From Coleofasciculus sp. LEGE 07092 (GTDB lineage Bacteria > Cyanobacteriota > Cyanobacteriia > Cyanobacteriales > Coleofasciculaceae), in contig NZ_JADEWY010000035.1 of NCBI RefSeq assembly GCF_015207375.1, positions 1 through 50,322 on the forward strand: 50,322 nt of DNA. Direction: 5' to 3'. Below are positions 1-50,322 of this stretch, piece by piece. The translations under genes and the position numbers were made by a program. The notes beneath the pieces are model-generated. The model saw nothing but the letters and a program-made list of their open reading frames with translations, was not told the DNA's origin and did no database searches. Position 1 is the stretch's first letter. Each line of letters starts with the position of its first letter.

Positions 1-379
1 CTCCCCACTCCCCTGCCTCCCCTGCCTTCATTGGTGTTCCAAGTTTTCTGATTGCAGCCAGAATAATCATCACCTTGCCACAGCACAACTTCTTGAAATA
101 AGATGGTAGGGTTCTTTGATATAAACTTGGCAATCTTTATAAAGAATTTCTATAAAAAGTTGAAGAAGCGATCGCCGGAAAACCGACTCTACTTGTGTCT
201 ATAGGGCAAGAAGAATTCTGCTGTAGGAGTAATACAGTAGCAGGGTTCCCTACTTTGCGATCGCACCGCCTAGGAGTTAAAGATTCAGGTTTTTCGTTAG
301 GAAAGCAGACGAACACTTAAAAACGGAAAGCGAACTAAAAATCTCCCTATAAAAAATACAATAGAAATACAAAAAGTTT
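1..379. other. Noncoding leader region upstream of the first glycosyltransferase
   Basis: No convincing gene is seen here. The first 30 bases are a C-rich imperfect heptamer-like repeat (variants of ctccccac and ccctgcc), similar in style to the heptamer block near 45.55 kb. Two HIP1 octamers lie at about 168 and 257. The last 60 bases before the gene at 380 are A-rich with no clear Shine-Dalgarno sequence. The promoter of the 0.4-5.6 kb module should lie here, but I cannot assign its boxes. Confidence 0.5.
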
Positions 380-1912
380 ATGGCAGGTCAGAGCAAGGTG
401 CAACAGCCAGCAATTTCGGATAGCCAACGCAGCCATCGGCATATTTTGAAGATGACGTTCGCGCTATCAGTGGGCATCGCGCTGATTTACCTAGCATTCT
501 TAAAACCTGGCATCTGGGGATTCGATGGCAATGATATGCTTAGTGTCTCTAAGTCATTAGTCACCCAGCTAAATTTTACCGTTCCGCCTGGTTCGGGTGC
601 ATTGGGTCGTGACGGTCAGTATTACTCAATCCGCTATCCTTTACTGCCGATTCTAGCAACGCCTTTCGTAGCCATTGGACTGGCACTCGGTGAGGGGTTA
701 AACTTACCTGCTGACTACGTGGCAGCAGTTTGTGCCTTGGTTTTATGCGTGCTGCTGACTGCCTTGACTGCGTCATTAGTTGCCCTTGTAGCCCTGCGTC
801 TAGGCAGCAGCACAACTGGAGCTTATTTAGCCGCATTGTGCTTTGCTTTTGGCACAACAGCCTTAGTCTATTCCAGAGAGTTCTTTGCCGAACCCCTGCT
901 CTCTTTCATCACAGTGTCTAGCCTGTACTTAGCGTTTGGCAAAACCAATCGCGCCCATGCAGGGGCTAGTATATTGGCGGGTCTGGCACTCACTGCCAAA
1001 CCCGCAGGCATCGTAATTGGACCTGTGCTATCTGCCTATTTGCTGCTTAAGCGGTATCCCCTGCGCAATGCTCTCGGTCCGATGCTTGGTACAGTCATGG
1101 GCTTTATGCTGTACATGGCTTATAACTACCTGAGGTTTGGCAGTCTGCTCTCTACTGGACAAAATGCCTCAAAATTTGGCTTGGACGGGGTGCTGCCACG
1201 CTTCTTGGGCTTGCTGTTCAGTCCGGGAGCAGGAGGAGGCTTGATTTGGTACTGTCCGCCAACTATTCTGGCAATTATCGGTTTTCGCAAAGTGCTAAAG
1301 TCCAAGCCCCTAGAAGCATTGGCAGTGGCGGGAATATTTTTAGGCTATCTGGTACTTCATTCCTTTTGGGAATTTGGCGGGTGGAGTTGGGGACCTCGAT
1401 TTCTAGTGCCTGCATTGCCAGGACTGATGGCTTTGACAGCACTGATTGAGAAGAAATGGTGGAAGTGGTTGATTGCCCTGACAGTACTGGGATTCCTGGC
1501 AAATGCCCCCACCCTGGTATCGTACTTCCAGGGCTACTATGCCGAAGCCTTGGATGGCGGCTATATCAAGCAAGCTAGGGCACTGTGGGGTTCACCTGCC
1601 GATGCTCCTCTGTTTAACGCTTGGGGAGCTGCTTTCCGACAAATGAGTACGGCTTTGACGACAGATGTTCGGGATGTACTCCGTGAATCCGGTGTACCAC
1701 CAGAACCCGGTCAGATGGCGAGTGCCGAGTTACTAAGGATTGTGGCGGTGTGGTGGTGGGTTTTGCCTGCTGCTGGTATTCCCATATGGGTGGGGGGACT
1801 GTTTGCAGCGTTAATGGTGGGAGTTGGAGTGTGGGTGTTGCGCTGGGGGTGGGGGCAAGCTGATCAAATACCAAAACCCAATGGTAATATCCAGGAATCC
1901 GTTAACCTCTAA
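380..1912 (+). CDS. Polytopic membrane glycosyltransferase, GT39/ArnT-like
   Basis: A 510-residue protein with a soluble N-terminus of about 25 residues followed by roughly ten or more hydrophobic segments. This is the layout of GT-C enzymes that take a sugar from a polyprenyl-phosphate donor and transfer it on the outer face of the membrane. After the first membrane segment comes an acidic loop motif, GFDGNDM (residues 47-53), in the place where GT39 proteins carry catalytic acidic residues. A later loop is rich in Trp and Gly (FWEFGGWSWGPRF), as is common in this superfamily. The gene stands first in a plus-strand series, 71 bases ahead of a DPM1-like GT2 that could make its donor. The ATG has no good ribosome-binding site. 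The sugar and acceptor are unknown. Confidence 0.7.
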   Translation: MAGQSKVQQPAISDSQRSHRHILKMTFALSVGIALIYLAFLKPGIWGFDGNDMLSVSKSLVTQLNFTVPPGSGALGRDGQYYSIRYPLLPILATPFVAIGLALGEGLNLPADYVAAVCALVLCVLLTALTASLVALVALRLGSSTTGAYLAALCFAFGTTALVYSREFFAEPLLSFITVSSLYLAFGKTNRAHAGASILAGLALTAKPAGIVIGPVLSAYLLLKRYPLRNALGPMLGTVMGFMLYMAYNYLRFGSLLSTGQNASKFGLDGVLPRFLGLLFSPGAGGGLIWYCPPTILAIIGFRKVLKSKPLEALAVAGIFLGYLVLHSFWEFGGWSWGPRFLVPALPGLMALTALIEKKWWKWLIALTVLGFLANAPTLVSYFQGYYAEALDGGYIKQARALWGSPADAPLFNAWGAAFRQMSTALTTDVRDVLRESGVPPEPGQMASAELLRIVAVWWWVLPAAGIPIWVGGLFAALMVGVGVWVLRWGWGQADQIPKPNGNIQESVNL

Positions 1913-1983
1913 GCAGACCTGAGGGCATCACTGAAAAGCACCGTTTCATCGTTGCTTATCCTTGTAGGTCAACACTAACGACA

Positions 1984-2943
1984 ATGAAACTGATTATTCA
2001 ACTCCCTTGTTATAACGAAGAGGCAACTCTAGGGCTAACCCTCTCGGAGCTGCCCCGTGAAGTGCCTGGGGTCGATACAGTAGAGTGGCTGATTATCAAT
2101 GATGGCAGCCTTGATCGCACGGTGGACGTGGCAAAAGCTTGTGGTGTGGATCATATCGTCAGCTTTGACCACAATCAAGGTTTGGCTAAGGCTTTCATGG
2201 CTGGTATAGAGGCTTCCTTAAAGGCAGGAGCGGATATTATTGTTAATACTGATGCCGACAATCAGTATTGTGCTGAAGATATTCCCAAACTGATTGAACC
2301 CATCTTAAGAGGTGAGGCGGAAATTGTGATTGGTGCCAGACCGATCCAACAAATCCAACATTTCTCTCCTGCCAAAAAGTTTCTGCAACGATTAGGGAGT
2401 TGGGTGGTACGGATTGCTAGTAAAACCAATGTGCCCGACGCGCCAAGTGGTTTCCGCGCCATGAGCCGCCATGCCGCCATACAATTCAATGTCTTTAATG
2501 AATACACCTACACTTTAGAAACTATCATTCAAGCCGGACAGAAGGGAATAGCGATCGCTTCTGTACCGATTAGAACCAACGGGTACCTACGTCCCTCCCG
2601 TCTTGTCAAGAGCATTTCTGCCTACATCCAGCGATCAATTCTGACCATTGTGCGCATCTTCATGACCTATCAGCCGCTCCGGTTTTTTACAGTTCTGGGG
2701 ACGGTTCCTTTCAGCTTAGGCTTTATCCTGTGCGTGCGCTGGTTAGTGCTATACGATCCTGATCGAAGCCGTTCTCCCAGCTTAATTGTGGCGGCAGTTC
2801 TGATTCTGATTGGCTTTCAACTGTGGATGTTTGGCTTGGTTGCCGACCTCATGGCAGTGAATCGCAAGCTCTTAGAGGATATTCAACTGCGACAGCGGCG
2901 CTCTGAAATTGATGCACATAACAAAAACAAGCAGCTATTATGA
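1984..2943 (+). CDS. GT2 family glycosyltransferase, DPM1-like with C-terminal membrane helices
   Basis: A 319-residue GT-A fold enzyme. The N-terminus has the nucleotide-binding start (LPCYNEE, residues 7-13), the INDGS strand (38-42) and the metal-binding DxD as DAD at 90-92. The family makes polyprenyl-phosphate-hexose from a nucleotide sugar on the cytoplasmic side. Two hydrophobic helices near residues 235-255 and 265-290 anchor it, as in GtrB-like proteins. It lies directly after the GT39-like gene, a common pairing in which GT2 makes the lipid-linked sugar and the GT-C enzyme uses it. The family is well supported; the sugar specificity is not visible. Confidence 0.85.
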   Translation: MKLIIQLPCYNEEATLGLTLSELPREVPGVDTVEWLIINDGSLDRTVDVAKACGVDHIVSFDHNQGLAKAFMAGIEASLKAGADIIVNTDADNQYCAEDIPKLIEPILRGEAEIVIGARPIQQIQHFSPAKKFLQRLGSWVVRIASKTNVPDAPSGFRAMSRHAAIQFNVFNEYTYTLETIIQAGQKGIAIASVPIRTNGYLRPSRLVKSISAYIQRSILTIVRIFMTYQPLRFFTVLGTVPFSLGFILCVRWLVLYDPDRSRSPSLIVAAVLILIGFQLWMFGLVADLMAVNRKLLEDIQLRQRRSEIDAHNKNKQLL

Positions 2944-2978
2944 ATTATCCTTTGTGGCAGCGGATTAGGTAACGGATT

Positions 2979-3013
2979 GACCAATAACTAATGACCAATG
3001 ACTAACAACTAAT
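2979..3013 (+). repeat. Heptanucleotide short tandem repeat running into a start codon
   Basis: Five consecutive 7-base units follow each other: gaccaat, aactaat, gaccaat, gactaac and aactaat. The start codon of the next gene (3012-3014) overlaps the end of the last unit. Degenerate heptamer arrays of this kind (STRR) are known in filamentous cyanobacteria. No Shine-Dalgarno sequence is visible here. Confidence 0.8.
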
Positions 3014-4604
3014 GACTAGAGACTTATTTGCCCACGAAGCTTTAGCCCAAATCCCTAAACTCCTCACCCTGCTAGACCGCAACCCCCACAGTCCCACCTA
3101 TGGTTGCTTTGACCGCAACTTCTGGCAGTACAAAATTATCGACTTTCCTAGCGGTATGGCGCAGGAGTTTGTCTTGCCCCTAGCATTGGCGTACAATACT
3201 CCCTTACCGGACAATTCCTTCTACCAAGAGCCAGCAATTCGGAACTGGGTAGAGGCTGGCATTCTCTACGCTGCTGCTAGCGCTCACCCAGATGGGTCTT
3301 GCGATGATTATTTTCCTTTCGAGCGAGCGGGAGGAGCGGCAGCATTTTCTCTGCTCGCCTGTATCGAAAGTTACAGCGAACTTGGGCTGAATAATCCCGT
3401 TGCCTTGAAATTTTTCGAGAAACGAGCCGACTGGTTAGCACATCACCAAGAAAGCGGACGCCTCACCAACCATCAAGCCTTAATTGTGCTGTGTTTGGAT
3501 TTGCTCTCTAACCTGTTGCAGACTACCAAGTGGGATAGAGCAAGGGTACATCGTCTAGAACAAGTGTTGTCTTGGCAAAATCCTGAAGGCTGGTTTGTTG
3601 AATATGAAGGCTGCGACCCCGGTTATCACACTCTGACTATTTCTTGTCTGGCGCGGATTTATAAGCTCAGACCTGATCCCAGACTAAAAGAAGCGCTAAT
3701 TAAGGCAGTTGAGCTAGCAGCAGAATTCGTCCATCCCGATGGGTCTTATGGGGGGGAATATACCAGTCGCAATACTTACAATTTCTTTCCCCACGGATTT
3801 GAATTAGTAGGAGAGTGGTTTTCAGATGCTCTCCAAATTAATGATCGCTTTTTGGTAGGACTGGCGAACGGTTTGGCTCCTTGCTATGCCGACGACCACA
3901 TTATCGGACATCATACTTGGAATTATCTACTAACTTGGCGAGATTTTGTCCCAGATAGACCCGCACCAACCCCCCGTCTAACAGGTCGGGTTTGGTTTAA
4001 AGAGGCACAAGTCCTAATCGATCGCCGTCAGGATACGGAACTTTATCTGGCATTAAACAAAGGAGGGGTATTCAAGGTATTTCGGGGCAACCAATTAGTA
4101 GCATCCGACACTCAATTTTCCCTACAGGTAAAAGCGGGAAGTAAGGTAAAAAACGCGGTTGGTCATCTAGTGGACTCTTATGCCGTTAAGGTCGATGACG
4201 ATGAAATTATGATTGAGGGGGAATTGGGATGGGCAAAACAGAAGCAAATGACTCCCCTTAATTTGATGATTTTACGACTAGTAATGCTGACAGTGGGGCG
4301 GTTCTTTCCTAATTTAATCCGCAAACTCTTGCAAAAAATGCTAATTACGGGAAAAAATAAGGCTCCCTTTCACTTCCGTCGCCGTTTGGAGTGGCAAGAC
4401 GGACACTGGTATGTCAGCGATGAGTTACAAGCTAAATCTTGGCAGGAAGTCATTGCGGCTGGAATGGGTGGCGACCAAACGTCGATCTACGTGGTGATGA
4501 GTCGCACGTTTCAAAAGGGTCAGTTGCAACCTTGGCTTGACTTGACGGATGAAGTTAAAAAACTGGATGGCTATGAGTGGCTGAAATTAGAACGTAATTT
4601 TTAA
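3012..4604 (+). CDS. Predicted alpha/alpha-toroid protein, heparinase/alginate-lyase-like
   Basis: A 530-residue protein with no signal peptide. Residues 1-300 show repeating helical pairs with aromatic and Asp/His-rich turns. TNHQ (near 152-155) and the GCDPGYHTL stretch (near 200) resemble the Asn-His and Tyr-His sites in the N-terminal toroid of heparinase II/III and oligoalginate lyases. The C-terminal third looks beta-rich and would match the beta-sandwich domain of such lyases. The similarity is by pattern only, so lyase activity is inference; it could instead be a non-catalytic or epimerase-like relative. It sits between a GT2 and a flippase-like gene, so a role in glycan trimming or remodelling fits. 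The start codon is embedded in a heptamer repeat. Confidence 0.5.
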   Translation: MTRDLFAHEALAQIPKLLTLLDRNPHSPTYGCFDRNFWQYKIIDFPSGMAQEFVLPLALAYNTPLPDNSFYQEPAIRNWVEAGILYAAASAHPDGSCDDYFPFERAGGAAAFSLLACIESYSELGLNNPVALKFFEKRADWLAHHQESGRLTNHQALIVLCLDLLSNLLQTTKWDRARVHRLEQVLSWQNPEGWFVEYEGCDPGYHTLTISCLARIYKLRPDPRLKEALIKAVELAAEFVHPDGSYGGEYTSRNTYNFFPHGFELVGEWFSDALQINDRFLVGLANGLAPCYADDHIIGHHTWNYLLTWRDFVPDRPAPTPRLTGRVWFKEAQVLIDRRQDTELYLALNKGGVFKVFRGNQLVASDTQFSLQVKAGSKVKNAVGHLVDSYAVKVDDDEIMIEGELGWAKQKQMTPLNLMILRLVMLTVGRFFPNLIRKLLQKMLITGKNKAPFHFRRRLEWQDGHWYVSDELQAKSWQEVIAAGMGGDQTSIYVVMSRTFQKGQLQPWLDLTDEVKKLDGYEWLKLERNF

Positions 4605-4616
4605 ATGTGTCATTAG

Positions 4617-4643
4617 ACTAATAACTAATAACTAATAACTAAT
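4617..4643 (+). repeat. Heptanucleotide repeat actaata, 3.9 copies, next to a start codon
   Basis: Three full copies and one six-base copy of actaata end two bases before the ATG at 4646. As at 2979-3013, the repeat occupies the place of the ribosome-binding site. No alternative purine-rich site is seen. Confidence 0.85.
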
Positions 4644-4645
4644 CT

Positions 4646-5602
4646 ATGAAACGACTTATTTCTATTGGTGTCAGTCTTATTATTCTAGCGATAATCTACT
4701 CCAAGATTGATTTTCCAAAACTTATCGAGGTTTTTAAAGATTGCGATCGCCTTTGGATGGTTATTAGTTTGGGAATGGTAATCCCCTTGACGTTAATTAC
4801 CTCGTGGCGATTGCAACAACTGATGCCTAGTGGTTCTCGTCTAGGATTTTTTGAGGCAAATCGTTTGATTTTGGCAGCTAGTGTCTTGAATATGGTGCTG
4901 CCGTCTAAGATGGGTGATATTGCTAAAGCATATTTTATGAAGCAGCGGGGTCATTTGGCAGGGTCACTATCGTTGTCGCTGGTGATTTTTGAGAAGGCGT
5001 GCGATATGCTGTCACTGCTGCTGTGGTGTGCCTTTGGGTTGCTGCTCTATGAACAGAAGGATTGGTTGTTTTGGATCATGACTACTGCGGTAGGAATTGG
5101 TCTGGTTATGGGGATATTTCTCCTGGCGTCTCGGAAATTTGCTTATTTTTTCTTTTTGGTTGGCAAGCGATTTGCACCGAAAAAGATACGCTCAAAGTTG
5201 GTCAAAATGCAAGAGTCTTGGGGAGAAATGCATGACTACTTTTGGCGCGATAAAAATCAGCTATTAAAAATTACTTCTACGTCAATTTTTATTTGGTTTT
5301 TGCACTTGTTGCAAATTTGGTTTTTTATCCTAGCACTCAACGCTTGGACGCCGTTTGTTGCAAATTTGGCGCTTTCGCCCCTAGCAATCTTGGCAGGATT
5401 GTTGCCCCTAACTTTTGCTGGAGTTGGTACTCGTGATGCCGCTTTAGTGATATTTTATCAACCTTATTTTGACGCAGCAACAGCGGCAGCTTTAGGATTG
5501 CTCTGTACGTCTCGTTACTTGTTACCGGCTATTGGTGGTTTGCCCTTTTTGGGACAATTTTTGTCAACGGTGCGCATGATGAAGTTGGAGAGAGAGGAGT
5601 AG
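4646..5602 (+). CDS. UPF0104/AglD-type flippase-like membrane protein
   Basis: A 318-residue protein with seven to eight hydrophobic segments, in the family that includes the membrane part of lysylphosphatidylglycerol synthase (MprF) and UPF0104/AglD proteins. The pattern seen is a short N-terminal helix, a conserved middle segment (VLPSKMGDIAKAYF, close to the family signature P.k.GE..r...l), and a C-terminal GLLPLTFAGVGTRDAAL segment, also typical of the family. The soluble MprF aminoacyl domain is missing. Relatives are believed to move lipids across the membrane. Its place after GT39, GT2 and the toroid protein suggests transport or control of the lipid-linked sugar. The substrate is unknown. 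Confidence 0.75.
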   Translation: MKRLISIGVSLIILAIIYSKIDFPKLIEVFKDCDRLWMVISLGMVIPLTLITSWRLQQLMPSGSRLGFFEANRLILAASVLNMVLPSKMGDIAKAYFMKQRGHLAGSLSLSLVIFEKACDMLSLLLWCAFGLLLYEQKDWLFWIMTTAVGIGLVMGIFLLASRKFAYFFFLVGKRFAPKKIRSKLVKMQESWGEMHDYFWRDKNQLLKITSTSIFIWFLHLLQIWFFILALNAWTPFVANLALSPLAILAGLLPLTFAGVGTRDAALVIFYQPYFDAATAAALGLLCTSRYLLPAIGGLPFLGQFLSTVRMMKLEREE

Positions 5603-5811
5603 GGGGAGCTGGGGTGACGGAATAACTGCTGGGAAAAGCCTTTCGGACAAGCCGATGAACGAATTGAGGATTTTAGTCACGGGTTAAGTTGATACAAATC
5701 ACATTCTGGATGTGTTAAATATCACAACTTGCCTCAGCACTGCATCACTGATCGGATGGCAAAAAGATTAAAAATTGGACAATAGTGGCTATATAAATTC
5801 AGCAACCATCC

Positions 5812-7287
5812 ATGATTCTAAGCCGTGATAGTTTGCCAGCTAATTTTCCCGTATGGGTGGAGTGCTACAAAACTATTTACAAAAACCTTATAAAGCGGAC
5901 AAGGCAGTTGCAAGCAGCGAATGAAAAATTAGTGAACGAAGTTGCTGAACGTCAACGGATAGAAGCAGTTCTACAGCAAGCGGAAATGAAGTATCGCCGT
6001 ATCTTTGAGAACGCTGTTGAGGGCATTTTTCAAACAACTCCCGACGGACGCTATCAAGCTTGCAATCCAGCATTGGCAAGAATCTACGGCTACGAATCTG
6101 CCGCTCAACTCCTCGAAAATTTGACGAATATCGAGCAGCAGCTTTACGTCGATGAGAATCGACGCCGTGAGTTCATTGAGCAATTGCGCATCTGTGACTC
6201 TGTATCTGGCTTTGAATCTCAGGTTTATCGCCAAGATGGCAGTATTATTTGGATTTCTGAGAATGCTAGGGCAGTTCGCGATCGCAATGGTAAGTTACTC
6301 TACTATGAGGGCTTTGTCACTGATATTACCCAGGAAAAACGAGCTGAAGAATCGTTACAGCAATCGGAAGCTAAATCTAAAGCCCAAGGGCAGGAACTCG
6401 AAGGAGCTTTGATTCAACTGCAAGAAATTCAAAAGCAGTTGCTCGAAAAAGAACACCTCTCTACCTTAGGACAGTTACTCGCTGGTGTTGCCCACGAAAT
6501 TAACAATCCTGTCAACTTTCTGTGCAATAATTTTCCCCACGCGCAGCAGTACACGGAGGAAATGATAAAACTCCTACGGCTCTACGCCAAATACTATCCC
6601 GAACCCGCACCAGAAATTCAACAGCAAGCTGAGGCAATCGAGCTAGATTTCCTGATTAAAGATTTTCCTAAAACTTTATTCTCCATGCAGATGGGAGCTA
6701 ACCGTATTTACCAAATCGTTCACTCCCTAAAGAGCGTATCGGCAGGAACTGACGAGCAGCAGTCGGTAGATATTCACGCCGGCATTGATAGTACCCTGTT
6801 AATTCTCCACTATCGCTTGAAAGCGAAAGGGGACGATGGGGGAATTTCCGTTTTTAAAGACTATGGAAAATTGCCACCCGTGACTTGCTATCCCTGTGCG
6901 TTGAACCAGGTGTTCATGAATTTGCTTTGTAATGCTATTGACGCCTTGGAAGAATTAAAGGCTCAACGATTGAATAGTAAAGATTCTGATCAGCACTCTA
7001 TAACGCCCTCGATTTGGATTCGTACCGAAGTCAAAAATGACGATAATTCCCATCCATGGGCAGTTATCAGAATTACCGATAATGGATTGGGAATGAAAGA
7101 CGACGTTAGACAACGAGTGTATGAACCTTTTTTTACCACTAAACCCTCAGATAAAGGGACTGGCTTAGGTTTGTCGATTAGCTATAAAATTGTCGTTGAA
7201 AAACACGGCGGTAAACTAAACTGTATTTCTACACCTGGACAGGGAACGGAGTTTGTGGTTGAAGTTCCTATAGCAATTCCTATTTAA
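5812..7287 (+). CDS. Soluble PAS-domain sensor histidine kinase
   Basis: A 491-residue protein without membrane segments. A coiled coil (about 25-60) leads into a PAS domain with PAC end (60-180), a second coiled coil (185-215) and the H-box LAGVAHEINNP with phospho-acceptor His228. The catalytic ATPase domain has its N-box around Asn374 (MNLLCNAIDAL), the G1 box TDNGLGM, the F-box EPFFTTK and the G2 box GTGLGLS, so all parts look intact. The H-box spacing with a long insert before the ATPase domain is usual in cyanobacterial hybrid-derived kinases. No response regulator is next to it, so it is an orphan kinase whose signal and partner are unknown. The start codon lacks a clear ribosome-binding site. 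Confidence 0.9.
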   Translation: MILSRDSLPANFPVWVECYKTIYKNLIKRTRQLQAANEKLVNEVAERQRIEAVLQQAEMKYRRIFENAVEGIFQTTPDGRYQACNPALARIYGYESAAQLLENLTNIEQQLYVDENRRREFIEQLRICDSVSGFESQVYRQDGSIIWISENARAVRDRNGKLLYYEGFVTDITQEKRAEESLQQSEAKSKAQGQELEGALIQLQEIQKQLLEKEHLSTLGQLLAGVAHEINNPVNFLCNNFPHAQQYTEEMIKLLRLYAKYYPEPAPEIQQQAEAIELDFLIKDFPKTLFSMQMGANRIYQIVHSLKSVSAGTDEQQSVDIHAGIDSTLLILHYRLKAKGDDGGISVFKDYGKLPPVTCYPCALNQVFMNLLCNAIDALEELKAQRLNSKDSDQHSITPSIWIRTEVKNDDNSHPWAVIRITDNGLGMKDDVRQRVYEPFFTTKPSDKGTGLGLSISYKIVVEKHGGKLNCISTPGQGTEFVVEVPIAIPI

Positions 7288-7311
7288 GTGAAATATATCT
7301 AGTTTTCTTGC

Positions 7312-7332
7312 CTACTCTCTACTCCCTACTCC
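7312..7332 (+). repeat. Heptanucleotide repeat ctactcc, three units
   Basis: Units ctactct, ctactcc and ctactcc lie between the convergent histidine kinase and galT genes. This is the common cyanobacterial STRR heptamer. No strong terminator hairpin was found in the same gap. Confidence 0.8.
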
Positions 7333-7380
7333 CTAAAATCCATGACCTTGTTGTAGAAATATTATAGACAACATCTCTAC

Positions 7381-8382
7381 TCATTCAGCATTTAAGAAAT
7401 CGGCATCCGCTTCTGGGATAGAGGGATTCACGTTGATACCAGAACCCATTTCAAATCCGGCTGGAGTCGTCAGCCTGGGTTTAATTTGGCAATACCAGTG
7501 AACTTGGGGTTCATCGGCTTTGTAGCGAGGAGCCGTGTTGATGACGTAATTGTAATCGGGATCGTGTAATTTTTCGTACAGCTTGGTGAGGACGCTCTTT
7601 AGGATTAAAGCAAAACCTTCTTTATCTAAATCTGAAATATTGCCAAAGTCCGCCTGATGCTTTTTAGGCATAATCCAAACTTCAAACGGAACATCAGCAG
7701 CGAAGGGAACAAATGCTAGAAACAATTCATGTTCCTGAACCACTCGTCGGCGATGGTGCCTTTCAAACTCCAAGATGTCGCAGTACACACACCGCCCCCG
7801 AAGATCGTAGTATCGTTGAACCTCTTGCTCTCGCCACCGAACGTTTTGGGGAACCATACCGGTTACGATAATCTGAGAATGAGGATGGGTTAAAGACGCA
7901 CCGGCTCGTTCTCCATGATTGCGAAAGATAATTGCCATCATATTTTGATGGACTTGCATTAACTCAACGTAACGCTTGTGATAGGTTTCAACAACAGTCT
8001 CCACTTCTGGAGTTGACATCGTGGCGATATCTTGATAGTGATCGGGACTTTCAATAACCACGTCATGTTGACCGTATCCCGGCATCGCCACATAAATGCC
8101 GTCCTGCGATCGCTCCGTATTCTCGTTTGATGTTAAGGCAGGAAACTTGTTGGGAACAACCCTCGTCTGCCAACCCTCATGATGTTTGCTAGGTATCTCC
8201 AAGGAAATTGACGATAACTTGTGTTCATTAGCAGGGCAAAAGGGACAATCTGGTGGTGGGAGGAAAGAGGATTGCTTTTCTCGACTTTTTTGTTGAAAAT
8301 CGTGAGGGCGTTCACGCCGACTCGGTGCGTAAATCACCCATTCTTTCGTCACCTTGTTTAGCCTGATTTGACCCGATTGCAT
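7381..8382 (-). CDS. galT: Galactose-1-phosphate uridylyltransferase
   Basis: A 333-residue GalT of the HIT superfamily. It interconverts UDP-glucose plus galactose-1-phosphate with glucose-1-phosphate plus UDP-galactose (Leloir pathway). The active-site triad HPHSQ is intact at 166-170, with His168 the expected uridylylated nucleotide. The zinc-binding CPFC pair (46 and 49) and a second Cys pair (CVYC) are present. The N-terminal RLNKVTKEWVIYAPSR segment is the usual start. The gene is divergent from sucrose-phosphate synthase, with about 150 bases between them. In this window full of glycosyltransferases, it could help to supply UDP-galactose. Confidence 0.93.
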   Translation of the reverse strand: MQSGQIRLNKVTKEWVIYAPSRRERPHDFQQKSREKQSSFLPPPDCPFCPANEHKLSSISLEIPSKHHEGWQTRVVPNKFPALTSNENTERSQDGIYVAMPGYGQHDVVIESPDHYQDIATMSTPEVETVVETYHKRYVELMQVHQNMMAIIFRNHGERAGASLTHPHSQIIVTGMVPQNVRWREQEVQRYYDLRGRCVYCDILEFERHHRRRVVQEHELFLAFVPFAADVPFEVWIMPKKHQADFGNISDLDKEGFALILKSVLTKLYEKLHDPDYNYVINTAPRYKADEPQVHWYCQIKPRLTTPAGFEMGSGINVNPSIPEADADFLNAE

Positions 8383-8533
8383 TGTCTCGATTCTGGCAGC
8401 GTTTTAATTATCTCTTATAAGCTGTAACAGTTAATAGAGGAGTGTCACGTATCATAGTGATAATTGGTCATCTAAACCCACATTCCAAGCAGTAAGCTAA
8501 CTGACAAAAAACCAAGCAGTATCAAATCCCTCA

Positions 8534-10033
8534 ATGTATATAGGATTTCTTAACCCTCAGGGCAACTTCAACTCAAGTGATAGCTATATCACAGAACATT
8601 CTGATTTTGGTGGTCAACTAGTTTATGTCAAGCACGTTGCTCTGGCGATCGCTAAACAGGGTCATAAAGTTGATATTCTCACCCGTCAGATCATTGACCC
8701 AGACTGGCCCGAGTTTGCGGAACCCTTTGACGCCTATCCGGGGGTGGAAAACGTCCGGATAGTGCGGTTGCCAGCAGGACCGAAAGACTTTCTCCGCAAA
8801 GAGTTACTGTGGCCCCATCTGGTTCGAGACTGGATACCCAATATCCTGAAATTCTATCAAGAGCAGGGGCGTCTACCTGATGTCATGACTGCCCACTACG
8901 CCGATGGGGGATTGGGCGGCGTGTTAATTGAAGAGGAAACCGGCATACCCTTCACCTTTACCGCTCATTCCCTTGGTGCTCAGAAGATGGATAAACTCAA
9001 CGTCACACCAGAAAACCTGACTGAACTCAACGAGTACTATCACTTCCGACGCCGCCTACTGGTCGAACGCCTGAGCATGAATCGCTCGGCTATCAACATT
9101 ACCAATACGGGACAAGAACGCTTCAAACAATATGCTCATCCCGCCTATCGAGGGGCAGTCGATATCAGCAATGATGCTCATTTTGCCGCCATTCCACCGG
9201 GAGTCGATCCATCCATGTTCAGTGCCGAGGTTCGCTCCGACAACGAAGACGCTACCTACCAGTTGGTTCAAGAGAAGTTGGCGCGAGACATCAGTGAGTC
9301 GCGGCGAGATTTCCCCGTCATCTTGGCATCCAGCCGATTAGATCCCAAAAAGAATCTTTTGGGACTCGTTCAAGCCTTTGCCCATAGCGAAGGACTTCAG
9401 GAGCGGGCTAATTTAGTGTTGATTACTGGCGGATTAGATAACCCCTTGCACGAGAAAGCGAAAGACGAACCAACGGAACGAATGGTGCTGTCTCCGATCC
9501 GGCAAGTGGTGAATGACAGCAATTTGTGGGGCAAGATTAGCGCCTTTTGCGTTCCTGATCAACCCGCATTAGCCGCTACCTATCGCTTCTTAGCCCAGCG
9601 CCGTTCAGTCTTTGCGCTCACTTCACTGTTTGAACCCTTTGGTCTTGCCCCCTTAGAAGCGGCGGCAGCCGGATTGCCAGTCGTGGTGACTCAGAACGGT
9701 GGAATTACCGAAAGCCTACGAGACGAGGATGAAGAATACGGTGTTATGGTTAATCCAGAAGACCCGGCTGATATTGCCCAGGGTTTGGAGCGGTTGCTGT
9801 ACAATCCTCAAGAGTGGGAGCATTTTGCCCGAATTGGTCAGCAGCAGGTACTAAGTAAGCATACGTGGGAAAGCACTGCCAAAGGCTATTTGAGTGTAAT
9901 TGAGCAGATTTTATCTTCACCAAGGGCAAACCGTTCGACGGAGTTACTCCCCATCCCTCCCTACTTCAGCAATCCCCAGCCCGATAATGAGATTTCTCTG
10001 GAAGAATTGAGTCGCCTTTATTTTGGTGGTTAA
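8534..10033 (+). CDS. sps: Sucrose-phosphate synthase (GT4)
   Basis: A 499-residue GT-B enzyme expected to join UDP- or ADP-glucose to fructose-6-phosphate, giving sucrose-6-phosphate. The N-terminal domain starts FLNPQGNF and continues with the DFGGQLVYVK glycine loop (24-33), closely resembling the solved Halothermothrix orenii enzyme as I remember it. THYADGG-like (119-126) and FTAHSLGAQKM (142-152, His145) are sugar-phosphate synthase signatures. The C-terminal domain has SSRLDPKKN (266-274) and the GT4 EX7E pair Glu367 and Glu375 (EPFGLAPLEA). There is no HAD phosphatase domain after it, so a separate sucrose-phosphatase would be needed. Mannosylfructose-phosphate synthase is the main alternative. 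Sucrose is a compatible solute in many cyanobacteria. Confidence 0.82.
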   Translation: MYIGFLNPQGNFNSSDSYITEHSDFGGQLVYVKHVALAIAKQGHKVDILTRQIIDPDWPEFAEPFDAYPGVENVRIVRLPAGPKDFLRKELLWPHLVRDWIPNILKFYQEQGRLPDVMTAHYADGGLGGVLIEEETGIPFTFTAHSLGAQKMDKLNVTPENLTELNEYYHFRRRLLVERLSMNRSAINITNTGQERFKQYAHPAYRGAVDISNDAHFAAIPPGVDPSMFSAEVRSDNEDATYQLVQEKLARDISESRRDFPVILASSRLDPKKNLLGLVQAFAHSEGLQERANLVLITGGLDNPLHEKAKDEPTERMVLSPIRQVVNDSNLWGKISAFCVPDQPALAATYRFLAQRRSVFALTSLFEPFGLAPLEAAAAGLPVVVTQNGGITESLRDEDEEYGVMVNPEDPADIAQGLERLLYNPQEWEHFARIGQQQVLSKHTWESTAKGYLSVIEQILSSPRANRSTELLPIPPYFSNPQPDNEISLEELSRLYFGG

Positions 10034-10152
10034 GCTTTTAATTCTTTGATATTTTCCCGTAGGATAGCCATCTACCTGTCACCCAACTCCAAAAATCCTC
10101 TAAAATTCCTGACTCCTACCTCTAATCGCTGTCAAAGGAAAAGGAGAGAGTA

Positions 10153-10260
10153 ATGGAGTCACACGATGAGCGATCCTTACTTGCTAGCAGCAAGTTTATT
10201 AACAGTAGGACCTGTATCCGCCCCACCTCCATCAACCCTAGCACCCAATCTCCTCGATAA
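10153..10260 (+). CDS. Possible 35-codon leader ORF overlapping the SGNH hydrolase start
   Basis: The ATG at 10153 follows AAGGAGAGAGTA, the best Shine-Dalgarno sequence in this gap, at good spacing. It opens a 35-codon frame ending TAA at 10260, offset by one base from the SGNH hydrolase frame whose ATG is at 10166. The hydrolase ATG is about 19 bases from the same site, which is too far. The short peptide has no recognised domain. It may be a coupling leader, or just a chance frame with translation starting at 10166. Confidence 0.3.
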   Translation: MESHDERSLLASSKFINSRTCIRPTSINPSTQSPR

Positions 10261-11218
10261 CCTTTCTGGGCTGCTCGCTGCTGCTGCTGCTCGAACTAGG
10301 GAATCTGCTGTCACGCACCAGAAGATGGTTCCCCTTGTTGAAACCTCTGTGGTTGAATTTAGCAAACCGCAGGCAACCGCCCCTAGAGCCGTAACAGCTT
10401 TGGCGACTAATTTACCAATGCAGCCCAAACCCCAATCAACGGCATTCTCACCAACCTCTGGCACTCAACTCTATTACCAAAGACTAGCTGCTTTAAAAGC
10501 AGGCAAGCTTTATACGCGCCTCTCAGCCGATAGCTTCCAATCTGCTTGGACAAAGGGAACGCTTCCCAAACCCACTCATGAACAGTGGAAACGCCTGCTA
10601 GAGCAAGAAGCGAAAGCGATCGCTAAAGGACAGGGAGATAATCGCCTCGCTATTTTAGTGGGGGATTCTCTCAGTCTCTGGTTTCCCTCAGAACGCCTTC
10701 CAAGTGGTCAATTTTGGCTTAATCAAGGCATCTCTGGTGAGAACTCCAGCCAAATTCTGCAACGACTCTCTGCTTTTTCCCAAACTCGCCCTGATACGAT
10801 TTACGTGATGGCAGGGACTAACGACTTGCGACAGGGAGTGAGCGATCGCGTCATTCTCGATAATACTCGTCAGATTCTGCGTCGCTTGCGCCAAAATCAC
10901 CCCCAAGCTCAAGTGGTTGTTCAGTCGATTCTCCCCACTCGGTTGCAGGCAATTCCGAGCGATCGCATCCGTAACCTCAACCAACAAATTGGCGCGATCG
11001 CTCAACAAGAAGAAGCGGGATTTCTCAATCTCCACAGCTTGTTTGTCAATGAGGAAGGTCAACTACGACGGGAACTTACCACCGATGGCATCCATTTAGC
11101 CAAACAGGGCTATAACGTTTGGCAAGAAGCACTCCAGTATACCCAATCGTGGATAGCCCTGAATCAGAGCGATCGCTCTCCAACGGCATTGGGCAGTAAT
11201 AGTAATGTTGACTTTTAA
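10166..11218 (+). CDS. SGNH/GDSL-family hydrolase with long variable N-terminus
   Basis: A 350-residue protein. The first 155 residues are Ala/Pro/Ser-rich and low in complexity, with no obvious signal peptide, although the first 15 residues are mildly hydrophobic. The catalytic domain then shows all four SGNH blocks: GDSLS with Ser168, the oxyanion Gly188 (LNQGISG), GTND with Asn219, and DGIHL with Asp307 and His310. An esterase or lipase-like activity is expected; the substrate is unknown. It follows sucrose-phosphate synthase on the same strand by 130 bases, but may not share a transcript. It is not closely like the SGNH proteins of the MBOAT cassettes, where the Ser motif and layout differ. 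Confidence 0.85.
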   Translation: MSDPYLLAASLLTVGPVSAPPPSTLAPNLLDNLSGLLAAAAARTRESAVTHQKMVPLVETSVVEFSKPQATAPRAVTALATNLPMQPKPQSTAFSPTSGTQLYYQRLAALKAGKLYTRLSADSFQSAWTKGTLPKPTHEQWKRLLEQEAKAIAKGQGDNRLAILVGDSLSLWFPSERLPSGQFWLNQGISGENSSQILQRLSAFSQTRPDTIYVMAGTNDLRQGVSDRVILDNTRQILRRLRQNHPQAQVVVQSILPTRLQAIPSDRIRNLNQQIGAIAQQEEAGFLNLHSLFVNEEGQLRRELTTDGIHLAKQGYNVWQEALQYTQSWIALNQSDRSPTALGSNSNVDF

Positions 11219-11248
11219 CAGGACTTCCGCACGATATAAAACTTACGG

Positions 11249-11282
11249 ATACACGGATTGACAAATGAGTTAATCCGTGTAT
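11249..11282. terminator. Perfect 11-base inverted repeat between convergent genes
   Basis: ATACACGGATT (11249-11259) is matched exactly by AATCCGTGTAT (11272-11282) across a 12-base loop. It lies between the convergent SGNH hydrolase and the small minus-strand gene, where a two-way terminator would be expected. There is no strong T-run, so a factor-assisted or weak terminator is likely. Confidence 0.5.
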
Positions 11283-11323
11283 TCCCATCCAAATCCCTAG
11301 GGTATGCTGTTCCCATTCGCTGG

Positions 11324-11524
11324 CTAGACAGCTTGCCGCGAGACAAGCTTTTCGATATTGGCTTGGGTTTGCTGCAAGAACTGCTCTCGACTATCCGCTG
11401 CCTTGGTGAGAGTCGGCACTAAGTTGCGGGCTTGCAACGCCATGTGAAGCTGTAGTTGAGCCACGTACTCACTAATATCTTCATGAAAAAAAGTATTGGG
11501 GGTTTGAGCAGAATGCAAATCCAA
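11324..11524 (-). CDS. Small conserved-looking helical protein of unknown function, TTG start
   Basis: A 66-residue protein. I accept it as real because an almost perfect Shine-Dalgarno sequence (AAGGAGG) lies five bases before a TTG start, and the protein is strongly helical: EYVAQLQLHMALQ and REQFLQQTQANIEKL have amphipathic heptad spacing. There is no membrane segment, signal peptide or known motif. A longer frame on the same strand in another phase (11419-11625) lacks this site and was not chosen. The gene is divergent from the antiporter with about 260 bases between. The function is unknown; a small regulator or cofactor protein is possible. Confidence 0.6.
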   Translation of the reverse strand: MDLHSAQTPNTFFHEDISEYVAQLQLHMALQARNLVPTLTKAADSREQFLQQTQANIEKLVSRQAV

Positions 11525-11785
11525 GGTGTCCTCCTTATCTTAATTCCGTGCTTTTGCTCAACAAAGACTTCATAGAAGTTAGCACGCTGTTGGGGGTATC
11601 TTCTGAATCTGTAATAAATCTGCAATGAAGTTTAAATATTTTGCCTGGTAATGTTAAGAAATATTTTGACAGAGGGACAGACTGTGGCTTGACCTGACCC
11701 ATAGGAGTAGCTCTCGGCAGAGGTGAAGAGGGAAATCCCCTGCTATACTCGCTGCTATTGCCAACATTAGCGGGGTGGGTGTCAC

Positions 11786-13861
11786 ATGGAACAGGTGCTG
11801 GAACGTTTATCGGAAAGTCCGATTTTTGGGTTTACGATTCTCCTGTTTGTCATTGTTACCATCCCTCCCCTTTTCGAGCGGCTGCGCCTGCCTGGGCTGG
11901 TGGGATTGCTAGTGGCAGGAGTAATACTCGGTCCAGATGCCTTAGGACTTCTCGATCTCAAAAGCGATTCGATGAAGCTGCTATCGGACATTGGCAAAAT
12001 CTACTTAATGTTCGTTGCTGGGCTAGAAATTGACTTAGTACAATTTCGCAAGAACAGAAATCGCTCTTTGGGTTTTGGTCTTTCTACATTCTTAGTCCCC
12101 CTAATTGTTGGCACTATTGTAGGGCGAATCTTCGGTTTTGGTTGGAACGCCTCAATTTTAATCGGTTCCCTGTTTGCTTCCCATACCCTTTTGGGCTATC
12201 CCATCGTCAATCGGTTGGGGTTGGTTGCCAATGAAGCCGTTACCGTCACAATTGGGGCAACTATTTTTACGGATATCGCGGCGCTTTTGGTGCTGGCGAT
12301 TTGCGTCTCGATTCATGCTGGCGAGTTCTCGCTAGCCAGTTTGATCGTGCGGTTGGGAGCTTTGGGACTGTATTCGCTCCTGGTGCTGTTTGGCTTTGGT
12401 TGGGCGGGAAAAGAATACTTCCGCCGCACGGGTGACGAACAGAGCAATCAGTTTTTGTTTGTGCTTTTAGCTGTTTTCCTGGCATCAGTGGGAGCGCAGG
12501 TTATTCAGATCGAAGAAATTGTCGGCGCATTCCTAGCGGGGTTAGCGGTGAATAATGTGGTAGGGCATGGTCCGGTTAAGGAAAAAGTTGTGTTCGTTGG
12601 TAGTACGCTGTTTATTCCCTGCTTCTTTGTGGGTATGGGTTTGTTGCTAGATATTCCAGTCTTTATACAAACCCTCAGTTCGGATTTTGGGCTAACGCTA
12701 TCCATTGTTGTCGGGTTGATTGTTAGTAAGTTTTTGGCGGCGTTGATCATCAAAGTGATCTACCGCTACAACTGGAACGAAACTATCACGATGTGGTCTC
12801 TTTCCATGCCCCAAGTGGCAGCAACATTGGCAGCAACGCTGGTGGGTTTCCAGGTAGGGCTACTGACAGAGGCAGTTTTTAACAGTGTAATTGTTTTGAT
12901 GTTGGTGACTTCTCTGGTGGGTCCAGTTCTGACAGCTCGTTATGCAGCGAAGCTACCTCTACCCAAGTCGAATATTGAGACGGACAGGAGTTTGATTTGG
13001 TGGGAAGCCCAAGAGGAAGAACTGGCGCTGGAGAAAGGTGTTCATCAGTTTACAGTAGTCGTCCCCATTTCTAATCCTCTCACGGAACGGTATTTAATTG
13101 AAATTGCAGCGCTGTTGGCTCACCACGAGTCCGGTGTAATCGTGCCGTTATCGATCGCAACGGCTAACGTTCACATGGATGAACCTCAGATTAATGTAGC
13201 GCTCCGGCAGAGTCAGCAGTTACTTAATCGGGCTTTAGATGTCAGTAAAGAGTTTAAGGCTGACGCCAGACCAAAAATCCGCATTGACGATGATATTGCT
13301 CAGGGAATTAGCCGCACCGCTCGAGAAGAAAATGCAGGTTTAATTGTAATGGGGTGGAGCGAAACTATGGGCTTACGAGCTCGCTTGTTTGGCAATGTGA
13401 TTGATAGTGTCTTTTGGGCGTCCCACTGTCCGGTAGCCGTTATGCGCCTGCTGAAGGAGCCGATTGAAATTCGGCGTATTTTAGTGCCAGTGAAGAACTT
13501 AACACCTCAGACGGTGCGGACGGTGCGGTTTGCTCAACTAGTTGCCGATACCAATCAGGGGCAAATAACTTTATTGCACGTTTGCGATCGCCGCACTCCA
13601 CCGGAGCAGATTGCCCAGTTTAAGACTGAACTGTTAAACATTCTCTCTCAAGCTGGACTTCAGGTTAAGACCAAAATTAAAGCGGTTGCCCACGATGATG
13701 TGGCGCGGGTAATCCTTAAAGCCGCTCAATCTTTTGACTTAGTGATTTTGCGTTCGGTACGCCGTCGCACGGCTGGGGGCTTGACGGTGAGTGATGTCAC
13801 AACTCAGGTGATTCAGGAAATTACCTGTTCAATGGTGTTGTTTGGAGAACCTCACTCTTGA
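11786..13861 (+). CDS. Kef-type cation/proton antiporter with two Usp domains
   Basis: A 691-residue protein. Residues 1-390 hold about 12 hydrophobic segments of a CPA2 (Na+/H+ or K+/H+) antiporter. They include GLVGLLVAGVILGP, close to the family's second-helix signature, and IGATIFTDIAALLVLA with an acidic residue in a helix as expected for the ion site. The cytoplasmic C-terminus has two universal-stress-protein domains in tandem, about 420-560 (VMGWSETMGL, RLFGNVIDSVFWASHCPVAV) and 565-690. Usp domains bind adenine nucleotides and probably control transport. It is a common cyanobacterial architecture. The gene stands alone, with the next gene convergent. Confidence 0.88.
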   Translation: MEQVLERLSESPIFGFTILLFVIVTIPPLFERLRLPGLVGLLVAGVILGPDALGLLDLKSDSMKLLSDIGKIYLMFVAGLEIDLVQFRKNRNRSLGFGLSTFLVPLIVGTIVGRIFGFGWNASILIGSLFASHTLLGYPIVNRLGLVANEAVTVTIGATIFTDIAALLVLAICVSIHAGEFSLASLIVRLGALGLYSLLVLFGFGWAGKEYFRRTGDEQSNQFLFVLLAVFLASVGAQVIQIEEIVGAFLAGLAVNNVVGHGPVKEKVVFVGSTLFIPCFFVGMGLLLDIPVFIQTLSSDFGLTLSIVVGLIVSKFLAALIIKVIYRYNWNETITMWSLSMPQVAATLAATLVGFQVGLLTEAVFNSVIVLMLVTSLVGPVLTARYAAKLPLPKSNIETDRSLIWWEAQEEELALEKGVHQFTVVVPISNPLTERYLIEIAALLAHHESGVIVPLSIATANVHMDEPQINVALRQSQQLLNRALDVSKEFKADARPKIRIDDDIAQGISRTAREENAGLIVMGWSETMGLRARLFGNVIDSVFWASHCPVAVMRLLKEPIEIRRILVPVKNLTPQTVRTVRFAQLVADTNQGQITLLHVCDRRTPPEQIAQFKTELLNILSQAGLQVKTKIKAVAHDDVARVILKAAQSFDLVILRSVRRRTAGGLTVSDVTTQVIQEITCSMVLFGEPHS

Positions 13862-13915
13862 TAGTTAGTTATTTTACAATGTTTTCTATTTTGATTGTTA
13901 TTTTTTATCGTTTAG

Positions 13916-14149
13916 TTAAGCTACGACTTTCAGTTTTTGGGGCTGAATCAATGTCTCTCTTTTAGGAACAAAACGAGTTGAACTAGCGAAGAGAGAAAGA
14001 TTTAATAATTCTGAATGCCTATTTAAGGAAATCCCTTCCCTACATTCAGGCATTTCTTGGTAACAATGAGGGCAAAACCAGTAACGTTTGCTAGAGCGAA
14101 TGTGACGGAGTAAGGTATTTGAACAACAAAGGCACGTATGGCTTGACAT
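13916..14149 (-). CDS. Small zinc-ribbon protein of unknown function
   Basis: A 77-residue protein with two Cys pairs, Cys6/Cys9 (CLCC) and Cys26/Cys29 (FCPHC), 17 residues apart, as in a treble-clef or rubredoxin-like zinc ribbon. The rest has no known motif; the C-terminus is basic. An AGGAG site precedes the ATG at good distance, which supports it as real. It is convergent with the antiporter gene. Short zinc ribbons of this form are common in cyanobacteria and may bind nucleic acid, but the function is unknown. Confidence 0.65.
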   Translation of the reverse strand: MSSHTCLCCSNTLLRHIRSSKRYWFCPHCYQEMPECREGISLNRHSELLNLSLFASSTRFVPKRETLIQPQKLKVVA

Positions 14150-14378
14150 GATCTCAGCTCCTCTTTAAGCTTAGCTGCAAGTACTCTTTCCAGTATTTTT
14201 CAGTAGGGCGGAACCTTTATCCGATGCAGGTTCGCGTCTCAGCTTTGAAGCTATAGTTAGAGCGTATGATACAAATCTGAGGAAATTCTGAGGAAGAGAA
14301 GCTGTATTAAAACTTTACATAGGGAGGGGTGGGCATCTATTCGACTGGTAGTGCAGGGCTAGTATCTCCTTTTACTAA
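14150..14378. other. Intergenic region with no further gene seen
   Basis: This holds the upstream region of the zinc-ribbon gene and the 3' side of the next minus-strand glycosyltransferase. I see no RNA gene and no clear hairpin. Confidence 0.4.
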
Positions 14379-16064
14379 TCAAGGGCTGGTTATCTGAGAA
14401 GGAGTTGGATTCCCTGTTGTTTTTCTTAATTTCCAGAGCGAAATTTCGCGTCCTTTGAAAGTTAATTCAGCTTTGTAAACCAGATCTAGCTGGCTTCTAT
14501 GAACCTTCTCAAAGCTTTCTCGAAACTTCTGAGAGCGTCCTCCATAGCTGTTGTAAACAAATATATCACTAAACTTTCCAGAAATTTCTGGTAAATTTTC
14601 CGAATCGAAAGCAACCTGAACCCGAACTTGTGGATCGAGTGAATAACTTAGAGGCAATACTCTCCAAGGATTATCAATAACCACAAGTGGGCGTTCGGCT
14701 TGATTAATAAAGTAGCCTAATCGAGCTGCATAATAATCTGTATACTTTGTCCACCAAGTATCTGCATGGGAAATTAGTACGCAAGATATAACTGAACACG
14801 AAATCAGTACAACTGCTATAATTTGCCAAAGTTTTTGCTGCTGTTTTTTTAGAGATATAGCAAAAATTTTATGAGCGAGTAAATAGGCAACAGCTAACTC
14901 AATCCCCAAGTAAGAAGGAGTTAGATATCGAGCATTGATTGAACGAGTTCCTCCGATTACTACATCAGGTAGCATTAAAGCTAGAGCTGTCATGCCAATC
15001 AACGTCAGTATAAATAACCAGACTTGTTTTGAGGTTTGACAACAGAGAAAATAGATAGCATATCCTATCAAAATTAAAGTAGGAATAATAAAATAAGTCA
15101 CAGGGTTATTATAGCCAAATTGCACGTCAAAAGGATCACGATAGCCAAACTGTAAATCAACAAAGACATGGGTCATATTTAAAGCCCAAGTTTTAATCAA
15201 ATATAGTAATGGAACTCTATCAATCTTGTCGGAATTTGTGGCTTGAATTTGAGATAAGTTACTAATAACAATAAAAATCCACGGAAAAAACAGTATAAGC
15301 CCCCCTACTGATGCCAACAAATAATTCAAAATTTTTTTACTCGATTGGAAACGTTCTACTGCCAGAACATAAATACCATGTCCAATTGCCACTAATACAG
15401 AAAATAGAAATGTGTAAAAACTTAGTGCGAGAGTGACTGAATAAATTCCCCAGCTAAATTTTGTTTGTTGTCGCATGGCTCGCAGGAGAGCAGCACTTGA
15501 GAGCAAAATTGTTACAGTCCACAAACTAAACTCTCGCATTTCTTGGGCATAGAGGAGGTGAAAAGGTGAGACAGCGATGAGTGCGATCGCTACCCATCCC
15601 GTTAACGATGACTGAAATAATTCCAGGCACAGCCAATAGGTAGATGGGAATGCTAGCAGACTAATCAAGGCAGGTAAGCTGCGTCTTGCTGCAACTGAAT
15701 CACCAAACCATTGTCCCCAAAATCGTCCTAGTACATAATAAAGGGGTGGATGATGAGGGTCTTCGACAGCTAAGGAATCAATGGTATCGAATAAGTCTTT
15801 TTCAGGCGTTAGGCGTTGATACTTTTGGATATCTTCGATAGTGTATTCTTTCCCATCGAATATCTGAGAGTATTCTGCCCATTTGTATCCAGCTATCCGC
15901 AATGATGTATAGGTTTCATCGCCCCAGTAGACTTTTTTTTCTAGATTAGTGAATCGAAAAAATAAGATTAAAACCAATATAACTATTATCAATAAAAATT
16001 TATGATTTTGAGCAACGATATATTTTCTTTTAATTTTCATGATCGTACTTTTTAAATTATTCAT
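14379..16064 (-). CDS. GT39-type membrane glycosyltransferase (DUF/ArnT-like)
   Basis: A polytopic GT-C protein of about 560 residues. After the first membrane segment comes YWGDETYTSLR, the usual acidic loop motif of GT39 enzymes. VEDPHHPPLYYVLGRFW then matches the second typical loop (D.HPPLYY). About ten hydrophobic helices follow, then a soluble C-terminal domain (VVIDNPWRVLPLS, then GKFSDIFVYNSYGG). It should transfer a sugar from polyprenyl-phosphate outside the membrane. The frame opens upstream with a TTG, but I prefer the ATG at 16064 (MNNLKS), after AAGGA, or the ATG at 16040 (MKIKRK). The substrate is unknown. It is last in a minus-strand set of membrane glycosyltransferase-like genes. 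Confidence 0.8.
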   Translation of the reverse strand: MNNLKSTIMKIKRKYIVAQNHKFLLIIVILVLILFFRFTNLEKKVYWGDETYTSLRIAGYKWAEYSQIFDGKEYTIEDIQKYQRLTPEKDLFDTIDSLAVEDPHHPPLYYVLGRFWGQWFGDSVAARRSLPALISLLAFPSTYWLCLELFQSSLTGWVAIALIAVSPFHLLYAQEMREFSLWTVTILLSSAALLRAMRQQTKFSWGIYSVTLALSFYTFLFSVLVAIGHGIYVLAVERFQSSKKILNYLLASVGGLILFFPWIFIVISNLSQIQATNSDKIDRVPLLYLIKTWALNMTHVFVDLQFGYRDPFDVQFGYNNPVTYFIIPTLILIGYAIYFLCCQTSKQVWLFILTLIGMTALALMLPDVVIGGTRSINARYLTPSYLGIELAVAYLLAHKIFAISLKKQQQKLWQIIAVVLISCSVISCVLISHADTWWTKYTDYYAARLGYFINQAERPLVVIDNPWRVLPLSYSLDPQVRVQVAFDSENLPEISGKFSDIFVYNSYGGRSQKFRESFEKVHRSQLDLVYKAELTFKGREISLWKLRKTTGNPTPSQITSP

Positions 16065-16109
16065 ACAAGTACAGATTCCTTTTATTTTATAAGCTTGCTT
16101 AACCAAATT

Positions 16110-16259
16110 CTATCTTTGATCAGGTTGAGAAACAAGCACTTTAAATTCATTTACGAAGTCTAACTGTGGTTTGTAGAAAAACACATCACTAAAACCATCA
16201 GATATAAGACGCAGCCCAAGTTGTTACAGTTTGTATCTTACTCCATCTGTTCGCAATAA
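16110..16259 (-). pseudogene. Decayed remnant of a GT39-like C-terminus
   Basis: Reading the minus strand in one frame gives a stop-interrupted stretch containing GLRLISDGFSDVFFYKPQ and then FVNEFKVLVSQ before a TAG at 16110-16112. DGFSDVFFY resembles GKFSDIFVY in the C-terminal domain of the next gene. One internal TAA splits it. It probably is the tail of a lost paralogue. The evidence is pattern likeness over a short stretch only. Confidence 0.35.
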
Positions 16260-16409
16260 CTAAGATTCAAGGTGTGAAAACTAGTAGACCTACCACAGAA
16301 GCAAATATAGCGTTTCCAAATCATTCATAAAACCAAGTGGTAGTTTTTCAAACTCCAAAACTAAATGCTCATAGCAAAAAGTTGAGCTTGTTGAGAACCA
16401 ATTATCTTT
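16260..16409. other. AT-rich intergenic region
   Basis: No gene, hairpin or repeat stands out. Together with the remnant next to it, this suggests a deletion or decay site between two membrane-protein genes. Confidence 0.3.
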
Positions 16410-17900
16410 TTAGTTAGTCAGTATCTGTGCCATACAACTTAGATTATTTATTCCCATCAAAATAATAAGTAATATTAAACCTAGCTTGATGTAATTTTTC
16501 TCCAAAACTGAGTGGTTGACTGCTAACAGCAAAACTGGAAAAGTAAAATGACAGGTGTAAAGAAACATTTCTTCCACTCCAAAAAATGAATGCAAAACCA
16601 TGTTATAAAAAACTGCACTAGAAAGAACAACTATATAGATACTCTTTCTTCCAGTCAGAAAATTTTTATAAAATCCTATAATTAACAAGGCTATCCACAT
16701 ACTTAATCCTATATATCCAACAAAACTGTAGTCTAAAGGTTGTTGAAAAAAGCCTAATACTAAACGGTTGGAATTTCCTAAATTAACAACTCCCGTAAAC
16801 GGAGACGAACCCCAAAAATTGACTAATAAAAAATGCTTTATTAACTCCCAGATAACTGATAATGGCTGATTCAATAAGTTAGTCTTCACATACTCTAGTT
16901 GGGTGCTAGCTGTTGAAGTCAGGAAAAAGTACTTGGCTAGGGGAAAGAGTTTTTTTTGGAGTAGGGTGAGACAAAAACATAAAATTATTACAAAGGCTAT
17001 ATAACTTAGTGTATTTGTTGCAATTTTTCTTTTTGTTAGAGTATATCTAACTCCAATAAAACAAATTAGTGTCTGAATAAAGTTAGTGATTGTCACTCCA
17101 AAAGAAAATATGCCGATAATAATCCAGTATTGAAAGTATAATTTTTTTCTTTGAAGAGAAAGCAGAAATAAAATGTATGTGGTGATAATGCTACAGCCAG
17201 CTAAAGTATAACTTTCTGGAACTACACTAAAAACTAACTGACTCATACTCAGACCAAACACAATCGATAAAAGTATCGTTTCAAGGTATTTTTTCGTGAG
17301 ATTCCAAAAAAATACAGATGATAATAGAACAGCTAAAGCGCCGAAAAAAGAATTCAAAATAATTCCTGAAACTTCCGTAGATTTAATTAAGGAATTGATG
17401 AGATAGCCAAGAGGAACAACTATTAGTAGTATTAAAGGATGAGAGCCTTTATGGTAAGCTTCCCATTTAAGTAGAGTCCATTCCCAATAATCTGCACCAA
17501 AAAACACATACTTGCTTAGAGTTAAATTCTTTAAAAGTAAAATCCCTATTACTAAATAGATACTGTAAAATATAAAAAAGATACCAAAACCCATAAAAGC
17601 AACTTTAGTATTTCTAAAAAGACGGAAAACTAAGTTTAATGTTATTGCTATAAATGCCAGTAACAAATTAAATGCAAAGAAAATTTTATCTACTTTTTTT
17701 AAGTAAAAATCAAGAGTATTTTCGCCACTTTCTAATACAAATTTATTTAACGGATAAATAGCTTCACCATTATAAATAGATTCAATAATTGGATATAAAA
17801 CAAGAAAATAAGCTATAGATATTGCTATTAAGTAAATTATTAAAATCGCAATAAATTTATTTTTATCAACCAATTTTTTTAAACAATTATTTAATTTCAT
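16410..17900 (-). CDS. Polytopic membrane protein, probably GT-C glycosyltransferase-like
   Basis: A 496-residue protein that is highly AT-rich and hydrophobic, with about 11-12 membrane helices. After the first helix lies an extracellular stretch (YNGEAIYPLNKFVLESGENTLDFYL), and later comes WEWTLLKWEAYHKGSHPLILLI, where EAYHKGSHP resembles the D.HPP/H-P loop of GT-C enzymes. No clear DD or DE motif is visible, so the assignment is weak. It is between two other predicted membrane glycosyltransferases on the same strand. Strong A/T codon bias compared with genes at either end of the window hints at a different origin. It could also be an O-antigen-polymerase-like protein. Confidence 0.5.
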   Translation of the reverse strand: MKLNNCLKKLVDKNKFIAILIIYLIAISIAYFLVLYPIIESIYNGEAIYPLNKFVLESGENTLDFYLKKVDKIFFAFNLLLAFIAITLNLVFRLFRNTKVAFMGFGIFFIFYSIYLVIGILLLKNLTLSKYVFFGADYWEWTLLKWEAYHKGSHPLILLIVVPLGYLINSLIKSTEVSGIILNSFFGALAVLLSSVFFWNLTKKYLETILLSIVFGLSMSQLVFSVVPESYTLAGCSIITTYILFLLSLQRKKLYFQYWIIIGIFSFGVTITNFIQTLICFIGVRYTLTKRKIATNTLSYIAFVIILCFCLTLLQKKLFPLAKYFFLTSTASTQLEYVKTNLLNQPLSVIWELIKHFLLVNFWGSSPFTGVVNLGNSNRLVLGFFQQPLDYSFVGYIGLSMWIALLIIGFYKNFLTGRKSIYIVVLSSAVFYNMVLHSFFGVEEMFLYTCHFTFPVLLLAVNHSVLEKNYIKLGLILLIILMGINNLSCMAQILTN

Positions 17901-18031
17901 GGTTACTCATCATTGAATGTTACTGAATTAGGTACAAGTCGGAGCGTGAAACCCTTGTCAATTGATAGTTCAGCACACCGACTTTCCCTTTAAGTCAGTG
18001 CCATTCACTCCTAGTTATTCTAAACAGTAAA

Positions 18032-19966
18032 TTATTTTGAGTACGCTTTCCTAATGCAGTCTGTATCCACCACGACAAAATTCTCAGTTTCCAGTACAGA
18101 ACAACGCGGCATAACTTTTGCCAACGCGGGAACCGTCCCCTCCTCTAACCTCTCTAAGGCTTCTGTCGCTGCGGGTTGATACTGCCTAATCCAGCGACTA
18201 GTCCAAGAGCCAGGATTAGCTATATACTCAGGTGTAAAAGCGTTACGCTCTAATAGCCAAAAATCCACGCCGTACTTTTCTATAAAACTCTTTACTTGTT
18301 CTAGCTCAGGGCTATATTGAGCATTAATCAGGTCAATAGCTCGCTGACGGATCTGTTTGTAGTATCCTACCTCGTAAGGCAGAGCATATTCTCGCCCCAC
18401 TAAAATTGAGCGTTTGGCAAAACTTGGTAAGTTATCTGCTTCTGGTGCCAAAGAAGCAATAAGAATATCCTTCGGTTGCTTACCAAAGAACTCATAAAGT
18501 TGGGGTACTGTACCCACTACATAATCGTTACTGGGAAACCTTCCTGCAAGGCTGGGATAAACAAGAAGTGCTACTGCAAATACCGCCGATGACACTAGCG
18601 CCAAACCCTGACTTCCTAGGTAAAGATCGTTGTTCTGTTTAGTTCGGAGCCAAACCCAATCGAGAAGGAATAAAATAACTGCCGTTCCAACTCCTAAAGC
18701 TAGCAAAACAATGAAAAGTTTTTTGTGTCCAGGATAATAAAAAATGAACCAATGGATAGCTAATAGAAGGACGTAGACGGTAAAAAATAGGCTTAGATCT
18801 TTTAGTGAAATCTTTTTAGGCTGTTCGCAAACCCTCAAGACGGCATCTAACACCAAAACTAATGCAATTCCCGTCGCTAAATAGATCGCAATTCCAAGTC
18901 CTAATGCATACCTGCTGGGAAGGTAGAGCTTGAATAATAAGGCATGGGCAGCAAAAAATAAGCCTACCGATACCAGCACCATTTGAAGTAAAATAGTGAT
19001 ACTGGAAGTAATGTATCTAGTTAAGGGAAAACGAGACGGATCTCGTAACAAAAATGGCAATATTAAAGATGTGTACAAAATTGGAGGCTTCCAGGGCCAT
19101 CCCATCAAAGCACTGCGATGGGAATTGAACCAAAAATCCCAAGTATTGTTAACAAAAAAGCTGGTTCGTCCTTCGGGTCCAAACTCTGCTAACGCCCTAG
19201 CTTCAGCTACTGTAATAATTGGACCAAATTCCGACGAACCAAACACTTGGGGCAACAGTACTAGAAAAACAATTCCCAATCCAGCAAGACACAACCTATA
19301 ATTGTTCAGATCCAGAGAAAAACGGGGAAATCCTCCCTGCCAACGCAATAACCGCAGGATGAGTATTCCAGCCGTTACGAGTATAACGGGAGGATAAAAC
19401 AGTCCTTGTAAGGCGATCGCGATTAGGCAGGGAAGCCACGAACGCCGCAGCAGATAGTACAAAAATGCTATAAAAAAGGGCCATAAAAAAGCTCTAGATG
19501 TAGCGGTGACTAGAGTAGCTCCACTCCAGAGCATATAGTTTAACAGTAGCGTAGCGATAAATCCTGACGTTGGCACTGGCAAAATCTGCATACACAGAGC
19601 AAAACCGTAGCCAGTTGTAATCAGTCCCAGAACGACGGGCAACAGTTTGCTAAGTACAATTGGGTCGATACCTACCACTGCAAATAACCGATAGAATGTT
19701 TTATAGGCTAATGGCGCAGTAGACTGATAATACTCGGTAATTAGATCGTTGGGAAACAACTCTGGATCTAAAAACCTATACATCCAAAATAAATGCTGCC
19801 TTGCATCATCTTGAATCACATACTGACTACTGAAGGCTTCCTGCAATCCTTGAATGCCGCAGATGGCAGCAAAAGTTAGGCTCAAACAGAACCAAAATTT
19901 CCCCTGGGGACTGAAAGGCTTGTCGATTGGGCTAGTGAGCCATCGGTGTAAATACTTGATTAGCAT
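18032..19966 (-). CDS. Large polytopic membrane protein with GT-C-like layout
   Basis: A 644-residue protein. A short cytoplasmic start, a membrane segment, then SSQYVIQDDARQHLFWMYR, an Asp-Asp motif in the first extracellular loop as in GT39/GT-C enzymes. About 12 more hydrophobic segments follow, and a soluble C-terminal domain of about 150 residues (KDILIASLAPEADNLPSFAKRSILVGREYALPYEVGYY in part). The C-terminal region resembles the soluble tails of large cyanobacterial membrane proteins of unknown function. It probably moves a sugar from a lipid carrier, but this rests on layout only. It lies 110 bases downstream of a GT2 gene in the same direction. Confidence 0.55.
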   Translation of the reverse strand: MLIKYLHRWLTSPIDKPFSPQGKFWFCLSLTFAAICGIQGLQEAFSSQYVIQDDARQHLFWMYRFLDPELFPNDLITEYYQSTAPLAYKTFYRLFAVVGIDPIVLSKLLPVVLGLITTGYGFALCMQILPVPTSGFIATLLLNYMLWSGATLVTATSRAFLWPFFIAFLYYLLRRSWLPCLIAIALQGLFYPPVILVTAGILILRLLRWQGGFPRFSLDLNNYRLCLAGLGIVFLVLLPQVFGSSEFGPIITVAEARALAEFGPEGRTSFFVNNTWDFWFNSHRSALMGWPWKPPILYTSLILPFLLRDPSRFPLTRYITSSITILLQMVLVSVGLFFAAHALLFKLYLPSRYALGLGIAIYLATGIALVLVLDAVLRVCEQPKKISLKDLSLFFTVYVLLLAIHWFIFYYPGHKKLFIVLLALGVGTAVILFLLDWVWLRTKQNNDLYLGSQGLALVSSAVFAVALLVYPSLAGRFPSNDYVVGTVPQLYEFFGKQPKDILIASLAPEADNLPSFAKRSILVGREYALPYEVGYYKQIRQRAIDLINAQYSPELEQVKSFIEKYGVDFWLLERNAFTPEYIANPGSWTSRWIRQYQPAATEALERLEEGTVPALAKVMPRCSVLETENFVVVDTDCIRKAYSK

Positions 19967-20062
19967 AATCAGTTTATTTTTTACGACTTTAATTTTCTAA
20001 AAAAATAAAATCCATGTGGAATAGTTTTTGCTAAAGTACTGAATGTTTTTTGACAATTATAT

Positions 20063-20102
20063 ATATGTTTGATAAGCGATTAAGTGCGCTTATCAAACAT
20101 AT
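20063..20102 (-). terminator. 16-base perfect hairpin with the stop codon in its loop
   Basis: ATATGTTTGATAAGCG (20063-20078) is matched perfectly by CGCTTATCAAACATAT (20087-20102) across an eight-base loop. On the minus strand the TAA stop of the GT2 gene lies inside the loop, so the last codons form one arm. It is the strongest hairpin seen in the window. No long T-run follows, so termination or mRNA 3'-end protection are both possible. Confidence 0.7.
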
Positions 20103-20997
20103 CGGCAAGAAGTGCAAACATCCCGATTTGGGTCGCCGCAATCAAGAGAATGAGTGTTCTTTCCGTTAAATTTTCACGGACAAAAATATCTTGGATGAAG
20201 GTGAACAAAAAGCTAGCAAAAAATAAGCCAGCAATTGGCATAAATACTCTCAAAGGGGCAAAATAGACGCCCGTTCGCAGAATTAACTGAATAAAACGCA
20301 AGGTATCCCGTATAGGCTTAATCTTGCTTTTACCTTGGCGATGGTGAAAGTCAATCGGTTCGTAATGCACGACATACCCGTTGGTTAACATTGCCACTGT
20401 AATAGTCGTTGTAAAACTAAACGTATCGGGCAGAATATTTAGAAACCGTTCCACCACATTTTTATGAAACACTCGCAGCCCACTATTAAGATCGGGGATG
20501 CGACTTCTAGTTATCCACTCAGCAAAGCGAATCAGGAACCACTTGGGAATTTTACGCAGGTTAGAATAGCGAACATTGGCACCGATTCTCGCCCCAACAA
20601 CCATATCAGCATTACTCGTTAGGGAAGCTAGGTAGGGAATCATCTCGTTAGGATAGGTGCCATCGGCATCGGTAATCACGATCAAGGGATAGTTTGCTTG
20701 TCGAATGCCTGTCTTGAGTGCTGCACCATATCCGCGATTTCGACGGTGTTCGATGACTCTGATATCGCTACGGGAACGGAGAATTTCGCCCGTGTTATCT
20801 GTAGAACCGTCATTGACAGCGATAATCTCGTATTCGGAGCTAATCAATTTCAGATTTTCTTGTAAATGCTCTAGGGTTGGTTCGATGCCTTTCTCTTCGT
20901 TGTAGACGGGGAGGACAAGAGAGAATGCTGGACAGTTTGCCCCTGAAGTCTTGCTTGTTGAGAACGATCCTTTACCAAATTGACTGCTTTCTTGCAT
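20080..20997 (-). CDS. GT2 glycosyltransferase, polyprenyl-phosphate sugar synthase type
   Basis: About 305 residues from the chosen ATG at 20997; a TTG 39 bases upstream also keeps the frame open, but the ATG is preceded by GGAGG about 13 bases away. The GT-A fold starts with SLVLPVYNEE, continues with VNDGSTDNTG and has the metal site DAD (about residues 110-112). The QGKSKIKP motif in the middle and two C-terminal membrane helices are typical of DPM1/GtrB-like enzymes. It would make a polyprenyl-phosphate hexose for the membrane transferases in the same region. It is divergent from the UPF0104 gene at 21363. Its 3' end is part of a strong hairpin. Confidence 0.87.
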   Translation of the reverse strand: MQESSQFGKGSFSTSKTSGANCPAFSLVLPVYNEEKGIEPTLEHLQENLKLISSEYEIIAVNDGSTDNTGEILRSRSDIRVIEHRRNRGYGAALKTGIRQANYPLIVITDADGTYPNEMIPYLASLTSNADMVVGARIGANVRYSNLRKIPKWFLIRFAEWITRSRIPDLNSGLRVFHKNVVERFLNILPDTFSFTTTITVAMLTNGYVVHYEPIDFHHRQGKSKIKPIRDTLRFIQLILRTGVYFAPLRVFMPIAGLFFASFLFTFIQDIFVRENLTERTLILLIAATQIGMFALLADMFDKRT

Positions 20998-21362
20998 TAT
21001 TAGGTTTATACCTCCGATTTCGCTTAAGTATGCCAAAAAATTACCAGCACTTGCTAGAGTTTGGAAAGGTCTATTTTTAATTTTGCTGTAAATTTTTGTG
21101 TAAAAATTGTAAACGTACTGTGAGCAGTTGATTTCAGCCGCATTTATTGCTCCTGGTTAAATGAAGATATGACAGCAAGCAGATATACAGAGGTTTTTCC
21201 AGGGATCTGCTAAAGTTGGGACTTGTCACAAACAGCTAGGCTTCAGGCTTTGCAGACAGCATAGTAGGGTGCAAGAATACAGCCAACTATACCATTGGAG
21301 ATATGGCTGCAGTTTTGATTTTCTATAGCTCATGTCCAATTAAACCTTAAATCGCCCAGCTT
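20998..21362. promoter_or_regulatory. Divergent intergenic region with likely promoters
   Basis: This region of about 365 bases separates the divergent GT2 and UPF0104 genes and should hold promoters for both. It has no gene and no strong repeat. I cannot assign -10 and -35 boxes with confidence. Confidence 0.4.
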
Positions 21363-22280
21363 ATGAAAAAAATCTGGTTATCTATAAAGCCCTACTTGCG
21401 CTGGGTAATTCTTGGTGGGACGCTGTTTTTTTTGCTCAAAGCCTTCAAAGATAATTGGCAAGACGTTGCCCAGGTTCGGATTGATGCCAATGGTTGGGCA
21501 ATGCTGGCGATCGCTGGGGTAGTTACTCTACTAGCACACGTCTGGTCGGGTTGGGTTTGGACGTGGATATTGAAAGCGTTCAAGCAACCTGTCGGACAAC
21601 GGTGGGCACTCCAAGTTTACCTGAAAACCAACATTGCCAAGTATTTACCTGGCAATGTCTGGCACTACTACGGACGCATTTCAGCAGTCACCCGTGCGGG
21701 AGGTTTTTTAGGAGGTGCAAGTCTCAGCGTATTGCTAGAACCGCTATTGATGGCTGCTGCTGCATTAATGATCGCTTTGATTAGCAGTGGATTGGGGTGG
21801 ATGGAAGTTTCTAATGCCTGGATGTCGGTATTGAAAATTCTGAGTTTAGCTGTAGTTTTGGTGGGAATTCATCCGAGAGTTCTCAACCCAGTGATTAAAA
21901 CTTTAAACCGAGTGAAGGGAAAGTTGAGCGACATTGACACGCTTCAAATCGAACGTTATCCCCTGTTGCCGTTGCTAGGTGAAATGGGCTTTTTGGGACT
22001 GCGAGGGACTGGATTCGTAGTTACCATCATGGCACTGACATCGGTGAGTCCCGGTCAAATTCCTCAGTTGCTGAGTGCATTTAGCCTTGCATGGCTGCTG
22101 GGATTGATTGTTCCAGGAGCACCTGGAGGTCTGGGAGTCTTTGAAGCTACAGCGATCGCTCTTTTAGATCAAGAATTTTCTGCTGGTTTGATTCTGATTG
22201 TTGTTGCCCTGTTTCGGATAGTCAGCATTCTGGCAGAAGTAGCAGCGGCTGGGATGGCAATGTTAAGCGAACGGTTTTAG
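21363..22280 (+). CDS. UPF0104/AglD-type flippase-like membrane protein
   Basis: A 305-residue protein with seven to eight hydrophobic helices. The family signs are an early KTNIAKYLPGNVWHYYGR segment, as in UPF0104 proteins, and a late LSLAWLLGLIVPGAPGGLGVFEATAI stretch that matches the conserved C-terminal PGGlGv.E motif. It is a second member of the family in the window; the one at 4646 has the different version AGVGTRDA. It has no enzyme domain. Members are thought to move or stabilise lipid-linked intermediates. It lies convergent to the SMR-like gene by 29 bases, and is the only plus-strand gene in a stretch of minus-strand glycan genes. Confidence 0.78.
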   Translation: MKKIWLSIKPYLRWVILGGTLFFLLKAFKDNWQDVAQVRIDANGWAMLAIAGVVTLLAHVWSGWVWTWILKAFKQPVGQRWALQVYLKTNIAKYLPGNVWHYYGRISAVTRAGGFLGGASLSVLLEPLLMAAAALMIALISSGLGWMEVSNAWMSVLKILSLAVVLVGIHPRVLNPVIKTLNRVKGKLSDIDTLQIERYPLLPLLGEMGFLGLRGTGFVVTIMALTSVSPGQIPQLLSAFSLAWLLGLIVPGAPGGLGVFEATAIALLDQEFSAGLILIVVALFRIVSILAEVAAAGMAMLSERF

Positions 22281-22308
22281 AGCTTACAGGGTTATTATTG
22301 GGATGAAG

Positions 22309-22647
22309 TCAGGAAACTTTTCCAAAAGCGATCGCGGCAATTCCACTCAACATTAAACCAATCCCGACCCAGTGGATATGAGTAACTTGTTCTTTTAAAA
22401 GAAATACGCCCGATAGGGTAGTAAAAGTAATCGTTAAACCGATAACAACTGGGTAAACTAAGGATAAGTTTAATTTTCCTAAAATAAGGATATAGAAAAC
22501 TGTACTTAAAGCATAGGCGAGAAGACCACCAAACAAATAGAGGTTGAGGGGATTTTGACCTGATCCCAATTTCAGCAGGCTCTGCCCCGCTGTGTTTAGA
22601 AATACTGATATTAAAATTAGAAGGAGCAAAAACAAATTATTCTTCAT
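22309..22647 (-). CDS. Four-helix SMR/ArnE-like lipid-linked sugar carrier
   Basis: About 112 residues from the ATG at 22647, four hydrophobic helices, DMT/EamA superfamily. The pattern LLKLGSGQNP after helix 1, YPVVIGLTITFTTLSGVFLLKEQ in helix 3, and HWVGIGLMLSGIAAIA in helix 4 match the SMR/ArnE/ArnF type. Helix 1 has Asn18 where drug-exporting SMR proteins such as EmrE carry the essential Glu14. That argues against proton-driven drug export and for a lipid-sugar role like ArnE/F. It follows the GT39-type genes in the same direction, so it may flip the donor lipid. The substrate is unknown. Confidence 0.72.
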   Translation of the reverse strand: MKNNLFLLLLILISVFLNTAGQSLLKLGSGQNPLNLYLFGGLLAYALSTVFYILILGKLNLSLVYPVVIGLTITFTTLSGVFLLKEQVTHIHWVGIGLMLSGIAAIAFGKVS

Positions 22648-22739
22648 TACCAAGTATTACCTGAATTTTCTTAATTATGATTAAATTGCAAAATTTTTAC
22701 TTATTACCAAAACGCTATTTTCACCCTAGACTAGAACTA

Positions 22740-24299
22740 TTATTCCCAATACAAGTATCTTAAAGTACTGCCAATCGCTAAAGCTATGACTAACACCCAT
22801 ACTATCAATAAAACCTGTAGAAATTTAGTTAATCTAGAATTTAATGCTGCCTTTTGACTAAAATTAAAGGGTAGAAAGAATAAGTGATTCAAGTGTTCCA
22901 GATAACGCTTCTTTGCAGGATTTCTATCTACACACCCTTGAGAAAATGAACCGTTAACTAGACAAATTATATTGTTAAAGCGTTGACCTAAACGAAAGTC
23001 AAATCGAGTCCCTGGAACCCCTAACTGTTTCTGATAAATCTCCAAATTCATTGGCATTGTAACTGAAGCGATCTGCACAAGGATAGCTAGTGCCAGTATT
23101 CCCTGCATTAGCCATGTTGTTAACTTTCTAGCCGATAGAAGACGCTCTACAAACAAACCTAACAGCGGAATGAGTAACAGATGAATAGAGGTAACTTGAT
23201 ATCTGGCACCCCAGGCAGAATCTCCGTGCCAGAAAAAAAACCGACTGTAGGCAGCTAAATGTAAGCCCAGGTTTAAAAGTCCAGTAATCAGATACCATTG
23301 CATGAATGGAGAAAGCTTTTTCCAAAGAAGTATTCCTAATGCCAAACAAGGCAACAGTAATGGGTCGTAAATAAAAATGCTTTTTTCGGGTGAAAAGAGC
23401 GACCCTAAAATACCAATATAGGGTTCATTGATTAAGGGATAATTATCCGGGAGCTTGGGTAGTCCTTCCCACATAGGATCGGTAAACAATTGCTTTTTCT
23501 CTACACTCTTGCCAGTTGCTAAAAAGCTACCGTAACGGTGGTAATCAAAAATTCGTCCTACCAGAGAAAAGGGAATAAAACCAACTATCCATAATCCGGC
23601 TGTTTTTATAACTTTAAGCTTATCGCGATTTTGATAGGCGATACAGCCAATCAAAAAGAGTACGACAGTCAAGACATGAATAAGACTGGTAATGCGAATA
23701 AGCATAGTACCCCCCAAGGCTAGCCCACTGATTAGGGCAAAGCGAGGACGCCCACTTCGCACATAAGCTAAAGCAGCCGCGTAACCAATGATGACAAAAA
23801 GCAACACTTGGTTGTTATGCTGATGCACTTGGGCATAGTGCAAGACCGTAGTACCAAGCAACCAGGCAAGACTCGCTAACCCTGCAATCCGTTCTTCAAA
23901 GTCAAAAAGTCTGAGCAACCAGAAACAAGCGACTACAGTTGCAACATTTAACGGGATAAAAATTAGGAAGTTAACGGTCAAATCCCGCAGCGTTTTTGAC
24001 GGTATGTTAGGGAACCATTGATGAAGCTGAGTTCCCAACCAATCTCCAGGGAGCATCAACAAAGACTGTCCCTGTTCGTAAGCTATATAACGCTTTCCTC
24101 CAGTCCCAATCACTCCAGCCTGAATGTCGCCCCGTACCTTGAGTTTATAATTTGGAGATATTTGTACTTCTTCAGTACCTGTCCACCAAGCATGAGCCAT
24201 CTGCAATCGGATGTCAGTATCGAGGGTGCCGAGTGTCCCTGAGTTGATTGCAGTAATCCATAATAATGCAATCAGGGTTATCTTTGTAAGAGTCTTCAT
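22740..24299 (-). CDS. GT39/ArnT-like membrane glycosyltransferase
   Basis: A 519-residue protein. The first helix is followed by TLDTDIRLQMAHAWWTGTEE, placing Asp residues in the first loop as in GT-C enzymes. The middle contains about ten hydrophobic helices and WHGDSAWGARYQVTSIHLL, a conserved loop shared with the GT39-like gene at 380 (GGWSWGPRF). It also shares a last membrane segment near the C-terminus. Similar layout to the first gene in the window suggests related function. It is 86 bases upstream of the SMR-like carrier. Sugar and acceptor are unknown. No HIP1 site is found in the gene. Confidence 0.72.
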   Translation of the reverse strand: MKTLTKITLIALLWITAINSGTLGTLDTDIRLQMAHAWWTGTEEVQISPNYKLKVRGDIQAGVIGTGGKRYIAYEQGQSLLMLPGDWLGTQLHQWFPNIPSKTLRDLTVNFLIFIPLNVATVVACFWLLRLFDFEERIAGLASLAWLLGTTVLHYAQVHQHNNQVLLFVIIGYAAALAYVRSGRPRFALISGLALGGTMLIRITSLIHVLTVVLFLIGCIAYQNRDKLKVIKTAGLWIVGFIPFSLVGRIFDYHRYGSFLATGKSVEKKQLFTDPMWEGLPKLPDNYPLINEPYIGILGSLFSPEKSIFIYDPLLLPCLALGILLWKKLSPFMQWYLITGLLNLGLHLAAYSRFFFWHGDSAWGARYQVTSIHLLLIPLLGLFVERLLSARKLTTWLMQGILALAILVQIASVTMPMNLEIYQKQLGVPGTRFDFRLGQRFNNIICLVNGSFSQGCVDRNPAKKRYLEHLNHLFFLPFNFSQKAALNSRLTKFLQVLLIVWVLVIALAIGSTLRYLYWE

Positions 24300-24390
24300 C
24301 TGTTAATTTACGGTTACTTACTATGCTCACGTAGATATTTTTACGTCTCCAACCAATAGATATACCGAAATATACAACTTTGGCTCTTTT

Positions 24391-26055
24391 TCAGTTACAT
24401 AGTTTAACTATCGTCAGCGGTACACCTTGCTTCACAACTTTATAAGCGTCCTGACATTCCGGAAAAGCTTCTTGAAGTTCCCACTTGGGAACTGCCAAGT
24501 AGTAGTAGGGCTTAGGAATATTGGGAATTTCGATTTTACCTTTAGGGTTAAGTATCCCAATTACGGGAGAATCCGATTTAGCGAACACCCTGGCTGACTC
24601 TACAGGACCAGCCACTAAAACCTGTGTACCAGCCTGGGAATTTTTATTAATCCACTCCATTGCTTCACGGATACTTAATCCCCAATAATCGGTTTCGTAT
24701 CGACCAACTGCGCCTGTTAAACCTCCAGATAAACGATTGAAATAAATATATTCGTAAGGATGAATTTTTGCCATATCTGAAGAAACTTGTAAAAATAAAC
24801 TAAATATCAAAGCTACGAAAAACAGTCGAATAATTTTTGAATTAAATAAATGTTGATATAGCCATCCTATTGAACTAGCAGCAATCGCGGCAATTCCAGG
24901 CAGAATAAAAAGGAATTGACGCACACCATCATACAGGGTTGAACCCTTCAGAATTGCATAAAGCGGTAGAGAGAAAACTTGAAGAAATACTAAGATAAAG
25001 CAGGATTTTTGCAGAACGGAAAATTTTGAGTATTTGTATAAACTTAAACCTAAACCAAGAAGGAAAAGGATTTGCAACATTTCGGGAACAGTCATCGTAA
25101 TCCAGCGAGGAAGATAAAACCAAGGCAATTGATGACCTGGTATAAACTGACCATCAAATAAAACTGTTCCTCCCCAAGCATGTTGAGAATTGTATTTTAC
25201 ATTCTCAAAAAACCATCTCACAGGATTTGACCAAGATGCCGGATGACATACAGTAGTTACAATTGCCCAAGGTATAACTATTAATATCCAGCCAATTGCA
25301 ATATTTTTGAATGTATATCGAGTTATTTGTCTCTCCTCTAGTTTTAGGAGTATATAGGTAAACGGAACAAAAGCTAAAAAGACAAATCCTCCAATTCTAG
25401 CACTTGTTAGTAAACCGACCAGAATACCAAAGAGAATGGTAGTTATACAAATGCGATTAAAGCCAAATTTGATTACTCTATGGAGTTTCGAGTATTGACT
25501 AACTATATAAGCACTTAGCCAGGTAGAGAGAGCAAAGAGAGTAGCAAATGGAATATCTTTGGGATTAAAGAAGCTATGTCCCCAAAAACGAGGTAAAAGT
25601 GCTAGAACAAGAGGCCCAATCCAAGCGTAGTTTGAACCGCAGAGTATACCCACTATACCAGCAACTGACACATAAGCAAAAAGAGAAAATAAAAAGGTTA
25701 ATAAGTGCTTGAAAAAAACTCTCTCTGCATTAACTTGTATGTGGCTGCTCAAACCATGCTTGAGTTGAAAGAGTGATTCTGCCGCAACATCCAATACCAC
25801 ACCGTAGTATTTTAAGTTACTTGGATTAGTTTGAAGGGGTTGCTTTTTCCGAATGGATTCATAATTCCACAGTACGTGTTTTATATACAGAGGCTCGTCC
25901 CAGGATATACCATAATGACCGACTGTCGATATCCCTATCGTAGCGATTAAAAAAATGATAAGTACTGTTTTCAGTAATGGATTTTTTAAAACTACGTTTT
26001 TATAAACAGTTATTTTAGAAATAAGTTTCACTAAATTGGTTTGCATAGCTGACAT
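24391..26055 (-). CDS. GT39-type membrane glycosyltransferase
   Basis: A 554-residue protein. The loop GISWDEPLYIKHVLWNYE after helix 1 carries the Asp-Glu pair of GT39 enzymes. About ten hydrophobic helices follow, with HSFFNPKDIPFATLFALST in the position of the second conserved loop (family pattern with N.KD.P). A soluble C-terminal domain of about 110 residues closes it (EAMEWINKNSQAGTQVLVAGP and PYYYLAVPKWELQEAFPEC). It belongs to a minus-strand block running from 22.3 to 30.5 kb. It is AT-rich. Which sugar it moves is not visible. Confidence 0.77.
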   Translation of the reverse strand: MSAMQTNLVKLISKITVYKNVVLKNPLLKTVLIIFLIATIGISTVGHYGISWDEPLYIKHVLWNYESIRKKQPLQTNPSNLKYYGVVLDVAAESLFQLKHGLSSHIQVNAERVFFKHLLTFLFSLFAYVSVAGIVGILCGSNYAWIGPLVLALLPRFWGHSFFNPKDIPFATLFALSTWLSAYIVSQYSKLHRVIKFGFNRICITTILFGILVGLLTSARIGGFVFLAFVPFTYILLKLEERQITRYTFKNIAIGWILIVIPWAIVTTVCHPASWSNPVRWFFENVKYNSQHAWGGTVLFDGQFIPGHQLPWFYLPRWITMTVPEMLQILFLLGLGLSLYKYSKFSVLQKSCFILVFLQVFSLPLYAILKGSTLYDGVRQFLFILPGIAAIAASSIGWLYQHLFNSKIIRLFFVALIFSLFLQVSSDMAKIHPYEYIYFNRLSGGLTGAVGRYETDYWGLSIREAMEWINKNSQAGTQVLVAGPVESARVFAKSDSPVIGILNPKGKIEIPNIPKPYYYLAVPKWELQEAFPECQDAYKVVKQGVPLTIVKLCN

Positions 26056-26094
26056 AGGTTCTATTTGTTCTTCTTGGTTTAAAAACCTTAATAG

Positions 26095-27728
26095 TCATTC
26101 TTCTTTAGTGAAGATAACCCATTTAGGCAGTGTATCAACAGTAGTTTGTTTTGAAAAGTTTGGAAGATAACCCATGACTACTTCAATATCTTTTGGATGA
26201 TAGAAAGCAACTACCTGTAGCTTGGACGGGATGTACGCTTGGAAATGATCATTGCTTAATTTTAATCCGGCTTTTTCTCTATCCCACAAGCCGTTAAAAG
26301 AATGGTAGAGTCTACCATCTGCCATAAGGATGGACAAGGGTATTTGTGGAAAGTAGATTTGATGAGGATGCTTTAAGGTATATCTGTATGCTAATTCTAC
26401 TGGATTCTTTGAATATCTATTCAACTCACGATAGATTTTGTTAGGTGCATGAAGATAAACTGTAGTCGCCAGTAATACAGCTATAGATAAAACTGAAATT
26501 TTTAGTCCTTTTAAGATGTGGAAAAAATCCAAACGATTATAGCTAAACTTGAATACAGAATCATTGATAAGAGCTGTAACAGTGCAGACTAGAAAATATA
26601 CGGTCGAAGCTTGCGAGTTAGTGGCTCCACCAAACTTCACTCGACTAAGCAATGAAATTGGAATCATGTACATAGTTACTAAAATCAATATTGACCAGCG
26701 ATTAGAACAAAACCATTCTCCAATAGACATACTATTTTTAGTTTTACAGCTTACAAGTTTCAACCCAATACATAAAACTATTATAAATATAAATGGTAGG
26801 CAAAACTGAATTAATTCGTAAGCTGCTAGGCACAAAACCTTTATTCGTTGAACTAATTGAATTCCAGTTAAAATTTCAGGATTTCCATATTGTCCTAATG
26901 AGCTTATCCAGGGCCAAAGGCTGGGAAATTTAATCATAGTAAAATATAAATATTTTCCTCCAAATAAATAAATGAAAACAATTGATATAGCTGTGAATAT
27001 AATCAAAAAATATATTTTATATTTTTTAAAATTTTTGTATCCATCAGTTATTAGAACATAAGTTCATAAAGCAAAGGGTAAAGGTAATAAATTTTGCTTT
27101 GTCCAAATTGATAATGCAGCTAACGTAGCTGAAAATAATAATAGCCATTTATCCTCTTTAGAGTTTCTACAGTATAGGACTGCACAAGCCATACCCGCTA
27201 TTCCCAAAGATGCTGCATCTGCGTGAATGCTAAAAGCGGAATAATAGTGACCAGTAAGAAAGAAGTAATAAAAATTCTTGCAGATAAACAAGGATGTTTA
27301 ATAATCTTCACCTGAGTAACAGTGCCAATAGAAAAACAAAGTATGGGAAGAAAGAAAAATAGTGTAGAAATGAGTCCAGCCCACCTAATAGCAACTGTAG
27401 GTGAATTAGCTAGCGTGGCTGGTAAATAAGAAATTGCTGCAATAGGGCCATACATCCAACTCAGGATAGGCTCACTTTCCAGAGCATTAAAAAATTTATA
27501 ACCATAGGCTAGTGCAAAGGCTGGTGTCAGACGATTGTTATTCCAGATATCAAACGGAAGAGACAAAATTTCTATCACTACTGAGCTGATTAACGCCAAA
27601 AATAAGACTGAAAAAAAAGAAGCAATAAGTCTGTCTACAATTGTCCAATTTGACAAGCATTTGAAAATTACCATGCAGAGTGAAAATAAAATAATTAAAC
27701 TGAGGCTATAACTAATAATTAGCTGCAT
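26095..27728 (-). pseudogene. Broken GT39-like membrane glycosyltransferase (frameshift plus in-frame stop)
   Basis: A normal-length gene of about 544 codons is interrupted twice. The N-terminal part (27728 down to about 27240) is in one phase, up to SARIFITSFLL. A one-base shift near 27255-27275, in T-rich runs, is needed to join the next phase (TGHYYSAFSIHADAASLG). In that phase a TGA at 27064-27066 comes right after LLPLPFAL. The rest (TYVLITDGYKNFKKY, then helices to KWVIFTKEE) continues in the same phase down to 26095. WTKQN and the helix pattern fit a GT39-like protein. It may be a true pseudogene or contain sequencing errors. The neighbours at 24391 and 27730 look intact. Confidence 0.75.
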
Positions 27729-27729
27729 A

Positions 27730-28446
27730 TTAAACCTTCTTTTGCCATATACCCAGTAGGGATTTACCCATTAAATAGTGAAACAAGGGATCGAGTACCT
27801 TAGACAGAGGTATCATTGCTTTATCCCACAAAACTATGTGATTCTTGTTAGGCATCCTGCTTTTAAGTAAAAAACGATTGCCTGTTGAAGCGATTAGTCC
27901 CCCAGAGTCTAGATACCTGATACTGATGCATTTGAGATTTTTCGGAACGAGTGCCGATAACCTATTGCGACTATATCGACGATAATGACCGATAGCTTCA
28001 TCAAAGGGAGTAAAAAGCCATTGATGAGCTGGAGCTAAAATTACTAAAAATCCACCATCTTTCAAGTAATTTAAGGCAAGTTTAACTTCAGCGTGGTCAT
28101 CTTTAATATGTTCTAATACATCAATATAAATAACAGTATTAAATCTTTCATAATGACTGATATTTAGGAGAGTACCTGGTTTTAGCTCACAGTATTCTGG
28201 TAAACGACCAGTTTCAATCGACTGCTTTAATTGTCCTGCTAATATCGGATCGGGTTCAAGACAAACCCAACGTTTATGGCTTCCTTGGCAGAGTAACTCA
28301 GTTGTCGAACCAATTCCGGAACCCACTTCTAGAACCTCAGTACCTAGATAGTTTTTAATGAACTGTCGATAATAAGCTTTCCAGTTTCGAGCTTCTTTAA
28401 ATAGAGCAAGTTCTGAGCCATGATAAGAATAACCAGTCATTTTCAT
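27730..28446 (-). CDS. Class I SAM-dependent methyltransferase
   Basis: A 238-residue protein. Motif I is EVGSGIGST (40-48), the acidic end of beta 2 is LEPDP, and NTVIYIDVLEHIKDD and GGFLVILAPAHQWLF are the later motifs. This is the Methyltransf_11/23 type, with SAM binding well supported and the substrate unknown. Its ATG overlaps the stop of the GT2 upstream (ATGA), so translation is probably coupled. The protein has HQWLFTPFDEAIGHYRRYS, a segment that often appears in methyltransferases of glycan clusters. It may methylate a sugar or a polyprenyl-linked intermediate; this is inference from neighbours. Confidence 0.85.
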   Translation of the reverse strand: MKMTGYSYHGSELALFKEARNWKAYYRQFIKNYLGTEVLEVGSGIGSTTELLCQGSHKRWVCLEPDPILAGQLKQSIETGRLPEYCELKPGTLLNISHYERFNTVIYIDVLEHIKDDHAEVKLALNYLKDGGFLVILAPAHQWLFTPFDEAIGHYRRYSRNRLSALVPKNLKCISIRYLDSGGLIASTGNRFLLKSRMPNKNHIVLWDKAMIPLSKVLDPLFHYLMGKSLLGIWQKKV

Positions 28447-29438
28447 TGGATAGAAAAAACTTCCTGTAACTCCAAAACGAAATAGTGATAATCCCGCTGG
28501 GGTATAAAGCTTAAAGAATTCCTAGTACTAAGAATTATGAAGACAAAAACTAAGGATACCATAATGGCTTGCATGAGGATCACAAAAAATAGTGATACCA
28601 TGTAAGATGCCCAACCCGGAATTGCTAAAGTAGTGGCAAGCCTGATAAAGATAATAGTCAGAATTCCAATAAAAGAAAGTCCTATAAGTAGACAAGTTGC
28701 AACCAGTAACCTGACTCCAACTATATCTCCGTAGACTGAAATAGCGCTTAAACCATGCATAACAAGTGATACAAAGTTCATCTTTGGCTCTCCTGCTAAA
28801 CGGCGACTGCGTCTGGTAGAGATTTCTGTGTGGGGAATTCTGGCTTTAAACACAGCAGCAGAATAGTGGTTCCAAAGCTCTGAAACGATAACAAGTCGGC
28901 GTAACAGTTCATAGGGGATAATACTGAAATTACCTACACTAATTTGGGAACCTGTTAGCCATCTATAAAGCGATTTATAACATAAATAAAAAAATTTAAA
29001 CAACCAACTTTCAGAGCGTTGGCTTCTTTTAGCAAAAACGACCTTTTTGTATCCTTCAACTTGACATTTTCCAATCAGTTTGATTACATCACTAGGAGCA
29101 TCTTCACCATCTCCATCCATCACAACAACCGCTTGGCAGTTTATATGAGCTTCGATGTAAGCTAATCCTACAGCAATGGCTCTTTGATGCCCCAGATTTC
29201 TCTTTAGCTTCAAAACATCAAGTTTTTTAATGATTTGGAGTTTTGAGTCTGGAAAATTTTTTCTAACAGAAATACTTGATGCATCATCTACCACAAAAAT
29301 TTGAGCCTCTATGTCTGTATACTCAAAGACTTGATCGAGATGATTTAACAAAAGTTCTAATGAATCCCAGTCGTTAAAAACTGGAATCATAATTACAATC
29401 GAACAACCTGGTAAATCTTTCTGCTTGATTTTTTCCAT
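28443..29438 (-). CDS. GT2 glycosyltransferase with C-terminal membrane helices
   Basis: A 331-residue protein with a GT-A start (VIMIPVFNDWDSL), VVDDASS and the metal motif DGD at 108-110 (VVVMDGDGEDAP). The middle QRSESWLFKFFYLCYKS and two C-terminal helices at about 235-310 are like GtrB-type enzymes that make polyprenyl-phosphate sugars. It overlaps the methyltransferase by four bases. One unusual point is the FND sequence in place of the common YNEE in the first motif. Acceptor and sugar are unknown. Confidence 0.85.
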   Translation of the reverse strand: MEKIKQKDLPGCSIVIMIPVFNDWDSLELLLNHLDQVFEYTDIEAQIFVVDDASSISVRKNFPDSKLQIIKKLDVLKLKRNLGHQRAIAVGLAYIEAHINCQAVVVMDGDGEDAPSDVIKLIGKCQVEGYKKVVFAKRSQRSESWLFKFFYLCYKSLYRWLTGSQISVGNFSIIPYELLRRLVIVSELWNHYSAAVFKARIPHTEISTRRSRRLAGEPKMNFVSLVMHGLSAISVYGDIVGVRLLVATCLLIGLSFIGILTIIFIRLATTLAIPGWASYMVSLFFVILMQAIMVSLVFVFIILSTRNSLSFIPQRDYHYFVLELQEVFSIQ

Positions 29439-29523
29439 TACCTATTTGAATAAAAATAAGGTGGGTTAATAAATCCAAACTTTACAAACTCAGCACTCTA
29501 CAACGGCACCTTCTTTAATGGAT

Positions 29524-30495
29524 TCAGTCAAGTTCAGGTAGGGGATAGGCAAGGTAGGCAATACGTTTTGCCTCTCGCCGTCCACGGGCTACTGAATCCA
29601 GGATCAGACCGCAGGTGAGGCTCAGAAAAGCTAGCAACATAATGGAAGCTGCTAGGATGGCGGAGGGAAATCGGGGGACTAATCCTGTCTCTAGAAAAGT
29701 TTCCACGATGGGAATGCCTAGAGCTAGGGAGGTGAGCGAAAGCATCAAGAAAATGATGCCAAAGAAAAGGAACGGTCGGATTTCCTTAAACAATAACAAT
29801 GCAGTGCCTAAAACTCGCCAGCCGTCTTTAAAAGTTTTTAGTTTGCTTTGTGAACCGGGTGGTCGGGAAATATATAACGTCGGCTCTTCGGCAAACGGCA
29901 TTTTCAGTTCTAGCGTGTGTATTGTGAACTCCGTTTCAATCTCAAAGCCACTGGAAAGTGCTGGAAACGATTTGACAAATCGGCGCGAAAAGATTCGATA
30001 GCCCGAAAGCATATCCAACAGCCGCGCTCCAAACAAGAATTTAGCGAAGCCAGTAAGAAACACATTACCGCTCCGATGACCACGACGATAAGCAGCACTC
30101 TCACCTGCTGCTGTGCGACGCACGCCTACAACCATATCCAGCCGCTCAACTAACAAGTGTTCCACCAACCGCCGCACTGCTCCCACCTCATAGGTATTGT
30201 CACCGTCAGCCATGATGTAGATGTCTGCTTCAATATCCGCAAACATCCGCCGGATCACGTTACCTTTTCCTAACCTAGGTTCACGCCGAACCACAGCACC
30301 AGCCGCCGCTGCCTGTTCTGCCGTACTGTCGGTCGATCGATTATCGTAGACGTAGATCTTTGCTTCTGGAAGTGTAGCCTGAAAATCAGTGACGACTTGG
30401 GCGACGGTTAGGGCTTCGTTGTGGCACGGAAGCAGAACAGCAATGCTATAGCTCTTAAGAGAGGGTATCTTTTTTTTAGATAAATACTCTAGCAT
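29524..30495 (-). CDS. GT2 glycosyltransferase (DPM/polyprenyl sugar type)
   Basis: A 323-residue protein. The sequence starts AVLLPCHNEALTV, has YDNRSTDST and the metal site MADGDNTYE (DGD at 97-99), then GVRRTAAGESAAYRRGHRSGN, a variant common in polyprenyl-phosphate GT2 proteins of cyanobacteria. Two C-terminal helices (near 235-260 and 275-300) and a basic tail close it. It lies between a GT39-like gene and a second GT2. It uses more GC-rich codons than its two downstream neighbours. Its gene has no HIP1 site. Confidence 0.85.
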   Translation of the reverse strand: MLEYLSKKKIPSLKSYSIAVLLPCHNEALTVAQVVTDFQATLPEAKIYVYDNRSTDSTAEQAAAAGAVVRREPRLGKGNVIRRMFADIEADIYIMADGDNTYEVGAVRRLVEHLLVERLDMVVGVRRTAAGESAAYRRGHRSGNVFLTGFAKFLFGARLLDMLSGYRIFSRRFVKSFPALSSGFEIETEFTIHTLELKMPFAEEPTLYISRPPGSQSKLKTFKDGWRVLGTALLLFKEIRPFLFFGIIFLMLSLTSLALGIPIVETFLETGLVPRFPSAILAASIMLLAFLSLTCGLILDSVARGRREAKRIAYLAYPLPELD

Positions 30496-30577
30496 ATCAT
30501 TACCTTCTTTTATATTAGATTCGCTTTACCAACAGAATATAGCATGATTTTTGCTTTCTGATAGAGGGCAAATTTAC

Positions 30578-32257
30578 TTACTTTGGAAACAAATAGGCAT
30601 AGTAGCCAGTGTTACCAATTTCTTGCCAGCCATTGGCAGACATATACTCTGGCGTATTCACTCCTCGCTTTTGAATAATCGCCTTAGCTCCCGTCCTTTC
30701 TAAAACTTTGTAAACTTCAGCTCTAGTCGCCGTGTCTGTTTTCCAGAAGCTCTTAGCATCAGGCAATTCCGCGACAATCGTCACTCTTGCTAATCTTGCC
30801 CAATAGTCTTTCGTTCCGTTCTCTCCCCTCAGCGCGATCGCGGCAACTTTGTTTCCGGCATGAATTCCTAATTGATTCAAGCCTTGAGCAATCTTCCAGT
30901 CAATAGGTTCTCCAGGATGTTGCCACAGATCGGTAAACTGTCCTCCAAGCATAAACAGGATACCAACGGTCATACCAGCAACTAATCGTTTCGACTCTTG
31001 AGAATTAGGCAGACGCACGCTGGAAAAGACTCCAGCAAATAAGAGTACAACCAGTCCAGCAATAAGCCTGGGTCTGACGTGTACCAGCATCAGGCTACCT
31101 AAACCTGCACAGGCAGGAATGAGTAATCTCCAGTTTTCTATCAGAGATTTAATTGCCAACCCGAGCCTACCCCCCACAAAAACAAGAATGAGGTAGCCAA
31201 ATATTAAAAATCCCAAAAATATACGGTAATACTCAATAGCATGACTCCAGATAATTTCCACCTGCTTTTGCAGGTTAATTTTAGGCTTTACCCCTTCATA
31301 CCAGTAAGATGGGTCATAGCCTATCGGCAGAGTTACACCCTCGAAAGGAGTCTCGAACTGATAGATATCCGGATTCTTGAAAATTTGATTAACAGGATGC
31401 TTGGGAATGCCACTATCAGGAGGATCACCTTGCCAATAAATAGGAGGTATTCCGCCGATTTTCCAGGCATAGTTCAATTTTCCAGTCGTTCCAAAGGTAA
31501 AATACCCTTTAGTTGTGGAAATGGCAACAATGAAAGGAGTTGATAGAAGAGCGAAAACTAACACAGCCACTAATACTCTCGGAAATGCTCGTCGGATATT
31601 TCCAACAGAAAAAAAGCAAGTTCCTATAAATATAAAACCCATGGGAAACATGAATGTTTTGGTCAGATAACCAAGTCCAACAACAGCTCCTAATGCAATA
31701 AAATTCCACCAACTATCTGACCGCGTGTGGACACGCAGCACTATAGCTGCCGCTAAGTAGATTAAGGCAGCTACAAACATATCAGGAGTATCATTGCCTA
31801 TCCCTATCCATTGTAGAGCCGACCAAAGATATAAAGTGTAACCGGATGCTATCCACGCCCAGTATGGAATGATCAAGTTGCGATCGCTTGGAGCTTTGGA
31901 TACTTTTTCTTTGTAGTACAAAAGGAATTCAGAAAGAAAAAAATCGAAGCAAACTAAACTAACTAGATAAATAACAAAGTTCGCAAACTTAATCGCAAAG
32001 AATTCCCAATAAGAAGACGGGTTTAAAATAGATATGAAAAAGCTTAGAATCCACGAATAAACAGGACTAAAATATTCATTGATGGCAATATCCCAATCTC
32101 TCCGTAAGTAAGCATCGCCAATGTCCAAATAAGAAATGACATCTCCTGATGACAGGTTGTAACGATTAGACCAAGCTTGCAGGCTACCAAAAACTACAGC
32201 GATCGCCCAAAAAACAGCCTTAATTAAATAATGTTGCTTTTGATATTTTCTATCCAT
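30578..32257 (-). CDS. Polytopic GT39/GT-C-type membrane glycosyltransferase
   Basis: A 559-residue protein with about ten hydrophobic helices. The first loop has LSSGDVISYLDIGDAYLRRDWD, with Asp residues as in GT-C enzymes, and NEYFSPVYSWILS follows as the second loop. A long external loop in the middle (GKLNYAWKIGGIPPIYWQGDPP) and a soluble C-terminal domain of about 100 residues are seen. It is 18 bases downstream of the MBOAT/SGNH set and probably in the same transcript. HIP1 sites resume in this gene (about 30834, 31879 and 32199). Substrate unknown. Confidence 0.68.
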   Translation of the reverse strand: MDRKYQKQHYLIKAVFWAIAVVFGSLQAWSNRYNLSSGDVISYLDIGDAYLRRDWDIAINEYFSPVYSWILSFFISILNPSSYWEFFAIKFANFVIYLVSLVCFDFFLSEFLLYYKEKVSKAPSDRNLIIPYWAWIASGYTLYLWSALQWIGIGNDTPDMFVAALIYLAAAIVLRVHTRSDSWWNFIALGAVVGLGYLTKTFMFPMGFIFIGTCFFSVGNIRRAFPRVLVAVLVFALLSTPFIVAISTTKGYFTFGTTGKLNYAWKIGGIPPIYWQGDPPDSGIPKHPVNQIFKNPDIYQFETPFEGVTLPIGYDPSYWYEGVKPKINLQKQVEIIWSHAIEYYRIFLGFLIFGYLILVFVGGRLGLAIKSLIENWRLLIPACAGLGSLMLVHVRPRLIAGLVVLLFAGVFSSVRLPNSQESKRLVAGMTVGILFMLGGQFTDLWQHPGEPIDWKIAQGLNQLGIHAGNKVAAIALRGENGTKDYWARLARVTIVAELPDAKSFWKTDTATRAEVYKVLERTGAKAIIQKRGVNTPEYMSANGWQEIGNTGYYAYLFPK

Positions 32258-32274
32258 CTTTCCTGTGTTTAAAA

Positions 32275-33474
32275 TTACTGCTTTAGGTCTTGCACTAGCT
32301 TCACCACATCAGGGTTGTTTTTTACCCATATTTCATGGTCGGCACGAGTTTTAGCGAGGTGGAGTTCAATATTTTCTGATGTGATGAGAACACCGAATCC
32401 CTTGGGAACCTTCTCTTGTTGATAAGATAGCACGTCGTTGAGAATCAAATCACCAACTTCTTTACTATAATGAGTACCATCTAAAAAATATTTCATATCA
32501 TTACCAATGGCTTCAGTTGTTATCTTATTGAGATTTGAAAAATCCCATACAGGTGTGATGCTACTGACTTGACGTTTCCATTCCTCAAAAACTGTCCACA
32601 GTCCAGCAACGCGAATAGCTTCTAATTGAGCAGTATGTTCGGGAGATATAAATACTTTGACTTGTATATTTCGTTGCTTACATATATCAATTATTTTTTT
32701 AAACTCTTTGATTGAAGACTGAGTTAAACTGTAATTTTTATAATAATTTTCGTTGTTTAAATAATTGCCGATATCTATTTTAAAATTATCTATCATCGGT
32801 TTGGGGTTGGATTTAGGGCTAACATTACGCATTCCATTTGAATAGTATGGCAGACTAGCTAAATCTTCACGGTTAACTTCTAGTGTGATAAGGCTTGATT
32901 GAAAAACTTGAATGGAAAAAACTACATCTAATAATCTTTGTAAGGGTATTTGAGACTTGCCAACTAAATTTTTATCATAAATAGATAAATTATCACTAAA
33001 ATTAGTGTTATTGAACATGAAAAAATCAATTCCTATGATAACTTGCTTTAATTTAGGTTGATTAATGAGTGCGTGTTCAAAATAATGTTTTGCTTCATAG
33101 ATATGGACTCCTGGTATTCCCAGATTGTAGGCAGGTTGGTTAGCTAGTAAAGCTAGGTACTTTGGATTTAAACCAAGTACCACTCTAGATGATCCTAGTA
33201 AAACTGTTGTTGGCTTAAGACGCATAACTTCAACAGACTTAAATAACCCATTATGCGTATCTTGCTCAGGTTTTAATCGATTTATACCAGATACAGTTGG
33301 ACTATTCAGAACACCGTAGGGGTCAATGATGATATTGAATATACCTACAAAAAATCCTGGAAATAAAGCAATAGTAATAACAAGAAAGTTAAATTTTCCA
33401 TAACTTAAAAATTTAGAGTGCGTACACAAAGCTTTTCTAGATAGCTTTTTCGGGTAACTTAAGGAAAACTTCAT
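32275..33474 (-). CDS. Membrane-anchored SGNH-like acyltransferase, cassette A, second copy
   Basis: A 399-residue protein with one N-terminal membrane helix (about 28-50) and a large extracytoplasmic part. The SGNH block 1 is VLLGSSR (Gly94-Ser95-Ser96), and the final block is LDGTHYS with Asp332 and His335 in DxxH spacing. DPYGVLNSPTVSGIN follows the membrane helix. This is the DltD/AlgX/AlgJ-like layout for a protein that receives an acyl group on Ser and moves it to a polymer. It is tandem with a close paralogue at 33491 and follows an MBOAT at 34736. Acyl donor and acceptor are unknown. Confidence 0.72.
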   Translation of the reverse strand: MKFSLSYPKKLSRKALCTHSKFLSYGKFNFLVITIALFPGFFVGIFNIIIDPYGVLNSPTVSGINRLKPEQDTHNGLFKSVEVMRLKPTTVLLGSSRVVLGLNPKYLALLANQPAYNLGIPGVHIYEAKHYFEHALINQPKLKQVIIGIDFFMFNNTNFSDNLSIYDKNLVGKSQIPLQRLLDVVFSIQVFQSSLITLEVNREDLASLPYYSNGMRNVSPKSNPKPMIDNFKIDIGNYLNNENYYKNYSLTQSSIKEFKKIIDICKQRNIQVKVFISPEHTAQLEAIRVAGLWTVFEEWKRQVSSITPVWDFSNLNKITTEAIGNDMKYFLDGTHYSKEVGDLILNDVLSYQQEKVPKGFGVLITSENIELHLAKTRADHEIWVKNNPDVVKLVQDLKQ

Positions 33475-33490
33475 GAATAACCCTTCTTTT

Positions 33491-34720
33491 TTATTGCTTA
33501 TTTAGTCCTGACAACGGATTAGCATCGTACTCTTGCTTTATATCTTGAACTAGCTGGACTTCGTCAGGATACTTCCTTGCCCATAGATCACGATTAACCC
33601 GGATTTTAGCTAAATGAGCTTCAATATTATTGGGCGTGATAAGAACACCAAAATCTTTCGGAACCTGCTCAGTTTGGTAAGATAACAAGCGGTTGAGAAC
33701 CCAAGTGCCAACTTTTGAAGTGTAATGAGAATTATCGGTATAGTTTTCTATGTCATAGCCAATGGGTTCTGTGGTGACACTGTTATAACCAGAAAAATCC
33801 CAAACTGGAGCAATTTTGACAAGTTGGCGTTTCCATTCTTCAAATGTTTGCCAATGTCCCGTAGCGCGAATCGCTTCCCATTGGGTAGCATGGGATGGGG
33901 ATATAAAAATTTTTAACTTTATATTATTTTGCTGGCATAAATCAACAATTTTTTTAAAATCATCTAGGTATTGATTCGATAAATCATAGTTATCGTGATT
34001 TTGAAAATAGTCATTAATACCTACTTTAAATCTCCACTCGTTTTCTGCTTTATTAACATCGCTATAAGGACTAAATCCTAGATAGTCACTACTTTTTTGA
34101 TTTGGAGTTTTGTTGCTGGCTGTCACGGTTTCTACGCTTGCAGATAAAGCATCTATTGAGAATCCAAATTTGACAGCATCTTGGAGAGTAATATGCTGTT
34201 TCTCTAATCGACTTTCAGAAAAAACAGGTGGATTGGCAAGGTGAGAATTGAAGGAGAAAAAATCAGCACCGACAATTACTAATTTTAAATTAGGTTGATT
34301 AGCAATTGCGTGTTGTAGATAGCGTAATTCTTCGTAAATATTTACACCATTAAGTCCAATATTATAAGCAGTTTGACTATTGGCTAAAGCCGAATATTTT
34401 GGATCTAGACCCTGTTTAGCTCTGGAGGAACCTAAAAGAACTGTCACAGGTTTTAACTTGATGATATCAGTAGCTTTATACACTCGGTCATTGTTGTCTT
34501 TTTTTGGCTTTAGCTGATTCAAACCCACCAATTTGGGACTGTTAAAAACCCCATAGGGATCGATAGCAATATTGAATAAGCCAGCAGAAAGCAGAGGAAC
34601 AAAGGCAGTTATCAGAAAGCTTACATTAAATCGGCGATATTTTTTAACCCAAGAAGTTGGTTTTCTGGGTTCCGACCAAACTTTTGAGGAACCTGACTTC
34701 AACTGACGGGATGTACTCAT
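33491..34720 (-). CDS. Membrane-anchored SGNH-like acyltransferase, cassette A, first copy
   Basis: A 409-residue paralogue of the protein encoded immediately downstream. A basic N-terminus leads into one membrane helix (31-52), then IDPYGVFNSPKLVGLNQLKPK, which matches the other copy. The serine block is VLLGSSR (97-99), and the final block TDNSHYTSK has Asp329 and His332. Both catalytic blocks are intact, so both copies could be active. It follows the MBOAT by 15 bases. DltD is the closest functional analogue known to me; AlgJ/AlgX/PatB are alternatives. Confidence 0.72.
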   Translation of the reverse strand: MSTSRQLKSGSSKVWSEPRKPTSWVKKYRRFNVSFLITAFVPLLSAGLFNIAIDPYGVFNSPKLVGLNQLKPKKDNNDRVYKATDIIKLKPVTVLLGSSRAKQGLDPKYSALANSQTAYNIGLNGVNIYEELRYLQHAIANQPNLKLVIVGADFFSFNSHLANPPVFSESRLEKQHITLQDAVKFGFSIDALSASVETVTASNKTPNQKSSDYLGFSPYSDVNKAENEWRFKVGINDYFQNHDNYDLSNQYLDDFKKIVDLCQQNNIKLKIFISPSHATQWEAIRATGHWQTFEEWKRQLVKIAPVWDFSGYNSVTTEPIGYDIENYTDNSHYTSKVGTWVLNRLLSYQTEQVPKDFGVLITPNNIEAHLAKIRVNRDLWARKYPDEVQLVQDIKQEYDANPLSGLNKQ

Positions 34721-34735
34721 AGAGGCTGAGATAGA

Positions 34736-36217
34736 TTAAAACTGGAAGTAAAGAAACTCAGATACACGGTTGAGTGACAGTAAAGAAAAGCTAGCAAGGA
34801 CACCCACCCAAGCTGCCCACCACCACGTTGGCTTCAATCTCCGCAGGATTTGCTGTGTATTGGGGAGTAAAGTAACACATAGCGTTAGTCCAACTAAAAC
34901 AAGTATACTCACGAGCTTGCTGCCATTTACCTCTGGTAGGTAAACTAAATCATTCCAAGACTTAAGCTGCAATCCAAATTGCGTCAGTATCGATAACTTA
35001 CCTTGAGCTTCACCGGGCAGTACAATCCCTTTCATGCCAACCATTGCTTGGAGAATTTCCGTGGCAGCAGGCAAGCTTTTGGATCTAAATAATACCCACC
35101 CGGCAACAACTGCAAAGAATGTCATAGCCCATCCTACTAGCTTCGGCAACGGAATGTTCAACTTACGCCACCAATGATTAACCGATAGATATATTCCATG
35201 TAACCCACCCCACACCACATAAGTCCAACCAGCACCATGCCACAACCCGCCTAGTAGCATAGTGATAAAGAGGTTCGTATAGCGCCGGACTTCTCCCCGA
35301 CGACTACCACCGAGGGGAATATATAGGTAATCCCGCAGGAAATTGGATAGAGTAATATGCCAGCGCCGCCAAAACTCAATAATGGAAGTAGATTTATAGG
35401 GAGAGTCAAAATTAATCGGCAGACGGATATTGAACATCAACCCCAAGCCAATAGCCATATCGGAGTAACCCGAAAAATCAAAATAAAGTTGAAAGGTATA
35501 GCTTAAAGCCCCTACCCAGGCTTCAATGAAACTAACTGCATCAGGGTTATCGAAAACGGGTGCTACCCAAGGCGATATGTTATCCGCTATCAAGACTTTT
35601 TTTGACAGTCCTAGACTAAACATAGTTAAGCCTAGAGCCATATTTTTTTGAGAAAAAATGAAATGTCGCTTCTGACGGAACTGATTGATGAGTTCATCAT
35701 GACGCAGAATTGGTCCCGCAATGAGTTGGGGAAAGTAGCTGATAAATAAGCTGTAGGTTAGAATATCATAGTTGGAGTCTTTTGTTTCACCCCGATAAGC
35801 GTCAACTAAATAAGCAATTTGAGTAAAAGTGTAAAATGAAATGCCCAGAGGCAGTATTATTTCAAGCCTTGTTAGATTGGTATTGAAAACACCGTTAACA
35901 GAGGATAGTAAAAAATTGGCATATTTATAATAAGCAATAATAGCTATATTAACAATAATTCCTATCCAAAGTAAATTTTTTGCTTGCCTCTCCCTGGGTT
36001 TAGCACTTTCGATAGCTTTGCCCATTTGATGGTTGAAGAGGATCGAAATGAGTAGAAGGGGGAGATAGGCAATATTCCAGTATCCGTAAAAAATTAGAGA
36101 ACTTACCGTTAACCAAATTGTAGCAGCTTTGGTTAAACGAAATCTGACTAAACCAAAGAAGAGGATTAAGGTAATGGGTAAAAAGATAAAAATGAAGACG
36201 TAGGAATTGAATAGCAT
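34736..36217 (-). CDS. MBOAT acyltransferase with C-terminal acyl-shuttle hexapeptide, cassette A
   Basis: A 493-residue AlgI/DltB-type membrane O-acyltransferase. It has the hallmark FDFSGYSDMAIG (247-258), EFWRRWHITLS (281-291, His287), and the catalytic His327 in GGLWHGAGW with a further His at 340. The long loop LRDYLYIPLGGSRRG is typical of the AlgI group. The last six residues, FLYFQF, fit the tyrosine-bearing C-terminal acyl-shuttle motif found on MBOAT proteins in some Dlt-like pathways. It is followed by two SGNH-like genes and preceded by the HTTM-DCC gene in the same direction. Confidence 0.9.
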   Translation of the reverse strand: MLFNSYVFIFIFLPITLILFFGLVRFRLTKAATIWLTVSSLIFYGYWNIAYLPLLLISILFNHQMGKAIESAKPRERQAKNLLWIGIIVNIAIIAYYKYANFLLSSVNGVFNTNLTRLEIILPLGISFYTFTQIAYLVDAYRGETKDSNYDILTYSLFISYFPQLIAGPILRHDELINQFRQKRHFIFSQKNMALGLTMFSLGLSKKVLIADNISPWVAPVFDNPDAVSFIEAWVGALSYTFQLYFDFSGYSDMAIGLGLMFNIRLPINFDSPYKSTSIIEFWRRWHITLSNFLRDYLYIPLGGSRRGEVRRYTNLFITMLLGGLWHGAGWTYVVWGGLHGIYLSVNHWWRKLNIPLPKLVGWAMTFFAVVAGWVLFRSKSLPAATEILQAMVGMKGIVLPGEAQGKLSILTQFGLQLKSWNDLVYLPEVNGSKLVSILVLVGLTLCVTLLPNTQQILRRLKPTWWWAAWVGVLASFSLLSLNRVSEFLYFQF

Positions 36218-36244
36218 TATTTTCTAAAAAGTGTTGTACAGTCC

Positions 36245-38110
36245 TCACTCATTTTCTAGAGAATCCTGGGAGCAAGGCTGCTGCCAGGGATTAGTCTTCT
36301 CCACATCCTGAGTTTCCCCCGGTGGCACTGTCCTCTCACTCATAAAGTAAATCTCAAGGCTCTTGAGCTGTTTTGATTCTGGGTGCCGAGCATTCCAGTC
36401 GCGGCATAGATATTGCCCATAAGAGGGGATAAGTTTCTGCCCCAGACCGCGATTGAGGTTGATAAAGTAGGTGCGCCATTGCATATTCCGATAGGTGACA
36501 TTTCGCCTCCGAATCGTCGGCTTATTCCAATTTACGGGCTTGCCCTCGTCGAGAAGGTTCACCTCCGTGCCATCCTCAAGCCTGCCAGACATTACATACC
36601 AGCCATCATCTCTGGGAGGACCCGGAGCGAAAATACTCCAAGACTGGTCTAACCGAGTCAGGCGACTAATCCAGTCAATAGAATTAAACGTCCTTCGATG
36701 CAGCGTTTTATAGGCAAAACTTTCTTTACTTAAAGCTCTCTCAGATAAAATCCTGACATTCCAAACGGTAGTGTAAACGAGCAAGAGCAACGTTACTGCA
36801 TTCAGAAGTCCTGAAGAATGCACCTCAAGGGGACGGAATTTTAACGGTTTGGTGAATGTGCCAGCAGCCCTACGGTTAGAAGCAATAGTCTCGTAAAATT
36901 TCGTCCCCACTGACATGAACGGTTTCCATCTGAGAACAGATGCAAGAAACCCAAACATAGGTGAGAGACTAACGACATAAGCGATCGCTTCCCATTTAAA
37001 ACGCCTGTTCCCCTGCCAATCTACAACCACCCAGGAATTTTTCTCCTGCATATCAGCATAAATTGAAGCGTCTTCCTGCTCCTGAGCCATCAGCAGGGGG
37101 GTTTTCGGCAAAATCAGGAACGTGCGAATCAGGTAAACGACCTTTTTACAAAAGCCGCAGTCTGCATCATAGTAAATCGCCAGCCCAGCTCTTTGAGGAG
37201 TACGCACCCTTTTGGCTAAACCATCCCAAACCTCAGTAGGAATAAACACCAGCCAAGTAAACATACCAAGGGCTGCAAACAAACCAATATGAAGCGTTAA
37301 TCCGAACCCCAGATGTAAGAGGATAAAGGTGACAATCGTCGCGCAACGGAAAAAGGTAGTGCGGAAGGGAACAAACAGAAACAGCGGTCCGAGCCACTCT
37401 AGAACCAACGTAGCAAAGGTGAAAGCGGTTAACAGGGGGGGAAAGTTCAGTAGGAATTGACCCAATGGAACAGCGTACTGGTCGAAACTCAAAGCGTAGT
37501 AAACTGCACTCCCATCGGGCCACCAAGTCGGGCTAGTCGTCTTAAAGGCGGCGGAAAATATGTAGACGTAGCAAATTTGCAGAGTTAGTGCGAAGGTTGC
37601 ACCGGAGAGGATGCGTTTGGGTAACGGTTTGGTAGATGTATTGAGGGCGCTATCGATTGAGTAACAGGCTCCCAAGGGCAAAAACATCGCCCAGAACATT
37701 AGGGCGCGAAGCATATCATCCCCAGCAAACAGCACTGCCGGATTGCGGTTGTGCAAGGAAATCAGCATTGCCCACGACGCGATCGCAGCCAGCCGAGTGC
37801 GATACCCTACCAACAAGGCTACCGCAATTAATCCCGCTAGTAAAAATACAAGGGTTTGAACCAATGGTTGACCACTGAGCGAATACACTGACCAATACCA
37901 GGGCTTGATGATATCGTTCAGGGCAGTCCGGGGTAGCACTCCCGTATCTGAATAAAGTGTATTAATATCCGAGGAACGAATAATCAAATCGGCAATTAGG
38001 ATTAGGGCTATACCAATACGAAAGGCAGCTAGCGATCGCAAATCGAACCCAAATAGTTCCTTCAGTTTGGTCGCTAACTTAGTTTTAGGTTTTTGTTTAC
38101 TAGCATTCAT
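36245..38110 (-). CDS. HTTM membrane domain fused to DCC thiol-disulfide domain
   Basis: About 621 residues from the ATG at 38110; a TTG 18 bases upstream is in frame but has no better site. The N-terminal 300 residues form the HTTM domain with about eight helices, including SLHNRNPAVLFAGDDMLRA and the WWPDGSAVYYAL segment. This domain is related to the membrane part of vitamin K-dependent gamma-glutamyl carboxylase. Residues about 312-430 are a thioredoxin-like DCC domain with DADCGFC, Cys318 and Cys321. A last helix and a soluble tail (SIFAPGPPRDDGWYVMSGRL) follow. It follows an NDH-2 gene that may reduce a quinone. Function unknown. Confidence 0.83.
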   Translation of the reverse strand: MNASKQKPKTKLATKLKELFGFDLRSLAAFRIGIALILIADLIIRSSDINTLYSDTGVLPRTALNDIIKPWYWSVYSLSGQPLVQTLVFLLAGLIAVALLVGYRTRLAAIASWAMLISLHNRNPAVLFAGDDMLRALMFWAMFLPLGACYSIDSALNTSTKPLPKRILSGATFALTLQICYVYIFSAAFKTTSPTWWPDGSAVYYALSFDQYAVPLGQFLLNFPPLLTAFTFATLVLEWLGPLFLFVPFRTTFFRCATIVTFILLHLGFGLTLHIGLFAALGMFTWLVFIPTEVWDGLAKRVRTPQRAGLAIYYDADCGFCKKVVYLIRTFLILPKTPLLMAQEQEDASIYADMQEKNSWVVVDWQGNRRFKWEAIAYVVSLSPMFGFLASVLRWKPFMSVGTKFYETIASNRRAAGTFTKPLKFRPLEVHSSGLLNAVTLLLLVYTTVWNVRILSERALSKESFAYKTLHRRTFNSIDWISRLTRLDQSWSIFAPGPPRDDGWYVMSGRLEDGTEVNLLDEGKPVNWNKPTIRRRNVTYRNMQWRTYFINLNRGLGQKLIPSYGQYLCRDWNARHPESKQLKSLEIYFMSERTVPPGETQDVEKTNPWQQPCSQDSLENE

Positions 38111-38158
38111 AAGAGGGTAGATGGGCAAATAGGAGTTAGAAGTTAGGGGAAAGAGAGA

Positions 38159-39475
38159 TTACCGATTGTGCCGTCGGTGATTCCTAGACCTTCGACGAGG
38201 AAAGATGAGTTTTGTCAACCACTTGCCAATCCAATACCTCAAGACTTGGAGGCGATGGCGCAGGGTTGGTAGGCGCTGGAGGTAGACAAATTGTCTGATG
38301 ATGCTTGCCAATCGACCGTCTACCTTAAGTGCAAAGCTAGAGACAACGGCTGCACCTTTTCCCAATGTCAGCATCTCTCCCAGATGCAGATAGCGGAAGC
38401 GGACTTGCGGTTTGCCTGCGATCGCCCGATAGAGGTTTCGCGCTGTACAATCAGCTTGTTGGTAAGCTGCTTGCGCCGTTGCTGGTATGCGCTTGCCTCT
38501 GGCATTTTGAACTTCTGCGATATCTCCTAAAGCAAATACCTCTGGATAATCAGCTAACTGTAAAGTAGGAAGAACGATGAGCTGACCTTGGCTATTGTGT
38601 TCGCAAGGTAGATAGCGTACCCAATCGATCGAGCGAGTCCCCACCGTCCACAGCACGAGATCAACGGGCGTCTGAGTCTTACCCTTGTTATCGACTACGG
38701 TGATTTGGTCTGATTCTATAGCTTCAACGCTAGTTTCAAAGTCAAGCTGAACCCGTCGCTTGTGCAAGGCGCGGCAAGCGGCTGCCCGACTGTAGGGGGA
38801 AAAGGATTTGAGTAGCTCTGTTCCTCTCTCAATCAGTCGTACCTGTCCCCGTTTCGGCAAGCGATCGGCAAGTTTACAGGCTAACTCTACCCCACTCGGA
38901 CCTCCACCCACAACAGCAACCCGAATAATGGGTTGATCGGAACATTCTAAAACTCGCAACCGTTCTTTCAGACGTTCGGCATCCGTGACGGTACGGAAGA
39001 GATAGGCGTAGGTGGCAGCACCAGGAACGCTATCCAACCGCATCTCAGCTCCCACTGCCAACACCAGGTAGTCGTAGGTTAGCAGCGTTGGGTTTGGGTC
39101 AAGTTCCCCAACTTCCTCGTGCTGGAACGTGACTTGGCGATTTTCTAGATCGACACCCCGAACCACGCCTTTACAAATAGCTACATTTGTGTTAATGAGC
39201 AGTTTTTTAAATGTGGGGGCGATTTCCCAAGGTTGGAGTTCGTTGGTAATCACTTCGTAGAGCAACGGGGTGAATACTAAATGGTCTTTGCGATCAATCA
39301 GGGTAATTTGACAACGATTTGATAAAGCGTGAAAGCGTTGCAGGTACAACGCCGTATAAAGTCCCCCAAAACCGCCACCGAGGATGCAGATGCGCGTAGG
39401 AGCTTCATTGTTATTCAGGGCAGAATTAGAGCGGAACGGTTGACCGAACCTTTGGTTGTCTAGCTTGTAGTTCAT
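38159..39475 (-). CDS. Type II NAD(P)H:quinone oxidoreductase (NDH-2)
   Basis: A 438-residue flavoprotein of the NDH-2 type. An FAD-binding ICILGGGFGGLYTAL motif (about 29-43), the NAD(P)-binding VAVVGGGPSGVELA (about 186-199) and FALGDIAEV, typical of the second FAD motif, are intact. The C-terminal part has a hydrophobic and basic stretch as in membrane-bound NDH-2. It moves electrons from NAD(P)H to a quinone. One cyanobacterial member, NdbB of Synechocystis, works in phylloquinone synthesis; I cannot say which subgroup this is. It lies between the SGNH gene at 39514 and the HTTM-DCC gene. A link to either is inference. Confidence 0.87.
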   Translation of the reverse strand: MNYKLDNQRFGQPFRSNSALNNNEAPTRICILGGGFGGLYTALYLQRFHALSNRCQITLIDRKDHLVFTPLLYEVITNELQPWEIAPTFKKLLINTNVAICKGVVRGVDLENRQVTFQHEEVGELDPNPTLLTYDYLVLAVGAEMRLDSVPGAATYAYLFRTVTDAERLKERLRVLECSDQPIIRVAVVGGGPSGVELACKLADRLPKRGQVRLIERGTELLKSFSPYSRAAACRALHKRRVQLDFETSVEAIESDQITVVDNKGKTQTPVDLVLWTVGTRSIDWVRYLPCEHNSQGQLIVLPTLQLADYPEVFALGDIAEVQNARGKRIPATAQAAYQQADCTARNLYRAIAGKPQVRFRYLHLGEMLTLGKGAAVVSSFALKVDGRLASIIRQFVYLQRLPTLRHRLQVLRYWIGKWLTKLIFPRRRSRNHRRHNR

Positions 39476-39513
39476 GATTGCCTAACTTCCACCCTGTTTC
39501 CACCCTGTTAAAT

Positions 39514-40572
39514 TTACAAGCATTCGCAATCCGCGATCGCTCGTCTGCTTTGCACTAAATCGACATGGATGTCAGCGCTAGTCGATTGTTGGGGTAGGAA
39601 CTGCTTTTGAAAGTTCCGTCCACTCCGTCCACTTTTAGAATTAGGTACACCTAGTTCCGCTTTAAGGACTTGCTTTAACTGTTGTGCCAGTTCCAATGAC
39701 CTGATTTTTATCCCTTTATCATTCAGGTGATAGACTGTATCACCAAACAAGGTAGAGTCATTTTTCAAATTGAATGATTTTTTGTCATAGATAACTGGAG
39801 AAATTTCGAGCAATTTCTCTGTAATTTTTTTAGCATTAACAAGCGTATTCTCATCAATATTAGTGTACACCCATGGTAATGCCAATATCAGAGTTGCTTC
39901 CGAACGATCCAATTGGTCACGAAATTTCTTAAGACGCAGACAAGCATAGGCGGATAAGTGAATATTAAGTACTGCTGGCTCAACGATTCGTCGTTTCAGA
40001 TCAACAGGATCTCCATTGGCATTAAGCCGATCTGAGTAGTAACGCGGGTTTTTGATTTGTCGAATAAAATCTAAACTTGATTTCGTGACATATTTTAGAC
40101 CTGGATTACCTGCATTCAAAAGATCTTCAGCTAACTCTTCATAAGGTACGCCTCCCAAACCAGGGCGTCCAATCGCTATTCCAAACGGGCTAGCCATTCT
40201 ATCAATCCCATCCTCATCTTCGAGAATAGCGTATTCTGGAATAACAACGATGAAGTCGCCACGGTGAATTTGACCAGAAATACTATCAAGAATGATGTTT
40301 ATTCCCAGAGAACCATGCACACCCATATTAAATACTGGAATGCCGAGTTCTTGCTCTATTTGCTGTGCATTAACACCAAAGTGGGTTCCAGAACCACCAA
40401 GGATTAGCACCCGTCTTGATCCTTTAGCTTTATTAGCTTTTTGAGCCTTTAGCTTATAGATCGAACGAGCCCAGCTTAATTCTCCACCATCGTTAATTTT
40501 GCCCAGATACCCAAAAGACCAAGCTAAAACCACAACCATTATCCAAGTCGTAAACTTTAAAAGTTTCAACAT
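39514..40572 (-). CDS. SGNH-like membrane-anchored acyltransferase, cassette B, second copy
   Basis: A 352-residue protein with a short N-terminal helix (about 10-24). The catalytic serine is in LILGGSGTHFGVN (Ser61), with the final block FGDTVYHLNDKG giving Asp and His in DxxxH spacing. IAIGRPGLGG (near 137) is shared with the paralogue upstream, and is not common in other SGNH families I know. The C-terminal tail of about 40 residues is basic and Gln/Ser-rich, and is absent in the paralogue. It is likely an extracytoplasmic acyltransferase or esterase in the pathway with the MBOAT at 41623, analogous to DltD. The last codons are Cys-rich (DCECL). Confidence 0.68.
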   Translation of the reverse strand: MLKLLKFTTWIMVVVLAWSFGYLGKINDGGELSWARSIYKLKAQKANKAKGSRRVLILGGSGTHFGVNAQQIEQELGIPVFNMGVHGSLGINIILDSISGQIHRGDFIVVIPEYAILEDEDGIDRMASPFGIAIGRPGLGGVPYEELAEDLLNAGNPGLKYVTKSSLDFIRQIKNPRYYSDRLNANGDPVDLKRRIVEPAVLNIHLSAYACLRLKKFRDQLDRSEATLILALPWVYTNIDENTLVNAKKITEKLLEISPVIYDKKSFNLKNDSTLFGDTVYHLNDKGIKIRSLELAQQLKQVLKAELGVPNSKSGRSGRNFQKQFLPQQSTSADIHVDLVQSRRAIADCECL

Positions 40573-40660
40573 TCTATTTTGACACTTTGATAATGAAAAC
40601 GTAAAAGCTAATCAATCACTACAAGTCACCCAATCCCAACTTGGAATTAGTGCTCGTGTA

Positions 40661-41623
40661 TTATTGCGGCAGTTTCTTTGACGAATCCGGTGCCTCTCGT
40701 TGCATGCCGATAACTGCTCTTAACTGTTTAGCTATCTCCTCTGCCCTAATTTCCCTAGATTCAGGCAAGAGGTGATAGTGAGTGTCGGCAAACAAACTGG
40801 AGTCTGTCTTCATGTTTAGTGACTCTTTGTCATAAATTAACGGCGCAATTTTGGCGAGTTCCTCTGCCGTCTTTTTAACATTATTAACCGATTTCTCATC
40901 GGTACGAGCGTAGACCCAAGGCAGTGACAGAACTAAGGTTGCCCCTTTTGCTTCTACCTCTTCCCGGAATTTAGCAATTCGTTGTATGGTGTGCTTTGAT
41001 GCGGGTTCGTTAATCGGCAATTCCCACCATTTACCCGTGCGTTCTTTCGTCACCGTGGGGTCTCCCCGCTCATCCACCGGATCGGAGTAATAGCCGGTCA
41101 TTTTTCCGGTTTGGATGACTTCAAAGGCGGACTTCGTTGCTGCTCTCAGCGTCGGTGTTCCGAGCAGCAGAGCTTGTTGTGCTAACTGCTTCGGCGGTAT
41201 ACCTCCCAAACCGGGGCGTCCAATTGCCATACCAAACTGAGCAGAGCGATCGCCCAATCCATCTTCAGACCACAAAATCAAGTACTCAGGAATCAGCAGA
41301 ACAATATCACCAGGGCGAACTTTATCCAGAATGCTAGGGAGGATAACATCTAAACCCACTGGTCCATCAATTCCTAGATTCAAGACAGGAATACCCAATT
41401 CCTGCTCAAGCAACTCTGAATTAATCGTATAGTGCGCTCCCGAACCGCCAGTAATCAGCAGGCGTCTTGGGGCTTCGATTTGGTCAGCCAGCGCTATTTT
41501 TTCTTCGTACATCATCCGCAGCCAGCTCAACTCGCCACCGTAGCGCACGTTGTAAACGTAACCAATAGACCAAGCTACCGCCGCTACCGCCAACCAACTT
41601 GTTAGCTTTAAAGGTTTCCACAT
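40661..41623 (-). CDS. SGNH-like membrane-anchored acyltransferase, cassette B, first copy
   Basis: A 320-residue protein with an N-terminal helix (8-24) followed by GGELSWLRMMYEEK, also seen in the paralogue downstream. The serine block is ITGGSGAHYTIN (Ser61), and the final block is FADTHYHLLPES with Asp280 and His284. The middle AIGRPGLGG (134-141) is shared with the paralogue. Its start codon overlaps the MBOAT stop (TGATG), so the two are translationally coupled, which suggests a direct partnership. DltD is the functional model. An acyl donor can be supplied by FAAL and ACP in the same run. Confidence 0.72.
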   Translation of the reverse strand: MWKPLKLTSWLAVAAVAWSIGYVYNVRYGGELSWLRMMYEEKIALADQIEAPRRLLITGGSGAHYTINSELLEQELGIPVLNLGIDGPVGLDVILPSILDKVRPGDIVLLIPEYLILWSEDGLGDRSAQFGMAIGRPGLGGIPPKQLAQQALLLGTPTLRAATKSAFEVIQTGKMTGYYSDPVDERGDPTVTKERTGKWWELPINEPASKHTIQRIAKFREEVEAKGATLVLSLPWVYARTDEKSVNNVKKTAEELAKIAPLIYDKESLNMKTDSSLFADTHYHLLPESREIRAEEIAKQLRAVIGMQREAPDSSKKLPQ

Positions 41624-43086
41624 CAGAATTCAAAGTAGATGAACTTAGAAGGCTCATTCGCTGCTAATAAGATGGTTAAACCCAATAAAATCCGCGATAC
41701 CCACGGGGATAGCAGCAATTCATATTCAAGCTTCCGTTTTTGCCAGACGGCGAGATGTTCCATAAATAACACCCCATTGGCAAGAACCAGGGTAAAAATT
41801 AGGGCAGCCCCTTCATTGAAGCTATAAGAACTCAAGAAATCGCCCAAGTTAGAGAAGGAATAAGCCCAAGGAGTAACAATTGTTTGTATCTTCAGCAGCA
41901 GTCGGCTGATATTGATTTCCATAAAGAACAGACAACCCAGCGTCACCGCCCCAAACGTCAGCGCCCAAGATATAAACTGAGAACGGGACGCATAGTTCCC
42001 CATCAAGCGTTGAAACGGTCTGCCCGTGTATCGCAGCAGCAATAGCAAAGCGCCGTGGTAAGCACCCCAAATGATGAAATTCCAAGCAGCACCGTGCCAG
42101 AAGCCAGAGAGTGTAAAGGTAATAAATAGGAAAAAGGCAGCCCATTGCTTCTTAGAACCCATCAGGGGCAAGAAAACATAATCCCGAAACCAGTTATTCA
42201 GGGTAATGTGCCAGCGCCGCCAAAATTCCTGGATGCTCACTGAAGTATAGGGGGCGAGGAAGTTAATGGTTAGCCGTATACCTAGGATTCTGGCTACACC
42301 AAGCGCCATAAAGCTGTAGCCAGCAAAATCAAAATAGATCCGGAGGGTGAACAAATAGGCAAAGAACCAGACCATCCAGGCATTGGCGGTTTCTTGTAAG
42401 TTGATATAGGGGGCTAAGTTATCCGCTAGCACCAACTTCATGAAAAATCCCAACGACAACCACCTCAACCCTTCCTCAAAATTTTCTACCGTAAATTTGA
42501 AGCGGAAGGCTTGAATTTGTGGCAGCAAATCGGCACGACGCTCGATAGGACCGGCAACAATCTGGGGGAAGAACGAAATAAAGTTAATGTAATCGATGAA
42601 TCCAATCGGTTTTTTATACTTGGGTTTGAGGGAATCGACGACAAATGCCACCATCTGGAAGGTGTAGAAGGAGACTCCCGGCGGAATCTGCGGAAAAATT
42701 GGTAGGGGAAAATTGTCGTGCCAATTGTTCATTGGACTTCCTACCGCCAGTCCTATTACATCTTCTACGAAAAATGTCAAGTACTTCAGGTAGGCAAGAA
42801 TACCAATATCGATGATAATTACGACAGCAGCAATCAGCTTGGCTTGCGCACCACGACGCTGTTGCATCTGCCGCACCATGAAGTAGTTAAAAACCAGTTC
42901 AGCGGCAAAGATAAGAAAGCTAGAGCGACTGGCATTGACAAACAGCAGCAGCGACATGACCGTCAGCCCGACGGTGTCAAAGTAGTCTCGCCACAGCTTC
43001 AGGGACTTGCCGATGTAGCGAATCGTAAAGAAGGGAATGCAGTAAAGGAGCAGCACCCACCAGAAGGAAAAATCAGAAAAATTCAA
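41623..43086 (-). CDS. MBOAT acyltransferase with C-terminal acyl-shuttle hexapeptide, cassette B
   Basis: A 487-residue AlgI/DltB-type protein. It has IYFDFAGYSFMALG (250-263), EFWRRWHITLN (287-297, His293) and SGFWHGAAWN with His331. The last six residues, FIYFEF, match the tyrosine-bearing acyl-shuttle motif form F-x-Y-x-x-F. Start is TTG at 43086, preceded by GGGGAGG about ten bases upstream; no ATG lies close in frame. A 150-base gap separates it from the ACP gene. The next gene's start overlaps its stop. It should take an acyl group from the carrier protein inside and pass it to the tail outside. Confidence 0.92.
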   Translation of the reverse strand: MNFSDFSFWWVLLLYCIPFFTIRYIGKSLKLWRDYFDTVGLTVMSLLLFVNASRSSFLIFAAELVFNYFMVRQMQQRRGAQAKLIAAVVIIIDIGILAYLKYLTFFVEDVIGLAVGSPMNNWHDNFPLPIFPQIPPGVSFYTFQMVAFVVDSLKPKYKKPIGFIDYINFISFFPQIVAGPIERRADLLPQIQAFRFKFTVENFEEGLRWLSLGFFMKLVLADNLAPYINLQETANAWMVWFFAYLFTLRIYFDFAGYSFMALGVARILGIRLTINFLAPYTSVSIQEFWRRWHITLNNWFRDYVFLPLMGSKKQWAAFFLFITFTLSGFWHGAAWNFIIWGAYHGALLLLLRYTGRPFQRLMGNYASRSQFISWALTFGAVTLGCLFFMEINISRLLLKIQTIVTPWAYSFSNLGDFLSSYSFNEGAALIFTLVLANGVLFMEHLAVWQKRKLEYELLLSPWVSRILLGLTILLAANEPSKFIYFEF

Positions 43087-43237
43087 TTAACAGTTTCCTC
43101 CCCTGTTTTAAGCGTGGCAGCGGATTTGCTAGCGGATGTAACGGATGAGTAATTGCCTTCCAGTCGCTTTGAAAATAGAGAGGGAAGTCTTGGAGGTAAG
43201 CGAGTTAATTTCCTCCAGACTTTCCCACGGGTAGGAT

Positions 43238-43675
43238 TTATTTGCCGCCAACCCCTTTCCAAAATCCACCCCAACCTTTAGCGGATTTGTCGGCGGTTTC
43301 TTTGGGTGTGTCTGCTGCTACCACGGGTTCGGTTTTATTCAATGCGGCTGAGACATCGAATTCTTCAACCAAGTATTGAGCGGATTTTTCAATGGTGGGG
43401 TAGTCCCAAAATAGCGTTGAAGGTAACTCTAGTTCGAGCCAATCTTCCATATCACCAACCATTGTCACCGCATCAATGGAGTCCAGACCGTAGCGGGTCA
43501 GGGGTTCACGGACATCAATCGTTTTGGTGTCGAGAGACAGTTGCTCGGCGAGTTGATTAACTAGCCAGGTTTGAATCGCTTCAACGGACGCCGTTTTTAG
43601 ATTTGTGCCGTTATTTTCTACGGAATTTTCAAGCATAACCTCATCAGGCTTGGAGCTGGAGTTCTGAAGTTGCAT
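43238..43675 (-). CDS. Acyl carrier protein with extra C-terminal tail
   Basis: About 145 residues. The ACP domain (about 30-115) carries GLDSIDA with the phosphopantetheine Ser at about residue 66 from the ATG at 43675, and PSTLFWDYPTIEKSAQYL, the usual helix after it. The chosen ATG is preceded by GAGG nine bases upstream; an ATG at 43636 (MLENS) is the alternative and gives a shorter leader. It overlaps the end of the dehydrogenase gene by 32 bases. After the domain come an Ala/Thr-rich linker and a Gly/Trp-rich tail (GWGGFWKGVGG), unusual for an ACP. It is probably loaded by FAAL. Confidence 0.88.
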   Translation of the reverse strand: MQLQNSSSKPDEVMLENSVENNGTNLKTASVEAIQTWLVNQLAEQLSLDTKTIDVREPLTRYGLDSIDAVTMVGDMEDWLELELPSTLFWDYPTIEKSAQYLVEEFDVSAALNKTEPVVAADTPKETADKSAKGWGGFWKGVGGK

Positions 43676-45452
43676 CAATCTTATCCTCTTGTGTTTCAGT
43701 TTGAGCGAGTTGAAAGGGGACGATGGAAAACATCTTGTTTTCCTGGTACAGCTTGATTAATTGTTGGGCAACATTTTCAATGTAAGCCGGAGAAACGACC
43801 TCTGGCAAAGTCCGCCAAGGACTTAGCAGCCGATGGAGACTGAGTACCAACCATTCGCCTTTGGCAAAAAAGTCACCTAACACTTTCCGGTTGTAAATCC
43901 ACATATGAACGCAAGCAGCGGCTGTATGTAGGGTGCAGTATTTCTTTGCTACCTCAAATAACTCAGGGGATTGGTCGTGACCATATTCAAAGCCTGAATT
44001 GGCAATGAGTTGGTCGTGGGCGTTGAGTTCTTCAAGGATAGCGCTGGTTAGCATCCCAATCTTATCCAAGACTTCCGCATCGACATCAGACGCTGTTGTT
44101 AAGTCTTGCAGTTGCCCTAGGGCAATTTCTAGCCCTTGCAACACATCATCAACTCCCCGTCCGAATAGCTGGAGTTTCTCTGGCTCAAAAGGTGGCACGG
44201 ATTGTTCTAGGGAAAAGATAGTTTCTAGACGGGATTGGATGCCTTCCATCGTTTTATCAGTTCGTTTCGCCCGATATTTAGTGATTTGGCGAAACTGGAG
44301 GAGCAGGGCATGCAGGTTAACAACGCTGCTGCCATCAAACATACTGATGATGGAATTATCCCGGAGCATCTTTTGGAAAATACCCCAATCATGTTCCTCC
44401 CGCATATAGAAACGAGCACCCAGCACCACCGAAACGTTATTAACTACTGTTTCTAACTGGATGGTGACAAAGTATTTCACTACGGCTGCCCAGACGGAAA
44501 ACTGCTCTGGGATAATGTGAAATCCTCTAGCTGACCCAATGGTTTCACAATCGCAGATTAAAAGATCTAAGAACGCATCTACTAAGGTTTGGCGAGGCTG
44601 GGGAATATCGAAAACAGTTTTGTTATAAATGACGCGATTCAGGGCAAATTTCAGGGTCGTTCTCAAGGCGGTATCGGCGGCACCGTGAGAAAAAGCCGAA
44701 CACAACATCCGCGTGATTTGAAAGCCCTTAAGGGCTAGTTCCAAACCCGCTCCTTCTTCCTTCAACCGCATCTCTTCGGGAATAAAGCAATCTTTAAACC
44801 CAATCCCACTCATATCCGCACCGCGAATTCCGTGGGTGAGAATCTTGGGCAGATTGTAATAAGTTGCCGAGTCGAGTTGGCTTTTATCCACCATAAATAA
44901 TGATAGACACCGCGCTCCCTCCTCTTCGCTGGTTTTAGCCAGCACAAAGGTAACTCCTGAGCGCGTGGCGCGGTTGATGGGCCACTTTTCCCCGTTGAGG
45001 AGATAACCGCCAGGAACTTTGGTAGCTGTGACATTACCAGCAATCAAATCGCTGCCATGTTCCCGTTCGGAATAGGCAAGGCACATGGTTCCATTGTGGT
45101 TTTTCATGAAACTGGCTAGTTTCTGCTTTTGTTCCTCTGTGCCTGCCATCCAGGTTAGGAACGACCAAAACATGGTGGTAAATGCGATCGCCGAATTTTG
45201 GTCACGCCGCGACAGCACCCGCACAAAGGCGACGAATTCCTCAAAGGAGGTAAACTCTCCGCCACAATCAACGGGGATGTAATAATGCTGTAGCTTCCAG
45301 TTGTAGAGCCAGTTCACTTCCGCTTCCGGAAACTCTTCCCGTTCATCCAGTTCAACCACCCGTTTGAAGGACATGATACTCTCTGGATTATCAGGAGATC
45401 CCAAATCATGCTCTAGGGATTCAGCGAGGCGATACTGCTTGAGTTGATGCAT
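43644..45452 (-). CDS. Acyl-CoA-dehydrogenase-like enzyme, probably acting on acyl-ACP
   Basis: A 602-residue flavoprotein of the acyl-CoA dehydrogenase superfamily, longer than the usual 380 residues because of a C-terminal extension of about 200 residues. LAYSEREHGSDL (125-136) and LNGEKWPINRA (152-162) are the FAD and substrate-binding segments. The place of the catalytic base (YEGT in many members) reads MFDGSS, with Asp373 in place of Glu. It lies between FAAL and the ACP, and its end overlaps the ACP start, so an acyl-ACP substrate is likely. The likely reaction is alpha,beta-desaturation of the loaded acyl chain. Loss of dehydrogenase activity is also possible. Confidence 0.82.
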   Translation of the reverse strand: MHQLKQYRLAESLEHDLGSPDNPESIMSFKRVVELDEREEFPEAEVNWLYNWKLQHYYIPVDCGGEFTSFEEFVAFVRVLSRRDQNSAIAFTTMFWSFLTWMAGTEEQKQKLASFMKNHNGTMCLAYSEREHGSDLIAGNVTATKVPGGYLLNGEKWPINRATRSGVTFVLAKTSEEEGARCLSLFMVDKSQLDSATYYNLPKILTHGIRGADMSGIGFKDCFIPEEMRLKEEGAGLELALKGFQITRMLCSAFSHGAADTALRTTLKFALNRVIYNKTVFDIPQPRQTLVDAFLDLLICDCETIGSARGFHIIPEQFSVWAAVVKYFVTIQLETVVNNVSVVLGARFYMREEHDWGIFQKMLRDNSIISMFDGSSVVNLHALLLQFRQITKYRAKRTDKTMEGIQSRLETIFSLEQSVPPFEPEKLQLFGRGVDDVLQGLEIALGQLQDLTTASDVDAEVLDKIGMLTSAILEELNAHDQLIANSGFEYGHDQSPELFEVAKKYCTLHTAAACVHMWIYNRKVLGDFFAKGEWLVLSLHRLLSPWRTLPEVVSPAYIENVAQQLIKLYQENKMFSIVPFQLAQTETQEDKIDATSELQLQA

Positions 45453-45553
45453 TGATTTCTCCAGTTATTCGTTACTTAGTCATTAGTCATGGGTTCGTTA
45501 CTACTAACAGATAGTTTATAGCGGTTCTCATTTACAGGAGGTACAGTCCCATT

Positions 45554-45581
45554 CCCTACTCCCCACTCCCTACTCCCTGCC
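45554..45581 (+). repeat. Heptanucleotide repeat ccctact-like, four units
   Basis: Units ccctact, ccccact, ccctact and ccctgcc lie in the 178-base gap between the FAAL and dehydrogenase genes. Same class as the heptamers at 7312 and at the left end of the window. Confidence 0.75.
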
Positions 45582-45630
45582 TTCATCAGGGTGTACCTCT
45601 CCAGACTCGGAAATGCTATATGACTAGCAA

Positions 45631-47472
45631 CTAAGGTTTGATTGTTTGCACTTGTTGTGCTAAAGAGTCTACTTCTCCTTGGAGATTGCGGAATTTAGCT
45701 GTGAATTTGGGATTCTCGCTCCAATCTGCTAGTACTCCGAGTTCTCCTGCTAAGAAGTTTCCTCGAGCCGCACGGCGCTGAATCTTGCCACTTGAGGTTT
45801 TTAGGATGTTTCCGGGTTTGACCAATACCACAGCATAGGCATGGAGTTCGTGTTCTTCTGCCACTGCCTGACGAATGTCAGTAAGGATTGCATCGAAGTT
45901 TACATCTTGGGTGCGGCGTTCCACCTCTTGAAGAATAATCAATCGTTCCTCACCGCTGGCATCGACAGAAAATGCGGCACCGTAGTCGGGACGCAGCGCT
46001 GAGTGAACTTGCTGCACCGTCCATTCAATATCTTGAGGATAGTGATTCGTGCCTCGGATGATGATCAAATCTTTGATCCGACCGACGATAAACAACTCAC
46101 CCTCTTTGAGAAATCCCAGGTCGCCTGTGCGTAGAAAAGCACCTTCTCCTGTATCTGTTAGGTAAGCTTGGAAGGTTTCTTTTGTCTCTTCGGGACGCTG
46201 CCAATAGCCTTGAGCAACACTGGGATCTTTCACCCAAATCTCGCCGATTTCATCGGGAGCGCAGCGGGTGTGCTTTTCAGGATCGGCAATGGCTACCTGA
46301 GTATCGCAGACCAAACGACCGCACCCAGCTATTGCGCGCACTCCCTCTCGAGGTTGACTAACTGCTACCACTCGGTTTCTTTCCAGCGCTGCTGCCTCAA
46401 CGAAGCAGAGTACTGGGGGTTCTAGCAACGGACTGGTGGAAACTAATAGGGTATCTTCAGCCAATCCGTAAGCGGGAGCAAAGGCATTCCAACGGAAGCC
46501 GCAGGGTTGAAAGGTTTCAAAGAAACTCTCCATTACCTTGGGATTAATGGGTTCGGCGGCATTGCCTGCTGCCTGCCAATTACTCAGATCTAATGCTTCG
46601 AGTTGTTTGGGTTTAGCTCGGCGAACGCACAAATCGTAAGCAAAGTTAGGGGCTTGGCTATGGGTTGCCCTGTAGCGCGAAATGGCAGCCAACCAGCGAA
46701 TGGGTTGCTTGATAAAGGCAAAGGGTGACATCACATAGCAGGGCGTCCCGTTGTAGAGTGGTTGCATCAGTCCTTCCACCAGCCCGTAATCGTGGAAGTA
46801 AGGCATCCAGCTTACTGTAACGCTGTCTGAATCATACCCACAGGCTTTCTGGAGATAGCCTGAATGGACCATCAGGTTTTTGTGGGTGAGCATCACGCCC
46901 TTGGGGGTGGAGGTCGAACCTGAGGTGTATTGAAGATAAGCGATTTGTTCGCTGTTAACTTTAGGATCTTGCCATTCCTCTGCCAATTGCAGATCCATCT
47001 GTTCGGTATCGAGCCAGCGCATCTCCTCGAATTCTGGAAACTCGTCGCGAACGTCTTCTAAGAGGGAAAGAATGCGAGCGTTAGTCAGCACTACAGAGGC
47101 TTGAGCATCTTTGACAATGGAGCGCAATCTCGGTAATGTGCGCTTCATTCGCCCACCGTCAGGAGGCGGCACGGGGATAGCAATAACCCCACTGTAGAAA
47201 CAACCGCAAAATGCGGCGATTACTTCCAATCCTTGGGGATAGAGCAGCAATGCTCGTTCTCCGGGGGCGCTGTGGTGTTGCAGCCAAGCTCCGATTGCTC
47301 TGGCTTGATGATCCAGTTCAGCATAGGTTAGGGATGAACCTTCGGTCTTGCCATCAATCAGAAAGGTATAAGCTCCCCGCTCGGCTTGATGGATGGCTCG
47401 CCAGCGTAGCAGCTCGATTAGGGTAGAAGATTCACCTGTTGGAACAGTTGAATTAGCAGGGGTTTGAAGCAT
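45631..47472 (-). CDS. Fatty acyl-AMP ligase (FAAL)
   Basis: A 613-residue adenylate-forming enzyme that activates fatty acids with ATP and hands them to a carrier protein. The P-loop is YTSGSTSTPKGVML (182-194). The adenylation motif LRTGDLGFL and GRIKDLIIIRGTNHYPQDIE match FAAL and related proteins, where the HYPQDIE form is typical. The C-terminal Lys motif SSGKIQRRA is intact. FAALs are told from acyl-CoA ligases by an insertion in the large domain, which I cannot align here. Neighbouring ACP supports the FAAL reading. It is first in the minus-strand run, with the noncoding region upstream containing two repeats. DltA is its functional counterpart in the Dlt pathway. Confidence 0.92.
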   Translation of the reverse strand: MLQTPANSTVPTGESSTLIELLRWRAIHQAERGAYTFLIDGKTEGSSLTYAELDHQARAIGAWLQHHSAPGERALLLYPQGLEVIAAFCGCFYSGVIAIPVPPPDGGRMKRTLPRLRSIVKDAQASVVLTNARILSLLEDVRDEFPEFEEMRWLDTEQMDLQLAEEWQDPKVNSEQIAYLQYTSGSTSTPKGVMLTHKNLMVHSGYLQKACGYDSDSVTVSWMPYFHDYGLVEGLMQPLYNGTPCYVMSPFAFIKQPIRWLAAISRYRATHSQAPNFAYDLCVRRAKPKQLEALDLSNWQAAGNAAEPINPKVMESFFETFQPCGFRWNAFAPAYGLAEDTLLVSTSPLLEPPVLCFVEAAALERNRVVAVSQPREGVRAIAGCGRLVCDTQVAIADPEKHTRCAPDEIGEIWVKDPSVAQGYWQRPEETKETFQAYLTDTGEGAFLRTGDLGFLKEGELFIVGRIKDLIIIRGTNHYPQDIEWTVQQVHSALRPDYGAAFSVDASGEERLIILQEVERRTQDVNFDAILTDIRQAVAEEHELHAYAVVLVKPGNILKTSSGKIQRRAARGNFLAGELGVLADWSENPKFTAKFRNLQGEVDSLAQQVQTIKP

Positions 47473-47550
47473 CTTTATAGTGTTTTTATAGATTTTTAAC
47501 CGGAGGTTAAGACAGACGATGCTGCGATCGCTCTTTAAAAAGAAAAAGTG

Positions 47551-47636
47551 ATTGGCTGCATCTTGGCATATTCTTTTGGGGAATGGCTAGCCCTTTATTG
47601 ACCGCATCTTGACATATTCTTTTCAGGAATAGCTAG
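47551..47636. repeat. Two imperfect direct repeats of 40 bases, 46-base period
   Basis: The 40-base sequence at 47551-47590 is repeated at 47597-47636, with about six mismatches. Both contain gcatcttg(g/a)catattctttt followed by ggaat(g/a)gctag. They lie 80-165 bases before the FAAL start, a fair place for paired operator sites. Regulator unknown. Confidence 0.6.
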
Positions 47637-47817
47637 TACTCTCACTGCTGCCTTATCCAACAAACTCTTAACTAAACTTAAAAATTGATAGTGAATAGCA
47701 ACATGATTCTTCTTTTTTAGCTGCTGTACATCATCATCATTATGGCGTAATATTTTTGACTAAAACTGTTATTATATGAAGTTTTGATAAAGTTTCGGCA
47801 GTTTCCCTACCGAATAC

Positions 47818-47834
47818 GCCCCCAGAAAGGGGGC
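47818..47834. terminator. GC-rich hairpin GCCCCC-AGAAA-GGGGGC
   Basis: A perfect six-base-pair stem with a five-base loop. It lies downstream of the minus-strand SH3 gene and just before the MITE-like element. There is no U-run, so it could be a weak terminator or an mRNA structure. Confidence 0.45.
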
Positions 47835-47857
47835 ATAGATGCAAAAGCGCTATAAAC

Positions 47858-47993
47858 TGAGATCTTGCACCAATCTGCCAGTGGTTAAAACCACGGTCTC
47901 ATCGCTTGCATTCGTCTGCCTAGGACTGGACAAGAGTTTTAACTCTGGGCGGGTTGTGTAGCTTGTTGAGAAGAGAAGGGTGCAAGATCTGAG
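47858..47993. mobile_element. MITE-like element with 12-base terminal inverted repeats
   Basis: AGATCTTGCACC (47860-47871) is matched by GGTGCAAGATCT (47979-47990). The seven bases tataaac flank both ends (47851-47857 and 47994-48000), a likely target-site duplication. Inside are two hairpin-forming palindromes, GTGGTT-AA-AACCAC (47881-47894) and AGAGTT-TT-AACTCT (47933-47946). It is too short to encode a transposase and would be mobilised in trans. No second copy was found in the window. Confidence 0.55.
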
Positions 47994-48015
47994 TATAAAC
48001 CTAGACCAGCTTGCC

Positions 48016-48657
48016 CTAAGGACAAGCAGAGGGAGCAGTAAGATTCCCCTCCGGAAAACCGCTAGAAATCCACCCGTCAATAGGTTCGGTGATCTGAATC
48101 CATGTACGTCCTTGGTTATCTTTTTCAGAGCGCCGAGGCGTAGCCAGTTGGACGGTTTTTCCGACGAAGACTCCCCCAACCCTTGCAGCAGAAAGGGAGG
48201 GATTTCGGCGCACAGCCAAACCTTGTGGAATAGCCACTCGGCGGCAAATGTCTGCCATTGTGTTGGTGTCGGGTTGGTTGGCGTTTTGGCAGAGTTTGAG
48301 ATCCATTGTCTGAACATACCCTGTCTCTGGCGAACTGATCGCGATCCATCCACCATTGCCATTACCAGCCAGCGTCACCTCTTCATTGGACGCTAAGGTT
48401 GTAATCGTTCGACTGGAGGTGGAACGCTCTGTGTAAATAAAAATCCGTTTTTTAACAGCACGACACTGTCCGATAAGTCCCGCCTGTGCAAGTTGAACGT
48501 TGCCCTGAGTCTCAAATAAAGCAGGTTCTGATGCTTGAATGGCATTATCTGTGGGATTGCTGTTAACGGCACTGACAGGAGCGTTTAGACCCCCTACAGC
48601 ACTAAATACAAACGCTAATACGGCGGCAGATTTACCCCAGTAATTCATTGTTTTCAT
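48016..48657 (-). CDS. Secreted protein with two SH3b domains
   Basis: A 213-residue protein. The N-terminus is a signal peptide with a hydrophobic core (AAVLAFVFSAVGGL) and a probable cleavage near APVSA. Two SH3b-like stretches follow: residues about 58-115 (FIYTERSTSSRTI, then GGWIAISSPETGYVQ) and about 130-205 (LAVRRNPSLSAARVGGV, then TWIQITEPIDGWIS). Cys pairs (QCRAV with LKLC, and ICRRV with SACP) may form disulfides in each domain. SH3b domains bind peptidoglycan or cell-wall polymers. The protein is minus-strand and separate from tocopherol cyclase. Function beyond wall binding is unknown. Confidence 0.75.
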   Translation of the reverse strand: MKTMNYWGKSAAVLAFVFSAVGGLNAPVSAVNSNPTDNAIQASEPALFETQGNVQLAQAGLIGQCRAVKKRIFIYTERSTSSRTITTLASNEEVTLAGNGNGGWIAISSPETGYVQTMDLKLCQNANQPDTNTMADICRRVAIPQGLAVRRNPSLSAARVGGVFVGKTVQLATPRRSEKDNQGRTWIQITEPIDGWISSGFPEGNLTAPSACP

Positions 48658-50158
<1,501 letters not shown>

Positions 50159-50172
50159 CATTTAGGGAATAG

Positions 50173-50300
50173 GGAGACAAGGAGACAAGGAGACAAGGAG
50201 ACAAGGAGACAAGGAGACAAGGAGACAAGGAGACAAGGAGACAAGGAGACAAGGAGACAAGGAGACAAGGAGACAAGGAGACAAGGAGACAAGGAGACAA
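50173..50300 (+). repeat. Octanucleotide tandem repeat ggagacaa, 16 perfect copies
   Basis: Sixteen uninterrupted copies of ggagacaa fill exactly 128 bases, directly after tocopherol cyclase. The reverse complement reads ttgtctcc. This is longer and more regular than the other repeats in the window. Length is likely to vary between strains and may also be under-called in assembly. Confidence 0.95.
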
Positions 50301-50322
50301 GAAAATTTTTGAGGTGTTACTC

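Follow-up and report, generated by a model that had tools for sequence, protein, structure and literature searches.

The window, meaning the whole 50,322-nt stretch of DNA that was analysed, comes from Coleofasciculus sp. LEGE 07092 (contig NZ_JADEWY010000035.1 of assembly GCF_015207375.1). It carries the following run of genes:

45631..47472, minus strand: FAAL, fatty acyl-AMP ligase (613 aa)
43644..45452, minus strand: ACAD, acyl-CoA-dehydrogenase-like flavoprotein (602 aa)
43238..43678, minus strand: ACP (146 aa from a TTG; the next codon is ATG)
41623..43086, minus strand: DltB/AlgI-group MBOAT (487 aa from a TTG)
40661..41623, minus strand: SGNH1, SGNH-fold protein with an N-terminal helix (320 aa)
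39514..40572, minus strand: SGNH2, a lineage-specific paralog of SGNH1 (352 aa)
38159..39475, minus strand: NDH2-type FAD/NAD(P)H-quinone-reductase-family protein (438 aa; Pyr_redox_2, 2.7e-48)
36245..38128, minus strand: HTTM/DCC1, vitamin-K gamma-carboxylase fold with an inserted DCC1 thiol-disulfide domain (627 aa)
34736..36217, minus strand: MBOAT2, second MBOAT, accessory (Pfam MBOAT, 1.8e-36)
33491..34720, minus strand: SGNHx, GSS...DNSH-type by its motifs, presumed MBOAT2 partner, accessory

A sequence-only reading of this DNA had drawn the first six genes as a unit in one direction. All six are present on the minus strand: a FAAL, an ACAD, an ACP, an MBOAT of the DltB/AlgI type and two SGNH-type proteins related to each other, with the reported overlaps (35 nt at ACAD/ACP, 1 nt at MBOAT/SGNH1). 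The unit is real but does not end at 39514, since NDH2, HTTM/DCC1, MBOAT2 and SGNHx continue the run with gaps of 15-38 nt. The six-gene list had missed both NDH2 and the vitamin-K-carboxylase-fold protein, and the gene set, which is patchy in cyanobacteria, is larger than first drawn, at about seven genes. The window also encodes glycosyltransferases.

Three of the proteins would make up the donor side. FAAL has an AMP-binding domain (Pfam, 5.3e-65). Its matches in the PDB include FAAL entries (3kxw, 430 bits; FadD32, 346 bits), with the best CoA ligase far below these at 89 bits and DltA (3e7w) at 67.6 bits; the top match, full-length over 572 aa at 566 bits, is 7r7f, a "polyketide synthase" entry. 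Within NCBIfam an NRPS/PKS model comes first (535 bits, over its first 580 positions), followed by FAAL models at 446-372 bits, none of which reaches its cut-off. ACAD contains the M domain (PF02770, 53.7 bits) and the C-terminal 1 domain (PF00441, 39.8 bits), both over their cut-offs, and its residues 33-379 align with the solved acyl-CoA dehydrogenase 5ol2. The glutamate of the acyl-CoA dehydrogenase YEG motif has a catalytic role; at its position in 5ol2, ACAD has Asp373 (in FDG), which is invariant in 8 sequences. Some ACADs have their catalytic base elsewhere. The ACP (PP-binding, 6e-15) carries the 4'-phosphopantetheine Ser67 in a DSIDAV site, and its C-terminal tail, GWGGFW, is present in 30 of 35 MBOAT-linked loci; the DltC model is absent from its 10 NCBIfam matches. 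At two loci, a 4'-phosphopantetheinyl transferase gene faces FAAL.

FAAL-ACAD-ACP cassettes are known as starters of natural products. MbtM/MbtN/MbtL of mycobactin is one, delivering its acyl group to an NRPS. Rotihibin, a lipopeptide, starts with a FAAL, two ACADs and an ACP (RthH/I/J/K), according to a passage in PMC8552735; these are the same three activities, with a dehydrogenated fatty acyl-carrier thioester as the proposed product, but there the acyl group passes to an NRPS whereas here the partners are an MBOAT and an SGNH protein. A diverged ACAD (35-49% identity) is also found with FAAL and ACP in Nostoc FACHB-110, Tumebacillus and a Streptomyces, where a type I PKS follows. These stretches lack the set's MBOAT type and SGNH1, and in the Nostoc FACHB-110 and Tumebacillus genomes neither SGNH1 nor HTTM was matched at the thresholds applied. 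When type I PKS genes adjoin the cassette, as in the diverged loci L079, L083 and L087, the acyl group probably goes to the PKS. The cassette in the window could prime a secreted lipid metabolite or lipopeptide; the target of MBOAT and SGNH would then be this small molecule and not the envelope. The PKS neighbours, the rotihibin precedent and a patchy distribution like that of secondary-metabolite clusters all speak for this explanation, which we nevertheless consider unlikely: no NRPS/PKS is present among 20 window proteins scanned (24.4 to 50 kb), and a partner set that is constant yet dispersed is unusual for a natural-product cluster. Long unlabelled ORFs scanned near the set in carriers (L068, L072, L118, L130) likewise gave a histidine kinase, an RTX/FG-GAP protein, a helicase and a mannosidase, with no NRPS/PKS; neighbours beyond these ORFs are known by length alone.

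Bacterial MBOAT-SGNH pairs typically carry out extracytoplasmic acylation, as in Dlt and alginate. The MBOAT of the set (Pfam MBOAT, 1.7e-26) scores 187.1 bits against the NCBIfam DltB model TIGR04091, below the cut-off of 375. Its His293 and His331, invariant in 15 sequences, align with the DltB active-site histidines His289 and His336. The latter is named as such in a passage of PMC11035591. At the position of DltC Glu40, the ACP has Thr72. DltB's DltC-docking helix is shorter in this MBOAT, which in this region resembles MBOAT2, presumably an AlgI type.

Neither SGNH1 nor SGNH2 matches a Pfam or NCBIfam family at E<=0.05. Extending the Pfam search to E<=10 yields nothing for SGNH1 and Peptidase_S74 alone for SGNH2 (0.36, under its cut-off); DltD is matched by neither protein in NCBIfam (E<=0.05) or Pfam (E<=10). 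The predicted structure of SGNH1 (model m6161a3c6b3bf, pLDDT 86.8) has the SGNH-hydrolase fold, with VIA Z scores of 12.2-13.6 among the matches listed (best 50). Its structural neighbours include E. coli TesA, PAF acetylhydrolase and PatB, the nearest being mostly hydrolases (esterases/thioesterases), and DltD (6o93) is at Foldseek rank 9 (E 5e-3). Ser61 and His64 (GSGxH) and Asp280xxxHis284 are invariant in 18 sequences, which places a Ser-Asp-His triad (S61/D280/H284) within the fold. SGNH2 is 45% identical to SGNH1 and shares these motifs. Where "two SGNH-like membrane proteins" had been described, the fold stands, through the SGNH1 model and the shared motifs of SGNH2, and the membrane nature is no more than plausible: neither protein has a 19-residue hydropathy window above 1.6, and the best 17-residue mean at the SGNH1 N-terminus is 1.54. 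Since this N-terminal helix is weakly hydrophobic, an outside location stays a proposal. The second SGNH, earlier counted as part of the pathway, is found as a second copy in 1 of 10 carrier genomes, the window's own, and is by this comparison a lineage-specific duplicate dispensable to the set.

AlgI/AlgJ polysaccharide O-acetylation also joins an MBOAT to an SGNH-fold partner, but is not known to have a ligase and carrier of its own. The pair in the window might be an ordinary one of this kind, with the FAAL cassette a neighbour by chance and the ACP handing no acyl group to MBOAT. The docking-helix region, the glycosyltransferases and the second MBOAT are compatible with this, but we judge it very improbable, given how the genes are distributed.

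This distribution was surveyed in an even sample of 194 genomes of the window's phylum (Cyanobacteriota), using profiles built from linked copies and hand-set thresholds. Orthologs of ACAD, MBOAT and SGNH1 occur in an identical 10 of the 194 (raw counts, with shared ancestry uncorrected). For FAAL, 43 genomes pass the threshold, and the ten best copies (at least 1013 bits; the next has 863) belong to those same 10, a split read from the score gap. ACP lies beside ACAD in every carrier, and HTTM/DCC1 is present in all 10 and in 3 other genomes. NDH2 travels with the set less cleanly and is not strictly carrier-restricted: its best copies score 585-676 bits in eight carriers and 525-545 in two, compared with 527-570 bits in three non-carriers, and the family is present in 82 of the 194 genomes. 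The carriers represent 6 families and 9 genera, 3 of which have sampled members without the set.

All seven genes are together in four carriers (G000, G084, G097, G212), and in G023 NDH2-HTTM is apart from FAAL-ACAD-ACP-MBOAT-SGNH1. The other five carriers split FAAL, ACAD-ACP, MBOAT and SGNH1 over sites far apart, and do so differently: FAAL-ACAD-ACP-MBOAT, SGNH1-NDH2 and HTTM in three places (G134); ACAD-ACP-MBOAT-NDH2, SGNH1-HTTM and FAAL, also in three (G128, G165); or ACAD-ACP, MBOAT-SGNH1-NDH2, FAAL and HTTM in four (G118, G120). Co-occurrence is thus not mere linkage. The sequence-only reading had allowed that the genes might prove to lie apart with no co-occurrence; they do lie apart in half of the carriers, yet FAAL, ACAD, MBOAT and SGNH1 co-occur exactly. 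Among 27 genomes reached via named loci, SGNH1 is found in 24, HTTM in the same 24, and a FAAL above 1000 bits in 23. The genes are inherited as one set, even where unlinked, and it is strongly supported that FAAL, carrier, MBOAT and SGNH form one functional unit analogous to Dlt. A literature search found no paper describing this gene combination.

Dlt (DltA, DltC, DltB and the SGNH-like DltD) carries out D-alanylation of teichoic acid and is, to our knowledge, the best studied case of a carrier-protein thioester feeding an MBOAT for export. Cyanobacteria are not known to have teichoic acid. Passages in two sources state that DltC feeds DltB (PMC11035591) and that DltC remains inside and DltD outside (PMC3783018). 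The set resembles Dlt in having an adenylating ligase, a carrier with a phosphopantetheine serine (Ser67 of DSI), an MBOAT with both DltB histidines and an SGNH-fold partner. Unlike Dlt, its ligase is a FAAL rather than a DltA, its ACAD is predicted to act on the carrier-bound group, and NDH2 and the vitamin-K-carboxylase-fold protein are added. Of the Dlt-like pathway first suggested, the functional unit with its exact co-occurrence is retained and a literal Dlt, with its docking helix, is not: the set is not a Dlt member, because its MBOAT is under the DltB cut-off (187/375 bits), its SGNH proteins have no DltD match, and FAAL replaces DltA.

The vitamin-K-carboxylase-like protein, a membrane protein, is an unexpected extra member of the set. 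It has a DCC1-like domain (Pfam, 2e-8), and a profile search of the PDB gave no sequence match. Its predicted structure, of low confidence (pLDDT 64), shares its overall fold with GGCX: 16 GGCX structures give Z 9.8-16.6 (next unrelated, 7.3) over 324-386 residues, with rmsd 5.4-6.3, within residues 12-623, and the best 13 Foldseek rows are all GGCX. It differs from GGCX in being bacterial and in its inserted DCC1 thioredoxin-like domain. This fold and NDH2 point to quinone chemistry. MBOAT could instead acylate a membrane lipid, a quinone or a sterol-like molecule, either at the membrane or within it, with SGNH1 as an editing or releasing esterase or thioesterase, like most of its best structural neighbours, and the glycan untouched. 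We find this improbable, as MBOAT-SGNH pairing is typical of acylation outside the cytoplasm; a tocopherol cyclase gene that adjoins the set, and would suit such an acceptor, does so in the window's family alone among the loci examined.

An envelope-acylation pathway that works like Dlt, but with a fatty acid in the role of D-alanine, is the explanation that we hold to be reasonably probable. Its observed basis is the make-up of the gene set, which is inherited as a whole, together with the folds and catalytic residues of the proteins; the individual catalytic steps and the topology we infer from the protein families. FAAL would adenylate a fatty acid and load the phosphopantetheinylated ACP, on which ACAD would oxidise the chain, the probable product being an alpha,beta-unsaturated acyl group. 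On the cytoplasmic side MBOAT would receive the acyl-ACP. It would move the acyl group across the membrane, and SGNH1, outside, would attach it to the putative acceptor, either a glycan or a lipid in the envelope. NDH2 and the vitamin-K-carboxylase-fold/DCC1 protein may add a quinol-linked step, either for ACAD redox balance or for a further change to the exported group. In a fuller version, which we offer tentatively, the dehydrogenated acyl group is made on the carrier, exported by MBOAT, placed by SGNH and then altered by a quinol-driven vitamin-K-carboxylase-fold enzyme for which NDH2 supplies reduced quinone. The aspartate at the ACAD catalytic position and the mostly hydrolytic nearest structures of SGNH1 count against the envelope pathway.

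If true, this would be a fatty-acyl counterpart of Dlt whose donor cassette is defined. Transmembrane acyl movement by MBOAT-SGNH pairs could then be tested with a chain that is large and easy to label, and cyanobacteria would have a genetic route to hydrophobic surfaces. A passage in PMC4500136 reports that hydrophobic exopolysaccharide enhances cyanobacterial adhesion to solids. Through its link to the set, a bacterial protein of the vitamin-K-carboxylase fold gains a functional context, and the quinol-driven version, if true, would connect vitamin-K-type chemistry with acyl export from a carrier protein.

MBOAT2 and SGNHx are a second, looser, accessory pair. At E<=1e-160, 5 of the 10 carriers have MBOAT2, as do 9 other genomes. 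SGNHx is, to judge by its motifs, an SGNH protein and the presumed partner of MBOAT2, and the pair may be of the AlgI/AlgJ polysaccharide O-acetylation kind. Its S99, D329 and S331 are invariant in 9 sequences, with His332 in 8 of them, and it adjoins MBOAT2 also in G023, G128 and G134.

The run from FAAL to SGNH2 comprises six genes:

45631-47472, - strand: FAAL, with Pfam and NCBIfam support
43644-45452, - strand: ACAD, with Pfam and NCBIfam support
43238-43678, - strand: ACP, with Pfam and NCBIfam support
41623-43086, - strand: MBOAT, with Pfam and NCBIfam support
40661-41623, - strand: SGNH1, no Pfam or NCBIfam family; SGNH hydrolase fold by predicted structure
39514-40572, - strand: SGNH2, no Pfam or NCBIfam family match

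Past SGNH2 lie NDH2, the 627-aa membrane protein HTTM/DCC1, and a second MBOAT (MBOAT2) with its presumed SGNH-type partner (SGNHx), all spaced by 15-38 nt; MBOAT2 adjoins SGNHx at 33491-36217. The predicted structure of SGNH1 (pLDDT 86.8) has an SGNH hydrolase fold (Z 12.2-13.6 among the 50 matches listed), and the matches listed include TesA, PAF acetylhydrolase and PatB. Residues Ser61, His64, Asp280 and His284 of SGNH1 are invariant in 18 sequences.

Presence without linkage is, in our view, a stronger test of a common function than a conserved neighborhood. When the phylum was sampled evenly with 194 genomes, the identical 10 genomes passed the profile thresholds for ACAD (E<=1e-80), MBOAT (1e-110) and SGNH1 (1e-15), and none passed beyond those 10. 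For independent genomes, the odds that one pair of such 10-genome sets coincides exactly are 1 in 1.6e16; because of shared ancestry, the real odds are far higher. FAAL passes 1e-190 in 43 of the 194; its ten best matches (1013-1223 bits) all fall in the 10 carriers, and the next scores 863. HTTM (1e-60) is present in all 10 carriers and in three further genomes (G167, G119 and G129). The carriers are spread over 6 families and 9 genera, and the set is absent from sampled members of three carrier genera (G044, G049, G066; G146; G169, G204). All seven genes (FAAL, ACAD, ACP, MBOAT, SGNH1, NDH2 and HTTM/DCC1) stand together in four carriers (G000, G084, G097, G212), and the remaining carriers split the set in four different ways (G023; G134; G128 and G165; G118 and G120), the neighbor of SGNH1 being MBOAT, NDH2 or HTTM. 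Conserved gene order, which the sequence-only reading had proposed as a check, was dropped as a criterion: content is kept better than order.

Twenty-seven further genomes were reached through 27 of the 50 loci examined in named genomes, loci picked mostly because SGNH1 or FAAL was unlinked there. SGNH1 is found in 24 of the 27 (fragmentary in two, Crocosphaera watsonii WH 8501 and a Trichormus MAG), HTTM in the same 24, and FAAL above 1000 bits in 23. SGNH1, HTTM and a FAAL of that score are missing from Nostoc FACHB-110, Oscillatoriaceae M33_DOE_052 and Tumebacillus flagellatus, with ACAD identities of just 41-49%; such a FAAL is also missing from the Trichormus MAG, which has broken genes. 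Distances between the gene families, compared over 29 genomes, correlate with r of 0.46-0.86 overall and of 0.80-0.98 for genes on different fetched pieces; this fits common inheritance but mirrors species history too and is therefore given no weight.

Among 29 relatives (28 and the own genome), 15 have some ACAD match, of at least 46% identity in 9, and 7 of these 9 keep the order FAAL-ACAD-ACP-MBOAT-SGNH1 (the contig of G009 ends inside SGNH1). Relative G025, with an ACAD of 46% identity, has a different gene downstream of ACP, and G027 has a frame-broken ACAD with no MBOAT adjoining. One scan of named genomes gave 79 loci, of which 50 (L039-L088) were examined; ACAD is at least 60% identical in 43. 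By score thresholds, the same stretch also holds ACP in 38 of these 43 loci, MBOAT in 35, FAAL in 29, NDH2 in 24, SGNH1 in 21 and HTTM in 18. Three loci are left out of the FAAL count: in L055 and L067 a contig end truncates the gene, and in L077 it is in two pieces; several other misses are also contig ends (L060, L062, L072 and L080 stop at or inside ACAD). Named carriers include Okeania, Hydrocoleum, Crocosphaera, Hydrococcus, Chroococcus, Aphanothece, Microseira, Hyella and Xenococcaceae. Sets of cyanobacterial type also occur on contigs labelled Gracilibacteria and Chloroflexaceae (L043 and L085), bins that are probably mislabelled or contaminated.

Other neighbors fared differently. SGNH2, counted in the sequence-only reading as the sixth gene, is rejected as core, since a second copy occurs in 1 of the 10 carrier genomes. 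MBOAT2 and SGNHx were rejected as well (MBOAT2 is in 5 of the 10 carriers and in 9 non-carriers), as were the tocopherol cyclase and an SH3 protein, each of which, among the loci examined, adjoins the set only in the family of the window. A run of SPCLLVS repeats in one reading frame (50050-50292) adjoins the tocopherol cyclase gene. The NDH2 family is common (82 of 194 genomes), and the locus-type copy does not separate cleanly. This weighs against the reading, as do the HTTM of three non-carriers, the exceptions G025 and G027 among the relatives, and the ACPs that lack the C-terminal tail described below. NDH2 belongs to the pyridine-nucleotide oxidoreductases and, on family knowledge, we take it to be a quinone reductase. 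The sole Pfam domain match of HTTM/DCC1 is DCC1; its low-confidence model matches 16 vitamin-K gamma-carboxylase structures (Z 9.8-16.6; next match 7.3), and residues ~311-396 match GST/glutaredoxin-like domains. The adjacency of NDH2 to this predicted quinol-enzyme fold suggests quinone chemistry.

On the donor side, the closest solved relatives of FAAL are FAALs. ACAD aligns with solved acyl-CoA dehydrogenases, with Asp373 at the position of the YEG glutamate; it may dehydrogenate all the same or work at another position. A GWG-type C-terminal tail, a candidate dock or membrane tether, is present on ACP in 30 of 35 MBOAT-linked loci and missing in 5; it is also missing in G134 and G084 of the phylum sample and was not found in the ACPs of four diverged loci (L079, L081, L083, L088). 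Two loci have a 4'-phosphopantetheinyl transferase gene facing FAAL. Type I polyketide synthases (PKS) lie downstream of FAAL-ACAD-ACP in diverged loci of Nostoc (L079), Tumebacillus (L083) and Streptomyces (L087), with no set-type MBOAT or SGNH1 on these fetched stretches. In carriers, the long unlabelled ORFs scanned near the set (L068, L072, L118, L130) proved to be a histidine kinase, an RTX/FG-GAP protein, a helicase and a mannosidase. The donor cassette thus seems to serve either of two users, PKS or MBOAT-SGNH1.

His293 and His331 of MBOAT align with the DltB active-site histidines His289 and His336. According to PMC11035591, His336 is the active site, and DltC docks on a helix of DltB by Met36, Val39 and Glu40, Lys312 and Arg317 being involved too. 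Counted from the serine, the ACP has Ile68, Val71 and Thr72 at the docking positions, and the DltB-type docking helix region is shorter in MBOAT; thus, docking would have to differ in part from that of DltC-DltB. The fatty-acid version of the Dlt pathway originally read from the six genes survives as a likely way of working but not as membership: the DltB, DltA and DltD tests came out negative, so the set is not filed as Dlt. Instead, we call it a new, putative variant of MBOAT-SGNH envelope acylation with its own fatty-acyl carrier cassette; our guess, from family knowledge, is that the acceptor is an exopolysaccharide or LPS glycan.

Neither FAAL with MBOAT and SGNH, nor cyanobacterial FAAL with acyl-CoA dehydrogenase and MBOAT, was found in a literature search outside which lies Galica 2017, reportedly a survey of cyanobacterial FAALs. 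The literature searched likewise yielded no MBOAT and SGNH together with an acyl carrier protein, and no HTTM paired with MBOAT. For MBOAT with SGNH in cyanobacteria, the search turned up a lipocone survey alone, whose one passage on MBOAT describes a different operon with SGNH and MBOAT. For FAAL with acyl-CoA dehydrogenase in cyanobacteria, it turned up the rotihibin paper alone, in which a FAAL-ACAD-ACAD-ACP set is the proposed source of the unsaturated acyl tail of rotihibin (PMC8552735). A Crocosphaera paper (PMC2211374) had, in the text consulted, no bearing on the question.

The set is kept in three other Crocosphaera genomes and, judged by its genes, is decaying in C. watsonii WH 8501, on three fetched stretches:

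L141 5882-8467, L142 6040-7605, L061 4176-5921: remnants of the set

There ~90 middle residues of SGNH1 are absent and its two halves fall in different frames, two in-frame stops interrupt HTTM, the FAAL match is without its first ~73 residues, and no ACP or MBOAT match follows downstream of ACAD. WH 8501 is a low-exopolysaccharide strain, which would fit loss of the set.

Elsewhere in the own genome, on contig C125 (L038 12882-16142), a 346-aa ORF separates a second FAAL (51% identical) from a nearby ACP that lacks the GWG tail. In Okeania sp. SIO2C9 (L148), SGNHx occurs in several tandem copies, some broken (452-7643), and three short repeats that match the N-terminal ~35 residues of HTTM lie upstream of HTTM (9975-10397).
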